A stretch of 50,890 bases of DNA from Bacteroidaceae bacterium (GTDB lineage: Bacteria; Bacteroidota; Bacteroidia; Bacteroidales; Bacteroidaceae), in assembly GCA_017546505.1 (NCBI GenBank), contig JAFYWV010000005.1, positions 1 through 50,890 on the forward strand, given 5' to 3'. The notes under the pieces were generated by a model, which did not search any database, had not been told where the DNA came from, and was given only the letters and a program-made list of their open reading frames with translations. Every line of letters begins with the position of its first letter. Position 1 is the first letter of the stretch. Made by a program: the position numbers and the translations under genes. Below are positions 1 to 50,890 of the stretch, piece after piece.

Positions 1-3
1 AGT

Positions 4-270
4 ATGGCACATAAGAAAGGTGTTGGTAGTTCAAAGAACGGCCGTGAGTCAGCAAGTCAGCGACTTGGTGTTAAAATCTGGGGTGGCCAGGCTTGTAAAG
101 CCGGTAATATTATCGTTCGTCAGCGTGGTACAGTTCACAACCCGGGTGCAAACACCGGTATGGGTAGCGATCACACTCTCTACGCTTTGGTTGACGGTAT
201 CGTAACTTTCAAGCGTGGCAAGAACGACAAGAGCTACGTTTCAGTTACTCCATTTGCAGAGAAGAACTGA
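4..270 (+). CDS. rpmA: 50S ribosomal protein L27
   Basis: The 88-residue product is a complete L27, a large-subunit protein near the peptidyl-transferase centre. The N terminus ([16 protein letters not shown]) and the basic, Gly-rich body ([17 protein letters not shown]) are diagnostic. The start lies three bases from the window edge and gives the usual family length; no N-terminal propeptide is visible. L21 (rplU) usually precedes L27 and would lie outside the window. A terminator hairpin follows, so serS is a separate unit. Confidence 0.97.
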
Positions 271-290
271 TTGTAAAATCAGCTGTGTTA

Positions 291-323
291 TAAGGCAATC
301 CTGATAAAGGGTTGCCTTTTTTT
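291..323 (+). terminator. Rho-independent terminator after rpmA
   Basis: An 8-bp stem (294-301 with 309-316, one G-T wobble) and a 7-nt loop are followed by seven T residues (317-323). It lies 24 bases after the rpmA stop. Confidence 0.85.
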
Positions 324-370
324 GTATTATTTTTTCAATATGCTGCCAATAATTAAGAAATAATTGTATT

Positions 371-403
371 TTTGTGGTTTAAAGGTTGGAATTACTAACT
401 TTG
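371..403 (+). promoter_or_regulatory. Bacteroidota-type promoter for serS
   Basis: TTTG at 371-374 and TAACTTTG at 396-403 are separated by 21 bases, matching the -33/-7 consensus (TTTG, about 20 bases, TAnnTTTG). The predicted transcript starts about 25 bases before the serS ATG. Confidence 0.75.
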
Positions 404-434
404 CGAAAAGGAAAATACTAAAACAATATAAATT

Positions 435-1709
435 ATGCTTACACTTAAAGTAATATCTCAGGAGACAGAAAAGGTCTTGAAGGGCCTTGAGAAGAAGCAT
501 TTCAAAAATGCAGAGGAGACAATCGCTAAGGTTTTGGAACTTGACAAGGCGCGTCGTGCGGCACAGCAGGAGCTTGATAACGTTCTTGCACAGAACAAAC
601 AGCTTGCAGCAAAGATTGGTCAGTTGATGAAGTCGGGTGCAGCCGACGAGGCAAATGCAGTAAAGGCCGAGGTTGCAACTCTGAAGACAAAGGCTACAGA
701 ACTGCAGGAGAAGATGGATGCTGCTGCCGATGAATTGCAGCAGGTACTATATACAATACCAAACATTCCATACGACGAGGTGCCCGAGGGTGCAGTTGCC
801 GAGGATAATGTGGTTGAGAAGACCGGCGGTACCGAGACTGTTCTCCCCGAGAATGCTCTTCCACACTGGGAACTTGCCAAGAAGTACGACCTCATTGATT
901 TTGACCTCGGTGTGAAGATTACCGGTGCCGGTTTCCCCGTCTATAAAGGCAAGGGTGCGCAGTTGCAGCGTGCATTGATTAACTTCTTCCTCGACGAGGC
1001 ACGTGCTGCCGGCTATGTAGAGATTATGCCTCCTACTGTGGTTAATGCCGCATCAGGCTACGGCACAGGCCAGCTCCCTGATAAAGAGGGACAGATGTAT
1101 CACTGCGACCTCGACGATTTGTATCTCATTCCAACAGCCGAGGTCCCAGTTACAAATATCTACCGCGATGTCATCCTCGACGAGAAGCAACTCCCTATCA
1201 AGAACTGTGCCTACACACAGTGTTTCCGCCGCGAGGCCGGTTCATACGGCAAGGACGTGCGTGGCTTGAACCGTTTGCACGAGTTCTCAAAGGTTGAGAT
1301 TGTACGCATCGACACTCCCGAGCATAGCAAGGAGTCGCACAAAGAGATGCTTGAGCACGTTGAAGGTCTTTTGAAGAAACTTGAACTCCCTTACCGCATT
1401 CTCCGTCTTTGCGGTGGCGATATGAGCTTCACCGCAGCGCTCTGCTTCGACTTTGAGGTCTATTCCGAGGCTCAGCAGCGTTGGCTCGAGGTTTCTTCTG
1501 TTTCAAATTTCGACAGCTACCAGGCAAACCGCTTGAAGTGCCGCTATCGCAATGCCGACAAGAAGACCGAGCTCTGCCACACTCTCAATGGCTCTGCTCT
1601 TGCTCTTCCACGTATCGTTGCTGCGCTTCTTGAGAACAACCAGACTCCCGAGGGTATTCGTATTCCAAAGGCGTTGGTGCCATATTGTGGTTTTGAGATT
1701 ATTGATTAA
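435..1709 (+). CDS. serS: Seryl-tRNA synthetase
   Basis: This class II aminoacyl-tRNA synthetase charges tRNA-Ser in the cytoplasm. Its 424 residues match the family length. Residues about 30-110 form the antiparallel coiled-coil tRNA-binding arm (rich in Lys, Glu, Gln and Ala). The catalytic domain carries the motif 2 region (CFRREAGSYGKDVRGLNRLH) and a C-terminal motif 3 (NGSALALPRIVAALLEN). The ATG follows an A-rich leader and a clear promoter. The next gene starts 109 bases downstream and is functionally unrelated. Confidence 0.97.
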   Translation: MLTLKVISQETEKVLKGLEKKHFKNAEETIAKVLELDKARRAAQQELDNVLAQNKQLAAKIGQLMKSGAADEANAVKAEVATLKTKATELQEKMDAAADELQQVLYTIPNIPYDEVPEGAVAEDNVVEKTGGTETVLPENALPHWELAKKYDLIDFDLGVKITGAGFPVYKGKGAQLQRALINFFLDEARAAGYVEIMPPTVVNAASGYGTGQLPDKEGQMYHCDLDDLYLIPTAEVPVTNIYRDVILDEKQLPIKNCAYTQCFRREAGSYGKDVRGLNRLHEFSKVEIVRIDTPEHSKESHKEMLEHVEGLLKKLELPYRILRLCGGDMSFTAALCFDFEVYSEAQQRWLEVSSVSNFDSYQANRLKCRYRNADKKTELCHTLNGSALALPRIVAALLENNQTPEGIRIPKALVPYCGFEIID

Positions 1710-1818
1710 AGTTTACTAAAAAGGTGATAACTGCGTTACGCGGCAGGGCTTTAGCGAAAATTGTAGTGGTGGGGCTTCTTGCCCGTTACAATATAGATAG
1801 ACAAAAACTAACATCATT

Positions 1819-4113
1819 ATGTACAGGATAGTATCGAAAGAGCAGTTCTCGGAAAAAGTGTTCCGTCTGCGTGTTGAGGCTCCGCTCATTGCAAAGTCAT
1901 ACCGGGCCGGTAATTTTGTTATTGTAAGAGTTGGCGAGAAGGGTGAGCGCATTCCTTTGACAATAGCCCACGCCGATACCGAGAAGGGTATCATCACTCT
2001 TGTAATTCAAAAAGTGGGTTTGAGCTCAAGCCGTTTGTGCGACCTCAATGAGGGTGATTATATCACCGACGTTGTCGGCCCGCTTGGTCAGGCTACCCAC
2101 ATTGATAATTTCGGTACTGTTGTGTGTGCCGGCGGTGGTGTGGGTGTAGCGCCTATGCTCCCCATTGCTGCTGCGCTAAAAAAGGCCGGTAACCGTGTAA
2201 TCTCGGTGCTTGCCGGCCGCTCAAAGGATTTGATTATCCTTGAAAAAGAGGTGCGCGAGGTGTCGGATGAGGTTATCATTATGACCGACGACGGCTCGTA
2301 TGGCGATAAAGGCCTTGTTACCGAGGGTATCGAGCGTGTTATCAAGCGCGAGAAGGTCGACCACTGTGTTGCCATTGGCCCGGCTATTATGATGAAGTTC
2401 GTGTGCAAGCTCACAAAACAGTACTCGATACCAACCGTTGTTTCATTGAACACCATTATGGTCGACGGTACGGGTATGTGCGGTGCTTGCCGTGTTACAG
2501 TGGGCGGAAAGACAAAGTTCGTGTGTGTCGATGGCCCCGAGTTCGACGGTCACGAGGTTGATTTTGACGGAATGATGCAGCGTCTTGGTTCTTTCAGGGC
2601 CGAGGAGGCTCAGGAGATTGAAAAGCTTAGCAAGAGCGAAGAGTGTGCAAGCGAGTGTGACGAGCTCACAAACCGCGATGCTGCTTGGCGCGTCGAGCTC
2701 CGTAACAAGATGAAACCAAAGGAGCGTACAGCCATCGAACGCTGTCCGATGCCCGAGCTTGAGCCGGCTTACCGTGCAACAAAGTTGCGCGAGGAGGTGA
2801 ATACAGGCTTCACAAAGGAGATGGCGCTTGTCGAGGCACAGCGTTGTCTCGATTGTCCCAAGCCTGCTTGTATGGAGGGCTGCCCTGTGAGCATCAACAT
2901 TCCTTCATTTGTGAAGAATATCGAGCGTGGTGAGTTCATCAAGGCTGCGCAGGTGCTGAAGATGACAAGCTCTTTGCCGGCCGTGTGTGGCCGTGTGTGC
3001 CCGCAGGAGAAGCAGTGCGAGAGCAAGTGTATCCACTTGAAGATGGGGCACAAGGCCGTTGCCATCGGTGGATTGGAGCGTTTTGCGGCCGATTATGCAC
3101 GCGAGAGCGGCGAGATGCCGGCTCCGCAGGTGGCAGTTTCAAACGGTATAAAGGTTGCTGTTGTGGGTTCGGGCCCTGCAGGCCTTTCGTTTGCAGGTGA
3201 TATGGCAAAATTGGGCTATGCTGTTACAGTCTACGAGGCTCTGCACGAGATTGGCGGTGTGCTCAAATATGGTATCCCCGAGTTCCGTTTGCCCAATTCT
3301 ATCGTTGAGCACGAGATTGATAATTTGCGTGCTATGGGTGTTGAGTTTGTAAAGGACTGTGTTGTCGGAAAGACAATCTCCATTGCACAGTTGCAGAGCG
3401 AGGGCTTCAAGGGTGTGTTTGTTGCATCGGGTGCCGGCTTGCCTAACTTTATGAATATCCCGGGCGAGAACTCAAACAATATCTTCTCGTCAAATGAATA
3501 TCTCACCCGTGTGAACCTGATGGACGCCTCTAACCCCGAGACCGATACCCCAATACATTTTGGCAAGCGTGTGGCTGTCATTGGTGGCGGTAACACGGCT
3601 ATGGACTCTGTGCGCACAGCTATGCGCCTTGGTGCAGAGCGTGCAATGATTATCTATCGTCGCAGCGAGGCCGAGATGCCAGCGCGTCTCGAGGAGGTCA
3701 AGCACGCGAAAGAGGAGGGTGTCGAGTTCCTCACGCTGCACAATCCCATTGAATATATTGCCGATGAGAAGGGCTGTGTAAAGCAGATAGTGCTGCAGAA
3801 GATGGAGCTTGGCGAGCCCGATGCATCGGGGCGCCGTTCACCTGTTCCCGTTGAAGGTGCAATAGAGACCATTGATATTGATATGGCTGTGGTGGCAGTT
3901 GGTGTATCGCCCAATCCGCTTGTGCCTACATCGGTCGAGGGCTTGGAACTTGGCCGCAAGAACACCATTGCTGTCAACGACAATATGCAGTCGTCTATTC
4001 CTTTCATCTATGCCGGTGGCGATATTGTTCGTGGTGGTGCAACTGTTATCCTTGCTATGGGCGACGGTCGTCGTGCCGCAGCTGCAATGAACGAGCATTT
4101 GAGCAGCCGATGA
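1819..4113 (+). CDS. Fused ferredoxin-NADP reductase / glutamate synthase small-chain-like oxidoreductase (NfnA-NfnB type)
   Basis: This 764-residue protein joins two flavoproteins that are often separate genes (SudB/SudA or NfnA/NfnB). Residues 1 to about 275 form a ferredoxin-NADP-reductase-like subunit with a C-terminal 2Fe-2S site (GMCGACRVTVGGKTKFVCV, about 219-237). The rest resembles the GltD family: a Cys-rich iron-sulfur region (CLDCPKPACMEGCP, about 342-356), an FAD dinucleotide fold (VVGSGPAGLSFAG, about 444), an NADPH fold (VAVIGGGNTAMDS, about 585) and a closing FAD motif (YAGGDIVRGGATVILAMGDG). Family members move electrons between NAD(P)H and ferredoxin, sulfide or polysulfide; the substrate here is unknown. 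A hairpin at 1760-1792 sits in the leader. Confidence 0.9.
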   Translation: MYRIVSKEQFSEKVFRLRVEAPLIAKSYRAGNFVIVRVGEKGERIPLTIAHADTEKGIITLVIQKVGLSSSRLCDLNEGDYITDVVGPLGQATHIDNFGTVVCAGGGVGVAPMLPIAAALKKAGNRVISVLAGRSKDLIILEKEVREVSDEVIIMTDDGSYGDKGLVTEGIERVIKREKVDHCVAIGPAIMMKFVCKLTKQYSIPTVVSLNTIMVDGTGMCGACRVTVGGKTKFVCVDGPEFDGHEVDFDGMMQRLGSFRAEEAQEIEKLSKSEECASECDELTNRDAAWRVELRNKMKPKERTAIERCPMPELEPAYRATKLREEVNTGFTKEMALVEAQRCLDCPKPACMEGCPVSINIPSFVKNIERGEFIKAAQVLKMTSSLPAVCGRVCPQEKQCESKCIHLKMGHKAVAIGGLERFAADYARESGEMPAPQVAVSNGIKVAVVGSGPAGLSFAGDMAKLGYAVTVYEALHEIGGVLKYGIPEFRLPNSIVEHEIDNLRAMGVEFVKDCVVGKTISIAQLQSEGFKGVFVASGAGLPNFMNIPGENSNNIFSSNEYLTRVNLMDASNPETDTPIHFGKRVAVIGGGNTAMDSVRTAMRLGAERAMIIYRRSEAEMPARLEEVKHAKEEGVEFLTLHNPIEYIADEKGCVKQIVLQKMELGEPDASGRRSPVPVEGAIETIDIDMAVVAVGVSPNPLVPTSVEGLELGRKNTIAVNDNMQSSIPFIYAGGDIVRGGATVILAMGDGRRAAAAMNEHLSSR

Positions 4114-4156
4114 CATTGCCATTGGTTATGCTGATATTCAGCGTGTTTGTCATTTT

Positions 4157-4215
4157 ATATCATCAGCAAGAAACGGAGATTGCAGTTCGCAATCTCCGTT
4201 TCTTGCTGATGATAT
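4157..4215. terminator. 27-bp perfect inverted repeat between convergent genes
   Basis: Arms 4157-4183 and 4189-4215 are exact reverse complements around a 5-base loop. The repeat separates the end of the NfnAB-type gene (+) from the end of the transglycosylase gene (-), the place for a bidirectional terminator. Neither side has a strong T-run, so termination is inferred from position and stem strength. Confidence 0.65.
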
Positions 4216-4246
4216 GGTGTTGTTTAAAGGCTACGCTATTCGGCTT

Positions 4247-4996
4247 TTATTGCATTATCCTTTTTGTGCTGTCGTTGGTCATTATGGCTCTGATGGAGTC
4301 GGAGTAGCTCTTTTGTATGCCCCGAAATCTGTACCAGTGACGGTGCACTTTTTTAACGAACGAGAGGGTTTCCGGCCATCCTTTGAACTGACCGTTGCGG
4401 CAAAGGGTGTCGGTGTAGAACTCCGGTTCATTAAGGCGTATGAGAAAAGAGTCGACGTTGGCTTCCCACTTGTAGCGGTCGTAGCCGTATTTGCGGGCAA
4501 GGCGCATTGCATCGTGGATGTAGCCGAAACCGGCATTGTAGGATGCAAGGATGAATTTGATGCGCTCGTCGGGGGCTTTGATGTGGCGGAACTGCTTTTC
4601 GAGTGATTGCAGCAAACGGGCTGCGGTCATTATGTTTGTGCGGTTGTCGCTGTGCAGTGAGTCGGGGATGCCGAAACCCCGCAGTGTCTCGGGCATAACC
4701 TGCATAACGCCCTGTGCGCCCATCTGTGAGACGGCTGTGCTGTCGAAGCGCGACTCGGTGAAGGCTATGGCGGCAATGAGTGTCCAGTCGTAGCCAATGC
4801 TGTCGGCGGCTTCGCGGAAATGGCGGTCGTAGGGCGAGAGGGTAGCGTAGGGCGATAGATAGGTATAGGCGGGGACCTCCTTCCACTGTGGAGTGTACCT
4901 GTCTGCCAATCGCCTGGTTGCAATGTCAAAAACTGATATTGCAAGGAACGAAACAAACAGTATGATTACTGATGGGAGAAGGTTGTTACTCTTCAT
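4247..4996 (-). CDS. Membrane-anchored lytic transglycosylase (SLT/GH23 domain, MltF-like)
   Basis: The 249-residue product cleaves peptidoglycan glycan strands. Residues about 6-26 form an N-terminal signal anchor. The SLT domain follows, with the catalytic-Glu motif AFTESRFD (Glu81), then SQMGAQGVMQVMPET and the later block ILASYNAGFGYIHDA. It lacks the N-terminal solute-binding domain of full MltF, so it is a short form. The start lies 9 bases after the udk stop, so the two genes are probably co-transcribed. Confidence 0.88.
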   Translation of the reverse strand: MKSNNLLPSVIILFVSFLAISVFDIATRRLADRYTPQWKEVPAYTYLSPYATLSPYDRHFREAADSIGYDWTLIAAIAFTESRFDSTAVSQMGAQGVMQVMPETLRGFGIPDSLHSDNRTNIMTAARLLQSLEKQFRHIKAPDERIKFILASYNAGFGYIHDAMRLARKYGYDRYKWEANVDSFLIRLNEPEFYTDTLCRNGQFKGWPETLSFVKKVHRHWYRFRGIQKSYSDSIRAIMTNDSTKRIMQ

Positions 4997-5005
4997 CGGG
5001 GGCGG

Positions 5006-5614
5006 TTACTTAAGGAAAAAGCCTATTGACATTTGCAGGGCTTTGATGGCTTTTTTGTTGTGGCCGCCTTGTGGTATTATGATGTCGGCAAATTTCTTTG
5101 TGGGCTCAATGAACTCCCAGTGCATATCCTTTACTATGCGCTCGTAGCGCGAAATGACAGTCTCGGGTGTGCGTCCGCGCTCAATGACGTCGCGGCGTAT
5201 GAGGCGTATGAGACGGTCGTCGGCATCGGCATCGACAAAGATTTTCAAATCCATCAGCTCGCGCAGCTCGGGGTTTACCAGTGCCATAATGCCCTCGACG
5301 ATGATGACCTCTTTGGGTTCAATGTGTATGGTCTCGGGCTGACGTGTGCAGGTGATATATGAGTATGTGGGTTGCTCGATGGCCTTGCCCTCGCGCAACC
5401 GGGCTATCTGCTCGATGAGCAGCTCCCAATCGAAAGCGTCGGGGTGGTCAAAATTGATGAACTGGCGCTCCTCGACAGGTACGTGACTGCTGTCCTTGTA
5501 GTATGAGTCCTGTGGAATTACAACAACCGACTCCGCTGGGAGTGAATTCACAATCTCTTTTACAACGGTGGTCTTTCCCGAACCTGTTCCGCCTGCAATA
5601 CCTATGATGTACAT
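5006..5614 (-). CDS. udk: Uridine/cytidine kinase
   Basis: This enzyme phosphorylates uridine and cytidine in pyrimidine salvage. The 202-residue length matches the family. The P-loop is GIAGGTGSGKTT (residues 5-16), followed by the substrate-binding region (DSYYKD, NFDHPDAFDW) and a late conserved block (DIIIPQGGHNKKA). It is first in a two-gene minus-strand unit with the transglycosylase and has a promoter and a repeat-type hairpin upstream. Confidence 0.96.
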   Translation of the reverse strand: MYIIGIAGGTGSGKTTVVKEIVNSLPAESVVVIPQDSYYKDSSHVPVEERQFINFDHPDAFDWELLIEQIARLREGKAIEQPTYSYITCTRQPETIHIEPKEVIIVEGIMALVNPELRELMDLKIFVDADADDRLIRLIRRDVIERGRTPETVISRYERIVKDMHWEFIEPTKKFADIIIPQGGHNKKAIKALQMSIGFFLK

Positions 5615-5644
5615 AATTTCTAGATTCTATATTTACGTTTACTG

Positions 5645-5678
5645 CAAATATACGAATAAGCGAACGAGAAATATCAAG
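5645..5678 (-). promoter_or_regulatory. Promoter for udk, directly preceded by a hairpin repeat
   Basis: Read on the minus strand, TATATTTG (5645-5652) is a perfect TAnnTTTG -7 box. CTTG (5675-5678), 22 bases upstream, is a weak -33 box. The hairpin element at 5667-5694 overlaps and extends upstream of the -33 position. Confidence 0.6.
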
Positions 5679-5700
5679 TTTACTTGAATATTTTTCGCAG
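5657..5700 (-). repeat. Promoter-linked hairpin repeat, udk copy
   Basis: The minus strand reads AATAT-T-CAAGT-AA-ACTTG-ATATT-TCTCG, then 12 bases to the -7 box. The two copies upstream of wzi have the same layout (AATAC-T-GAAGC-AA-GCTTC-GTATT-TCTCG, then 12 bases to TATCTTTG). Stem positions differ in pairs, so base pairing is kept, and the same single T is bulged. Confidence 0.7.
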
Positions 5701-5793
5701 TGAGCGCAAGTATATTGGAGGTTTACCTCAAATATAAGAATAAATTGTAAGATTATAGATTCTTTTCAGGTGGGAGTATTCCCGAAAACGGTT

Positions 5794-6381
5794 TCACCCC
5801 TTAATGTGTTCTAACGTGGTCAGTCCATTTGTCTTTCCCACTACATAACGCGTGTCAAAGCTTTCGGGTTCACCATTGCGTGTAAAATTGTCCATATAGA
5901 GTTCGCGTCCTTTCTGGAACTGTATGCAACGGAATGTGTCGCCGGGTCTGATGGTTGCGTTTTCTGTTTTAACAGCAACAAAACGGTTGCCACCGAGATA
6001 TTCAATCTCACAAGTCCTGTCGGGTAACCAGCCCAGTCTCAAACGGCTTCCCTCCTTCAGGTCTTTACTGCTAATAATATCCTTGCTCTCGAAGATCTCG
6101 GAATCCTCGCTCTCGCCCAATATTCTGCAAAAATTCTCCCAGTTTTCCGCATCAATGAATTTTGCAATGATGTCCAATATACGCTCCGATATATTCTCGG
6201 CCTTGCGGGTAGAGTAACCCCACAGGCGCTGCAGAGTGGTTATTGAAATATGCTCCTTGCATTTGACCTCAATCATAGATTCAAGTCTTGCCAGTTTGTC
6301 GTGTCCATTAACCTTGCCTATACGTTTTTCAACTTCGGCGCGGATGGCTTTTATTTGCGGAGTATTTATTCCTATCTTCAT
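5794..6381 (-). CDS. Uncharacterised protein with a helical, possibly DNA-binding N terminus
   Basis: I do not recognise a characterised family for this 195-residue protein. Residues 1 to about 80 are predicted helical and include TTLQRLWGYSTRKAENIS, which looks like a helix-turn-helix recognition region. Residues about 100-195 are beta-rich (GSRLRLGWLPDRTCEIEYLG). There is no signal peptide or membrane segment. It is divergent from the kinase gene, with 87 bases between start codons and overlapping promoter boxes, so the two may be co-regulated. Confidence 0.7.
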   Translation of the reverse strand: MKIGINTPQIKAIRAEVEKRIGKVNGHDKLARLESMIEVKCKEHISITTLQRLWGYSTRKAENISERILDIIAKFIDAENWENFCRILGESEDSEIFESKDIISSKDLKEGSRLRLGWLPDRTCEIEYLGGNRFVAVKTENATIRPGDTFRCIQFQKGRELYMDNFTRNGEPESFDTRYVVGKTNGLTTLEHIKG

Positions 6382-6391
6382 TTTATGGGCA

Positions 6392-6429
6392 TTTGTTTGA
6401 CTTAATTACAAATTTAGTGCTTATATTTG
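6392..6429. promoter_or_regulatory. Divergent promoter region (regulator-like gene / Ser-Thr kinase)
   Basis: On + there is TTTG (6396-6399) and, 22 bases on, a perfect -7 box TATATTTG (6422-6429) serving the kinase. On - the bases 6409-6416 read TAAATTTG, a perfect -7 box for the leftward gene. The two promoters overlap, so only one polymerase could bind easily at a time. Confidence 0.55.
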
Positions 6430-6468
6430 AAAAAATAAATCTTAATTTTTGTCTTTATTTGTCATTTT

Positions 6469-7638
6469 ATGTACGAGAGCGAAATATTCAAAGCTGTTAA
6501 TGATGGGGAGGGCTATGATTCGGGCTACTCCATGCCCGAGGTTTACGTAGCCACTGCATCGGCAGTGCTATATCGCGTGCGCAGAGCAGGAAAGTATTTT
6601 ATAATAAAGACACCCAAGGACAGCTCGCCCCAATCGTTGGCAATGCTGCAGCGCGAATATGAACTATCGCTTGGAAAAACGCACCCTAACATCGTGAATA
6701 TCTTTACATATGAGCCACATACCATTGTGGGTCCCGGAATTGTCATGGAGTATGTGGATGGGCGCACGTTGGCCGATTTTATGGCAGAGAACCCGCCTTT
6801 GGCTATGCGTGAACGTGTGTTTGTGCAGTTGCTGCAGGCTGTTGCGTACATTCACCGTTGTGGTATGGTGCATAATGATATAAAGCCTCAGAATATACTT
6901 GTTACACGTGCCGACAATGATGTGCGTCTCGTAGACTTCGGGCTGGCCAATGACGATGCACATTATCTTGCACGTACGCTCGGCTGCACTCCGGCATATG
7001 CGTCGCCCGAGTTGCTTGCACGACAAGAGGTCGATGCACGTAGCGATATTTATTCGCTTGGCGTTGTAATGCGCGCGCTCTTCGGTAGCCGCTATTCCCG
7101 CATTGCATCGCGTTGCCTCAGCCCAAGGAGGGAGAAGCGTTATGCTAATGTCGAAGCTTTGCATAATGCATTCAGACGTAATGTCGGACCTTTAAAGATA
7201 GTACTCATTGTGTTGCTTGTGTTGTTGCTGTTTGCACCGCTGTTCCACTTCTGTGCCAATGTCGTGGCTGATAAACGCCGTGTTGCCGCGCGCGATGCTA
7301 TGATTGTAAAGCTTGAAAGTGATATAATGAAAATGTATGAGTGCTGTTGCGACTCTGTAGGGCAAGTGCCTTATTATGAATTTGCTGTTAATCATATACT
7401 CTCTTTTATGGGCGCGATAAGCGAATATCAGACGGAGAATATATCTACCGTTCTTGATCCCGAACTGAATTTGGCCCTTACCACCGCATATATGAAAAAA
7501 CTGACAGCCTGCAGCGATACCCTGTGGCAAAAGGCGGGAGAGTTGAAACAGTTGCATAAGAGTGGATTGTCTCTCGAGGCACTGGTCTATTACGATAGTC
7601 TTGTCTGTGGTCGTCACAGATATGTACCTTATGAGTAG
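6469..7638 (+). CDS. Membrane-anchored eukaryotic-type Ser/Thr protein kinase
   Basis: The 389-residue protein has a cytoplasmic kinase domain (about 1-230), one membrane helix (about 244-264) and an extracytoplasmic tail of about 125 residues. Visible motifs are the ATP-binding Lys47 in FIIK, the catalytic loop HNDIKPQN (135-142, catalytic Asp137), VDFG (155-158, metal-binding Asp156) and TPAYASPE in the activation loop. The usual HRD arginine is Asn, and the glycine-rich loop is poorly formed. The tail has no PASTA repeats, only low-similarity helical sequence with several Cys. It is divergently paired with the predicted DNA-binding protein; its substrate is unknown. Confidence 0.85.
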   Translation: MYESEIFKAVNDGEGYDSGYSMPEVYVATASAVLYRVRRAGKYFIIKTPKDSSPQSLAMLQREYELSLGKTHPNIVNIFTYEPHTIVGPGIVMEYVDGRTLADFMAENPPLAMRERVFVQLLQAVAYIHRCGMVHNDIKPQNILVTRADNDVRLVDFGLANDDAHYLARTLGCTPAYASPELLARQEVDARSDIYSLGVVMRALFGSRYSRIASRCLSPRREKRYANVEALHNAFRRNVGPLKIVLIVLLVLLLFAPLFHFCANVVADKRRVAARDAMIVKLESDIMKMYECCCDSVGQVPYYEFAVNHILSFMGAISEYQTENISTVLDPELNLALTTAYMKKLTACSDTLWQKAGELKQLHKSGLSLEALVYYDSLVCGRHRYVPYE

Positions 7639-7654
7639 ATATTCTTATATTTCC

Positions 7655-7695
7655 CCCCCCCTGTTTGTTGACAATGAATAAACAAACTGGGGGGG
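7655..7695. terminator. C9/G7 hairpin after the kinase gene
   Basis: Arms 7655-7669 and 7681-7695 pair over 7 + 7 bp around one T-T mismatch, with an 11-base loop. The outer half is a run of C paired with a run of G. It starts 17 bases after the kinase stop. No clear T-run follows. Confidence 0.5.
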
Positions 7696-7908
7696 TATAA
7701 TATCTGCTTTTGCAAATAGTGTCAGCACTTTCTGAATCTATTGTTTGTGGTGTCGGTTTTCTTCTTTATGCAATCAGTAACTCAAATGACAAAAAAGACA
7801 AAAAAAAGACAAAAAAAGAAATATCCTTTTGTCCTATATTTGTAAAGTGTTAAAAAAAAGCAACAGACTCTTGTGTTTTGTTAATTTATTTTAGTAATAT
7901 TGCATTGT

Positions 7909-8125
7909 TGAAATACAAATAAAACACGCGAGTGTTTGACATTCTCGCTGATGAACCTAGGAAATTCATTAACGGAAAGAGAATTCAAACCCTGTCGCAA
8001 GGTGTCGTGCATACATGTGTCATGTGTGCGTGGCTACTATTAGCGTAGGCTGTTGCTTTTCTCTTTTTCAGGGTTTTCCTAGGACCTATCAGCGGAGATT
8101 AAGTAATTAGTCTGCGCTTCTTTTA
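7909..8125 (+). ncRNA. Candidate structured small RNA, 6S-RNA-like
   Basis: Hand folding gives one long rod. Stems from outside to inside: 7944-7952 with 8088-8097 (one bulged G), 7956-7964 with 8075-8083 (9 bp), 7974-7983 with 8059-8068 (10 bp), a large open region (about 20 and 24 nt), then an apical stem 8004-8017 with 8021-8034 (14 bp with wobbles, 3-nt loop). Stacked stems around a central bubble in about 190 nt are typical of 6S RNA, which binds RNA polymerase. A terminator-like hairpin (8091-8118) with a T-rich tail closes it and competes with the outer stem. A weak promoter precedes it. Ends are estimated; the 6S identity is inferred from structure only. Confidence 0.5.
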
Positions 8126-8130
8126 TTATA
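8091..8130 (+). terminator. Terminator-like hairpin at the end of the candidate small RNA
   Basis: Arms 8091-8102 and 8107-8118 pair with one G-G mismatch and one wobble around a 4-base loop, followed by a T-rich tail (TCTTTTATTATA). Confidence 0.5.
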
Positions 8131-8181
8131 TACTCTGGAGCGTAGTATTGTGGTTTCTGATAAATGTAAAACTTAAATACT

Positions 8182-8748
8182 ATGAAAAAAACATTCTTTT
8201 TTTTGCTTTTGAGTGCAGGGCTTGTTTTTGGCTCTTGTGGCAAAAACTCGGAGAAGAAACTTGATGAGGCTTTCTCTAAAGCAGTATCGTGTGCCGAACT
8301 GGGCACCGTTGAGTACACAATTACCAAGCTTGTCATTGCCGATGACGATGCTTTTTACAAGTTTGGTGACAGGAAGATTATATTCTCTTGCACCACTACA
8401 ATGAAGGCCGGCATAGACCTCAAGGATTTCAAGAGAGAAGATGTTGTGGTGTCGAAGGATGGCAAGAGCATTAATGTGACATTGCCACAACCAAAGATTC
8501 TTTCATTCAATATGTCGGCCGAGGATATAAAACTTGAGTTTGCTAAAGTCAGTGGTTTGCGCGCCGGTTTCAATACCGATGAACGCAACAACTTGTTGAA
8601 ACAGGGAGAGAAAGCTATTCTTGAGGATGCACCTAATTTAGGAATCTATGAGGATGCCAAAGAAAATGCAACCGATTTCTTTAAAACACTTCTTGCCCAG
8701 TGCGGATATGAGAACGTAAATATTGCTTTCGTAGGCGACGAGGTTTAA
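8182..8748 (+). CDS. DUF4230-family lipoprotein
   Basis: The 188-residue product starts with a signal peptide and a lipobox ending in VFGSCG (Cys19), so it is probably a lipid-anchored envelope protein. The rest fits DUF4230: CAELGTVEYTITKLV, then KAGIDLKDF, VTLPQPKILSF and a C-terminal helical part. DUF4230 has no known function. It opens the accessory island, 34 bases before a second DUF4230 gene, and has its own promoter-like box at 8143-8150. Confidence 0.75.
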   Translation: MKKTFFFLLLSAGLVFGSCGKNSEKKLDEAFSKAVSCAELGTVEYTITKLVIADDDAFYKFGDRKIIFSCTTTMKAGIDLKDFKREDVVVSKDGKSINVTLPQPKILSFNMSAEDIKLEFAKVSGLRAGFNTDERNNLLKQGEKAILEDAPNLGIYEDAKENATDFFKTLLAQCGYENVNIAFVGDEV

Positions 8749-8781
8749 GGTTAATTGTTTACCGTTAAAAAAATATAGATT

Positions 8782-9684
8782 ATGGATACAAATAATAATA
8801 TTCAGGACAATACAAACAGCCAGAATACCCCACAGGATAAAAAAACTGCGGCAGGAGAGGCTTTTGATGCTGCAAAGAATGTTGCAAAGGCTACCGGTAC
8901 GGCTGTGAAAGGTACAGTTAAGACTGTTACCGGTTTTGCAAAAGTTGTTACCTTTATTTTTAGTAATTTGCCTTTGGTGGGCGGCGTTATTGCTGTTTTA
9001 GCATTAGGTTCGCTGTTGCTTTTTAATCCATTTGACTGGAATCTTTCGTTCTTTGGTGGCCCCGAGATTGAAAAGACAGAGAATGTTGTACAGGAGGTGA
9101 AGAAAATCTCGGAATTCACAACCGCTTGCTACTACGAGGAGTCTGTTCTCAAGAGCGAGAAGATTACAGTGGGCAAGACTTGGTTCGGTGTTAAGACCGA
9201 TGATGTGGTTGATGCCATTGTACTTACAGTGAAGTGTAAGGTACGTGCCGGTTTTGACCTCTCTATGCTTGGCGATAATGATTTGATTGTTGCTGGTGAT
9301 TCTGTAAGCATCAAATTGCCGTCTCCGAAGATTTTTGATGTGATAAGCAATCCTTCTGACTATAAGATATTCGAGGAATCGGGCGATTGGAGTCACGAGG
9401 AGATTGTAGCCTTGCAGGTCGATGGTAAGCAGAAGGTGTTGAATAATGCTCTTGACAGCAATATACTTGAGAAGGCAAACACCATAGGCAAGGAGCGTAT
9501 TGTAGCGCTGTTCACCGCAATGGGATTTAGAGTTGTAACTGTAGAACTCTCCGATGTTCCGGCACGTGAGCAAGAACCTGCTGCATCTGTCGATGTCGTT
9601 ATGCCCGAAAATGCGCCTGCTGTTGAGGAAGTGCCTGCGGTAGAAGAACAAATGCCGATTGATACACTCTCACAAGTATTATAA
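8782..9684 (+). CDS. DUF4230-family protein with membrane helix
   Basis: The 300-residue protein has a polar N terminus rich in Asn, Gln, Thr and Lys (1-52), a hydrophobic membrane segment (about 55-80), a DUF4230 domain (about 95-255: CYYEESVLKSEKI, KVRAGFDLSMLG, VSIKLPSPKIFDV) and an acidic Pro/Glu/Val tail (about 262-300). The helix should place the DUF4230 domain on the outer face of the inner membrane. With the preceding gene it forms a lipoprotein/membrane-protein pair sharing a domain. Confidence 0.75.
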   Translation: MDTNNNIQDNTNSQNTPQDKKTAAGEAFDAAKNVAKATGTAVKGTVKTVTGFAKVVTFIFSNLPLVGGVIAVLALGSLLLFNPFDWNLSFFGGPEIEKTENVVQEVKKISEFTTACYYEESVLKSEKITVGKTWFGVKTDDVVDAIVLTVKCKVRAGFDLSMLGDNDLIVAGDSVSIKLPSPKIFDVISNPSDYKIFEESGDWSHEEIVALQVDGKQKVLNNALDSNILEKANTIGKERIVALFTAMGFRVVTVELSDVPAREQEPAASVDVVMPENAPAVEEVPAVEEQMPIDTLSQVL

Positions 9685-9703
9685 TGCTACAAATGATATA
9701 ATT

Positions 9704-9886
9704 ATGGTACTTTTTGATATAGGGGCTTTATTGTTCTTGACTGGCCTTTTTTTGGTAATATATACCCTCTTCAAGAAAGCACCTGGAGCAGCTATACTCT
9801 TCGTTATAATGTCGTTGATTGGAGGCGTGTTGATGCTTATTGCGTATTATGGGGTTATGGGTAACAAATCGATATTTGATTTTTGA
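9704..9886 (+). CDS. Small two-helix membrane protein
   Basis: This 60-residue protein is almost wholly two hydrophobic helices (VLFDIGALLFLTGLFLVIYTL and AAILFVIMSLIGGVLMLIAYY) joined by a short basic loop (FKKAPG). I chose ATG 9704 because the longer frame (ATG 9659) would overlap the end of the DUF4230 gene and add a polar, non-membrane N terminus. No family is recognised. It sits between DUF4230 and the OmpA-fusion gene. Confidence 0.6.
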   Translation: MVLFDIGALLFLTGLFLVIYTLFKKAPGAAILFVIMSLIGGVLMLIAYYGVMGNKSIFDF

Positions 9887-9932
9887 TTTTGCAATATAAA
9901 CTTAAACATTAATAATATAAAACAAAAAAGCT

Positions 9933-11246
9933 ATGGCGGATTTTATTTTGGATGGCCGTACAAAGGTAAAGACCTTTAAAGCAGAGTTTAAGGCGAACTT
10001 TGGTGCTACTCTTCGTGTGTACACAAATGTTGCTTGTGAAGGAGAGCAAGCCAATGACGAAGCTACACTTGCATCTATCCGTGCCGAGGGATACTCCGGT
10101 GGTGAGTTCTCGGTCAAGGGAAACATGAAGGTGAGTTCTTTTGAAAAAAAAGTTGCCGAACTATACGGTATCGGTGTCCAGGTGGCAAATGCCGACGATA
10201 CCGAGTTTGCCGATGACGCGGCGACGCTTATGGGTGCTGCCACAACAGCATCGGCCGAAAGTGGACACGGACATATCATCGAAACCCCGGCTGCAGCCGA
10301 TGCTGCGCCTAAGGTAGAGGCTTCTGCTGCAGAACTTGCAAGTGCGCGTGTAAGAGTATATGGCAAAGCGCAGAACCGTACAGCATTGGGTATTGTACAC
10401 GCATATATGGTAATGTACCCACAGGCTACATTGGAGGATTTGCGCAAGGCATTTCCCAATGCAATAAACCCGGATAAAGGCAGTGATGAAATTTTTATCT
10501 ATGCCGAGGAAAAGGGCGCAACAGGCAATTGGAACAACTATTTCAAGGGTGAGGATGAGTTGCTCACAACAGGCGACGGTCACAAAGTTGCGTTTGTAAT
10601 GATGTGGACAAAGCCTAACTTTGAACGCATTGTATCTCACGCAAAACAGTATGGCATTCTTGTTGCCGATTTTGAGAAGGCCGATGGTGGTGCCAAGAAG
10701 GGTGGTTTCCGTCTTGAGTATCTTAACGGTTACGTTCCACCGGTACCTGGAAAGAAAAAATCTTTCTTGTGGTTGTGGATTCTCATTATCCTTTTACTCG
10801 TGGGCATCATCGCATTCTTCGCATTACGTAAGCCCCAGGTGGTAGAGGTTGAGAAGGTTGTCGAGGTAGAGAAAATCGTAGAGGTTGAAAAGCTTGTCTA
10901 TGTGGACAGGATTGAGGAGATTGAAAAGAACTTCAATGCTGCCAAGTTCCTGAAGGGAAAGGCCGACCTTTCCGAGGATGCCAAGTTTGTTCTCCACGAC
11001 CTTGCAAAGGAGATGCAGAAGCATCCCGAGGTAAGGTTGCGTATCGTAGGCCACACATCAGCAGAGGGGGATCCCGCATTCAACCAGAAACTTTCACAGG
11101 AGCGTGCCCAGGCTGCCGTTGATTTCATTGTTGGTCGTGGCGTGGATGCAAACCGTCTTGAGGCAGAGGGTAAGGGGTCAAGCGAGCCTATTGATGAGAA
11201 TAACCCCGAGGCCAACCGCCGTACAGAGTTTATTATCCTTGATTGA
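9933..11246 (+). CDS. Two-half-repeat domain - central domain - membrane helix - OmpA fusion protein
   Basis: The 437-residue protein has no signal peptide. Residues 1 to about 95 are the island's two-half-repeat domain (LDGRTKVKTFKAEFKANFG, later YGIGVQVANADD). An Ala/Glu linker is followed by a central domain (about 138-265: IVHAYMVMYPQATLEDLRKAFP, DGHKVAFVMMW) like the C terminus of the nuclease-like protein at 14651. A membrane helix (about 278-298) is followed by tandem VEVEK repeats (301-332) and an OmpA/MotB domain (about 335-437: IVGHTSAEGDPAFNQKLSQE, NRRTEF). The predicted topology puts the first two domains in the cytoplasm and OmpA in the periplasm, probably on peptidoglycan. Confidence 0.85.
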   Translation: MADFILDGRTKVKTFKAEFKANFGATLRVYTNVACEGEQANDEATLASIRAEGYSGGEFSVKGNMKVSSFEKKVAELYGIGVQVANADDTEFADDAATLMGAATTASAESGHGHIIETPAAADAAPKVEASAAELASARVRVYGKAQNRTALGIVHAYMVMYPQATLEDLRKAFPNAINPDKGSDEIFIYAEEKGATGNWNNYFKGEDELLTTGDGHKVAFVMMWTKPNFERIVSHAKQYGILVADFEKADGGAKKGGFRLEYLNGYVPPVPGKKKSFLWLWILIILLLVGIIAFFALRKPQVVEVEKVVEVEKIVEVEKLVYVDRIEEIEKNFNAAKFLKGKADLSEDAKFVLHDLAKEMQKHPEVRLRIVGHTSAEGDPAFNQKLSQERAQAAVDFIVGRGVDANRLEAEGKGSSEPIDENNPEANRRTEFIILD

Positions 11247-11269
11247 TAACCTTTTAATTATTACACAAT

Positions 11270-11419
11270 ATGGCAGTGAAGAAAACTACAGTCAAGAAGA
11301 CCAAAGATGGTACTGTTGACAAACGTACAAAAGAGGGTAAGGCTATCGCTGAACGTATGGCAAAGGCGCGTGCCGAGAAGAACAGCCTCAAGAACAGAAT
11401 TAAAAGATTGTTTAAGTAA
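11270..11419 (+). CDS. Small, very basic protein (49 aa)
   Basis: A complete frame from ATG 11270 to TAA 11417 encodes 49 residues, about 40% Lys or Arg (start MAVKKTTVKKTKDGTVDKRT, end NRIKRLFK). It begins 23 bases after the OmpA-fusion gene and ends 18 bases before the TerB-like gene, after an A/T-rich leader. The composition resembles the H1-like tails of the proteins at 16498 and 19554, so nucleic-acid binding is plausible. No family is recognised. Confidence 0.55.
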   Translation: MAVKKTTVKKTKDGTVDKRTKEGKAIAERMAKARAEKNSLKNRIKRLFK

Positions 11420-11437
11420 AGATTACATTTTTGGAAT

Positions 11438-11848
11438 ATGAAAACAGATATCAGACATATTGCAGCATTGGTGGCAACATCAATCTGGGCCGATGGCGAA
11501 TATGATGCCGCTGAGAAGATTGTTGTGGCTGAAATTGCAGATGCATTTGAGTTGAATGCCGACGAGTTTGCAGCAACTGTTGAGGCTGAACTTGCAGTTA
11601 TTGAGCCAATGAACGAGGACGAGGTAAATGCCTATATCCTTGAACACTCGGCGGAGGTGGATGACGAAGAAGCCGAGATGTTGTTGCAGGCTGTTCTTCA
11701 GGTGGTTATTGTCGATGGCATCCTGGGCGATGAAGAGGTAGAGAACATCCTTTCAATTGCTTCGGCTCTTGGACTCGATGAATCACGCGCAGTGCTTATG
11801 CTTGCCGACCTTGTAAAGGATGAACCTGAACTGCAGATTGAACTCTAA
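11438..11848 (+). CDS. TerB-like protein
   Basis: The 136-residue, acidic, all-helical protein resembles the TerB (tellurite resistance, calcium-binding-like) family. Two similar halves each carry a D-G-x-x-x-x-x-E segment: WADGEYDAAEKIVVAEIADA and VDGILGDEEVENILSIASAL, followed by GLDESRAVLMLADL. TerB proteins occur in membrane-linked stress and phage-resistance clusters. No other ter gene is visible here. A hairpin (11864-11891) follows. Confidence 0.7.
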   Translation: MKTDIRHIAALVATSIWADGEYDAAEKIVVAEIADAFELNADEFAATVEAELAVIEPMNEDEVNAYILEHSAEVDDEEAEMLLQAVLQVVIVDGILGDEEVENILSIASALGLDESRAVLMLADLVKDEPELQIEL

Positions 11849-11863
11849 GTGAAGCTTACATAT

Positions 11864-11891
11864 CCCCGGGAATGTATCACCCTTCCCGGGG
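11864..11891 (+). terminator. GC-rich hairpin between island genes
   Basis: CCCCGGGA (11864-11871) pairs with TCCCGGGG (11884-11891) around a 12-base loop, 15 bases after the TerB-like stop. No T-run follows, so it may be a partial terminator or an RNA-processing or stability element. Confidence 0.4.
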
Positions 11892-11925
11892 TACAAATAA
11901 ATTAATACACAAGAAAAATACGACT

Positions 11926-12288
11926 ATGGGACTTTTGAACAATTTGATGGACCGTTTCAAGAACGCTGAATTCACTGTTGCTCCACAAAAGAAACTCAAG
12001 ACAATTTCGGCCGATTTCAAGAAGGCTTTTGAACTTACATTGGTATTTTACAAAGGTGCAGCCATTGCCGATGGCGATTTGACACTTGCCGCCCTCAACA
12101 AAAAGACCACAAAGGATGTAAAAGCCAATGCCGACGGCCTCAAAATCAAAGCCAGCATGAAGGTGGGCGCTGCCGAGAAACTCTTCGACACAAACTTTGG
12201 CGTTACCGTGCAGATTAAGGATGCCAAAGGCACCAAACTCATTCCAAATGAGATTACCATTGGTCAGGCTGCACGCGGTGAGTATTAA
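11926..12288 (+). CDS. Stand-alone two-half-repeat domain protein, divergent member
   Basis: The 120-residue product has a short N-terminal extension (MGLLNNLMDRFKNAE) and both half-repeats: half A FTVAPQKKLKTISADFKKAF with DLTLAAL, half B LKIKASMKVGAAEKLFDTNFGVTVQI with NEITIG. I chose ATG 11926, which follows an A-rich leader; the longer frame (11872) would run through the preceding hairpin. It is the most divergent family member in the island. No signal peptide or membrane segment is seen. Confidence 0.65.
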   Translation: MGLLNNLMDRFKNAEFTVAPQKKLKTISADFKKAFELTLVFYKGAAIADGDLTLAALNKKTTKDVKANADGLKIKASMKVGAAEKLFDTNFGVTVQIKDAKGTKLIPNEITIGQAARGEY

Positions 12289-12333
12289 AAGATGAGCCTC
12301 AAAATATGTTTAGGCATTGATTGGGGAATAACA

Positions 12334-12341
12334 TACTTTTG
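12334..12341 (+). promoter_or_regulatory. -7 promoter box ahead of the first twin gene
   Basis: TACTTTTG matches TAnnTTTG exactly and lies 64 bases before the ATG at 12406. No good TTTG is at the expected spacing, so this is only a possible internal promoter of the island. Confidence 0.35.
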
Positions 12342-12379
12342 GAGTGGAAATGTTCTGATACAGATACAATAAACATTAT

Positions 12380-12771
12380 TATTAACCATTTAAAATTTTA
12401 CAACTATGGCAGAATTTAAGTTGGATGGCCGTATGAAGGTAAAGACCTTGAAGGCTAATTTCAAGAAAGAGTTTGGTTCAACACTCCGTGTTTACAAGAG
12501 CGAGAGCTGCAAGGGCGCTTTTGCCGATGATGACGCTACATTGGCATCACTCCGTGCCGAGGGCAAGAAGGGTGGCGAACTCACTGTTGGTGGCAACCTG
12601 CGCGTTGGTAACTTCGAGAAGAAGATTGCCGAGCTCTATGGTATCGGTGTTCAGGTAGCTAACGCTGACGACAGCAAGCTCGCCGACAACGACATCACTC
12701 TTGTTGCAGCAGGCAAGTAATCCTGTACAACAGAATTCAGGTATGTGGGGCTTGGGTGTCCCACATATCAC
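12380..12771 (+). repeat. 392-bp direct repeat, copy 1
   Basis: This block, containing the whole gene at 12406 with 26 bases before it and 51 after, recurs at 14199-14590, offset 1819 bases. The two differ at about 12 positions: 10 silent third-codon changes and two in the 3' flank. The shared 3' flank can form a hairpin (12742-12767, 8-bp stem). Confidence 0.9.
12406..12720 (+). CDS. Stand-alone two-half-repeat domain protein (twin 1)
   Basis: This 104-residue protein is the domain alone. Half A (5 to about 50) reads FKLDGRMKVKTLKANFKKEFG and ends ADDDATLASL. Half B (about 57-104) reads LTVGGNLRVGNFEKKIAELYG and ends ADNDITLVAA, so the halves align with G, K/R-V, F/Y-G, V and AD-x-D-x-TL in the same places. 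It has no signal peptide or membrane helix and is probably cytoplasmic. Its protein sequence is identical to that of 14225. Function unknown; the two copies flank a nuclease-like gene. Confidence 0.8.
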   Translation: MAEFKLDGRMKVKTLKANFKKEFGSTLRVYKSESCKGAFADDDATLASLRAEGKKGGELTVGGNLRVGNFEKKIAELYGIGVQVANADDSKLADNDITLVAAGK

Positions 12772-12808
12772 ATTAATTGACCATTATTTCCAAATGGGTT
12801 ACCAGTCT

Positions 12809-14167
12809 ATGAAAACCGCTATTGTACTTAACAGAATGTATGTTGGGGATTATCTCGCGTCCAACCTGGGGCACGAGATAATAAACCTGTACCAGGCCGA
12901 CAATGGCGGTAACTACATTTACCTCAATTCAACCGGTGATTTCGTTAAGGCTCATCAGGGCAAGGTTGGCTATATGCTCTTTGTGAAATACTATGGCATT
13001 GGCGAGGTTGAGGTCATTGGCATGGCAACGGGGCTGAACGATGTATACTGTGCCGACAGGCAGTTTGCCGACAAGTACAAAGGTGTGAACAAGGAAATCT
13101 TTGCCAAGCAACAACAGTTTGTGAAAGAAGAGGGTGGAGTATCCTATGGCGGTGTTTCCATCTTTGACATCTTTGGCGAGGCGGGGCAGCAGAGCGTATT
13201 CATAACCTACAAGGCCGACAAGGTGTATGTGCCAAAAAGGGATAAGAGACTGTTCATACGCTTTCATATGGCAGATGCAAGCAGATACCCCGCTCACGAC
13301 GAGGGTGATGTTGTTGTTGCACTCACCGGATACCAACAGGCAAAGGCATCGCTGAAGCAATACATATACCCCGAGGGTACATATGCCGGTGATCTGGCAA
13401 AGCAGAACGTGGAGGCCAAGCGCGAGGATTATAGCAGAATCTTCAACACGCTTGTCAATGACTCCACGTTGTGGCAGGAGAGCAATAACCGTGTCGATGC
13501 CGAGGAACTGGAGAGTGTGAATGAGCGTAAGGTGTCGTTGTTCGACATTTGCCGGATACAGAACGACGAGAACAAGTTCTCCAATGCGCTTGCATATTTT
13601 ATGCAGCAGTATCCCGCTTTGTGGCAAGGTTTCTTTGCCCGATATGGTGTCTCGCTTGGCGAGGGCTTTACTGTGGCACGCGAGGAGATGTCGAAGATTG
13701 AGGATAGCAAATATAACCACAAGAAATACCCTAGTGGCGGCCGCATAGACCTTATGATAAGCACCGCAAACGAGCTGGTTGTCATTGAGAACAAGATAAA
13801 GTCCGACATCAACAGCATAGATGAGGATTGTGAGGGAAAGCAGTTGCGCCGCTATTACAACTACGCAATGTGGCTTGCCGGGAACAAGGAGTGTGATGAC
13901 TATGGCAAAGTGCCACGTTTTTTCATTCTCACACCAAAGTATAACATACCGGTGATAGAGGATGCCGGGATGAGGGAACTGTATACCATTGTCACTTATG
14001 CCGATGTATATGACTACCTGACGGAAATGTACAGTGAGTTTGCCGGCGACAGCAATTTCGTGGCATTCTACGAGGCTATGTACCGTCACACTCACGACAA
14101 TGTGAACGGCTATCTCTATCACGAGATGCAGGAGACGTTTTTCAGGAGGATAAAGGAATTGTTATAG
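12809..14167 (+). CDS. PD-(D/E)XK nuclease-family protein with N-terminal beta-rich domain
   Basis: The 452-residue protein has an N-terminal domain I do not recognise (about 1-190, starting MKTAIVLNRMYVGDYLASNL, beta-rich) and a C-terminal PD-(D/E)XK_4-like domain (about 245-400). Candidate catalytic residues are Asp314 in GGRIDLMI and Glu327/Lys329 in VVIENKIKSD, followed by QLRRYYNYA. ATG 12809 (or 12794) is preferred: the longer frame begins inside the twin gene and reads through its repeated 3' flank. It lies between the twin genes. DNA cleavage is expected from the family but the target is unknown. Confidence 0.8.
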   Translation: MKTAIVLNRMYVGDYLASNLGHEIINLYQADNGGNYIYLNSTGDFVKAHQGKVGYMLFVKYYGIGEVEVIGMATGLNDVYCADRQFADKYKGVNKEIFAKQQQFVKEEGGVSYGGVSIFDIFGEAGQQSVFITYKADKVYVPKRDKRLFIRFHMADASRYPAHDEGDVVVALTGYQQAKASLKQYIYPEGTYAGDLAKQNVEAKREDYSRIFNTLVNDSTLWQESNNRVDAEELESVNERKVSLFDICRIQNDENKFSNALAYFMQQYPALWQGFFARYGVSLGEGFTVAREEMSKIEDSKYNHKKYPSGGRIDLMISTANELVVIENKIKSDINSIDEDCEGKQLRRYYNYAMWLAGNKECDDYGKVPRFFILTPKYNIPVIEDAGMRELYTIVTYADVYDYLTEMYSEFAGDSNFVAFYEAMYRHTHDNVNGYLYHEMQETFFRRIKELL

Positions 14168-14198
14168 GAACTTAATATTATCATTTAAGAGAAATTTA

Positions 14199-14590
14199 TA
14201 TTAACCATTTAAAATTTTACAACTATGGCAGAATTTAAGTTGGATGGCCGTATGAAGGTAAAGACCTTGAAGGCTAACTTCAAGAAGGAGTTTGGTTCAA
14301 CACTCCGTGTTTACAAGAGTGAGAGCTGCAAGGGTGCTTTTGCCGATGATGACGCTACATTGGCATCACTCCGTGCCGAGGGCAAGAAAGGTGGCGAGCT
14401 CACAGTCGGTGGCAACCTGCGCGTTGGTAACTTCGAGAAGAAGATTGCCGAGCTCTACGGTATCGGTGTTCAGGTAGCTAACGCTGACGACAGCAAGCTC
14501 GCCGACAACGACATCACTCTTGTTGCTGCAGGCAAGTAATCCTGTACAACTGAATTCAGGTATGTGGGGCTTGAGTGTCCCACATATCAC
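14199..14590 (+). repeat. 392-bp direct repeat, copy 2
   Basis: Second copy of the block at 12380-12771, containing the gene at 14225. The hairpin in the 3' flank is kept, with one change in the loop. Confidence 0.9.
14225..14539 (+). CDS. Stand-alone two-half-repeat domain protein (twin 2)
   Basis: Its 104-residue product is identical to that of 12406; the 10 DNA differences are all silent. The 5' leader (ACCATTTAAAATTTTACAAC before ATG) is also kept. It sits between the two nuclease-family genes, 57 bases after the first. Silent-only change suggests the protein sequence is selected, or that gene conversion keeps the copies alike. Confidence 0.8.
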   Translation: MAEFKLDGRMKVKTLKANFKKEFGSTLRVYKSESCKGAFADDDATLASLRAEGKKGGELTVGGNLRVGNFEKKIAELYGIGVQVANADDSKLADNDITLVAAGK

Positions 14591-14650
14591 GAAAGATGAA
14601 ACAAAATAATTGACCATACTGTGGAATGCAATCCTTCATTCATAGGTTAT

Positions 14651-15799
14651 ATGAGTAAAGATTATGACAAAATAATAGAGGCTTTTGAAAAGGATGCCGA
14701 TGTGCATCATTTAAGAGAGCTGTATTTCCACAGAACTGTGCCCGAGATATTTGGAATATGCCGAAGCGAATTGGCTCATAGTGCATTTTTGGCTTGGCTT
14801 TTTAATCCGGAAGCAAATGAGTTTGGCACGGAGCCTCTTCTGTTGCTCCTGCAACTATGTGGGGCTTATGACCGTTGCATGCTTACAGGGGTGAGGAACT
14901 GCAAAGTTGAAACCGAGAAGCATGTCAAGGTTGGTGACTTGAAGGGTCGGGTGGATATATTTGTTGAGTGCGATGTTGTTTGCGGGGGAATGGCCGAGCA
15001 TTTGATGCTGATTATAGAAAACAAGGTCTATTCGTGTGAGCATCGTTCGCAGACAGAGATATATCACAAATATTTTAAACAGTTTGAGGGTAGCAAAAAA
15101 GTGTATATTTTTCTTACACCGCCTCAGCACGAGCATGACGCCGATTGTGAGGAGTATATACATTTGACTTATCAGGATTTATTGGATAACATATTTGAAC
15201 CATTGCTTAATATGCCGGCTCTTTCTCCAAGAACGCGATTGATACTCGATGAGTATGTAAAGTCGCTCACGGTGCCTATGGAGCAACTTGTTGACTGTGA
15301 TGGGACAAAAACATTGGAATCTGCTATTTTGGCAGTGAGTATGAAAGAAAAAGAGGTACTCAGGTCGTTCTGGGATAAATATAAGGGATTGATTTTGGCA
15401 GCGGTGAATACATTGGCCGAGGATGAGGATGATGCATACTCCGGCGGCGCTGTAGAGGTGAAGAAGGCCTTGAGAACAAGGGACTATTCAAAATACTCGG
15501 TGAATGGTGCCGGCTCGTATGGCAAAGGCCGAATGGTTGAGGCTGTGGTGAACAAATATGTTGAGCAGAACCCCGGCACAACGGTGCAGAAACTGAAAGA
15601 GGTGTTCCCCGAGCATCTGCAGGGCAGCAACTTCATCAAGGACTCAAGCGAGAAAATAACCGACATGAAACGCTACTACGAATCGGCTTTGCCCGGCGGC
15701 GCGAAGTTCTACATAAGCAACCAGTGGGGAGCGCAGACCGACGGTTTTGTGGCTTACGTGAACGAAAATATCGACGGCATTACGGTGACTAAAGTGTAA
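14651..15799 (+). CDS. PD-(D/E)XK_4-like nuclease-family protein with C-terminal accessory domain
   Basis: The 382-residue protein opens with the nuclease-like domain (FGICRSELAHSAFLAWLFNP, Asp102 in GRVDIFVE, Glu123/Lys125 in LIIENKVYS, IYHKYFKQF, KKVYIFLTP). After a helical region comes an accessory domain (about 285-382: SKYSVNGAGSYGKGR, VVNKYVEQNPGTTVQKLKEV, FVAYVN). This resembles a domain at the end of restriction-type proteins and the central domain of the OmpA fusion at 9933. ATG 14651 is preferred over the GTG at 14621. Substrate unknown. Confidence 0.8.
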   Translation: MSKDYDKIIEAFEKDADVHHLRELYFHRTVPEIFGICRSELAHSAFLAWLFNPEANEFGTEPLLLLLQLCGAYDRCMLTGVRNCKVETEKHVKVGDLKGRVDIFVECDVVCGGMAEHLMLIIENKVYSCEHRSQTEIYHKYFKQFEGSKKVYIFLTPPQHEHDADCEEYIHLTYQDLLDNIFEPLLNMPALSPRTRLILDEYVKSLTVPMEQLVDCDGTKTLESAILAVSMKEKEVLRSFWDKYKGLILAAVNTLAEDEDDAYSGGAVEVKKALRTRDYSKYSVNGAGSYGKGRMVEAVVNKYVEQNPGTTVQKLKEVFPEHLQGSNFIKDSSEKITDMKRYYESALPGGAKFYISNQWGAQTDGFVAYVNENIDGITVTKV

Positions 15800-15838
15800 A
15801 TTAATAAAGGATTCTACAATTTTTTAAAACTTATAACT

Positions 15839-16081
15839 ATGAGCAAAGAGTATTACAAGAAAAGAATTATTGACCTGCGTGCTGATATTGCAAAGGAGAA
15901 AGAGGCCAAGAAACGTGATAATGAGAACTATTCACGTTACATAAAGAACGCTTCTTCGCCATCTACAAAGGCAAGTTACCGAAAGAGCAAGATTGACGCG
16001 GCTGCACGCCACGACCGCCAGATTGAGTACCTGAAACGCCAGATTGAGAGCGCGAAGGATAGCCTCAAACGTTGCAGGTGA
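15839..16081 (+). CDS. Small coiled-coil protein (80 aa)
   Basis: This highly charged, helical protein (MSKEYYKKRIIDLRADIAKE ... IEYLKRQIESAKDSLKRCR) has heptad-like spacing in two helices joined by a Ser/Pro turn (NASSPSTKAS). It has no signal or membrane segment. It follows the nuclease-like gene by 39 bases, after an A/T-rich leader, and ends 8 bases before the next gene. No family is recognised; a structural or adaptor role is possible. Confidence 0.65.
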   Translation: MSKEYYKKRIIDLRADIAKEKEAKKRDNENYSRYIKNASSPSTKASYRKSKIDAAARHDRQIEYLKRQIESAKDSLKRCR

Positions 16082-16089
16082 TTGGGGAT

Positions 16090-16410
16090 ATGGTAGTATT
16101 GGCCTATATAATAAACCTGTTGGCACCGGTAGTTAACTTCCTTGGGATGCTTGGGCTGTGTGCATGTATAATATATAAGGATCTTTACATTCTTGTCATT
16201 GCCGGCGTTATGGCTGTGGTGGGGCTGGTGTTCGGTATATTTGCGTACCAGCTGGACATACCGCCACGCTGGTTTTGGTCGAAATCGAAAAACGATTTGT
16301 TCCGTTTCTCGGTGACAGCAGTCTTGGGATATGCCGGTAGCTTGGCAATGTGGCCTTGTGCAATATATATGATATCGGTTTTAGCCAATGGCGTGGCCAA
16401 TGCTGCATAG
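16090..16410 (+). CDS. Small membrane protein, about three helices
   Basis: The 106-residue product contains three hydrophobic segments (about 5-30, 33-55, 78-105) and a short polar loop (PPRWFWSKSKNDLF). ATG 16090 is preferred over the in-frame TTG at 16072, which would overlap the previous gene. No family is recognised. Confidence 0.6.
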   Translation: MVVLAYIINLLAPVVNFLGMLGLCACIIYKDLYILVIAGVMAVVGLVFGIFAYQLDIPPRWFWSKSKNDLFRFSVTAVLGYAGSLAMWPCAIYMISVLANGVANAA

Positions 16411-16497
16411 GCAATTTCTCCAATACCATGTTAGGCTTGGATGAAAAGTGCGAATACATGATAATGAAATCAATAACAAACCATTAATATTAAAATT

Positions 16498-17037
16498 ATG
16501 GCAACAACAGCAAAGAAAACGACAGCAGCGAAAACGACTGCCACTACAAAGAAAACAACTACTGCAAAGCCTGCAGCAAAGAAGACAACAACAGCAAAAC
16601 CTGTAGCAAAGAAGACCGCAACGGCAGCTAAGCCTGCAGCAAAGAGTACTGATATTTCTGTAACAGGTAACAAGAAGTTGGATACCTTGCGCAAGGAGTT
16701 TAATAAGAAGTTTCCTTGTCTGCAACTTGGTATATTCTATAGCTATGCCCGTCAACAGGTTGCCAAGGGTGAGAGTATTACCCAAATTGATGGTACAAAG
16801 ACTTTGGCATCAGTACGCCGTGCCGATTCAGGTGGAGATATTTCAATCTCTGGAAACAAAAAGATAAAGACACTTGAAAAGGAATTTGATACCGTATTTG
16901 GCTTGTATTGTCAAGTTTGTTATTATTCTCCTGAAGGACGCGGTTACTATACCAATAGTACAACCGATGAAATGACGCTGGCTGCTTTCAATGAACAGTG
17001 TGAAAAACGCGGATGTCCAAAGGATAAGTGGAAATAA
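16498..17037 (+). CDS. H1-like tail plus two-half-repeat domain protein (paralogue 1)
   Basis: Residues 1 to about 50 are low-complexity Lys/Ala/Thr/Pro repeats (units such as TTTAKPAAKKT), like histone H1 tails and bacterial H1-like DNA-binding proteins. Half A follows (about 53-110: ISVTGNKKLDTLRKEFNKKF ... TLASVRRADSG) and then half B (about 112-179: ISISGNKKIKTLEKEFDTVF ... MTLAAF). The 179-residue protein is closely related to that of 19554. The tail suggests binding to DNA or RNA; this is inferred from composition. Confidence 0.75.
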   Translation: MATTAKKTTAAKTTATTKKTTTAKPAAKKTTTAKPVAKKTATAAKPAAKSTDISVTGNKKLDTLRKEFNKKFPCLQLGIFYSYARQQVAKGESITQIDGTKTLASVRRADSGGDISISGNKKIKTLEKEFDTVFGLYCQVCYYSPEGRGYYTNSTTDEMTLAAFNEQCEKRGCPKDKWK

Positions 17038-17049
17038 AAATTTAATGTT

Positions 17050-17211
17050 ATGAAAATTCCAGGATTGTCTTTCTCGCTTAAGAGAGCTTTGGGTGTAACT
17101 GCTGTAAAACAGAAAAATGCCCGCAAGACCGGCATTCCGCTCACAAAGCAGGGGGTGGAGCGCAAGATTGGCGGTGCGATAGTGAAGGCTTTTACCGGTA
17201 AAAAGAGATAG
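17050..17211 (+). CDS. Small basic protein (53 aa)
   Basis: A frame from ATG 17050 to TAG 17209 encodes 53 residues (MKIPGLSFSLKRALGVTAVK ... GGAIVKAFTGKKR). It is Lys/Arg-rich with an amphipathic C terminus, starts 12 bases after the H1-tail gene and ends 4 bases before the next start. The Gly/Lys/Ile-rich end resembles the C terminus of the coiled-coil protein at 19126. No function can be assigned. Confidence 0.55.
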   Translation: MKIPGLSFSLKRALGVTAVKQKNARKTGIPLTKQGVERKIGGAIVKAFTGKKR

Positions 17212-17215
17212 GGCT

Positions 17216-17818
17216 ATGAGAAAACTTTTATTTCTGTGCTTGGTGGTGCTTTTTCTCTCCTGTGAATCGGCAACCGACAAAATGGAGGCTGCCTTGAGCT
17301 ATGGCGAGCTGAGCAATGCCGAGACTCTGCTGTCCGATATATCGGGAAGTGAGAAGTATAGATATGGTTCACGCCTGATTGATGAATATCTGGCGATAGG
17401 GAATGTGGACAAGGCCATCTATGTGTTCAACTACTTGACACCGCATTGTTCAATGTATGAGATAAAATACAGCAACCTCTATTCAACGGCTACGTATACA
17501 CAGGAGAATGCAAAGAAGATTTACAACGCGTTGCTTGATGAGGAGCGTTATGACGAGTGTTGGAACTTCCACCCGTTGAGTTATGAAACCGAGTCATACC
17601 CGGGGAATGCACCCGACTATTTCTCGTATATGAGCGATGTCATTGTTCATATGTGTGCTCGCGGACAGTATGACGAGGCACGCAGGTTTATGATGCAGAA
17701 ACGTGTGTGGTTCCTCAATAATGTGGACAACAATGAGTGGGGGCATGAATACAAGGAGTGCTCATATTCCGTTGTGTGTGATAAACTTGAGAATGTGTAT
17801 AACAGTTTGATAGAATGA
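17216..17818 (+). CDS. Lipoprotein with possible TPR-like helices
   Basis: The 200-residue protein has a short signal peptide and lipobox (VLFLSC, Cys16). Its body is helical with paired-helix segments (MEAALSYGELSNAETLLSDI; LIDEYLAIGNVDKAIYVFNY), compatible with tetratricopeptide-like repeats, though too few to be certain. Its stop overlaps the next start by 4 bases (ATGA), so the two lipoproteins are probably translationally coupled. Confidence 0.65.
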   Translation: MRKLLFLCLVVLFLSCESATDKMEAALSYGELSNAETLLSDISGSEKYRYGSRLIDEYLAIGNVDKAIYVFNYLTPHCSMYEIKYSNLYSTATYTQENAKKIYNALLDEERYDECWNFHPLSYETESYPGNAPDYFSYMSDVIVHMCARGQYDEARRFMMQKRVWFLNNVDNNEWGHEYKECSYSVVCDKLENVYNSLIE

Positions 17819-19113
17819 GGTATACTATGAGGTATATTTTTATGCTGCTTTTGACTGTGGCAACAGTGGCATGTGCTCCCAAAGTGGAAAGGAGAGGTGT
17901 GCTGCTGTCGGAGCGCGAGGCTTATCGCTATGACAGGGCGGTAGCCGCTGTTGAGAAGGTTGAGGCTTTGTTGGAGAAGATGGCTGCCACTCCAACACAA
18001 GAGGGGATGCTGGAGCTGCTGACCGAGGCAAAAAAGTTGGAGTATAATTATGACGACACCGGGATGGGGGTAGAGACAATGATGCGCTGCGACTCACTGA
18101 AAATGCGTATAGATGACTGTAAGCGGATGGCAGTGTCGTTTACAGAGAATAGGGTCGTTACTGTTGGGAAAATTGTTGCAGTGGATGTGACAGAGCAGTT
18201 GCTGGAGGAAAAGGAATATTATCCGGTATATTTGAAGAAAGGCGAGAAATTTTTCTGCACTGTAGAGGCTTCGGAACCGGTGACTGTGAAACTGTATAAT
18301 GCCGATACCGAGAAATTGATGAAGTCGTACAAAGGACGTAATGTGTCCGATTCGCTTTCCGTCTCAAATTCTGCAGTCTACCTGTTGGAGATTGTACCGC
18401 AGGGAAAGACGTATGTGAGCGCTTCGTTGGGCTATAGATGTGCCGACGCGGCATCGCTCTACGGCCGTCCTTCCATAAGAACCGAGCAGGTGGAGTGTAG
18501 CAAGGGTAATGTGGGGGCGGTTGCTGTTCCCGGTATTGCAATGCGTAAATGCTTTGAGGAACCGCGCAAGTTTACTTTGCGAGGGCAGATAAAAGCAGCT
18601 TTCTCGGGCAATGCACAAGCGCTGGTGGCTGTGACTGTACCGGCAGGCGCAACTGATATCCTTTACTCTATGCGCATTGCAACAAGTGAGCAGGACCGTT
18701 CTGATGATGGTCAGTTCCATGATAACCTGACACGCTCTTACAAACGTATAAAATTCCTGGGATTGCCTCTTTATGAAAAGAGTTCTAGCAATGGCCTGCT
18801 GAATACTCTACTTGACGATAACCGCCCGATACGTGAGGAGGATGCTTATTGCAATATGTATGTGTTCCGCAACAAAACGCAGGCGAAGAAGTTCCAGGAT
18901 GGCACAAAGACGGCTGCGGGGTTGGATTATGATGTGGATTATTCGACACTTGGCACGCAGTCATGCAACGGACGAATACCTGTGAATGGGGCAAAGACTA
19001 TTTATTTGGCCTTTGAGAACGAACGCATGAGATATACCAATTATCTGTGGGTTGAGGTTGAGGCTGTTGTTCCGAATACAGTATATTATAGAACAAAATA
19101 TAGTGTAAATTAA
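17815..19113 (+). CDS. Lipoprotein of unknown function (432 aa)
   Basis: An N-terminal signal (MRYIFMLLLTVATVACAPK) carries a lipobox with Cys20 or so. A helical segment (about 25-105) precedes a beta-rich region (about 120-430) containing FTENRVVTVGKIVAVDVTEQ and FLGLPLYEKSSS. The start may be ATG 17815, overlapping the upstream stop, or the Met at 17827 just before the hydrophobic core. I recognise no family. With the preceding gene it adds an envelope component to the island. Confidence 0.65.
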   Translation: MRYTMRYIFMLLLTVATVACAPKVERRGVLLSEREAYRYDRAVAAVEKVEALLEKMAATPTQEGMLELLTEAKKLEYNYDDTGMGVETMMRCDSLKMRIDDCKRMAVSFTENRVVTVGKIVAVDVTEQLLEEKEYYPVYLKKGEKFFCTVEASEPVTVKLYNADTEKLMKSYKGRNVSDSLSVSNSAVYLLEIVPQGKTYVSASLGYRCADAASLYGRPSIRTEQVECSKGNVGAVAVPGIAMRKCFEEPRKFTLRGQIKAAFSGNAQALVAVTVPAGATDILYSMRIATSEQDRSDDGQFHDNLTRSYKRIKFLGLPLYEKSSSNGLLNTLLDDNRPIREEDAYCNMYVFRNKTQAKKFQDGTKTAAGLDYDVDYSTLGTQSCNGRIPVNGAKTIYLAFENERMRYTNYLWVEVEAVVPNTVYYRTKYSVN

Positions 19114-19125
19114 ATCTATTATGTT

Positions 19126-19536
19126 ATGTTGACTTTGACTACGGAGGAGAAAGAACGTGTAGAGCGTTTGTTGCAAGCCGAAATAAAGAAGTTGGAGCTG
19201 GCAATAGAGAATACCAAACAGGAGTTGCTTGAACTAAAGAAGCCTAAAGGTTTTTTTGCTTCAAATAAAACAAAAGAGATAAAAAATACAGAAAAGTCTC
19301 TTCGAGAACTTGAAATACGACTTATTGATTTGCAGGCAATGACTGCTTCCGATTTCTATGCGGAGTATAAAGCAAAGGAAAAAAAAGAAAACATCAAGAA
19401 GGTGACTAGCGGTATTTTCTCTATAGCAGGTGACGTTGTGGAAAATACAGGAAAAGTAATCCCTGCTGTTGGAGGTATTGCCGGTAAGGTAATAGGTAAA
19501 GGATTGAAAATTATAGGTAAGAAAATAGGTCAGTAA
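19126..19536 (+). CDS. Coiled-coil protein with Gly-rich hydrophobic C terminus (136 aa)
   Basis: Residues 1 to about 90 form a charged coiled coil (EEKERVERLLQAEIKKLELA; KNTEKSLRELEIRLIDLQAM). Residues about 95-136 are a Gly/Ile/Val/Lys-rich segment (VGGIAGKVIGKGLKIIGKKI) that could be amphipathic or membrane-active. It lies between the lipoprotein and the second H1-tail gene. No family is recognised. Confidence 0.6.
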   Translation: MLTLTTEEKERVERLLQAEIKKLELAIENTKQELLELKKPKGFFASNKTKEIKNTEKSLRELEIRLIDLQAMTASDFYAEYKAKEKKENIKKVTSGIFSIAGDVVENTGKVIPAVGGIAGKVIGKGLKIIGKKIGQ

Positions 19537-19553
19537 TAAATATTATTTTTTTT

Positions 19554-20087
19554 ATGGCAACAACTACAAAAAAAACAACAGCGAAACCTACAGCAAAGAA
19601 GGCTACTGCTGCCAAACCTGCAGCAAAGAAGACAATATCAACTGCGAAACCTGCGGCGAAGAAGACAACGACTGCAAAGCCTGTAGTAAAGAGTACTGAG
19701 ATTACTGTAAGCGGTAATAAGAAGGTTGGAACGCTTAGAAAAGAATTTAATGCAAGGTTCCCTTATTTAAATCTCTGGGTTTGTTATAGTTATGGCCGTG
19801 ATATGGTGAAAAAAGGCGAAACTCTATCGGCGCGTGTTCCTGATGATAGAACTTTGGCTTCTGTGCGCCGTGCCGATTCAGGTGGTGATATTTCAATCTC
19901 AGGAAACAAAAAAATCAAGTCTTTGGAAAAGGAGTTCGATACAGTATTCGGATTGTATTGCCAGGTATGTTATACAAATTCTGTCGGTGACAGATTCTAT
20001 ACTTCGGGTAGCTGCGATGACAAGACTCTTGCTACGTTCAATGCTGAATGCGAGAAGAATGGTGGCAAAAAAGGTCTCTGGAAGTGA
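19554..20087 (+). CDS. H1-like tail plus two-half-repeat domain protein (paralogue 2)
   Basis: The 177-residue paralogue of 16498 has a Lys/Ala/Thr/Pro tail (about 1-48), half A (ITVSGNKKVGTLRKEFNARF ... RTLASVRRADSG) and half B (ISISGNKKIKSLEKEFDTVF, ending KTLATFNAECEKNG). The stretch TLASVRRADSGGDISISGNK is identical in both paralogues. Half A is more divergent, notably around Trp-Val-Cys-Tyr. The stop overlaps the GTG start of pcp by 4 bases. Confidence 0.75.
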   Translation: MATTTKKTTAKPTAKKATAAKPAAKKTISTAKPAAKKTTTAKPVVKSTEITVSGNKKVGTLRKEFNARFPYLNLWVCYSYGRDMVKKGETLSARVPDDRTLASVRRADSGGDISISGNKKIKSLEKEFDTVFGLYCQVCYTNSVGDRFYTSGSCDDKTLATFNAECEKNGGKKGLWK

Positions 20088-20704
20088 AATTGTTACGCAT
20101 TCTATTGACCGGCTTTGAGCCGTTCGGGAAATATAAGGAGAATTCATCGTGGGCAGTTGCCGAAAAGGTAGCTGCCTGTGGCGTTGTTGGTGCCGAGGTC
20201 ATGGCAAAGCGTTTGCCTGTGAGTTTTGCGGGCGTAGGCACTACTTTGCGTAAGGCGGTGGAGGAGTGCCACCCCGATGTTATAATTATGCTTGGGCAGT
20301 GTGCCGGTGTCGATTATATCAAATTGGAACGCATAGCCATTAATATGATGGATGCAACTACCCCCGACAATGACGGAAACCTCCCCGATGAGGAGCCGAT
20401 ATGTGCTACAGGTGCTGCTGCGCTTTTTACAAATACTGATATAAAGGATTTGCGCAGGGTGGTTGAGGGACAGGGGATTCCGGCCAAGGTGTCGAACAGC
20501 GCGGGGCTTTATGTGTGTAACCGCACATATTATGAGGCTTTGCGGCTTTGCAATGAAAGGCCCGGGATGAAGGCCCTGTTTGTTCACTTGCCGCTGTATG
20601 AGGGGCAACCGTCGGCGGCAGAGGATCAACCCACAATGCCGCTTGATGATATGTTGAAGGCTGTTTGGGGGATAACAACTTGCATATGCCGAAGACGTAA
20701 ATAA
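20084..20704 (+). CDS. pcp: Pyroglutamyl-peptidase I
   Basis: This C15 cysteine peptidase removes N-terminal pyroglutamate from peptides. The 206-residue length fits the family. Motifs: ILLTGFEPFGKY at the N terminus, MLGQCAGVDYIKLERIA, the active-site Cys block SNSAGLYVCNRTYYEAL and FVHLPLYEGQ near the end. The GTG at 20084 overlaps the previous stop and gives the family N terminus; the longer frame (20048) lies inside the H1-tail gene. Its overlap suggests read-through transcription from the island. Confidence 0.9.
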   Translation: MKLLRILLTGFEPFGKYKENSSWAVAEKVAACGVVGAEVMAKRLPVSFAGVGTTLRKAVEECHPDVIIMLGQCAGVDYIKLERIAINMMDATTPDNDGNLPDEEPICATGAAALFTNTDIKDLRRVVEGQGIPAKVSNSAGLYVCNRTYYEALRLCNERPGMKALFVHLPLYEGQPSAAEDQPTMPLDDMLKAVWGITTCICRRRK

Positions 20705-20786
20705 TGTAAAAGAAACACGATATTATAAACCCTTTGGATTTTTGATAAGGTTGCTGAATCAAAGGTGAAATCTTTAATCTGAAACT

Positions 20787-21593
20787 ATGAAGAATTTTAA
20801 AAGGATTTGTCTTGCAATAACAAAAAACAAGGTCTTTGAGATTGTTATCGTTGCTGTTATTATTTTGAATTCAATTCTTATTGGTGTTGAGACATATAAT
20901 AGCAACGAGATTGTCAGGCTAATTCAGCGAATTAACTTGGGCGTTTTTACTATTGAGATAATTCTGCGTTTTATTGCCTCTGGTAGTATAAGGCGTTTCA
21001 TTAAAGACGGATGGAATGTGTTTGACTTATCTCTCGTGTTGATAGGTTATATTCCTGAAACATTGATTCCTAATGCTTCAATGATGATGGGTATAAGAAT
21101 CTTAAGGGTGTTCCGTGTGCTCAGGTTGTTACGTGCAGCAAAGGAATTGAAAATAATTATCACGGTACTCATACGCTCGTTCAGCGCAATGTTCTATAAT
21201 GTTATACTGTTTATTGTCTTTATATATCTGTATGCAATTATAGGTGTTGGCTTGTTTAAATTGCCTAATCCGGAGAAATTGACTGCAGAGGAAAAGGTAC
21301 GTTATGAGATGTTTGTCAATGAGGCACCGGCAGCTATTGCTCCCGACCCGTTCGGGACATTGGGCGAGGCAATGTTTACGCTGTTCAGGGAATTGACCGG
21401 TGATGCATGGACAGATGTAAGATATAATCATGTGAAGGCTTCGGAGTGCGGTTTGCTCAAGGTCAATACGGCGGTTATAAACATTTACCATATATCGTGG
21501 GAGGTGTTGGCGGCATTCCTGCTCTTGAATCTTGTTACGGGTGCCATTATCAGCAATTATCAGTCGGTGCGTGAGAATAAGGATGCCGATTGA
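20787..21593 (+). CDS. Single-domain voltage-gated cation channel (ion transport family)
   Basis: The 268-residue protein has six membrane segments. The S4 voltage sensor has regularly spaced Arg (RILRVFRVLRLLRAAKE, about 104-120). The pore region reads FRELTGDAWTDV (about 201-212), close to the TGEDW-type filter of Na+/Ca2+ channels rather than a K+ filter. A pre-pore loop is rich in Pro, Ala and Glu. It is followed 42 bases later by a second channel gene. Na+ or Ca2+ conduction is inferred from the pore motif. Confidence 0.85.
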   Translation: MKNFKRICLAITKNKVFEIVIVAVIILNSILIGVETYNSNEIVRLIQRINLGVFTIEIILRFIASGSIRRFIKDGWNVFDLSLVLIGYIPETLIPNASMMMGIRILRVFRVLRLLRAAKELKIIITVLIRSFSAMFYNVILFIVFIYLYAIIGVGLFKLPNPEKLTAEEKVRYEMFVNEAPAAIAPDPFGTLGEAMFTLFRELTGDAWTDVRYNHVKASECGLLKVNTAVINIYHISWEVLAAFLLLNLVTGAIISNYQSVRENKDAD

Positions 21594-21635
21594 ACTCTTT
21601 AATACGATGTTAAAACAGCAAAATAAATTACACAG

Positions 21636-23342
21636 ATGCAAAAAATCAAGAAACAGCTTGCGCGCATTTTCGACAATGACTTGCGTACCAAACAGTGGGA
21701 GAATTATCCCGACTATGTAATCATAGGATTCATTATATTGAGTACACTTTCTGTCTTCATATCTACGTTCAATCTTGGCCCGTTGTGCGAGACGGTTCTC
21801 TCGGTGATTGACATTGTAACGGTGATTGCCTTTACCATTGAGGTTACATTGCGCATCTGGGCCGCCGATGAACTTGACGAGAAGTACAAGGGCTTTTGGG
21901 GCAGGGTGAGGTATTGCTTTACCTTTTATGGCCTGATAGATATCCTCTCTACATATACCTTTTATGTGCAGATGTTCATACCGCTACCATACTCTATGCT
22001 CAAGGCTTTGCGCGTACTACGCCTGCTAAGGGTGTTCCGCTACATGCACTCTTTCCGTCTGTTGCAGACTGCTGTATCTTCAAAGGCTAAGGAGATGTGG
22101 GTGTCGTTCCAGTTCCTGGCTATCGTAACGTTGATGCTGTCGTTCGTGCTATTCTTTTATGAACATAATGCTCAGCCCGATGTGTATGACAACGGTTTCA
22201 AATCTGTTATCTGGGCTTTTGCACAGTATGTAGGCGACCCTGGCAACTTTGCCGACACTCCGCCAATAACCTTTGTTGGCAGGATCATTGCCTGCATCAT
22301 CGGTCTGCTTGGTATTGCACTGTTTGCGGTACCTGCCGGTCTCATTGGTTCGGGATTCTCCGAGGCTATGGACGAGGATTCAAAGAATGAGGAATTGAAG
22401 GAGAATTGCTATCGTATCAATGAATTTATGCTTGTCAAGAGCATAAAGCGTGCCGGTGTGTTTTTCCCGGCAAAAAATATCAGCACCGGTGACTTGCAGT
22501 TGGAAATGGGCTTGTCCTACACAGAAATTATTAAAGCTGTATCTAATTCAAAGAATCTTCGACTAAAGAATTTGGCAAATGCAATAAGTTCGGGTCCCAA
22601 GACTGATATGATTGTGGTGAACCAATTTTGTGTGAATACGGCCTATGGCTCGCACGTTGACAGAGGGTCTTCTGTTACAATTGTCAATCCGCTTGGTAGG
22701 GGTGACAATGGCTTGAGCTATTTTGATTGGCATATAGCCCAGATTGGTGGGTTCAACTATGTTGCAAATGAATTGTTTTCAAGAACTCATCCCGATATTG
22801 ATTCACGCTGTAATTTCTACACTGTGAATGAACCCGAGAATCCTACGTTCAGAACATATATAGATGATATTACCAAAGATAAGGGCAAGAATGATTGGAT
22901 TATTGTTATTGCCGGTGAGCAAATTGTCAAGAACTCTCCTTTTGATTTCCATTTTGAATTGGGTGGTGAGCGTGGTGAGACTTCTTTCGATTTTGAAGAT
23001 AGCATTCCCTGGAATACCGCATTGACAAAACAGCTGTACGAGGATTTTTCAAAGACATTGGAGGAGAAACTACAGATGAATACAGATTGTCATCAAATAC
23101 AGCCGAAGGTGTCGAAAAACAACATTGCGCGTTATTTGAAGACACAGACCGAGGCAAATGTACTGCTCTTGACCGTATCGTATGACCTTATGGTTTTTAA
23201 CAAGAATGTTTACGATGCAATTATGAATGTTGCAACGGTGCTTAACAGGAATCTTGAGACACGCAAGCCGCAAGGGTTGTGTCTTGATGAGTATAAGGTG
23301 AGACCTGTTGATTCGGAGTATTGGAGAAATTTGTATCTATAA
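21636..23342 (+). CDS. Voltage-sensor cation channel with large cytoplasmic C-terminal domain
   Basis: The 568-residue protein has six membrane segments (about 20-240), an S4 sensor (MLKALRVLRLLRVFRYMHSF, about 121-140) and an unusual pore sequence AQYVGDPGNF (about 195-204) where K+ channels have TVGYG. A soluble domain of over 300 residues follows (about 260-568), beginning NLRLKNLANAISSGPKTDMI and including FDFHFELGGE; I do not recognise it. A partial copy of its 5' end lies just downstream. Confidence 0.8.
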   Translation: MQKIKKQLARIFDNDLRTKQWENYPDYVIIGFIILSTLSVFISTFNLGPLCETVLSVIDIVTVIAFTIEVTLRIWAADELDEKYKGFWGRVRYCFTFYGLIDILSTYTFYVQMFIPLPYSMLKALRVLRLLRVFRYMHSFRLLQTAVSSKAKEMWVSFQFLAIVTLMLSFVLFFYEHNAQPDVYDNGFKSVIWAFAQYVGDPGNFADTPPITFVGRIIACIIGLLGIALFAVPAGLIGSGFSEAMDEDSKNEELKENCYRINEFMLVKSIKRAGVFFPAKNISTGDLQLEMGLSYTEIIKAVSNSKNLRLKNLANAISSGPKTDMIVVNQFCVNTAYGSHVDRGSSVTIVNPLGRGDNGLSYFDWHIAQIGGFNYVANELFSRTHPDIDSRCNFYTVNEPENPTFRTYIDDITKDKGKNDWIIVIAGEQIVKNSPFDFHFELGGERGETSFDFEDSIPWNTALTKQLYEDFSKTLEEKLQMNTDCHQIQPKVSKNNIARYLKTQTEANVLLLTVSYDLMVFNKNVYDAIMNVATVLNRNLETRKPQGLCLDEYKVRPVDSEYWRNLYL

Positions 23343-23367
23343 ATGTACAATAGACATAATATACAAA

Positions 23368-23640
23368 ATGACACGAATAGAACATTTCAAGAAACAGCTT
23401 GCGCGCATATTTGACAATGATTTGCGTACCAAACAGTGGGAGAATTATCCCGACTATGTAATCATAGGATTCATTATATTGAGTACACTTTCTGTTTTCA
23501 TATCTACATTCAATGTTGGCCCGTTGTGCGAGAAGGTGCTTTCGGTGATTGACATTGTAACCGTCATTGGTTTTACCTCCCGAGATGCTTGCGCGCCCTG
23601 AGGGTAAGGATTTTGGTATGCAAGACTATGTTTATTGATG
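23368..23640 (+). pseudogene. Remnant of a duplicated channel gene
   Basis: Bases 23387-23577 closely match 21646-21836 of the intact channel gene, from the conserved KKQLARIFDNDLRTKQWENY start into the S2 region. The open frame then stops at 23601. In another frame the next bases read LRALRVRILVCK, which looks like an S4 sensor, so an internal deletion with frame change probably joined S2 to S4. The rest of the channel is missing; the M42-like peptidase gene follows. Confidence 0.75.
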
Positions 23641-23644
23641 CTCT

Positions 23645-24367
23645 ATGGAACTATTGAAGTCGTTTTATGAGATAAACAGCAAGTCCGGCCACGAGGCGCA
23701 TATAAAGGAGTTTTTTATGGCACAGATTACCGAGCTTGACATTTGGGTTGAGGAGGATTCTTTTGGTAACATCTTTATAACAAAGGGATGTGCCGGCAGT
23801 TATCCTTGTGTTACTGCACACTTGGATGAGGTACACGCACTTGTTGAAAAGAGCATTGTTGTCGATGGCGATATGATATATGCCGTTGATGGCTGTGGCG
23901 AGCGTGTCGGCATTGGTGCCGACGACAAGAACGGCCTGTGGATAATTGTCCGTCTGCTGCACTCCAAGCCTGTGCTCAAGGTTGCACTTTTTGTACAGGA
24001 GGAGCGCGATGGCGAAATGGCGGGTTGCCGCGGCTCAAGGGCCTGCCGGCTCGATTTCTTCAACGACGTTCGTTACCTGTTTGCTGTTGACCGAAAGGGC
24101 AATAGCGAGGTTGTTACCGTGGGCAAGGGCGATATACGTCTTTGCGATGATGAGATGTTCCCTATGGCGGTTTTGCAGAAGTTTGGCTACGAGTGTGTGC
24201 CCGGTGGGCGCACCGATGTGGTTGCTCTAAAAGAGCGTGGTCTGCAGGTGCCGTGTTGCAACATTGGCTGTGGCTATTACAATGCCCATAAGAATGAAGA
24301 GTATACTATGTTCTCGCATCTTCAAAAGGCACTTGCATTCGTGAGTGAACTGATTGACTCCATTTGA
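23645..24367 (+). CDS. M42-like metallopeptidase, short form
   Basis: The 240-residue product has the metal-ligand pattern of M42/M28 aminopeptidases: TAHLDEVH, GIGADDKNG, QEERDGEMAG, FAVDRKGN and, near the end, YYNAHKNEEY. M42 enzymes are usually about 350 residues with an inserted dimerisation domain; that insert seems absent. It starts right after the channel remnant. A hairpin plus T-run follows (24400-24436). Confidence 0.75.
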   Translation: MELLKSFYEINSKSGHEAHIKEFFMAQITELDIWVEEDSFGNIFITKGCAGSYPCVTAHLDEVHALVEKSIVVDGDMIYAVDGCGERVGIGADDKNGLWIIVRLLHSKPVLKVALFVQEERDGEMAGCRGSRACRLDFFNDVRYLFAVDRKGNSEVVTVGKGDIRLCDDEMFPMAVLQKFGYECVPGGRTDVVALKERGLQVPCCNIGCGYYNAHKNEEYTMFSHLQKALAFVSELIDSI

Positions 24368-24399
24368 GCAAGGTACAGGTTTGTTGCTTGTATACGATT

Positions 24400-24436
24400 G
24401 CCGGTCCCGTCATTTTTATGGAACCGGCTGTTTTTG
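24400..24436 (+). terminator. Terminator after the M42-like gene
   Basis: GCCGGT (24400-24405) pairs with ACCGGC (24423-24428), and a T-rich stretch (24429-24436) follows. The stem is imperfect inside. Confidence 0.6.
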
Positions 24437-24514
24437 TTCTCTCTCTCCTGTAGTGTCTATTTTGTTTTTACAATATTTTTTGTGATTATGATGGTGAAAA
24501 ATCAAAGATTTTGT

Positions 24515-24522
24515 TAATTTTG
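24515..24522 (+). promoter_or_regulatory. -7 promoter box of fba
   Basis: TAATTTTG matches TAnnTTTG, 67 bases before the fba ATG. No clear -33 box is seen at the usual spacing. Confidence 0.5.
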
Positions 24523-24588
24523 CAGTGAATTACACCCGACAGGGTGGTGAACAGAGATTATCTAACTACTTTAAAGTATTAAATAACT

Positions 24589-25590
24589 ATGGTAAATTAC
24601 AAAGAATTAGGTCTTGTAAACACTAGAGATATGTTTGCAAAGGCAATCAAGGGTGGCTATGCTATCCCAGCGTTCAACTTCAACAACATGGAGCAGATGC
24701 AGGCTATCATCAAGGCTGCTGTTGAGACAAAGTCACCTGTTATCCTTCAGGTTTCAAAGGGTGCACGTCAGTATGCTAACGCTACTTTGCTCCGTTATAT
24801 GGCGCAGGGTGCTGTTGAGTATGCAAAGGAGCTCGGTTGCGAGAAGCCTGAAATCGTTCTTCACCTTGACCACGGTGATACATTCGAGACTTGCAAGAGC
24901 TGTATCGACTCTGGTTTCTCTTCAGTGATGATTGACGGTTCACACCTCCCATACGAGGAGAACGTTGCTCTCACAAAGAAGGTTGTTGAGTATGCTCACC
25001 AGTTCGACGTGACTGTAGAGGGCGAGCTCGGCGTGTTGGCAGGTGTTGAGGACGAGGTTTCTTCAGACCACCACACATACACAGACCCTGAGGAGGTTAT
25101 CGATTTCGCTACACGCACAGGTTGCGACTCTTTGGCTATCTCAATCGGTACTTCACACGGTGCTTACAAGTTCACTCCAGAGCAGTGTACTATTGACCCT
25201 GTTACAGGTTTGATGGTTCCTCCTCCACTCGCTTTCGACGTATTGAAGGCTGTTGAGGCTAAGCTCCCCGGCTTCCCAATCGTTCTCCACGGTTCTTCTT
25301 CAGTTCCACAGGACGAGGTTGCTACAATCAACAAGTTCGGTGGTGCATTGAAGGCTGCTATCGGTATCCCCGAGGAGTGGTTGCGTGAGTCTGCAAAGTC
25401 TGCAGTATGTAAGATTAACATCGACTCTGACTCTCGTTTGGCTATGACTGCGGCTATCCGTCAGACATTTGCTGAGAAGCCAGCTGAGTTCGACCCACGT
25501 AAGTATCTTGGTCCTGCTCGCGACAATATGGAGAAGATGTACAAGCACAAGATTATCAACGTGCTTGGTTCAGACGGCAAGCTCGCTTAA
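24589..25590 (+). CDS. fba: Class II fructose-bisphosphate aldolase
   Basis: This zinc enzyme interconverts fructose 1,6-bisphosphate with DHAP and glyceraldehyde 3-phosphate. The 333-residue protein shows AIPAFNFNNMEQMQAII, the metal and catalytic motif LHLDHGDTFE, VMIDGSHLPYEEN, EGELGVLAGVEDEV and HGSSSVPQDEV. Codon use favours GCT, CTC and ATC over the surrounding genes, as expected for a highly expressed glycolytic gene. A strong terminator follows. Confidence 0.97.
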   Translation: MVNYKELGLVNTRDMFAKAIKGGYAIPAFNFNNMEQMQAIIKAAVETKSPVILQVSKGARQYANATLLRYMAQGAVEYAKELGCEKPEIVLHLDHGDTFETCKSCIDSGFSSVMIDGSHLPYEENVALTKKVVEYAHQFDVTVEGELGVLAGVEDEVSSDHHTYTDPEEVIDFATRTGCDSLAISIGTSHGAYKFTPEQCTIDPVTGLMVPPPLAFDVLKAVEAKLPGFPIVLHGSSSVPQDEVATINKFGGALKAAIGIPEEWLRESAKSAVCKINIDSDSRLAMTAAIRQTFAEKPAEFDPRKYLGPARDNMEKMYKHKIINVLGSDGKLA

Positions 25591-25625
25591 GTAATTTGTT
25601 TCTGTAAAGATTTATTCAGATAATA

Positions 25626-25662
25626 GACCGCCGATGGGGATTCCCATCGGCGGTCGCTTTTT
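25626..25662 (+). terminator. Strong terminator after fba
   Basis: A perfect 13-bp stem (25626-25638 with 25643-25655) has a 4-base loop and is followed by GCTTTTTAT. Confidence 0.92.
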
Positions 25663-25688
25663 ATGGTGGTTGTTTCGTTGAATTGTAT

Positions 25689-25696
25689 TATCTTTG
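25689..25696 (+). promoter_or_regulatory. -7 promoter box of queA
   Basis: TATCTTTG matches TAnnTTTG exactly, 30 bases before ATG 25726. It lies within the longer frame that starts at 25663, which argues against that upstream start. Confidence 0.6.
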
Positions 25697-25725
25697 CAGT
25701 GAGTATTCATTGCAAAGATTTTTTA

Positions 25726-26937
25726 ATGAAAAACATTCAGGAGATAGCTATTGCGGAGTATGATTATCCGTTGCCCGATGAGAGGATTGCAAAATATCCG
25801 CTTGCGGAGCGTGATACATCGAAGCTCCTTCTATATAAAGGCGGTGAAATCCGCCAGGAGAAGTTCGCCGATTTGCCGGGGTTCATTCCACAGGGTGCAC
25901 TGATGGTGTTCAACAACACGCGTGTAATACAGGCACGCCTGCGTTTCCGTAAGGAGACGGGTGCACAGATTGAGGTGTTCTGCCTTGAACCCGAGCAGCC
26001 TGCCGACTATCAACAGATGTTCCAGGAGACAAAGGAGTGCATTTGGCAGTGCCTTGTGGGCAATTCGAGCCGCTGGAAGAGTGGCGTGTTGTCGCAGGTG
26101 ATTGAGATTGACGGTGTGCAGGTGACACTGTCGGTGGAACGTGTGAGCTGTGCGGCGGTGAACCTGGTGCGTTTCTTCTGGGATGGGGGCTTTACATTTG
26201 CCGAACTGCTTGAGGCGGCTGGTGAGTTGCCAATCCCTCCATACCTGAACCGCCGAACTGAAGAGAGTGACAAGAATACTTACCAGACTGTATATTCAAA
26301 GGTTAAAGGCTCGGTTGCTGCACCTACTGCCGGATTGCACTTTACTCCGGCTGTGCTCTCTGCTCTTGATGCTGCGGGTGTGCAGCGTGGCGAGGTTACC
26401 TTGCACGTGGGCGCGGGAACATTCAAGCCTGTGAAGAGCGAACTGATTGCCGACCACGAGATGCACGAGGAGTATATTGAGGTGCAGCGCGGGTTGATTG
26501 AGAGAATAGTTGCTGCCGGTGGAGCAGCGGTTGCAGTGGGGACTACATCGGTGCGCACGCTCGAGAGCCTCTACTTCCTGGGTGAGAGGGTGAGTGAAAA
26601 TCCTGCAATAGAGGAGAGCGGGCTTTTTGTGGAGCAGTGGACGCCTTACAATCGTGAGCATACAATATCAACGGTAGATGCCTTGAATGCTCTGCTTGCC
26701 TGGCTCGATGCCAAAGGGCTCGACAGGGTACATTCGCACACGCGCATTATGATTGCTCCGGGGTATAAGTTCCGCATTGTAAAGGCTATTGTAACTAATT
26801 TCCACCAACCGAAAAGCACATTGCTGCTACTTGTGTCGGCGTTTATCGGTGGCGATTGGCGCAAAGTGTATGAGTATGCGCTGGAGAACGGATTCCGCTT
26901 TTTGAGTTATGGTGATAGTTCGTTGCTGGTTCCCTAA
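25726..26937 (+). CDS. queA: S-adenosylmethionine:tRNA ribosyltransferase-isomerase
   Basis: QueA transfers and rearranges the ribosyl group of SAM to make epoxyqueuosine in tRNA. The 403-residue product shows YDYPLPDERIAKYPLAERDT near the start, MVFNNTRVIQARL, SVAAPTAGLHFT, HVGAGTFKPV and FHQPKSTLLLLVSAFIG. ATG 25726 is chosen because a -7 box lies just upstream and it gives the normal N terminus. Confidence 0.95.
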   Translation: MKNIQEIAIAEYDYPLPDERIAKYPLAERDTSKLLLYKGGEIRQEKFADLPGFIPQGALMVFNNTRVIQARLRFRKETGAQIEVFCLEPEQPADYQQMFQETKECIWQCLVGNSSRWKSGVLSQVIEIDGVQVTLSVERVSCAAVNLVRFFWDGGFTFAELLEAAGELPIPPYLNRRTEESDKNTYQTVYSKVKGSVAAPTAGLHFTPAVLSALDAAGVQRGEVTLHVGAGTFKPVKSELIADHEMHEEYIEVQRGLIERIVAAGGAAVAVGTTSVRTLESLYFLGERVSENPAIEESGLFVEQWTPYNREHTISTVDALNALLAWLDAKGLDRVHSHTRIMIAPGYKFRIVKAIVTNFHQPKSTLLLLVSAFIGGDWRKVYEYALENGFRFLSYGDSSLLVP

Positions 26938-26949
26938 ACATTGTATACT

Positions 26950-27984
26950 ATGATAACAATAGTTGATAATATAGCATATCTTCTTGACGAGGAGAAGAGA
27001 TGCGCTACTGTGACAAAGAACATTGTACCATACTCGGGTGCTGTTGTCATTCCTGCTGCCATTGTGAACGGCGGTGTTGAGTATGTGGTTAACGATGTTC
27101 TTGACGAGGCTTTTGCCGAGTGTGTGGGGCTGACATCGATGGTGCTGGGTGAGAATGTTGAGAGCATTGGTATTGGGGCTTTTGAGGGGTGTGCGATGCT
27201 TGAAAGTGTGACATTCCCGGTGGCGTTGCATCTTGTGGGTATGCGTGCTTTCAAAGGGTGCGTAGCTTTGAAAGAGCTGTTGTTCCCGGCGAATGTGATT
27301 GTGATTGGACGCGAGGCTTTTGCGGGTTGTTGTTCGCTTGTGAATGTATATTTGCCTGATAACCTGATAAATATTGAGCCGTCAATGTTCGATGGTTGTC
27401 GTGCGCTTGAGAAAGTGTCGGTTGGTGTGATGGTGGAGAGCGTGGGCGAGTATGCTTTTTGTGGTTGTTCGTCGTTGAGAGGGATTGTGTTCCCCGAGGG
27501 TGTCCTGTCGCTCGAGAGCTGGGCTTTCCGCGACTGTACGGCGCTTGAAAGTGTTGCATTGCCGTCGACGGTTGCTTCTATAAAGAAAGGTGTTTTCTGG
27601 GGGTGCTCGTCGCTAAAGGAGTTTGTTTTGCCACTAGGGGTAAATATGCTCGACCAGGGTGTTCTTGCCAATTGCACTTCGCTTGAGAAGGTGGCGTTGC
27701 ACGATGGTGTGTTGAGCATTGGTTATGGTGCGTTCTACAACTGTTGTGCAATAGAGAATATAACAGTGCCGCCTGCGGTGGTTAATGTGGGTGATCAGGC
27801 TTTCCGCAGCTGCAAGGCGCTGAAAGAGCTTGTTGTGTTGTGCGAGGCTGCGCCTATGTGTTCGGGTGATATTGCCGACGCTGATGTCTATTCGCGTACG
27901 ATGCTGCGTGTTCCGCAGGGTAAGGTCGGTGAATATGGCTTTGCGCGAGTGTGGGAGCGCTTTGGCAATGTTGAGGAGATTTGA
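26950..27984 (+). CDS. BspA-type leucine-rich repeat protein
   Basis: The 344-residue protein is almost wholly LRR_5/BspA-type repeats of about 23 residues; typical units are VESIGIGAFEGCAMLESVTF and GMRAFKGCVALKELLFPANV. It has no signal peptide, unlike most surface BspA proteins. ATG 26950 is preferred over the TTG at 26941; either start lies a few bases after queA, suggesting read-through. The final 40 residues (SGDIADADVYSRTMLRVPQG) act as a cap. Ligand and location are unknown. Confidence 0.85.
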   Translation: MITIVDNIAYLLDEEKRCATVTKNIVPYSGAVVIPAAIVNGGVEYVVNDVLDEAFAECVGLTSMVLGENVESIGIGAFEGCAMLESVTFPVALHLVGMRAFKGCVALKELLFPANVIVIGREAFAGCCSLVNVYLPDNLINIEPSMFDGCRALEKVSVGVMVESVGEYAFCGCSSLRGIVFPEGVLSLESWAFRDCTALESVALPSTVASIKKGVFWGCSSLKEFVLPLGVNMLDQGVLANCTSLEKVALHDGVLSIGYGAFYNCCAIENITVPPAVVNVGDQAFRSCKALKELVVLCEAAPMCSGDIADADVYSRTMLRVPQGKVGEYGFARVWERFGNVEEI

Positions 27985-28108
27985 CAGTTGACAGACGGGT
28001 AATACATCTCAAATCCCTCTCTCTTGTCTGTGTGGTGTGGTGATGTGGATGGAGATTGCAAAAACTCTGTTTTGATAAACAATAATTCAGGCGGTGCGTT
28101 TATCTTGT

Positions 28109-28450
28109 ATGGACAAGATGATGCACCGCTTTTTTATACTTTTTCTTTCTCTGTTTTTTACAGCTTGTGGCAGTAATGCTTTGAGTGGCGGGGGAGGTGA
28201 ACCCGGTGAACGTGGGGTGGTGTACTCTTTTGCTGTGGAGGGTGGGAGAGAAAGGGTACTGTCGCATCTGCACTATGCCGTGGATGCGCATACGGTTGAT
28301 TACTTATACGGCACAGTGGAACTTTCGTTCTATTTCTCTAAGGAACAGGGTGATAGCGTGTTGTGGGTGGAGTGTGTGGAGCGGGTTCCTTTAGTGCTCA
28401 TAGATACTGTACTGTGTCGTCGGTGGTTCAATTATGATTATCATAGGTAA
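28109..28450 (+). CDS. Small lipoprotein (113 aa)
   Basis: A signal peptide with lipobox (FILFLSLFFTAC) is followed by a Gly-rich stretch (LSGGGGEPGERG) and about 80 residues with no recognised family. Starts at 28109 or 28118 are both possible; both precede the hydrophobic core. It is a single gene with no clear operon partner. Confidence 0.55.
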   Translation: MDKMMHRFFILFLSLFFTACGSNALSGGGGEPGERGVVYSFAVEGGRERVLSHLHYAVDAHTVDYLYGTVELSFYFSKEQGDSVLWVECVERVPLVLIDTVLCRRWFNYDYHR

Positions 28451-28497
28451 TATCTGTTTTTTACCTCTTTATGGGGCTTTGTTTCGTTTTTTTGTGC

Positions 28498-28505
28498 TAT
28501 CTTCG
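28498..28505 (+). promoter_or_regulatory. Promoter-like box ahead of the DUF2027 gene
   Basis: TATCTTCG, one base from TAnnTTTG, lies 20 bases before ATG 28525. The same variant box precedes the EamA gene (44008-44015). A TTTG is at 28478-28481, only 16 bases upstream. Confidence 0.4.
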
Positions 28506-28524
28506 CATATAAACATATATTGAA

Positions 28525-29613
28525 ATGAAGATAGGCGATAAGGTACGTTTTATATACGAGAGTGGTGGCGGTGTTGTAACTGGCTTCCGCGGAAAAGATA
28601 TTGTGCTTGTTGAGGACAAGGATGGCTTTGAAATTCCAATGCAGGTGCGTGAGTGTGTGGTGATTGACACCAATGAGTATAACTTTGTGAAAAAGACCGT
28701 TGCACCAAAAGAGGAGGCTCAGGCAAAGCCTAAGAAAACACAGCAGCCGGCAAAAGTTGTAGAGGATGACGATGAGGCTTTTGACCCGGTGGTGACATAT
28801 CGCCCGGCTGAGCGCCCCGAGGGCGAGCGTCTGAATGTGGTGCTTGCCTATTTGCCTATGGACGAAAAGTCGTTGAGCAACTCGCGCTTTGAGGCATATA
28901 TTATAAATGATAGCAATTATTGTCTATATTTTACCTATCTGACAGCGCAAGGACGTAGCTGGAGTGTGCGTGGAAACGGCCTGCTTGAGCCTAATTCAAA
29001 GATGTTCATCGAGGAGTTCGGCCGTGAGGAACTGAATGATATGGAGCGCGTGTGTGTGCAGTTGTTGCCTTTCAAGGAGAACAAGCCGTTTGCGCTGAAG
29101 CCGGCGCTGAACATTGAACGCAGAATTGACACTGTAAAGTTCTACAAGCTGCATCTGTTCCGCGAAAATCCTTTCTTTGACGAGGGAGCACTGATATATG
29201 ATGTTGTGGTTGATGACAAGCCGGTGAAGGAGATTTTTACCGATGCCGAGGAAGTGAAAGTAGCCATTCTTGGCAAGGAAGATGCCGATGCTCCGAAACA
29301 ACAGTCCAAGCCAAAACTGACAAAGGGTAGTGATATTCTTGAGGTTGACCTTCATATCGAGGAACTGCTTGAGACAACAGCGGGGATGAATGCTTTTGAT
29401 ATTCTCAATCATCAGTTAGATGTTGTGCGCCGTACACTCGACGAAAATATTAAATATAAAGGCAAGAAAATTGTCTTCATCCACGGAAAGGGTGAGGGCG
29501 TGCTGCGCAATGCAATAGGGCAGGAGTTGAGAAAGAAATATCCGCGTTGCCTGTCGCAGGATGCGTCGTTCCAGAAATATGGCTTCGGTGCAACGATGGT
29601 GATAATAAAGTAG
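28525..29613 (+). CDS. DUF2027 protein with C-terminal Smr domain
   Basis: The 362-residue Bacteroidota-type protein starts with a small beta domain (MKIGDKVRFIYESGGGVVTG), a Lys/Pro-rich linker (about 68-85), a DUF2027 central domain (about 95-260: RLNVVLAYLPMDEKSL, AYIINDSNYCLYF) and a C-terminal Smr domain (about 275-362) with the signature VFIHGKGEGVLRNAI. Smr domains bind or cut nucleic acid; MutS2 and SmrB carry the same module. No MutS part is present. The family's role is unknown. Confidence 0.85.
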   Translation: MKIGDKVRFIYESGGGVVTGFRGKDIVLVEDKDGFEIPMQVRECVVIDTNEYNFVKKTVAPKEEAQAKPKKTQQPAKVVEDDDEAFDPVVTYRPAERPEGERLNVVLAYLPMDEKSLSNSRFEAYIINDSNYCLYFTYLTAQGRSWSVRGNGLLEPNSKMFIEEFGREELNDMERVCVQLLPFKENKPFALKPALNIERRIDTVKFYKLHLFRENPFFDEGALIYDVVVDDKPVKEIFTDAEEVKVAILGKEDADAPKQQSKPKLTKGSDILEVDLHIEELLETTAGMNAFDILNHQLDVVRRTLDENIKYKGKKIVFIHGKGEGVLRNAIGQELRKKYPRCLSQDASFQKYGFGATMVIIK

Positions 29614-29640
29614 TGATAAAACAATAAAAACAGTAATGTT

Positions 29641-30879
29641 ATGAGCGAGATTAAGGAAAAGATGCTTGAGCGTTTTTTGAAATATGTGACATTTGACACA
29701 GAGTCGTGTGACGATGCTACAACGGTGCCCACAACAGAGGGGCAGTTTGTGTTTGCGCGTTATCTTGAGCAGCAGCTAAAGGAGATGGGGCTTGAAGAGG
29801 TGGTGCTTGACGAGAAGGGTTACCTCTATGCTACGCTGCCTGCAAACTGTGACAAGGATGTTCCGGTGGTGGGCTTTATTGCTCACCTTGATACAAGTCC
29901 CGATATGAGCGGAAAGGATGTCAAGCCTCGCGTGGTCGGGAACTATGAGGGTGGTGACATTGTGTTGTGTGAAAAGGATGGCATTGTGCTGTCGACAGCC
30001 GATTTTCCCGAGGTTGAGGAGTACAAAGGCCACGACTTGGTGGTGACCGATGGCCACACACTTTTGGGTGCCGACGACAAGGCCGGTGTTGCCGAGATTG
30101 TTTCGGCTGTCGCTTATTTGCAAGAGCATCCCGAGATTAAGCACGGCAAGGTGCGTATTGCTTTCAACCCCGATGAGGAGATTGGCCGCGGTGCGCATAA
30201 CTTCAATGTTCCCTTGTTCGGTTGTGATTGGGCTTATACCATTGATGGCAGCTGCGAGGGTGAGCTTGAATTTGAGAATTTCAACGCAGGCAGTGCATCG
30301 TTCACTGTTCAGGGACGTAATGTTCATCCCGGTTATGCCAAGGGCAAGATGTTGAACGCCTTGCGTGTAGCTACAGCAATTGTTGAGGCTGTTCCGGCTG
30401 TCGAGTCACCCGAATGTACAACGGGTTACGAGGGTTTCTATCACCTTATGGGTATAAACGGTGGTGTTGACCACGCATCGGTGTCATACATAATCCGCGA
30501 CCATAGCCGCGAAATCTTTGAAAAGCGTATGGCGTTTATGAAAGAGGTAGAGGAGAAAATCAACGCGCAGTATGGTGCAGGTGTAGTGACTCTTGAACTC
30601 AAGGAGCAGTACCGCAATATGCGTGAGATGGTTGAACCGAAGATGCATATCATTGACATTGCCAAGAGTGCAATGGAGAAGGCGGGTGTAGTCCCCGTAA
30701 TCAAGCCTATCCGTGGCGGTACAGACGGTGCTCAGCTCTCTTTTATGGGACTTCCTTGCCCCAACCTGTTTGCCGGTGGCGTGAACTTCCACAGCCGCTA
30801 TGAGTTCGTGTCGGTTCAGGTGATGGAGAAGGCGGTGATGACGATTGTGAATATAGCGTCAGGCGTTGCTTTGAACTGA
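29641..30879 (+). CDS. pepT: Peptidase T (tripeptide aminopeptidase)
   Basis: This M20B zinc peptidase removes the N-terminal residue of tripeptides. The 412-residue length matches the family. Motifs: [13 protein letters not shown] (first His/Asp ligands), [28 protein letters not shown] (catalytic Glu), [27 protein letters not shown] and [11 protein letters not shown] near the end. It starts 27 bases after the DUF2027/Smr gene and may share its transcript. Confidence 0.95.
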
Positions 30880-30998
30880 AAGGTCAAAGCTGAAGTGTGA
30901 AAGTTTGTGTCAACGAGTGACTGTAAACTTGTTTACACAAATGTGAGTGCACTCAAGTTTCAATTACTCGCAGTGTGGTTAAAGCTAATATATACAAT

Positions 30999-31036
30999 AT
31001 ATCGGCGATGAAATTTTCATCGCCGATATGTTTTTT
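30999..31036. terminator. Bidirectional terminator between pepT and purN
   Basis: Arms 30999-31013 and 31015-31029 are complementary, with the innermost bases forming the loop. Six T (31031-31036) follow on +. It separates convergent genes. Confidence 0.85.
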
Positions 31037-31057
31037 GCATCAATAATGTGACGGTGT

Positions 31058-31630
31058 TTAGTCGAGGTTGTGCAGTATCTCGTCAATCACACGGGGAAAG
31101 TGTTCATACTCCAGAGCGTGTACTTTGGCTGCTACATCGTCGGGAGTGTCGGTGGACAGTACCGGGCACTTTGCCTGGAAACAGGTTGTGCCCTTGTCGT
31201 AGTGCTCGTCAATGATGTGGATGGTGATGCCACTCTCGGTGTCACCGCTCTCGACAACAGCCTTATGTACCCTGTCGCCATACATTCCCTTGCCACCGTG
31301 TTTGGGGAGAAGTGCCGGGTGGATGTTGACGATGCGGCCGGGGTAGGCTGCAATGAGCTTTTGAGGAACGAGCAGCAGAAAGCCTGCAAGCACAACAAAG
31401 TCGATGTCGCGCTCGCGGAGCATTGCAATGACGCCTTCGGCTTCCATAAACTCGGCCTTGCTGACAACGGCAGCCTCAATGCCCAGTTTCTTGGCGCGTT
31501 CAAGGACGTAGGCCTGCGGGTTGTTGGCAATGATGAATGATACTTGAGCGTAGTCGCTCCCTTTGAAATAGTTGGCAATGTTCTCGGCGTTTGAACCACT
31601 GCCCGATGCTAGGATTGCTATTTTCTTCAT
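31058..31630 (-). CDS. purN: Phosphoribosylglycinamide formyltransferase
   Basis: PurN transfers a formyl group from 10-formyl-THF to GAR in purine synthesis. The 190-residue product shows ILASGSGSNAENIANYF at the start, VLAGFLLLVPQKLI, the catalytic Asn/His block RIVNIHPALLPKHGG and the Asp-containing TIHIIDEHYDKG. It follows the LytTR gene by 15 bases on the same strand, so they are probably co-transcribed. Confidence 0.95.
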   Translation of the reverse strand: MKKIAILASGSGSNAENIANYFKGSDYAQVSFIIANNPQAYVLERAKKLGIEAAVVSKAEFMEAEGVIAMLRERDIDFVVLAGFLLLVPQKLIAAYPGRIVNIHPALLPKHGGKGMYGDRVHKAVVESGDTESGITIHIIDEHYDKGTTCFQAKCPVLSTDTPDDVAAKVHALEYEHFPRVIDEILHNLD

Positions 31631-31645
31631 TGTGTAATGGTGTTG

Positions 31646-32527
31646 TTATGACATTGGCACAAGGCGGCGCAACACCACCTCGCCATAGGTTTTTGATATT
31701 GGAATTTCACGAACGCCGGGCTCTTCCAACTCAAGGAAAAGATTGCCCTTCTCGCGGCGCATAACCTTGACAAGGTCAAGATTTATCATATATGAGCGGT
31801 GGCAACGAACGATGTTGCTGTCGGCGAGCTGCTCGCTCATCTCTTTCATTGTTATGTGCAGGAGCTGTTTCTTTAGGATGTCATTTTTCTTGTACCAGAT
31901 GCATATATAGTTGTCGGCCGACTCGATATAGAGCAGGTTCTCTTTTGCAACGGATAGCTGCAGTATGCCGCGTGCGTCGCGTATGGAGATGAGGTTGCTC
32001 GATTTGAAACCGATGTTCTCGTTCATCAGCTCTTTGAGCTTTGCCGAGCGTTCTTGATAGGAAAAAAAGAGTATGCAGATGAAATATGGAATTCCAATGA
32101 TGAAGAATGTGTTTTGCATTGCATTCTTATATATCTCCAACGGGTCACTGTTTGTCAGGTTCAGGTGTTTGCCCACGATGAGTGCCAGGGCCGTGAATGC
32201 GCCCGACAGCAAAAGTAGCTCGATAAATACCCAAATGGCATATTTAAGATAGGTTACATTGTGTTCGGGGTTGCGTGAGTGGCGGTACATTATGATTCGG
32301 CTGATTGCTACCACCGTCATTCCTATGGTTACCAGCACAGTCGACCATAGCAGGTATTGGGTTGGCGTGATGCCCTGTTGTACCCATTGTGCCGAGCCGA
32401 ATGGCTTGTATATGTTGATGAAGATGATTGCAAAGATGGAGACGAAAAGCACCATTATTATAAGGTTGCGCTTTTCGAGCAGGTATTTTGGAACTTTTTT
32501 GAAAAGTATAGATGTATAATCGAACAT
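31646..32527 (-). CDS. Membrane-anchored LytTR-domain transcription regulator
   Basis: The 293-residue protein has about four membrane helices (about 25-170) and a C-terminal LytTR DNA-binding domain (about 190-290: LLYIESADNYICIWY, IVRCHRSYMINLDLV, ISKTYGEVVLRRLV). A short cytoplasmic stretch links the parts (YQERSAKLKELMNENIGF). No histidine kinase gene is adjacent, so it may sense a signal in the membrane directly. It precedes purN on the same strand. Confidence 0.85.
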   Translation of the reverse strand: MFDYTSILFKKVPKYLLEKRNLIIMVLFVSIFAIIFINIYKPFGSAQWVQQGITPTQYLLWSTVLVTIGMTVVAISRIIMYRHSRNPEHNVTYLKYAIWVFIELLLLSGAFTALALIVGKHLNLTNSDPLEIYKNAMQNTFFIIGIPYFICILFFSYQERSAKLKELMNENIGFKSSNLISIRDARGILQLSVAKENLLYIESADNYICIWYKKNDILKKQLLHITMKEMSEQLADSNIVRCHRSYMINLDLVKVMRREKGNLFLELEEPGVREIPISKTYGEVVLRRLVPMS

Positions 32528-32552
32528 AATATTGCCGTTGCAGATGTTGTTG

Positions 32553-32583
32553 CAAAGTTAGGAAAATATATTTTGCCGACAAT
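32553..32583 (-). promoter_or_regulatory. Promoter of the LytTR-purN unit
   Basis: On the minus strand TAACTTTG (32553-32560) is a perfect -7 box and ATTG (32580-32583) lies 19 bases upstream as a near -33 box. The ATG is 26 bases downstream. Confidence 0.65.
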
Positions 32584-32687
32584 GTGACAAGGTGAAATAT
32601 CTATGTGATTTTTATTTAATTCGGTTGGGGTGAGGCGAGGGATGAACAAATATTCTTTTACAAGGCTGAATTTTTGAAAATTATCAT

Positions 32688-32695
32688 TAATTTTG
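32688..32695 (+). promoter_or_regulatory. -7 promoter box of ftsE
   Basis: TAATTTTG matches the -7 consensus, 57 bases before ATG 32752. It lies inside the longer frame starting at 32674, supporting the shorter gene. Confidence 0.5.
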
Positions 32696-32751
32696 CATAT
32701 TGGAAAAGTGTGCGTGCACACCGGTGCGAAAAAGTATTAAATCAAGTATTT

Positions 32752-33432
32752 ATGTCGGTTGTAGAGTATAGTAATGTAGATATACAGATTGATTCCAAGA
32801 TTATATTGGAGAATGTGTCGTTTACATTGGAGAAAGGCGAGTTTGCTTATGTTGTGGGGGCTGTGGGCTCCGGTAAGTCGACACTGCTGAAATCCATTTA
32901 TGGCGAGGTGGATATTGAAGATGGTGATGCTGTTGTGTTTGACAAGTTTGACCTTTTTGATATCAGCAACAAACAGTTGCAGAAGTTGAGACGGAATATC
33001 GGTATTGTGTTTCAGGATTTTCAACTGTTGACCGACAGAAGCGTGCACGACAATCTTGACTTTGTACTGCGATGCACAGGATGGAAAGAGAAGGCTACAC
33101 GAGAGGCCCGTATAGAGGAGGTGCTTGAACTGGTGGGTTTGTCGCAGAAAGGGTATAAGCGCCCCCACGAGCTCTCGGGTGGAGAGCAACAGCGCGTTGT
33201 GATTGCCCGCGCAATACTCAACCGTCCGGCATTGTTGCTGGCCGATGAACCTACCGGAAACCTTGACTATGCTACCGGTGATTACATAATGAATTTATTG
33301 CACACCATTAGCCGTGAGGAGAGGATGGCGGTGCTGATGATTACCCACAACGAGCAGTGGTTGCGCAGTTATCCGGCGACTGTGTATCGTTGTGCCGAGC
33401 GCAGGATAACGAAGGAGATTGTTGCTGAGTGA
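32752..33432 (+). CDS. ftsE: FtsE-like ABC ATP-binding protein
   Basis: The 226-residue ATPase has Walker [14 protein letters not shown]-loop [14 protein letters not shown], signature [14 protein letters not shown], Walker [14 protein letters not shown] and the H-loop MITHNEQWL. The QDFQLL and DEPTGNLD motifs are typical of FtsE, which with FtsX activates peptidoglycan hydrolases in division. No FtsX is adjacent; aspartokinase follows. A LolD-type role is the main alternative. Confidence 0.8.
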
Positions 33433-33474
33433 TGCATCGGTCCTTTTATTTAGAATGTAAAATTTATTTGATAT

Positions 33475-34800
33475 ATGAAAGTTTTGAAATTTGGCGGAAC
33501 TTCAGTCGGTTCGGCCGAGCGTATGCAGGGTGTCGTTAATCTTATTAACGATGGTGAGACAAAGATTGTGGTTCTGTCGGCTATGTCGGGGACAACAAAT
33601 TCACTCATTGAGTTTACTAACTATTTGCGTAACGGAAATGTGAATGGTGCGTGTGAACACTCTACCTTTTTGCAGACAAAGTATATGCAGACAATCAATG
33701 AACTCTATAATACCGAGGAGGGCAGGGCTGCTGCTACAAACAAGGTGAACGAGATTTTCGCGCATTTGCGTGACTTGGCATTGCAGGCTTTGTCGGACGA
33801 GCTGGAAAAAGAGATTGTTGCACAGGGTGAGATTATCTCCACCAATATGGTGACACTTTATATGAAGGAGCAGGGTATTGACGTGGAGCTGTTGAATGCT
33901 CTCGATTTTATGCGTCTATCTGTTAACGGTGAGCCCGACCTTGAATATATACGAGAGCATTTGTTGCCATTGCTGGATGTTGACAACAAGAGTCGTATAT
34001 ATATTACACAAGGATTTATTTGTATGAACCACGAGGGGAGCTACGATAATCTGCAACGTGGCGGCAGCGACTACACTGCCACATTGATTGGTTCGGCGGT
34101 GAATGCCGAGGAGGTGCAGATTTGGACCGATATTGACGGTGTACACAATAACGACCCCCGTGTTGTGGAGAATACTTCTCCGGTGCGCAACCTTCACTTT
34201 GAGGAGAGCGCCGAGCTTGCTTATTTCGGTGCCAAGATTTTGCATCCGACCTGTATATTGCCGGCTAAACTCACAGGTACTCCTGTGCGACTGCTCAATA
34301 CAATGGACCCCAAAGCCGAGGGAACACGCATCGATAACAATCTCACACGTCCTGGCGAGATAAAGGCGATAGCCGCAAAGGAGAACATTACTGCAATCAA
34401 GATTAAGAGCGGCAGAATGTTGCTTGCTTACGGTTTCCTGCGCAAGGTGTTTGAGATATTCGAGAAGTACAGGACATCGATTGATATGATTTGTACATCC
34501 GAGGTGGGTGTCTCTGTTTCAATTGATGATGACCGTCGTTTGGACGAGATTGTTGCAGAGTTGCAGAAGATTGGTACTATTACTGTTGACCGCAATATGT
34601 GTATTGTGTGCGTGGTGGGCGACCTTAACTGGGAGAACGTAGGTTTTGAGGCTCGTGCAATGGAGGCAATGAAGGATATTCCTGTGCGTATGGTATCGTA
34701 CGGCGGAAGCAACTATAATATATCGTTCCTTGTGCGTGAAGAGGATAAGGTTAGGGCATTGCGTTCTTTGAGTGCCTCAATCTTCGGTACCGGAAAATAA
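33475..34800 (+). CDS. Aspartokinase
   Basis: This enzyme phosphorylates aspartate, the first step to lysine, threonine, methionine and diaminopimelate. The 441-residue protein has the N-terminal KFGGTSVGSAERM motif, the GGSDYTATLIGSAV nucleotide region and WTDIDGVHNNDPR, followed by two C-terminal ACT domains (about 300-441), where lysine or threonine feedback is expected. No homoserine dehydrogenase is fused. lysA starts 10 bases after its stop, so they form an operon, which suggests a lysine/DAP role. Confidence 0.93.
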   Translation: MKVLKFGGTSVGSAERMQGVVNLINDGETKIVVLSAMSGTTNSLIEFTNYLRNGNVNGACEHSTFLQTKYMQTINELYNTEEGRAAATNKVNEIFAHLRDLALQALSDELEKEIVAQGEIISTNMVTLYMKEQGIDVELLNALDFMRLSVNGEPDLEYIREHLLPLLDVDNKSRIYITQGFICMNHEGSYDNLQRGGSDYTATLIGSAVNAEEVQIWTDIDGVHNNDPRVVENTSPVRNLHFEESAELAYFGAKILHPTCILPAKLTGTPVRLLNTMDPKAEGTRIDNNLTRPGEIKAIAAKENITAIKIKSGRMLLAYGFLRKVFEIFEKYRTSIDMICTSEVGVSVSIDDDRRLDEIVAELQKIGTITVDRNMCIVCVVGDLNWENVGFEARAMEAMKDIPVRMVSYGGSNYNISFLVREEDKVRALRSLSASIFGTGK

Positions 34801-34810
34801 CATAGATGCA

Positions 34811-35968
34811 ATGAATTTTCCTGTAGATTTTTTCAGAGGTCTTGATACGCCGTTCTACTATTATGATGTGGAGCTGTTGGAAAAGACTGTTGCCACTGTT
34901 AAGGCCGAGGCTGCGCGATATGGTAATTTTGATGTCCATTATGCCATAAAGGCAAACTTCAATCCTCGTCTGCTCAAGATAATGGCAGATGCCGGGTTGG
35001 GCGCCGATTGTGTCAGTGGTGGCGAGGTTGCTGCTGCGCTTGCGGCAGGTGTGCCTGCATCGAAGATTGTTTTTGCCGGTGTGGGAAAGACTGATAAGGA
35101 GATAGCTCTTGCCCTTGATGCGGGAATTTTCTGTTTCAACGCAGAGTCTGTTCCCGAACTTGAGGCTATTGAGGCTCTTGCCGCCGAGCGAGGAGTGGTG
35201 GCGCAGGTTGCACTCAGAATAAACCCGAATGTGGGGGCTCACACTCATAGCAATATAACAACCGGCTTGGCCGAGAACAAGTTCGGCATCGGTTATGAGC
35301 AACTCGACGATGTTATCAATGTCATTGGTGGTTTGGAGCACATTGAGCTTATTGGCTTGCATTTCCATATTGGTTCGCAAATTCTTGTGATGGACGATTT
35401 CATTGCTTTGTGTGGACGAATCAACGAATTGCAGGAGTTGCTCTATGAGACACGTGGCTTGGTGCTGCCGCATATCAATGTGGGTGGTGGTCTCGGTATA
35501 CGTTACGATGCACCGGACAAATATCCTGTTCCCGATTTTGAACTATACTTTGCAACGTATGCCAACAACCTGAAACTATATCCTGGTCAGCGTGTGCATT
35601 TTGAGCTGGGGCGCAGTATTGTGGCGCAGTGTGGCGCGCTTGTGACGCGTGTCACATACGTGAAAACTGGTGGTTGCAAAAAGTTTGTGATTGTGGATGC
35701 CGGAATGAATGACCTGATACGTCCGGCTCTGTACGATGCTTATCACCGCATTGAGAATATCTGTTCAGATAAGGAAGATGAGGTTTATGATGTGGTGGGT
35801 CCGGTGTGTGAGTCGTCCGATGTTTTCTGCCGTGACCGCAAGATGCCGATGACAGAGCGTGGCGACCTGCTTGTAATAAGGTCGGCCGGTGCATACGGCG
35901 AGGCAATGTCTTTCGGGTATAACTGCCGCGCATTGCCGATGAGTGTGTTGTCGACAGATATGGTGTAA
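34811..35968 (+). CDS. lysA: Diaminopimelate decarboxylase
   Basis: LysA decarboxylates meso-diaminopimelate to lysine with PLP. The 385-residue product has the PLP-lysine motif VHYAIKANFNPRLL, GADCVSGGEV, the phosphate-binding GLHFHIGSQI and NVGGGLGI, the substrate-binding ELGRSIVAQCG and the catalytic-Cys motif GPVCESSDVF. ATG 34811 gives the usual start; the longer frame begins inside aspartokinase. It is the second gene of the aspartokinase-lysA operon. Confidence 0.95.
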   Translation: MNFPVDFFRGLDTPFYYYDVELLEKTVATVKAEAARYGNFDVHYAIKANFNPRLLKIMADAGLGADCVSGGEVAAALAAGVPASKIVFAGVGKTDKEIALALDAGIFCFNAESVPELEAIEALAAERGVVAQVALRINPNVGAHTHSNITTGLAENKFGIGYEQLDDVINVIGGLEHIELIGLHFHIGSQILVMDDFIALCGRINELQELLYETRGLVLPHINVGGGLGIRYDAPDKYPVPDFELYFATYANNLKLYPGQRVHFELGRSIVAQCGALVTRVTYVKTGGCKKFVIVDAGMNDLIRPALYDAYHRIENICSDKEDEVYDVVGPVCESSDVFCRDRKMPMTERGDLLVIRSAGAYGEAMSFGYNCRALPMSVLSTDMV

Positions 35969-36005
35969 TTTAAAATATGTTTAACAAATTTATAAAGCAA
36001 ATAGT

Positions 36006-36896
36006 ATGAGAAAATTTTATTTGTTGTTTGCTCTATGTTTTGCTGTGTTTGTATCTCAGGCACAGGAAACAGTTGCCAACGGCGTAAAAGAGAACCAGCC
36101 CGAAGAAGAGGTGAGTAAAAGTCCTATTACATTTAAAATTTCGTATCATTTGGGGTCAAGCACCATTGCCAACCATTATATGAGTGCGAATGCGTATAAG
36201 GGTGTTGCATCCGGTATACACGTGGACTTGGGGCGTTTTTACAAGCGTTGGGAAAATATTTCCTGGAACTTGTCATTTGATAACTACTCGGCTTTTAAGG
36301 CTGCCGGTGGACTTGAGAATGCTGCCAAGACTTCGTCAATGAGTTACAAGGCTTTGGACTTGAATTACAGCTCATTCTATAATTGGAAGTTTGGCAAGGG
36401 ACTGATGGTTAAAGTTGGTGGTGGTGTTGACATATCGGGTGATTTGATAACAAATTTGACTCACCAGATGAACAATGCTGCGTCTATGAATGTTCTTGCA
36501 CAGCTTGAGGCTTCGGCAGGTATCTGCTATACATTCAAGTTTAAAAAATGGATGCTTGGACTGTCTGGAGATATTTCAACTCCTTTTGCAGGGCTTATAA
36601 TGACCGATGCAAGGCACGAGTCGGGTGTCGGCTCTTTTACTAAAAAAGATCTTATGGGTTATTATTTCTCTCATATCAAGGGTACAAGTTTTTCTAATCT
36701 CCAGGGTGTCGATTTTGACTTTGGTATCAAATTCATAACCCCAAAAGTGGCTATTGTTCTGGACATTGTGACTGAGAACCGTTGGTGGTATGTGAATGAA
36801 ATTCAGAACATCCGCAAGAATGCAATGTTCCAAATTGGTGCAAGTTTCAATATTGCCAATCTCAAACAAACAAAAACTGTTCAACGTTATTTCTAA
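36006..36896 (+). CDS. Secreted, probably outer-membrane beta-barrel protein
   Basis: The 296-residue protein has a signal peptide (MRKFYLLFALCFAVFVSQAQ) and many alternating-hydrophobic strands (for example ISWNLSFDNYSAF, LMVKVGGGVDISGDL), ending in Phe as many barrel proteins do. I do not recognise a specific family. It precedes an S41 peptidase lipoprotein by 11 bases, so the two probably form an operon. Confidence 0.65.
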   Translation: MRKFYLLFALCFAVFVSQAQETVANGVKENQPEEEVSKSPITFKISYHLGSSTIANHYMSANAYKGVASGIHVDLGRFYKRWENISWNLSFDNYSAFKAAGGLENAAKTSSMSYKALDLNYSSFYNWKFGKGLMVKVGGGVDISGDLITNLTHQMNNAASMNVLAQLEASAGICYTFKFKKWMLGLSGDISTPFAGLIMTDARHESGVGSFTKKDLMGYYFSHIKGTSFSNLQGVDFDFGIKFITPKVAIVLDIVTENRWWYVNEIQNIRKNAMFQIGASFNIANLKQTKTVQRYF

Positions 36897-36907
36897 ACTG
36901 AAAAATT

Positions 36908-37939
36908 ATGAAAAAGATATTATCACTTTTGGCATTTACTCTGATGCTTGGTGCCTGTGAAAAGGCCGAGACTTATGAAGAGGTTGACAATGATTTTATG
37001 CACAATTTCGATGTAGCGTGGAATCTTGTAAATGAAAATTATTGTTTCTTGGGTTACAAGAACATTGATTGGGACAAGGTATATGATGAATATAAACCCC
37101 GCGTGGAGAGTGCAAAGGATGAATTTGAGTTCTTTGACATTATGTGCGACCTTGTAGATATTTTTCGTGATGGACATTCTGGTATAATCTCTAATTTTGA
37201 CAGGCACGGAGGCGACTATACTATCGGACCAAACGGAGAGTCTTATCCGAAGGATTATATATCTTCGAGTGTTGTGGAGAACTATCTTTTGAAGAGACGT
37301 GTTACAAAGAACAAGTTTGTATATGGAATTATAGAGCAGGGAGAGCGTAAATTCGCTTATATCGGATATCCTGATTTCTCTGTAAGCTTGGGTGATGTGG
37401 ACCTTCAATATATTGCACCGTTTGTTGATGAAGCAGATGGTTTGATTGTCGACATACGTAATAACCCCGGTGGTGTAGGTGGTTATGGACTTTTGTTTGC
37501 CGGTCATTTCTTCTCGGAAAAGACTTTGGTAGGATACACTGCAAGAAAAAATGGTGTAGGACACGATGATTTCACAGACCTCTATGAGGTTAAGGTAGAG
37601 CCTGCGTCTGCTAATAACTGGTCGGATAAGCCTACAATGTTGCTTACTAACCGCGTAGTGTATTCAACGGCAAATATTCTTGCAAGCGCTTTGAGATATG
37701 CACCGAATGTGACACTTGTGGGTGGTCGCTCTGGTGGTGGCGGTGGACTCCCCGAAGTCTACTATCTGCCTAACGGCTGGGCGTTTGCATTGCCAAGCAA
37801 TGTTATCTTTGATGTTGAAAAGCAACACATTGAGAATGGTGTTGAGCCTGATGTGGAGATTCATATCTCAGATGAGGACGCTGATAATGAAAAGGATACT
37901 ATACTTGAAAAGGCGATTGAACTGCTGATGCAGAAATAA
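36908..37939 (+). CDS. S41-family peptidase lipoprotein
   Basis: The 343-residue protein has a signal peptide and lipobox (TLMLGACEKA, Cys17). It fits the C-terminal-processing-peptidase (S41) fold: a helical N part (about 30-90), then ADGLIVDIRNNPGGVGGYG and LLTNRVVYSTANILASAL with a candidate nucleophile Ser, and GRSGGGGGLPEVYYLPNG. A PDZ domain is not evident. A strong hairpin (37958-37988) ends the unit. Confidence 0.82.
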   Translation: MKKILSLLAFTLMLGACEKAETYEEVDNDFMHNFDVAWNLVNENYCFLGYKNIDWDKVYDEYKPRVESAKDEFEFFDIMCDLVDIFRDGHSGIISNFDRHGGDYTIGPNGESYPKDYISSSVVENYLLKRRVTKNKFVYGIIEQGERKFAYIGYPDFSVSLGDVDLQYIAPFVDEADGLIVDIRNNPGGVGGYGLLFAGHFFSEKTLVGYTARKNGVGHDDFTDLYEVKVEPASANNWSDKPTMLLTNRVVYSTANILASALRYAPNVTLVGGRSGGGGGLPEVYYLPNGWAFALPSNVIFDVEKQHIENGVEPDVEIHISDEDADNEKDTILEKAIELLMQK

Positions 37940-37957
37940 GTTACCGCTCATTAAAAT

Positions 37958-37988
37958 AACAAAGGAAAGCCCACCGCTTTCCTTTGTT
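37958..37988. terminator. Bidirectional terminator between S41 peptidase and LolC/E-type permease
   Basis: A perfect 13-bp stem (37958-37970 with 37976-37988) with a 5-base loop is followed on + by GTTTTATT. On - it follows the end of the permease gene. Confidence 0.85.
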
Positions 37989-37991
37989 GTT

Positions 37992-39230
37992 TTATTCAAA
38001 CTTTATTGCTTTGATTGGCTCTATCTTTGATATGAGCATTGATGGGAGAATGAGTATTGCAATTGATATTATGAACATTGCAATGTTCATTGGTACAAGC
38101 AACCAACTGAATTCAATGGGTACGCTGCTCATATAGTACATCTCGGGGTCTATAGCTATGATGCCTGTCTGTTGTTGTATTATGCATATTGCAATGGCAA
38201 GTACGTTGCCTGCAATCATACCTCTTGCTACAATGATGCCTGCATAATAGATGAAGATTTTTCTTATTGAAAGGTTGTTTGCACCTGTTGCCTTCATAAT
38301 ACCGATGAAGTTGCTCTTCTCGAGAATGAGAATGAAGAGGCCTGATATCATTGTGAAGCTTGCTATGCAGATGACAAGGATTAGGATTATCCACACCGTC
38401 TGGTCAAGGACATCGAGCCAATTGAACATTGTGGGGTAGAGCTCGTCGATGGTGGGCGTGGCAAGTCTCTCGTTATTTCTTTTGCAGGCATCGAGGACAA
38501 CTTGTCCAATCTCTTTACGGCAATCTTCCCTTTGGTCGAAACTCTTTACAGTGAGCTCTATGCCGGTTGCCTTGTCTGTGTTCCATCCGTTCAATTTCCG
38601 GGTTGTGTATATGTCAGTCAAGGCCATAATGTCGTCAAACTCGGCGAGGTGGGTTTCGTATATTGCCGCAACACTCATTTTGCGTGCTCTTGTACCACCT
38701 TGCATAAAATAGACATTGACCTTGTCGCCTTTTTTAATCTTGAGCCTGTCGGCTGTTGACTTTGATATTATTATGGTGTTCGATGCTCTTTCTCCCGAGA
38801 ACAGTGGTAACTCGCCCTCGACAATGTTTGTTTTGAAGAATGAGAGGTCGTAGTCGGTATCTACTCCTTTCAATACAATACCTTCGTATTCGCCATTTGC
38901 GAGAATTATTCCTGGTATTTGTGCATAGTGCTGTATATGTTTTATACCTTTTGTGGCAAATAGTGACTGTGTCAGTGTGCTGTCTGTGGTTATTGGGCTT
39001 GCCCCATCGCTGCTCTGTTCAAAATTCAAAATCTGTATATGTCCACCAAATCCTACAACCTTGTCCCGTACCTGGTTTTTGAAACCGACAATGATGCATA
39101 TAGACAGGAACATTACCATTGTGCCTACCGTTACCCCCCATTGTGCGATGGTGACGGCAGGGCGTGAAAGACGACGCTGTCCTTTACGTGTACTGTAGAG
39201 CCTGCGGGCAAGGAATAGTTCAAGATTCAT
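37992..39230 (-). CDS. LolC/E-type ABC transporter permease
   Basis: The 412-residue protein has one N-terminal membrane helix, a large periplasmic domain (about 55-260) and three C-terminal helices, the MacB/FtsX-type layout. The start (NLELFLARRL, then RPAVTIAQWGVTVGTMVMFL) and FIGIMKATGANNLSIRKIF are typical of LolC/LolE, which extract lipoproteins from the inner membrane. It starts 3 bases after the lipocalin-like gene on the same strand. Confidence 0.88.
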   Translation of the reverse strand: MNLELFLARRLYSTRKGQRRLSRPAVTIAQWGVTVGTMVMFLSICIIVGFKNQVRDKVVGFGGHIQILNFEQSSDGASPITTDSTLTQSLFATKGIKHIQHYAQIPGIILANGEYEGIVLKGVDTDYDLSFFKTNIVEGELPLFSGERASNTIIISKSTADRLKIKKGDKVNVYFMQGGTRARKMSVAAIYETHLAEFDDIMALTDIYTTRKLNGWNTDKATGIELTVKSFDQREDCRKEIGQVVLDACKRNNERLATPTIDELYPTMFNWLDVLDQTVWIILILVICIASFTMISGLFILILEKSNFIGIMKATGANNLSIRKIFIYYAGIIVARGMIAGNVLAIAICIIQQQTGIIAIDPEMYYMSSVPIEFSWLLVPMNIAMFIISIAILILPSMLISKIEPIKAIKFE

Positions 39231-39233
39231 AGG

Positions 39234-39611
39234 TTAGAATTTGCGGAATGTGAGTATCACTTCATCCGATTGCAATATCATAGCTTTTTTTGTCAGTTTG
39301 TTGACGGCAAAATGCTCGTCGTCGGGGTTGTAGAAACCAAAAGATTTTGGGTCTTGGGGCTTCTCCTTCATCTGTATGAACAATGAATCGCCGGTGTGTT
39401 GGAAACGTCCTTTGCCTCCAACGTTTGTTGTTATCAAACTCAACTGTATAGCCCAAAAACGGTCTTCGTTATGCTTGGCTATTGTTGTGTCGTTGTTGAG
39501 TTCTTCTATTTTCAGCAATTTCCAAAAGCCACCAAGGTCGCCGTTATTATCGGCCTTCTGGCACGATGTAACGAGGAATGCACATAATAGTATGTATATA
39601 ATCTTTTTCAT
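39234..39611 (-). CDS. Lipocalin-like lipoprotein
   Basis: The 125-residue protein has a signal peptide and lipobox (LCAFLVTSCQ, Cys17) and a short beta-rich body starting GFWKLLKIEEL, similar to the lipocalin-like families common in Bacteroidota. It lies between wzi and the permease gene; spacing (8 and 3 bases) suggests one operon. Confidence 0.6.
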   Translation of the reverse strand: MKKIIYILLCAFLVTSCQKADNNGDLGGFWKLLKIEELNNDTTIAKHNEDRFWAIQLSLITTNVGGKGRFQHTGDSLFIQMKEKPQDPKSFGFYNPDDEHFAVNKLTKKAMILQSDEVILTFRKF

Positions 39612-39619
39612 TCTTATGT

Positions 39620-41101
39620 TTATTTACGGGTGTTGAATATGTTATGTCCTTTGATGGTTAGCATACCGCCATAGTTGTTGCCGTAGAGGTCGCCATTGTC
39701 AAGAGCAAAAGATGTGGTAATGCTCCAGCCTTTCATTACTCGTGGGCTGAATGTGAGTTCGAATAAGAACGAACGGTTGACTTTAATGTCTTTGAAAGGG
39801 ACGTGGTATGTTCCCCAGTTGTTGCTGCGTGTATAAAGTGTACGGTAATCCAACCAATTAAGTAATTTACCCTCCATAGCAAAATGGAAAGCCTCCACGC
39901 GGTTGTTGTAACAGTACTGTATACCATCTGTGTTGTATATCGGGGATGTACAGAGTGGTGTGGCTATCATCTGTCCATAATTGAACCAACCGGTATATAT
40001 GCCGTGGTTATAGTTGTTGTCGAGACAGCTTATCTGCTCGGGAAATCCCGGTCTGCTGTCGTTTAGGATTGGACCGCTTTGGTCTTTGAGGTTGAAGTAC
40101 TCAAATAGTATGTTTTTTATCCATTTGAATTTCTTCAGTTCAAGTTCTACGCCGACAAGCTGTTCGGTCCACAAGCCATACTCCCAAAACATCTGCGATT
40201 GGTCCTCGAATGTGTGCTCATAGTATGTGCGTAGTTTCCAGTTCTTGTCGTTCCAGGTTATTGCGCCTTCCCAAGTACCTAGCATATTGCCGGCAACGTT
40301 GGCTTGGTCGCAATCTGAATATGATGCGTCGCCGGCCAGTGGTATCAAGGCATAGAAAAAATCCTTTAAACGCAGTGGGTGTTTGTAGTTTAAATCCGGG
40401 TTCTTGTCAACGTTGTAGCTGTAACCGCTGAATTGGGTAGCCATTTGAATGCCAATCTCTGCCGTCAAAGGGAATTTGCTTTCGTTACCAATTCGCATAT
40501 ATCCGCTCTTTGAATGGTAGAGTAACTTCTCGGTGCGTGGTGAGTGTTCGTTGAAGAACTCCTTTTGCCACTTTCCGTGGGTGAAGAACCCGTATGCAAG
40601 ATGTCCTTTGATACCCAACCAACCTTTTGTACCCGGGATATTCCAGTATTCGGGTAATTCAATGCGTATTTGTGGAATAGGACGGGCGTTACCACTTTCA
40701 AATAAAGAGCCTGTTGAAAGACGATGGTTGGGAAGTTTTCCCCAACGTTCCTTTTGCCCTATTGATACAAGCAGTCTCTTCCATTGAAAATCGAAATAGG
40801 CCTGTTGTACAAAAACAGTAGATGCAATGTTGTAGCCAGCAACAATATCGGCACCCCATTCGAGGGTGATTTTTTTGTTGCTGAAATGATTGTGTCCCTC
40901 TACCCCCAGGCGTGTATAGGCAGAACCTGTTTTTTGACTCCCCAGTCCTTGTCTGTTTGATATGTGCCAGAAAGGTGCGTAGTCGCCGCTACCGTATGTG
41001 CCTGTAGCCTCGTAGTGAGTGGATATTGTCTGCGCAAAACAGCTTGCCGATACTGATAGCAACAGTGCTGCTGCCAACGATTTGATTGTCTTGAATATCA
41101 T
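39620..41101 (-). CDS. Wzi-like capsule assembly outer-membrane protein
   Basis: The 493-residue product has a signal peptide ending in CFAQ and the capsule-assembly Wzi family layout: ATGTYGSGDYAPFWHISNRQ near the start, then many barrel strands and internal blocks VSIGQKERWGKLPNHRLSTG and NARPIPQIRIELPEYW. Wzi proteins anchor capsule on the cell surface. It is first in the unit wzi - lipocalin - permease, with a two-copy hairpin repeat and -7 boxes upstream. Confidence 0.82.
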   Translation of the reverse strand: MIFKTIKSLAAALLLSVSASCFAQTISTHYEATGTYGSGDYAPFWHISNRQGLGSQKTGSAYTRLGVEGHNHFSNKKITLEWGADIVAGYNIASTVFVQQAYFDFQWKRLLVSIGQKERWGKLPNHRLSTGSLFESGNARPIPQIRIELPEYWNIPGTKGWLGIKGHLAYGFFTHGKWQKEFFNEHSPRTEKLLYHSKSGYMRIGNESKFPLTAEIGIQMATQFSGYSYNVDKNPDLNYKHPLRLKDFFYALIPLAGDASYSDCDQANVAGNMLGTWEGAITWNDKNWKLRTYYEHTFEDQSQMFWEYGLWTEQLVGVELELKKFKWIKNILFEYFNLKDQSGPILNDSRPGFPEQISCLDNNYNHGIYTGWFNYGQMIATPLCTSPIYNTDGIQYCYNNRVEAFHFAMEGKLLNWLDYRTLYTRSNNWGTYHVPFKDIKVNRSFLFELTFSPRVMKGWSITTSFALDNGDLYGNNYGGMLTIKGHNIFNTRK

Positions 41102-41475
41102 TCCGGTTATTATTGTTAACTTTTACAAAGATAGGTACAAACGAGCGAGAAATACGAAGCTTGCTTCAGTATTTTTTACTGCGAGTGCAGTAAATCTTCG
41201 ATTTTATCAAAGATAGGTACAAACGAGCGAGAAATACGAAGCTTGCTTCAGTATTTTTTACTGCGAGTGCTGTAAAACTGTTTTTTTGTAAATATTTGTA
41301 GGCAAAATAATCCTTGTTGGTAAAAATAAAAGAGTAGTGCTGTGGCTGTACTCGCATTTGTCGTAGGTAGTGTTGCTTTTTTGTTTTGTTTGAAAAATAA
41401 CAAAAACCCGAAAGATTTGTTTGTGTGTTGCTGTTATAAAATATGTGTGTCAATGGAAAAATTGACACACATATT
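41102..41475. other. 374-base region without gene (wzi / hsp15)
   Basis: It holds the tandem hairpin repeat with two wzi -7 boxes (41126-41275), about 150 bases of A/T-rich sequence in which I see no gene, and most of the terminator of the rplY-pth-hsp15 unit (41436-41479). Confidence 0.7.
41126..41275 (-). repeat. Tandem promoter-linked hairpin repeat upstream of wzi (two copies, 82-base period)
   Basis: Copy 1 (41126-41207) and copy 2 (41208-41275, shortened) are nearly identical. On the minus strand each contains the hairpin AATAC-T-GAAGC-AA-GCTTC-GTATT, TCTCG, 12 bases and a perfect -7 box TATCTTTG (41126-41133 and 41208-41215). The udk promoter region has a third, diverged copy. The copy-1 -7 box lies 25 bases from the wzi ATG. 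Confidence 0.8.
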
Positions 41476-41479
41476 TTAT
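41436..41479 (-). terminator. 18-bp hairpin overlapping the hsp15 stop codon
   Basis: Arms 41436-41453 and 41462-41479 are perfect complements around an 8-base loop. On the minus strand the stem begins inside the TAA stop (41476-41478). It ends the rplY-pth-hsp15 unit. Confidence 0.75.
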
Positions 41480-41895
41480 AGTTCTTCAAAGTCAAACTCC
41501 TCAGCGTCGCTGTCGTACCAGTCGTCGACGAATTGGTCAAGGTCGCGGCGCTCCTTCTTGGTGGGGCGTCCCGTTCCGCGCATACGACCGACAAAGCCAC
41601 TCATCTTGCTCATCTCAAGGATTTTGTACTGCTCCTGTGGAGTGACGTTTTCCATCAGTTCCGGAACAAGCTTCGCTCCCACTCTGTTTTCGGCGCACTT
41701 AAGTACCTTGAAAGAGTAGGTGACGGGTGCTTTCTTTACGTTGACAATATCGCCTACGCGTACATTATTGGCCGGCTTTGCAGTGCGGTCACCAATGCTT
41801 ATATGCCCTTTTTTGCAAGCCTCTGCCGCTATGCTGCGTGTCTTGTATATGCGCACAGCCCACAGCCATTTGTCTATTCGTGCCTGGTCAGCCAT
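41476..41895 (-). CDS. S4-domain RNA-binding protein (Hsp15-like)
   Basis: The 139-residue protein starts with an S4 RNA-binding domain ([41 protein letters not shown]), as in heat-shock protein 15, which rescues stalled 50S subunits. The C terminus is acidic ([16 protein letters not shown]). Its start overlaps the end of pth by 8 bases, so it is translated from the same message. Confidence 0.88.
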
Positions 41896-42484
41896 TGTTC
41901 TCCTGCGGCTTATTGCCGTTGCCTTTCTTGTTGAACTGGTTCATTGTGCGTGCAAGACCTGCAAAACAGAAACTCTTGATGATTTCATTTGTGGTCTCAA
42001 GTTGCTGCTCAATGATTTTCTGCTCATCACTGTCAAACGCTCCAAGCACAAAGTTTACCTGGTGTCCTTTTCCAAAGTCGTTGCCTATACCAAAGCGCAG
42101 GCGTGCATAGTTGGTTGTGCCAAGTGTAGCGGCAATGTGTTTGAGTCCGTTGTGACCTCCGTCGCTGCCTTGCCCTTTGAGGCGTAGCGCGCCCACCGGC
42201 AATGCAAGGTCGTCGACAATTACCAGGATGTTTTCCAATGGGATTTTCTCTTGCTGCATCCAATAGCGCACAGCGTTGCCACTGAGGTTCATATAGGTAG
42301 ATGGCTTGAGCAGAACTAGCTTGCGGCCACGCACCGAGGTCTCTGCAATGTAGCCGTAACGCTTGTCTTGAAAAGCAGTATTGGACGCTTTTGCAAAAGC
42401 GTCCAATACAGTAAATCCTATGTTGTGGCGGGTTCCTTCGTACTCGTAGCCGATGTTGCCCAGCCCGACAATCAGATATTTCAT
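41888..42484 (-). CDS. pth: Peptidyl-tRNA hydrolase
   Basis: Pth recycles tRNA from dropped-off peptidyl-tRNA. The 198-residue length fits. Motifs: [20 protein letters not shown] with the catalytic His, [27 protein letters not shown] and [12 protein letters not shown]. The C terminus is basic and Asn-rich. It starts 11 bases after rplY, forming a translation-related operon rplY-pth-hsp15. Confidence 0.96.
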
Positions 42485-42495
42485 TTGCAGTCGGA

Positions 42496-43074
42496 TTATT
42501 TTCTAGCGGCTGCGGCAGCTGCTGCAGATGCACGTGTTGTCTTAACAGAAGCAACAAGTGACTCCTTAGCTGATACGAGCTCAAGACCCTCGTAAGAAAG
42601 CTCACCTACCTTGATTGACTTACCGAGCTGAAGTGATGTTACGTCAACAGTCAAAAGCTCAGGGATTGCTGTGTAAAGAGCCTTTACCTTGAGGTAACGC
42701 TGAACCTGAACGAGCTTACCACCGGCACGTACACCGTCTGCAAGACCTTCGAGCTTAACAGGAACTGCCATAACGATTGGCTTCTCCTCTGTCACCTGGT
42801 AGAAATCTACGTGAAGGATAGTGTCCTTTACAGGGTGGAACTGAATGTCCTTCATAATTGCCTTAACGGTTACACCGTCAATAGTAAGGTCAACTACGTG
42901 GATATCCGGTGTGTAAACCAACTTGCGAAGGCCCTCTGTAGGTACGCTGAATGCCTTAGCCTCTTTTTCTACACCGTAAAGGTTGCAAGGTACAAGACCT
43001 GCGTTGCGAAGTGCGTTGGTAGCTTTCTTACCAACCTCGGTTCTAACTGAACCGTTGATGCTGATTGATTTCAT
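42496..43074 (-). CDS. rplY: 50S ribosomal protein L25 (Ctc form)
   Basis: L25/Ctc binds 5S rRNA. The 192-residue protein is the long form with an N-terminal L25 domain (about 1-90: [42 protein letters not shown]) and a C-terminal TL5-like beta domain (about 95-180), ending in an Ala-rich tail ([11 protein letters not shown]). It begins the unit with pth and hsp15. Confidence 0.95.
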
Positions 43075-43154
43075 AGTTAAAAATGTGTTACTCTAAATTA
43101 AGATTAAATTAACTTGCTTAATTCGCCATCACACGATGTCTCTAAAAGCGGGTG

Positions 43155-43186
43155 CAAAAGTACGCTTTTTTTTTGAAAGAAACAAG
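43155..43186 (-). promoter_or_regulatory. Promoter of rplY-pth-hsp15
   Basis: On the minus strand TACTTTTG (43155-43162) is a perfect -7 box, with CTTG (43183-43186) 20 bases upstream. The leader before ATG is about 75 bases. Confidence 0.65.
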
Positions 43187-43216
43187 CCTTATGTCTTGTT
43201 ATTATTTCTGTTTGTC

Positions 43217-43576
43217 TTAAAAATCGATGTCCAAGTTCAGCTTTTCGTCTTCTTTTGGCTCAGCCGGTGTCTCTTGATAACGTGGCACATATTCTCCTTG
43301 TTCGGCTACAACGTAGCTTATAGCCTCGTTAAGGCTGTTTGCAAACTTTGTGAAATCCTCGCGATAGAGGAATATCTTGTGCTTTTCAAACGAAAGAATT
43401 GCATTCTCACCCTCTCCCGAAACTAGTTTTTTGCTCTCTGTGATGGAAATGTACATCTCATCCTTGCGGTTCTTCTTTACATCAATATAATAGATGCGCT
43501 TGCCTGCCTTGATGGCTTGTGAAAATACAATTTCCTTGTCATTCTCAATCATTCCACTCTTTTTGCTCTCTTCCAT
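43217..43576 (-). CDS. PUR-family DNA/RNA-binding protein (DUF3276)
   Basis: The 119-residue protein fits the bacterial PUR-alpha-like family (DUF3276): EIVFSQAIKAGKRIYYIDVK and MYISITESKKL, then KHKIFLYREDFTKFANSL, and an acidic Pro/Glu tail. Bacterial PUR proteins bind single-stranded nucleic acid. It is upstream of rplY on the same strand but the rplY promoter lies between, so it may be transcribed separately. Confidence 0.85.
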   Translation of the reverse strand: MEESKKSGMIENDKEIVFSQAIKAGKRIYYIDVKKNRKDEMYISITESKKLVSGEGENAILSFEKHKIFLYREDFTKFANSLNEAISYVVAEQGEYVPRYQETPAEPKEDEKLNLDIDF

Positions 43577-44033
43577 AAATAATAGTTCAAAAACGGTTTT
43601 TACTTGTGTCTTTATGTTTATCGTTGATTGCCCTGTATTGGTAGTAGCAATTGCATAAACATTATAATATGTCTCTTTTTTGACTTTTCAGCCGTAAATA
43701 TGGACAAAAAAAATTAAATTTCAATGCTTGATGCATTATTTTTTGAAAAAAAAAGTGTCCTATTGTCAGTTTTTGCAGAAATGACAGCTTGTTTTTTTCT
43801 CTTCGGCGTGTTTATGTGTGGCTGACAGCTTCTTGGGGAATGGCGTGGTTGGGTGTTGCTGAAAATGGCGGCGGGTGTTCATCGGCGCACTATCAACATC
43901 ACAATTACCCGCCGCCGCAGAGGTGATATAGCACCGTTACTGAATTATAACAGTTGAGAGTGGCGTTTTGTTTTTGAAAATCGTGTTTTTTAAATAGTTT
44001 TATTTTGTATCTTCGTGGGCAAAAATTCAATTT
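43577..44033. other. 457-base region without gene
   Basis: Two divergent genes start at its ends. It contains a direct repeat TGACAGCTT (about 43783 and 43823), a GC-rich 10-bp inverted repeat (43867-43876 with 43907-43916, 30-base loop) and a promoter-like box TATCTTCG (44008-44015) ahead of the EamA gene. The G/C-rich part (about 43805-43920) stands out from the A/T-rich surroundings and could be a structured RNA or leader; I see no open frame of note. Confidence 0.5.
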
Positions 44034-44954
44034 ATGAATGATAAAAAGGTCTCGATATTTCAACGCCGGGGGTGGGTGGTGTTTTTTGCGCTCACGGCTG
44101 CTGTTGCGTGGGGCTGGGCATACCCGCTTATAAAATTGGGGTTCAACGAGTTTGGAATTACACAGGATATGACAGCCGGAAAAATGCTTTTTGCCGGTGT
44201 CCGTTTCACACTCTCGGGGCTTATAGTGCTGGCAATAGCGCTTTCAAAAAGGGTGAGCCTGCGTGTGGACGGAGCTGCGGGGTGGGGGTATCTTGCGGCT
44301 TATGCATTACTGAATACCACAATACATTATGCGTGTTTTTATATAGGTCTCTCACACAGTGAGGGCGCAAGGGCTGCAATCCTCAATTCGCTTGGTGTGT
44401 TCACGCTTGTGCTGCTTGCGTGTGCATTCTTCAAGAGTGACAAACTCACGCCAACAAAAATAATTGGTTGTGTCATTGGCTTCATCGGCATATTGGTGCT
44501 TAATATTGGCGGTGGCGCGGGAAACGGATTTACCTTTATGGGTGACGGAATGATAATGTTGAATGCGTTGTGTTCTGCCTTTGCCGGCTTGATGACACGT
44601 GGGCTCGGTCGCCACGCGAATGTGTTTGCTGCAACAGGCTACAGCCTTGCAATTGGTGGTGTGTTGTTGATGCTGCCGGGTTTGCTGCTTGGCGGAACTT
44701 TGCCGAATATTACTGCTGCGGGCTTGGGAATACTCTTTCTCTTGATATCTATTTCCACTCTTGGTTTTGCTCTTTACAACAAATTGCTCAGTTGCAACCC
44801 CGTGGGTAAAGTGGCAATCTTCAATTCGTTGATTCCTGTGGTGGGCGCTGTGACATCGTGTCTTTGTCTGGGTGAGCCGTTCTATTGGAAGTATGCCATT
44901 GCCGCACTGCTCGCAATGACAGGTATATACATAATAAATTCGCGTAAAGGATAA
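44034..44954 (+). CDS. EamA-family (drug/metabolite) transporter
   Basis: The 306-residue inner-membrane protein has about ten helices in two EamA halves. The start (FFALTAAVAWGWAYPLIKLG), HYACFYIGLSHSEGARAAIL and the second-half block VGKVAIFNSLIPVVGAV with LGEPFYWKYAIAALLAMTGI are typical. Substrates of this family include amino acids and other metabolites and cannot be told from sequence. It has its own promoter-like box. Confidence 0.88.
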   Translation: MNDKKVSIFQRRGWVVFFALTAAVAWGWAYPLIKLGFNEFGITQDMTAGKMLFAGVRFTLSGLIVLAIALSKRVSLRVDGAAGWGYLAAYALLNTTIHYACFYIGLSHSEGARAAILNSLGVFTLVLLACAFFKSDKLTPTKIIGCVIGFIGILVLNIGGGAGNGFTFMGDGMIMLNALCSAFAGLMTRGLGRHANVFAATGYSLAIGGVLLMLPGLLLGGTLPNITAAGLGILFLLISISTLGFALYNKLLSCNPVGKVAIFNSLIPVVGAVTSCLCLGEPFYWKYAIAALLAMTGIYIINSRKG

Positions 44955-45009
44955 AAGTTGTCGTGTATCACTTCTTTTTGTCGTACGGATGAATTTTATC
45001 TTTTAAAAC

Positions 45010-45039
45010 TTTGTTCTATTGATTAAATGGATAACTTTG
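45010..45039 (+). promoter_or_regulatory. Promoter of the glutamine synthetase gene
   Basis: TTTG (45010-45013) and a perfect -7 box TAACTTTG (45032-45039) are 18 bases apart. They lie inside the longer frame (start 45019), which supports ATG 45100. Confidence 0.7.
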
Positions 45040-45099
45040 CGGTGTTACAAAGTGGGTTTGTACACTGTTGTTTTTTACGATTATCAAATATTTGTTCTT

Positions 45100-46605
45100 A
45101 TGGATACATCATTGGATATGAGCCCTAACAGAGTGGTGGCTTTTCTTGGAAAGCCTTGTCGAGAGTTTACAAAAGCCGACATCGTGCGTTACATTAAGGA
45201 GAATGGTATCAGGATGGTGAATTTTATGTATCCGGCCGGTGACGGAAGGCTAAAGACACTGAATTTTGTCATAAACAGTGCTGCATATCTTGATGCAATA
45301 CTCACCTGTGGTGAGCGCGTCGATGGCTCGTCACTCTTCCCGTTCATTGAGGCCGGCAGCAGTGACCTCTATGTGTTGCCGCGTTTCAGCACAGCCTTCG
45401 TCGACCCGTTTGCCGAGATTCCTACCTTGTCAATGCTCTGCTCTTATTTTAATAAGGATGGCGAGCCGTTGGAGAGCTCTCCCGAGAATACCTTGCGCAA
45501 GGCGTGCCGTGCGTTCAATGAAGTTACTGGCCTGCAGTTTCAGGCGATGGGCGAACTGGAGTATTATGTGATTGCCCCGGACAGCGGAATGTATCCTGCT
45601 ACCGACCAGAAAGGATATCACGAGTCGGCCCCGTATGCAAAATTCAACGATTTCCGCATCGAGTGTATGGCCTATATTGCCCAGGCCGGTGGACAGATAA
45701 AGTATGGACACTCCGAGGTGGGCAACTTTACCATTGATGATATGGTATATGAGCAGAACGAGATTGAGTTCTTGCCTGTTCCGGCCGAGGAAGCTGCCGA
45801 CCAATTGATGGTTGCAAAGTGGATAATACGTAACCTGGCTTTCAAGTATGGCTATGATGTTACATTTGCACCCAAGATTACTGCCGGAAAGGCCGGTTCG
45901 GGATTGCACGTACATATGCGACTGATGAACGGTGGTGCGAACGTTATGCTCGACGGTGAAGGCAAACTGTCGCAGAGTGCGCGCCGTGCCATTGCCGGAA
46001 TGATGGTGCTTGCTCCATCGATAACAGCATTCGGCAACACTAACCCAACGTCATATTTCCGCCTTGTGCCGCACCAGGAAGCTCCCACAAACATCTGTTG
46101 GGGTGACCGCAACCGCTCGGTATTGGTGCGTGTGCCGCTTGGATGGGCAGCGAAAAGCGATATGTGCCGCATTGCCAATCCGTTGGAAGGCGCAAGCAAT
46201 TACGACACATCAATGAAACAGACTGTGGAGATGCGTTCACCCGATGGCTCGGCCGACCTCTATCAGCTCATCGCCGGTTTGGCGGTGGCTTGCCGTTATG
46301 GCTTTGAACTTGAAAATGCCTTGGAGATTGCCGAGCGTACATACGTGAACGTGAACATTCATCAAAAAGAGAATGAGTCAAAACTTGCTATGCTTGAGCA
46401 GCTGCCCGACAGCTGTGCAGCGAGTGCCGACTGTCTGGAACGTCAGCGCAAGGTGTTCGAGGAGTACAATGTCTTCAGTCCTGCGATGATTGACGGTATA
46501 ATAAAGCGTCTGCGTTCATACGATGACCGCACTTTGAGAACCGACATTGGTGACAACCGTGATGAGATGCTTGCACTTGTGCAACGCTATTTCCATTGCG
46601 GATGA
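45100..46605 (+). CDS. Glutamine synthetase family protein
   Basis: The 501-residue cytoplasmic protein has the beta-grasp N domain (about 20-105: RMVNFMYPAGDGRLKTLNFV, ERVDGSSLFPFIE) and the catalytic domain with the metal and ATP motifs AMGELEYYVI, NEIEFLPVPAEE, KAGSGLHVHMRL, APTNICWGDRNRSVLVRVP and TVEMRSPDGSADLYQLIAGL. It resembles GlnA of the type I lineage. Ammonia assimilation is likely, but some relatives are gamma-glutamyl-amine ligases. Confidence 0.88.
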   Translation: MDTSLDMSPNRVVAFLGKPCREFTKADIVRYIKENGIRMVNFMYPAGDGRLKTLNFVINSAAYLDAILTCGERVDGSSLFPFIEAGSSDLYVLPRFSTAFVDPFAEIPTLSMLCSYFNKDGEPLESSPENTLRKACRAFNEVTGLQFQAMGELEYYVIAPDSGMYPATDQKGYHESAPYAKFNDFRIECMAYIAQAGGQIKYGHSEVGNFTIDDMVYEQNEIEFLPVPAEEAADQLMVAKWIIRNLAFKYGYDVTFAPKITAGKAGSGLHVHMRLMNGGANVMLDGEGKLSQSARRAIAGMMVLAPSITAFGNTNPTSYFRLVPHQEAPTNICWGDRNRSVLVRVPLGWAAKSDMCRIANPLEGASNYDTSMKQTVEMRSPDGSADLYQLIAGLAVACRYGFELENALEIAERTYVNVNIHQKENESKLAMLEQLPDSCAASADCLERQRKVFEEYNVFSPAMIDGIIKRLRSYDDRTLRTDIGDNRDEMLALVQRYFHCG

Positions 46606-46647
46606 TACAATTGTGAAATCTGAAAGGTTGGAACTGAAAGTGATTTT

Positions 46648-46761
46648 TTGACAACACGAGCAGTGGAAACTCGCGGGTAGGGTGGATACAAGTCGCGCCC
46701 GTGGGTCGCGAAGCGAAGGTCAACGCCTCTAAGGGCTAAAGCCGAGTGCGGGTGTTGTCAA
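46648..46761 (+). promoter_or_regulatory. Candidate structured leader or palindromic repeat before the DUF362 gene
   Basis: A perfect 10-bp stem (TTGACAACAC at 46648-46657 with GTGTTGTCAA at 46752-46761) closes 94 bases of GC-rich sequence with internal stems, such as TCGC-GAA-GCGA and GGC-TAAA-GCC. The outer stem ends 27 bases before the DUF362 ATG, where a riboswitch or regulatory leader would act. A dispersed palindromic repeat is equally possible. It matches no riboswitch consensus I know. Confidence 0.45.
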
Positions 46762-46788
46762 TGGTGAACGGATAAAATACAACACAAT

Positions 46789-47793
46789 ATGAAAATGAGA
46801 AAACTATTTTTTATTGCTGCTATGGCGATGGTTTGCGTTGCTTGCGGCAAGAAGGTGAGCGATAAGAATGAGGCGGCAACTCCTGCTGTTGAGGCCGTGG
46901 CAGAAAAACCGATCGTGTATATGACAAAGGATATATCCTCCGAGGGGCTTGTAAAGGTGTACGATGCGCTCGGTGTTGTTCCCACAGGAAAAGTGGCCGT
47001 GAAAATATCCACAGGCGAGCCCGGTGGAAAGAACTTTCTGCAGCCCTCACTTATAAAGGATTTGGTAGCGAAGGTGAAAGGTACTATAGTGGAGTGTAAC
47101 ACAGCTTACAAAGGACCGCGTTTTGAGACCGAGAGCCATTTGAAGGTGTTCAAGGACCACGGCTTCACGGCTATAGCTCCAATAGACCTGCTCGACGGTG
47201 AGGCCGAGGTTAAAATCCCTGTACAGGATACAACCTACATAAAGTATAACATTGTGGGTGCAAATATGCTCAACTATGATTGGATTGTTAATCTTGCTCA
47301 CTTCAAAGGTCACGCAATGGGTGGCTTCGGTGGTGTGCTCAAGAACCAGTCGATTGGTATTGCTTCATCTAACGGAAAGGCATATATCCACTCGGCGGGT
47401 GCCATAGAGGACAAGGAACTCATCTGGAAACACACCGCCGAGCAGGATAAGTTCATAGAGGCGATGGCTGCGGCTGCGCAGTCTGTTCACGAATATTTCG
47501 ATGGTCGTGTGATATATATAAACGTGATGAACAACCTCTCTGTTGACTGCGATTGCAATGGGCATCCTGCCGACCCGGAGATGAACGATGTCGGCATATT
47601 GGCTTCGCTAGACCCGGTAGCACTTGACCAGGCTTGTGTTGACCTTGTATTCAACTACCCATCGAGCGAGGGTGATGATGCGGCGGCTCTCATTGAGCGC
47701 ATCAACTCACGTCACGGAATACATATTCTTGAGCACGCTGCTGCCATTGGTCTTGGCTCAAGGGAGTATGAACTGCGCAGCATTGACAAGTGA
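46789..47793 (+). CDS. DUF362-domain lipoprotein
   Basis: The 334-residue protein has a signal peptide and lipobox (MAMVCVACGKK, Cys21). The body fits DUF362: GKVAVKISTGEPGGKNF, TIVECNTAYKGPRFETESH, NLAHFKGHAMGGFGGVLKN and LDPVALDQACVDLVF. Related proteins include Fe-S-cluster proteins, but no CxxCxxC ferredoxin cluster is visible. Its stop overlaps the next start (TGATG), so translation is probably coupled. Confidence 0.82.
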   Translation: MKMRKLFFIAAMAMVCVACGKKVSDKNEAATPAVEAVAEKPIVYMTKDISSEGLVKVYDALGVVPTGKVAVKISTGEPGGKNFLQPSLIKDLVAKVKGTIVECNTAYKGPRFETESHLKVFKDHGFTAIAPIDLLDGEAEVKIPVQDTTYIKYNIVGANMLNYDWIVNLAHFKGHAMGGFGGVLKNQSIGIASSNGKAYIHSAGAIEDKELIWKHTAEQDKFIEAMAAAAQSVHEYFDGRVIYINVMNNLSVDCDCNGHPADPEMNDVGILASLDPVALDQACVDLVFNYPSSEGDDAAALIERINSRHGIHILEHAAAIGLGSREYELRSIDK

Positions 47794-48407
47794 TGCGTCG
47801 TTCGGTATATACATTTTTGCTGATATTTGCCTGTGTCTGCGCCGAGGCGCAGACACAGTGCATTGATACGCTCCGTGTACGCTCGGCTGTGGAGAGGATG
47901 CTTGCTTCTTATCCTCAATCAACTTTGCAGGATATATACAAGAGCTTTTTTCAGGACCGCTTTGGCCCGGGACATATCGTGCTTGACAGCACGCAAGCCG
48001 CGACGTGGTTGCGTGGTGAACTCAATAAGGTTGAGTTGCTGGACGTGCCGTTGTACGAACCGACAGGCTGTAACAGCAACTATTATCGCGTGTCGCTTGC
48101 TGCCATTGCAAGTGGTAAGGTGCAGTTCGATGACTTTCTGTCGGCATTCCTGCGCAGTGTTCGTGCTGTGCTACCGTCCGAGGTTGATGCTTGGAGTAGG
48201 GAGTGGGAAATGATTGAAGGTATTGTTGCTGCAATGGGGCTTTCTCTTCCAAATTACGAAACCGATGTTGTTGCAATAAAAGAGATGCTTGTGGCGGGGC
48301 ACTATGCCGTACACCACAGCCGACTCTATAACGAACATTACGCACCACATTATCGCATTATTGCAAAGGATATTTTTGAAAAAGAGATACTGCCGTTGTT
48401 AGAGTGA
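47793..48407 (+). CDS. Secreted protein of unknown function (204 aa)
   Basis: A signal peptide (MRRSVYTFLLIFACVCAEAQ) precedes a helical domain with conserved-looking blocks FFQDRFGPGHIV, NSNYYRVSLAAI and AVHHSRLYNEHYAPHYRII; His-rich segments could bind metal. No family is recognised. ATG 47793 overlaps the DUF362 stop; the GTG at 47790 is an alternative one codon longer. Confidence 0.65.
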   Translation: MRRSVYTFLLIFACVCAEAQTQCIDTLRVRSAVERMLASYPQSTLQDIYKSFFQDRFGPGHIVLDSTQAATWLRGELNKVELLDVPLYEPTGCNSNYYRVSLAAIASGKVQFDDFLSAFLRSVRAVLPSEVDAWSREWEMIEGIVAAMGLSLPNYETDVVAIKEMLVAGHYAVHHSRLYNEHYAPHYRIIAKDIFEKEILPLLE

Positions 48408-48426
48408 GAAAAATATTGGGGATTGT

Positions 48427-48987
48427 ATGAAAACAGAAAATATAAAAATCCGCGAGGCGGTGGCTGCCGATGCTCCGTTGGTGGGCAAGGTGGTGCTTAT
48501 GGCGCTGCACTATGACGATACGCATCCGTTGGCATCGATATTTGCAGAACTTGCGGCGCGCGAGGTGTCGCAGTACAGTTACCGCAATGCATTGGTGGCC
48601 GAGGTTGACGGCGAAGTTGTTGGAGCCATAATCGGCTACGATGGAGCAAGGCTTGAGGAGCTGCGCAAGCCGCTCTATGAACTTATGATTGAGAAGTTCG
48701 GCAATGTGCCCACCGTTGAGGATGAGACTGCGTCAGGAGAGTTCTATATTGATTCGATTGCAGTGTTGCCGCAGTGGCGTGGACGTGGAGTGGGTGGCGC
48801 GTTGCTCTCTGCTGCCCGCGACAGTGCCTTTGCCGCCGGGCACGAAAGGGTGGGGCTGATAGTTGATTTTGAAAATCCACGTGCCGAGGAACTCTATAAA
48901 TCGCTCGGCTTTGAACGCGTGAATGCCACAACGTTCCTGGGGCACGATATGTGGCATCTGCAGGCGAAGAAACCCACAAGAGTGTAG
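48427..48987 (+). CDS. GNAT-family N-acetyltransferase
   Basis: The 186-residue protein has the GNAT fold: IKIREAVAADAPLVGKVVL at the start, LVAEVDGEVVGAIIGYDG, the acetyl-CoA loop SIAVLPQWRGRGVGGALL and LIVDFENPRAEELYKSLGFE. The substrate is unknown. It starts 19 bases after the secreted-protein gene and may share its transcript. Confidence 0.9.
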   Translation: MKTENIKIREAVAADAPLVGKVVLMALHYDDTHPLASIFAELAAREVSQYSYRNALVAEVDGEVVGAIIGYDGARLEELRKPLYELMIEKFGNVPTVEDETASGEFYIDSIAVLPQWRGRGVGGALLSAARDSAFAAGHERVGLIVDFENPRAEELYKSLGFERVNATTFLGHDMWHLQAKKPTRV

Positions 48988-49023
48988 TCAAACTCCTTTT
49001 GTCCTTCTGTCAAATACCGAGAA

Positions 49024-50001
49024 CTATAGCCCGAAACAGCAACTGATGTATGCGTAGTATCGGTTCTCCTCTCCTTCGGCGCTTGGGATGCTCATCCTGA
49101 AGTTAGGCGCAATCTTTACATATTTGCCAAGTTTGAACTGTGCGCCTGCAATGATGGCAACATCGTCTTTTGCCTTGTTCCAATCGTCGCTCGACATCAG
49201 TCCGTCGGCACGGGCATAGAGGTCGAGCCAACGGTTGATGCTGCCCGATGCGTACATTGAGAATCCATAGAGGTTCTGCCCCTCTATGCGGCGGTTGTTG
49301 CGCATAATGTTATACTCCACACCGAGTGAAAAGTACTTGTGCTTGTAGCCTGCGAACATTGCATAGTTTACAATATCCTTTTCTCCCTTTGTTCCCTCGT
49401 TGAGGCTTGCATAAAGGCGTATCGACATACCTTTGAATGGCTTGATGGTAGTTCCTACACCGTAAAGCAACCCGTTATCGACCTGTACCAGCTTGTATCC
49501 TTCGCCATTTGCTATTATAACATCGGCCTCAATCCATTTGGCTATGCGGTAGGATGCAGATATTCCCAGGTCGGCACTGCTGCCGAATTTATATTGGTCC
49601 TGGAATGATTTGTAGATGTAACGATAGCCCCAGAATCTCTCCTGGTAGTTGAATTGTGTTGTTCCTATCATACCACCCTGCAACGTAAAACGCCCGATTT
49701 CCCATTTGATAAGTGCATTCTTTATGTAGGCAATGTGTTGGTAATCCTCGACACTGTTTGACTGCCCGATGTCCATCACACCCTTTACAATCACTCCTTT
49801 GCCAAAGGAGTATTCATATCCCAAGTAGCTGCGGTCGAGCTCAAAGCCACGGTCGTCATTCACCACGCCGAACCCGCTGTGGAAATTTGTGTATATCTGT
49901 ACTATGGCCTTTCCCTTTGGCTCATTTTCCATCTCCTGCGCTTGAGCGCCTATGCCTGTGAAAAGCAGCAATGCCGCTGCAATGAATCCTGTTGCTTTCA
50001 T
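49024..50001 (-). CDS. Outer-membrane porin-like beta-barrel
   Basis: The 325-residue protein has a signal peptide (FIAAALLLFTGIGAQAQ), many amphipathic strands and a terminal aromatic residue (CCFGL end, strand YYAYISCCF). The layout (YTNFHSGFGVVNDDRGFELD at the start, YEYSFGKGVIVKGVMDIG) resembles phosphate-selective-porin-type proteins of Bacteroidota. The transported solute is unknown. It is a single gene. Confidence 0.7.
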   Translation of the reverse strand: MKATGFIAAALLLFTGIGAQAQEMENEPKGKAIVQIYTNFHSGFGVVNDDRGFELDRSYLGYEYSFGKGVIVKGVMDIGQSNSVEDYQHIAYIKNALIKWEIGRFTLQGGMIGTTQFNYQERFWGYRYIYKSFQDQYKFGSSADLGISASYRIAKWIEADVIIANGEGYKLVQVDNGLLYGVGTTIKPFKGMSIRLYASLNEGTKGEKDIVNYAMFAGYKHKYFSLGVEYNIMRNNRRIEGQNLYGFSMYASGSINRWLDLYARADGLMSSDDWNKAKDDVAIIAGAQFKLGKYVKIAPNFRMSIPSAEGEENRYYAYISCCFGL

Positions 50002-50276
50002 AAACTTGTTGCAGATAAGTGTTTTTCTACAAATAACACGATTTTAAATTTAGTGTTCATTGCAGGAATGTTAAATTGAGGTAATAATATAGCAGTAGAC
50101 CCACATTCTGAAAAAAACGTGAAGATGTCATATCGACCGTAGCGGAGACATCCCGTTTGCTGCAGTATAGATTCTTTGACTGTGCACGGGTGCGCTGTTG
50201 AGAGTTTGCTCGAAAAATAACATTTTGGGTCAACATCTATATTATTGCTTAAATTTAACGTGAGTTCGATATAATT

Positions 50277-50875
50277 TTAGAACAAAGGAAGTTGCCCGTC
50301 GTTGATAAATTCCGCGTCACTTTCAATGGTTCTCTGTCATCAACACCGCCTGTTGTAAAAACAAAATTCAATATTTCGCCTTTGTCGTTGATTATCAGGT
50401 GCAGTTTGAACCCAAAGAACCAACCCATAGAACATTTGCCACGGCTTGCAACTCCTTCAAAGGTTCTGTGGATGAGAATACGTTGGTTGCGGCATACACG
50501 CAAAGGCGTGCTATCCACAAAGCTTATTCCATTACACTCTCCAAGCAATACCTGTTTGATAAAAACCGTCATCTGCAACAGCACCTCTTTTTCAAGTTCA
50601 ACAAAACGGTTATATGAGATTGTTTTGGGAAACAGATGCTTGCAATGCTTACAGATGTAGTGCAGATAGTAATGCTTGAAACAGCGGAACCCTCCAGAAT
50701 GGAAGTGTATGAGGATTACGATTATCTTGGCATCGCTCATACGATTGGTCTTGCGTCGGTGGCGCTTGCCATCAACTGGAGCTTCTGGCATTGATTTTTC
50801 TTGCTGCTCATCAAAAAACTTGCAGAATTCATCTGCCAAACAGAAAATTTCAGTAACCTTATCCTCGGAGAACAT
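50277..50875 (-). pseudogene. IS982-type transposase gene with internal deletion
   Basis: The frame starting at 50875 encodes the N-terminal part of an IS982-type transposase (KTNRMSDAKIIVILIHFHSG, HYICKHCKHLFPKTISYNRF, GISFVDSTPLRVCRNQRI, FGFKLHLIINDKGEILNFV). After DDREPLK the frame changes; in a neighbouring frame the next bases read DAEFINDGQLPLF and stop at 50277-50279, which looks like the transposase C terminus. The middle-to-C part is therefore deleted out of frame, and the copy should be inactive. The upstream end lies beyond the window. Confidence 0.8.
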
Positions 50876-50890
50876 AGCGGTAAGGGGTTG

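Follow-up and report, generated by a model that had tools for sequence, protein, structure and literature searches.

What holds together some 25 genes that lie between udk and fba in the draft genome of a Bacteroidaceae bacterium, and what might they do? The window (the whole stretch of DNA analysed, 50,890 nt, contig C28) comes from an assembly of 2.62 Mb in 130 contigs that is 86% complete. A preliminary description had singled out positions 8182-20087 as a possible unit built around a small domain, here called DOM. The 19 ORFs of this core indeed all lie on the plus strand, neighbours overlapping slightly or lying no more than 117 bp apart. The limits were nevertheless too narrow; genes at 5794 (minus strand), 6469, 20048, 20787, 21636 and 23645 also belong to the island, which thereby gains a starting kinase with an HTH gene, ion channels near its end and two peptidases, all absent from that description.

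The boundaries of the island are visible in its congeners. Edge alignment against two empty-site genomes places the ends at about 5,777 and 24,462, with flank homology stopping at around 5736-5776 and resuming at around 24465-24500. Of the 31 genomes examined from the genus, 15 have udk and fba on one contig; the gap between the two genes is 18,974 bp in the window, while in the 14 others it is 201-576 bp (12 genomes) or 1.4 and 1.9 kb (two genomes). One congener (G557) carries an island at the same site with different cargo, and another (G144) carries one at a different site. A further island (L043) is 88% identical over 13.9 kb of alignment, and its flanks of 3.3 and 1.1 kb are unrelated to the window. 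No integrase was found among the window island proteins scanned, the junctions show no target-site repeat, and the mean GC of the island is not distinct. DOM had no match in phage, plasmid and viral-contig collections, which leaves a phage or plasmid origin unsupported and means that these collections give no hint of an arms race. We also considered a confined prophage, a conjugation system or a secretion locus, and dropped each because no gene of the kind was seen.

To see whether the neighbours of DOM recur elsewhere, we turned to its relatives. Among 84,980 species genomes searched, we obtained at least 80 loci (from 112 relatives). Their titles all name Bacteroidales, one of its families or Bacteroidia/Bacteroidetes, and most come from metagenome-assembled genomes of ruminant, horse and other animal guts. 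Genes were clustered across 81 loci, these 80 and the window. All were chosen for DOM, although DOM was called in only 74/81, because ORF calling favoured the longest frames and missed some small DOM genes. Since each locus stops at a contig end or 10 kb into its flank, every co-occurrence count is a minimum. The neighbours do recur: the OmpA protein is found in 43 of the 81 loci, the kinase in 40, the HTH gene in 39, PD-(D/E)XK nucleases (eight families) in 23, the KAP NTPase in 15 and DUF4230 in 13. The preliminary description had proposed that a domain scattered among unrelated neighbours would count against a single unit, and its own test therefore came out in its favour.

Order and strand are conserved as well. 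In 22/23 loci with both the kinase and the channel CH2 (window counted), the kinase comes before all other markers, and the HTH gene adjoins the kinase in all 34 loci with both, divergently in 17 and in tandem in 17. Within island spans, 422 ORFs of at least 150 aa lie on the plus strand and 31 on the minus strand. A minimal version (L227) reads HTH-kinase-x-DOM-CH2-membrane protein. Together with the insertion sites, this supports the proposal of one conserved, movable unit around a repeated domain, and we conclude with high confidence that the island is real, mobile and modular. It may be read as two transcripts, given the 543 bp between the kinase and the next gene. A promoter scan gave 56 sigma-70-like sites against 35 expected, using a consensus that does not fit Bacteroidales, and terminators showed no excess over expectation.

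In the window, the island opens with an HTH-type regulator (5794..6381, minus strand), read from its motif with no Pfam match above cut-off. All further genes are on the plus strand, beginning with a Ser/Thr kinase (6469..7638; Pkinase 2.8e-32) that has both catalytic motifs, HNDIKPQN and DFG, and a single membrane helix (by eye) followed by a C-terminal outer part. Its PADLOC matches (PD-T4-6, 2.1e-37; mad6, 1.3e-37) are generic, as island kinase matches to PD-T4-6 and other kinase models are, and 8/40 of the island kinases lack the HxDxKxxN pattern. Several envelope proteins follow: a DUF4230 lipoprotein (8182..8748; 2.3e-32), a DUF4230 protein with a membrane helix (8782..9684; 8.8e-23), a small membrane protein (9659..9886; family in 4/81 loci), and a putative wall-anchored adaptor (9933..11246) in which DOM, a second module (Y), a membrane helix and OmpA follow one another (OmpA 6e-18; DOM 4.4e-37, and 7.9e-37 in its close relative in L043). 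Further along are another membrane protein (16072..16410; 18/81) and lipoproteins LP26 (17216..17818; 7/81) and LP7 (17815..19113; 27/81). These last two were the lipoproteins originally reported, and by eye a third signal is present at 8182.

Scattered between these are small proteins, two of them tiny and basic (11270..11419, 7/81 loci; 17050..17211, 14/81), one charged (YYKKR, 15839..16081; family in 58/81) and one coiled-coil-like (19126..19536; 5/81), as well as TerB (11438..11848; Pfam 5.6e-9; 15/81). Two PD-(D/E)XK nucleases complete the core. The first (12809..14167; PDDEXK_4 1.8e-8; PADLOC PDC-S26 6.9e-10) belongs to a family in 11/81 loci; an upstream TTG start at 12701 is likewise open. 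The second (14651..15799; PDDEXK_4 8.2e-15; PDC-S26 1.1e-25) has an upstream GTG start at 14621, and its C-terminal part matches both PADLOC PDC-S57 (4.5e-11) and the Y profile (1.8e-16). Pfam thus confirms each of the earlier assignments of two DUF4230 proteins, OmpA, TerB and two PDDEXK_4 nucleases. Beyond the core lie pyroglutamyl peptidase I (20048..20704, true start perhaps around 20084; Peptidase_C15 4.3e-48; 29/81), the cation channels CH1 (20787..21593; Ion_trans 1.4e-44; 15/81) and CH2 (21636..23342; Ion_trans 1.1e-19, KCNQ-like pore 4.7e-22; 45/81), the latter with a C-terminal half of no assigned family, a disrupted duplicate of the CH2 start (23308..23601), and an M42-like peptidase (23645..24367; 6/81) whose Peptidase_M42 match (0.001) is below cut-off.

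The domain itself occurs in six products, beginning at 9933, 11929, 12406, 14225, 16498 and 19554, and a search of the draft genome returned these same six genes and nothing else. Besides the wall-anchored adaptor, they comprise a diverged form (11929..12288; DOM profile 5.0e-34), two genes for DOM alone (12406..12720 and 14225..14539), and two in which DOM follows an H1-like tail (16498..17037, rich in Lys/Ala/Thr, 3.8e-27; 19554..20087, 1.1e-25). The lone copies encode the same 104 residues and differ at 10/312 nt, all of them third codon positions, a sign of strong protein selection or gene conversion. The H1-like tails hold up in part: the histone-like model HC2 is matched in the protein at 16498, although below its cut-off (2.7e-5), and a profile search of all called proteins of the loci found 17 DOM proteins with such a tail. 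The two-half repeat is well founded, the halves being homologous by hhalign (96.9-97.8%, score 55.7) against a best score of 11.5 among 30 column-shuffled profiles. DOM has no match in Pfam and nothing significant in the PDB by profile. We consider it probably a tandem half-ubiquitin-like (beta-grasp) domain and a putative protein-binding module, a likeness that the preliminary description had missed, together with the further shared domains. It differs from BfUbb (PDB 8hm1-8hm3) in being a cytosolic two-half repeat without a terminal Gly-Gly, and no significant score places it in BfUbb's sequence family. It ends in AAGK rather than in the C-terminal glycine of conjugation systems, and no ThiF, E2 or JAB is among the listed Pfam matches.

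DOM is not the only domain of this kind. Three other modules recur across the loci: W (about 60 residues; alone, doubled or fused), Y (about 130 residues, with no match in the PDB) and TerB. The OmpA proteins (n=43) carry Y alone in 29 cases, W-Y in 8 and DOM-Y in 6; of the 15 KAP NTPases, 10 have Y, 3 have W and 2 lack both. Cytosolic LRR proteins have W, DOM or TerB attached, and DOM is found on FGE-like and WG-repeat proteins, on some together with W. Genomes with strong Y matches also have DOM in 12/17 cases, on the same contig and within 4 kb, against 21/393 for DOM overall in the order sample. Outside islands, Y is found in orphan Y-OmpA proteins in 4 genomes and, with weaker matches, at the C-terminus of nuclease-like proteins.

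These fusions bear on whether the island has a common mechanism at all. An HTH-kinase-channel backbone might simply be a hotspot that gathers independent defence and other genes. The cargo does vary between loci, with 58 clusters besides the core, and it includes defence genes known to act alone. However, 227 genes inside island spans and 8 near them join a small domain to cargo that is otherwise unrelated (the spans being partly defined by DOM itself), and gene order and strand are conserved, so that we think a mere collection of genes distinctly unlikely.

The cargo of the relatives bears on which function the unit serves. A nuclease of a recognised family is present in 49/74 loci, and none was recognised in 25/74. 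In 6/81 loci a GIY-YIG protein matches CMoRE/PD-T4-3 (9u75, 4.4e-26; PADLOC 3.1e-39), aligning with 9u75 over residues 4-203 of 250 and comprising, by sequence, a nuclease and a sensing domain. CMoRE/PD-T4-3 is reported to degrade phage DNA containing 5hmC and 5ghmC (PMC12923530). In 3/81 loci, cargo of cluster c50 matches AbaSI (4.2e-36) and also PvuRts1I, with a PvuRts1I-like nuclease and an SRA domain (Pfam 1.1e-30 and 1.3e-31). One locus (L070) holds both restriction families, and the window holds neither. The KAP NTPases match PifA (5.3e-33, PADLOC). Both channels are relatives of voltage-gated channels by Pfam, and CH2 aligns with KCNQ2 across the pore. The pore pattern was located in 32/51 members of the CH2 family; GYG occurs in none of the 32, and QY(I/V)GDPG in 28. 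The CH2 filter thus lacks the K+ signature.

Diverse nucleases and channels would also suit a locus of effectors and antidotes directed at other bacteria rather than phages, and Bacteroidales are known for antagonism. We regard this as highly improbable, however, as no secretion or delivery genes, and by eye no secretion signals on the nucleases, were seen among the window proteins.

Of the three functions first suggested (defence, envelope-to-nucleoid signalling and stress granules), defence fits best, owing to the defence-type cargo in the relatives. Besides the generic kinase matches, the 25/74 loci with no nuclease recognised and the lack of both restriction families in the window, two observations weigh against it. 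The first is a PADLOC control: at an E-value threshold of 1e-5, and leaving out five clusters common to both sets (including KAP and the CMoRE-like GIY-YIG), 58 cargo clusters match 77 models while 58 random flanking clusters match 80, hence there is no raw excess in the cargo. Some of the flank matches may, at a guess, be generic helicase matches. In Pfam, the same sets match 26 families in cargo and 93 in flanks, the latter including housekeeping families; the cargo is thus mostly unannotated. The second is that lone DOM genes are found outside islands, in other families and orders, adjoining UspA, CBS-domain, oxidase or response-regulator genes in 6/7 distant loci examined. DOM is therefore not confined to this unit, even though its neighbours within islands recur.

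Both observations would suit an envelope-to-nucleoid stress system, in which the kinase and wall-anchored protein would report envelope or redox stress, TerB, the H1-tailed DOM proteins and the nucleases would process or protect DNA, and channels and peptidases would adjust ions and amino acids. The TerB, DUF4230, lipoprotein and H1-like parts fit this as well, as does the island in a complete genome (G489, locus L228), where the stretch that was read shows no nuclease of a recognised family. However, a housekeeping stress system has no need for fast swapping of nuclease families and adaptors, nor does it explain the homologues of type IV restriction enzymes in the cargo. It also sits poorly with the patchy distribution of DOM (6/151 family, 21/393 order and 11/395 phylum genomes). 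The TerB domain is a likeness to tellurite-type stress loci, but no TerC, TerD, TerY, vWA or PP2C is among the listed Pfam matches, and of the Ter/TerY-P partners there is a kinase only. Overall, we find a stress role rather doubtful.

With about even confidence, we instead read the island as one functional, movable unit that most likely serves in biological conflict, against phages. Its conserved order, common strand, adaptor-domain swaps and several insertion sites are observed directly. The wall-anchored Y-membrane-OmpA protein would sense phage damage or stress at the envelope, as would the lipoproteins and the membrane kinase through its outer part. Together with the kinase, the small domains DOM, W, Y and TerB could then serve as plugs by which the signal recruits the matching effector. 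The effectors would be interchangeable, with nucleases (PD-(D/E)XK or GIY-YIG) and KAP NTPases acting on DNA or on the infected cell, while the two cation channels may depolarise it. Some of the DOM proteins might be kept on DNA by their H1-like tails.

More tentatively, the islands could form a new class of innate-immune network, spread horizontally among herbivore-gut Bacteroidales. Here, tandem half-ubiquitin-like adaptors and W/Y/TerB plugs would wire a receptor-like kinase and a wall-anchored sentinel to swappable sensors (cytosolic LRR, WG-repeat and lectin-like FGE proteins) and effectors (type II/IV-like nucleases, KAP NTPases and cation channels with an unusual filter). If so, at least 80 named Bacteroidales contigs, mostly from herbivore guts, would hold a multi-gene system for defence or alarm that has not been described. 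Its adaptor code would be readable from sequence, a small domain on a nuclease, NTPase or repeat protein predicting its partner, and a ubiquitin-like fold would serve in bacteria as a plug rather than a conjugated tag. It would also offer a setting in which to study how signals from the envelope are passed on to nucleases and ion channels.

A literature search, in which subscription papers and preprints were thinly covered, found no description of this gene combination, although parts of it resemble known systems. The cargo of related islands matches CMoRE/PD-T4-3 and AbaSI/PvuRts1I over most of its length; these enzymes (PMC12923530) work alone, whereas their island homologues lie inside a multi-gene unit. 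The EAD/VMAP/iSTAND conflict systems (PMC7159879) likewise share one small domain between effectors and the products of adjacent genes, exchange their effectors and, in iSTAND, have OmpA or other wall-binding domains after a membrane helix. The island differs in its other small domains, its terminal membrane kinase and channels, and its gut Bacteroidales hosts. The vWA/MoxR core of EAD systems had no match above cut-off in 24 window island proteins and is absent from 25 of the 26 Pfam families listed for the 58 cargo clusters. Zorya also couples an inner-membrane protein with an OmpA-type wall-binding domain to nuclease effectors, and both ZorB wall binding and the nuclease are needed (PMC11890865). 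The island has this ZorB-like feature, with OmpA (6e-18) after a membrane helix (by eye), while a MotA/ZorA-like motor is not among the Pfam matches of window or cargo proteins; unlike Zorya, it has cytosolic Y, W or DOM and many nuclease families. The island follows the logic of both EAD systems and Zorya, with core parts of each missing.

The pore of the island's cation channel CH2 (21636-23342, + strand; Ion_trans family) does not carry the GYG potassium signature, and the sequence QY(I/V)GDPG is read in 28 of the 32 family members whose pore was found. Immediately behind this gene lies a second, broken copy of its start (23308-23601), with a portion that matches, at 87%, the intact channel of L043, a closely similar island copy with different flanks. 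The small two-half-repeat domain, DOM, is present in twin genes (12406-12720 and 14225-14539), which encode an identical protein and differ only by silent changes; a nuclease gene sits between them.

A short repeated intergenic element (5630-5776) lies at the island's left edge; it is also seen in the related locus L124 (~1009-1118), occurs in tandem in one congener and is possibly a recombination site. Past fba, at the right-hand flank, a BspA-type LRR protein is encoded (26941-27984), of a kind also found within relatives' islands, and the ORF at the window end (50255-50875) appears transposase-like by eye.

Distant, lone DOM relatives occur in other orders (L190, L191, L192, L194, L195, L196), where their neighbours are UspA, CBS-domain, oxidase or response-regulator genes. 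Nuclease-like proteins with a C-terminal domain resembling the ~130-residue adaptor Y (L214-L219) have no island around them, and Y-membrane-OmpA orphans (L208, L209, L210, L212) lie amid ordinary chromosomal genes. Within one related island, the cargo includes a PvuRts1I-like nuclease with an SRA domain (L117:11330-12172).
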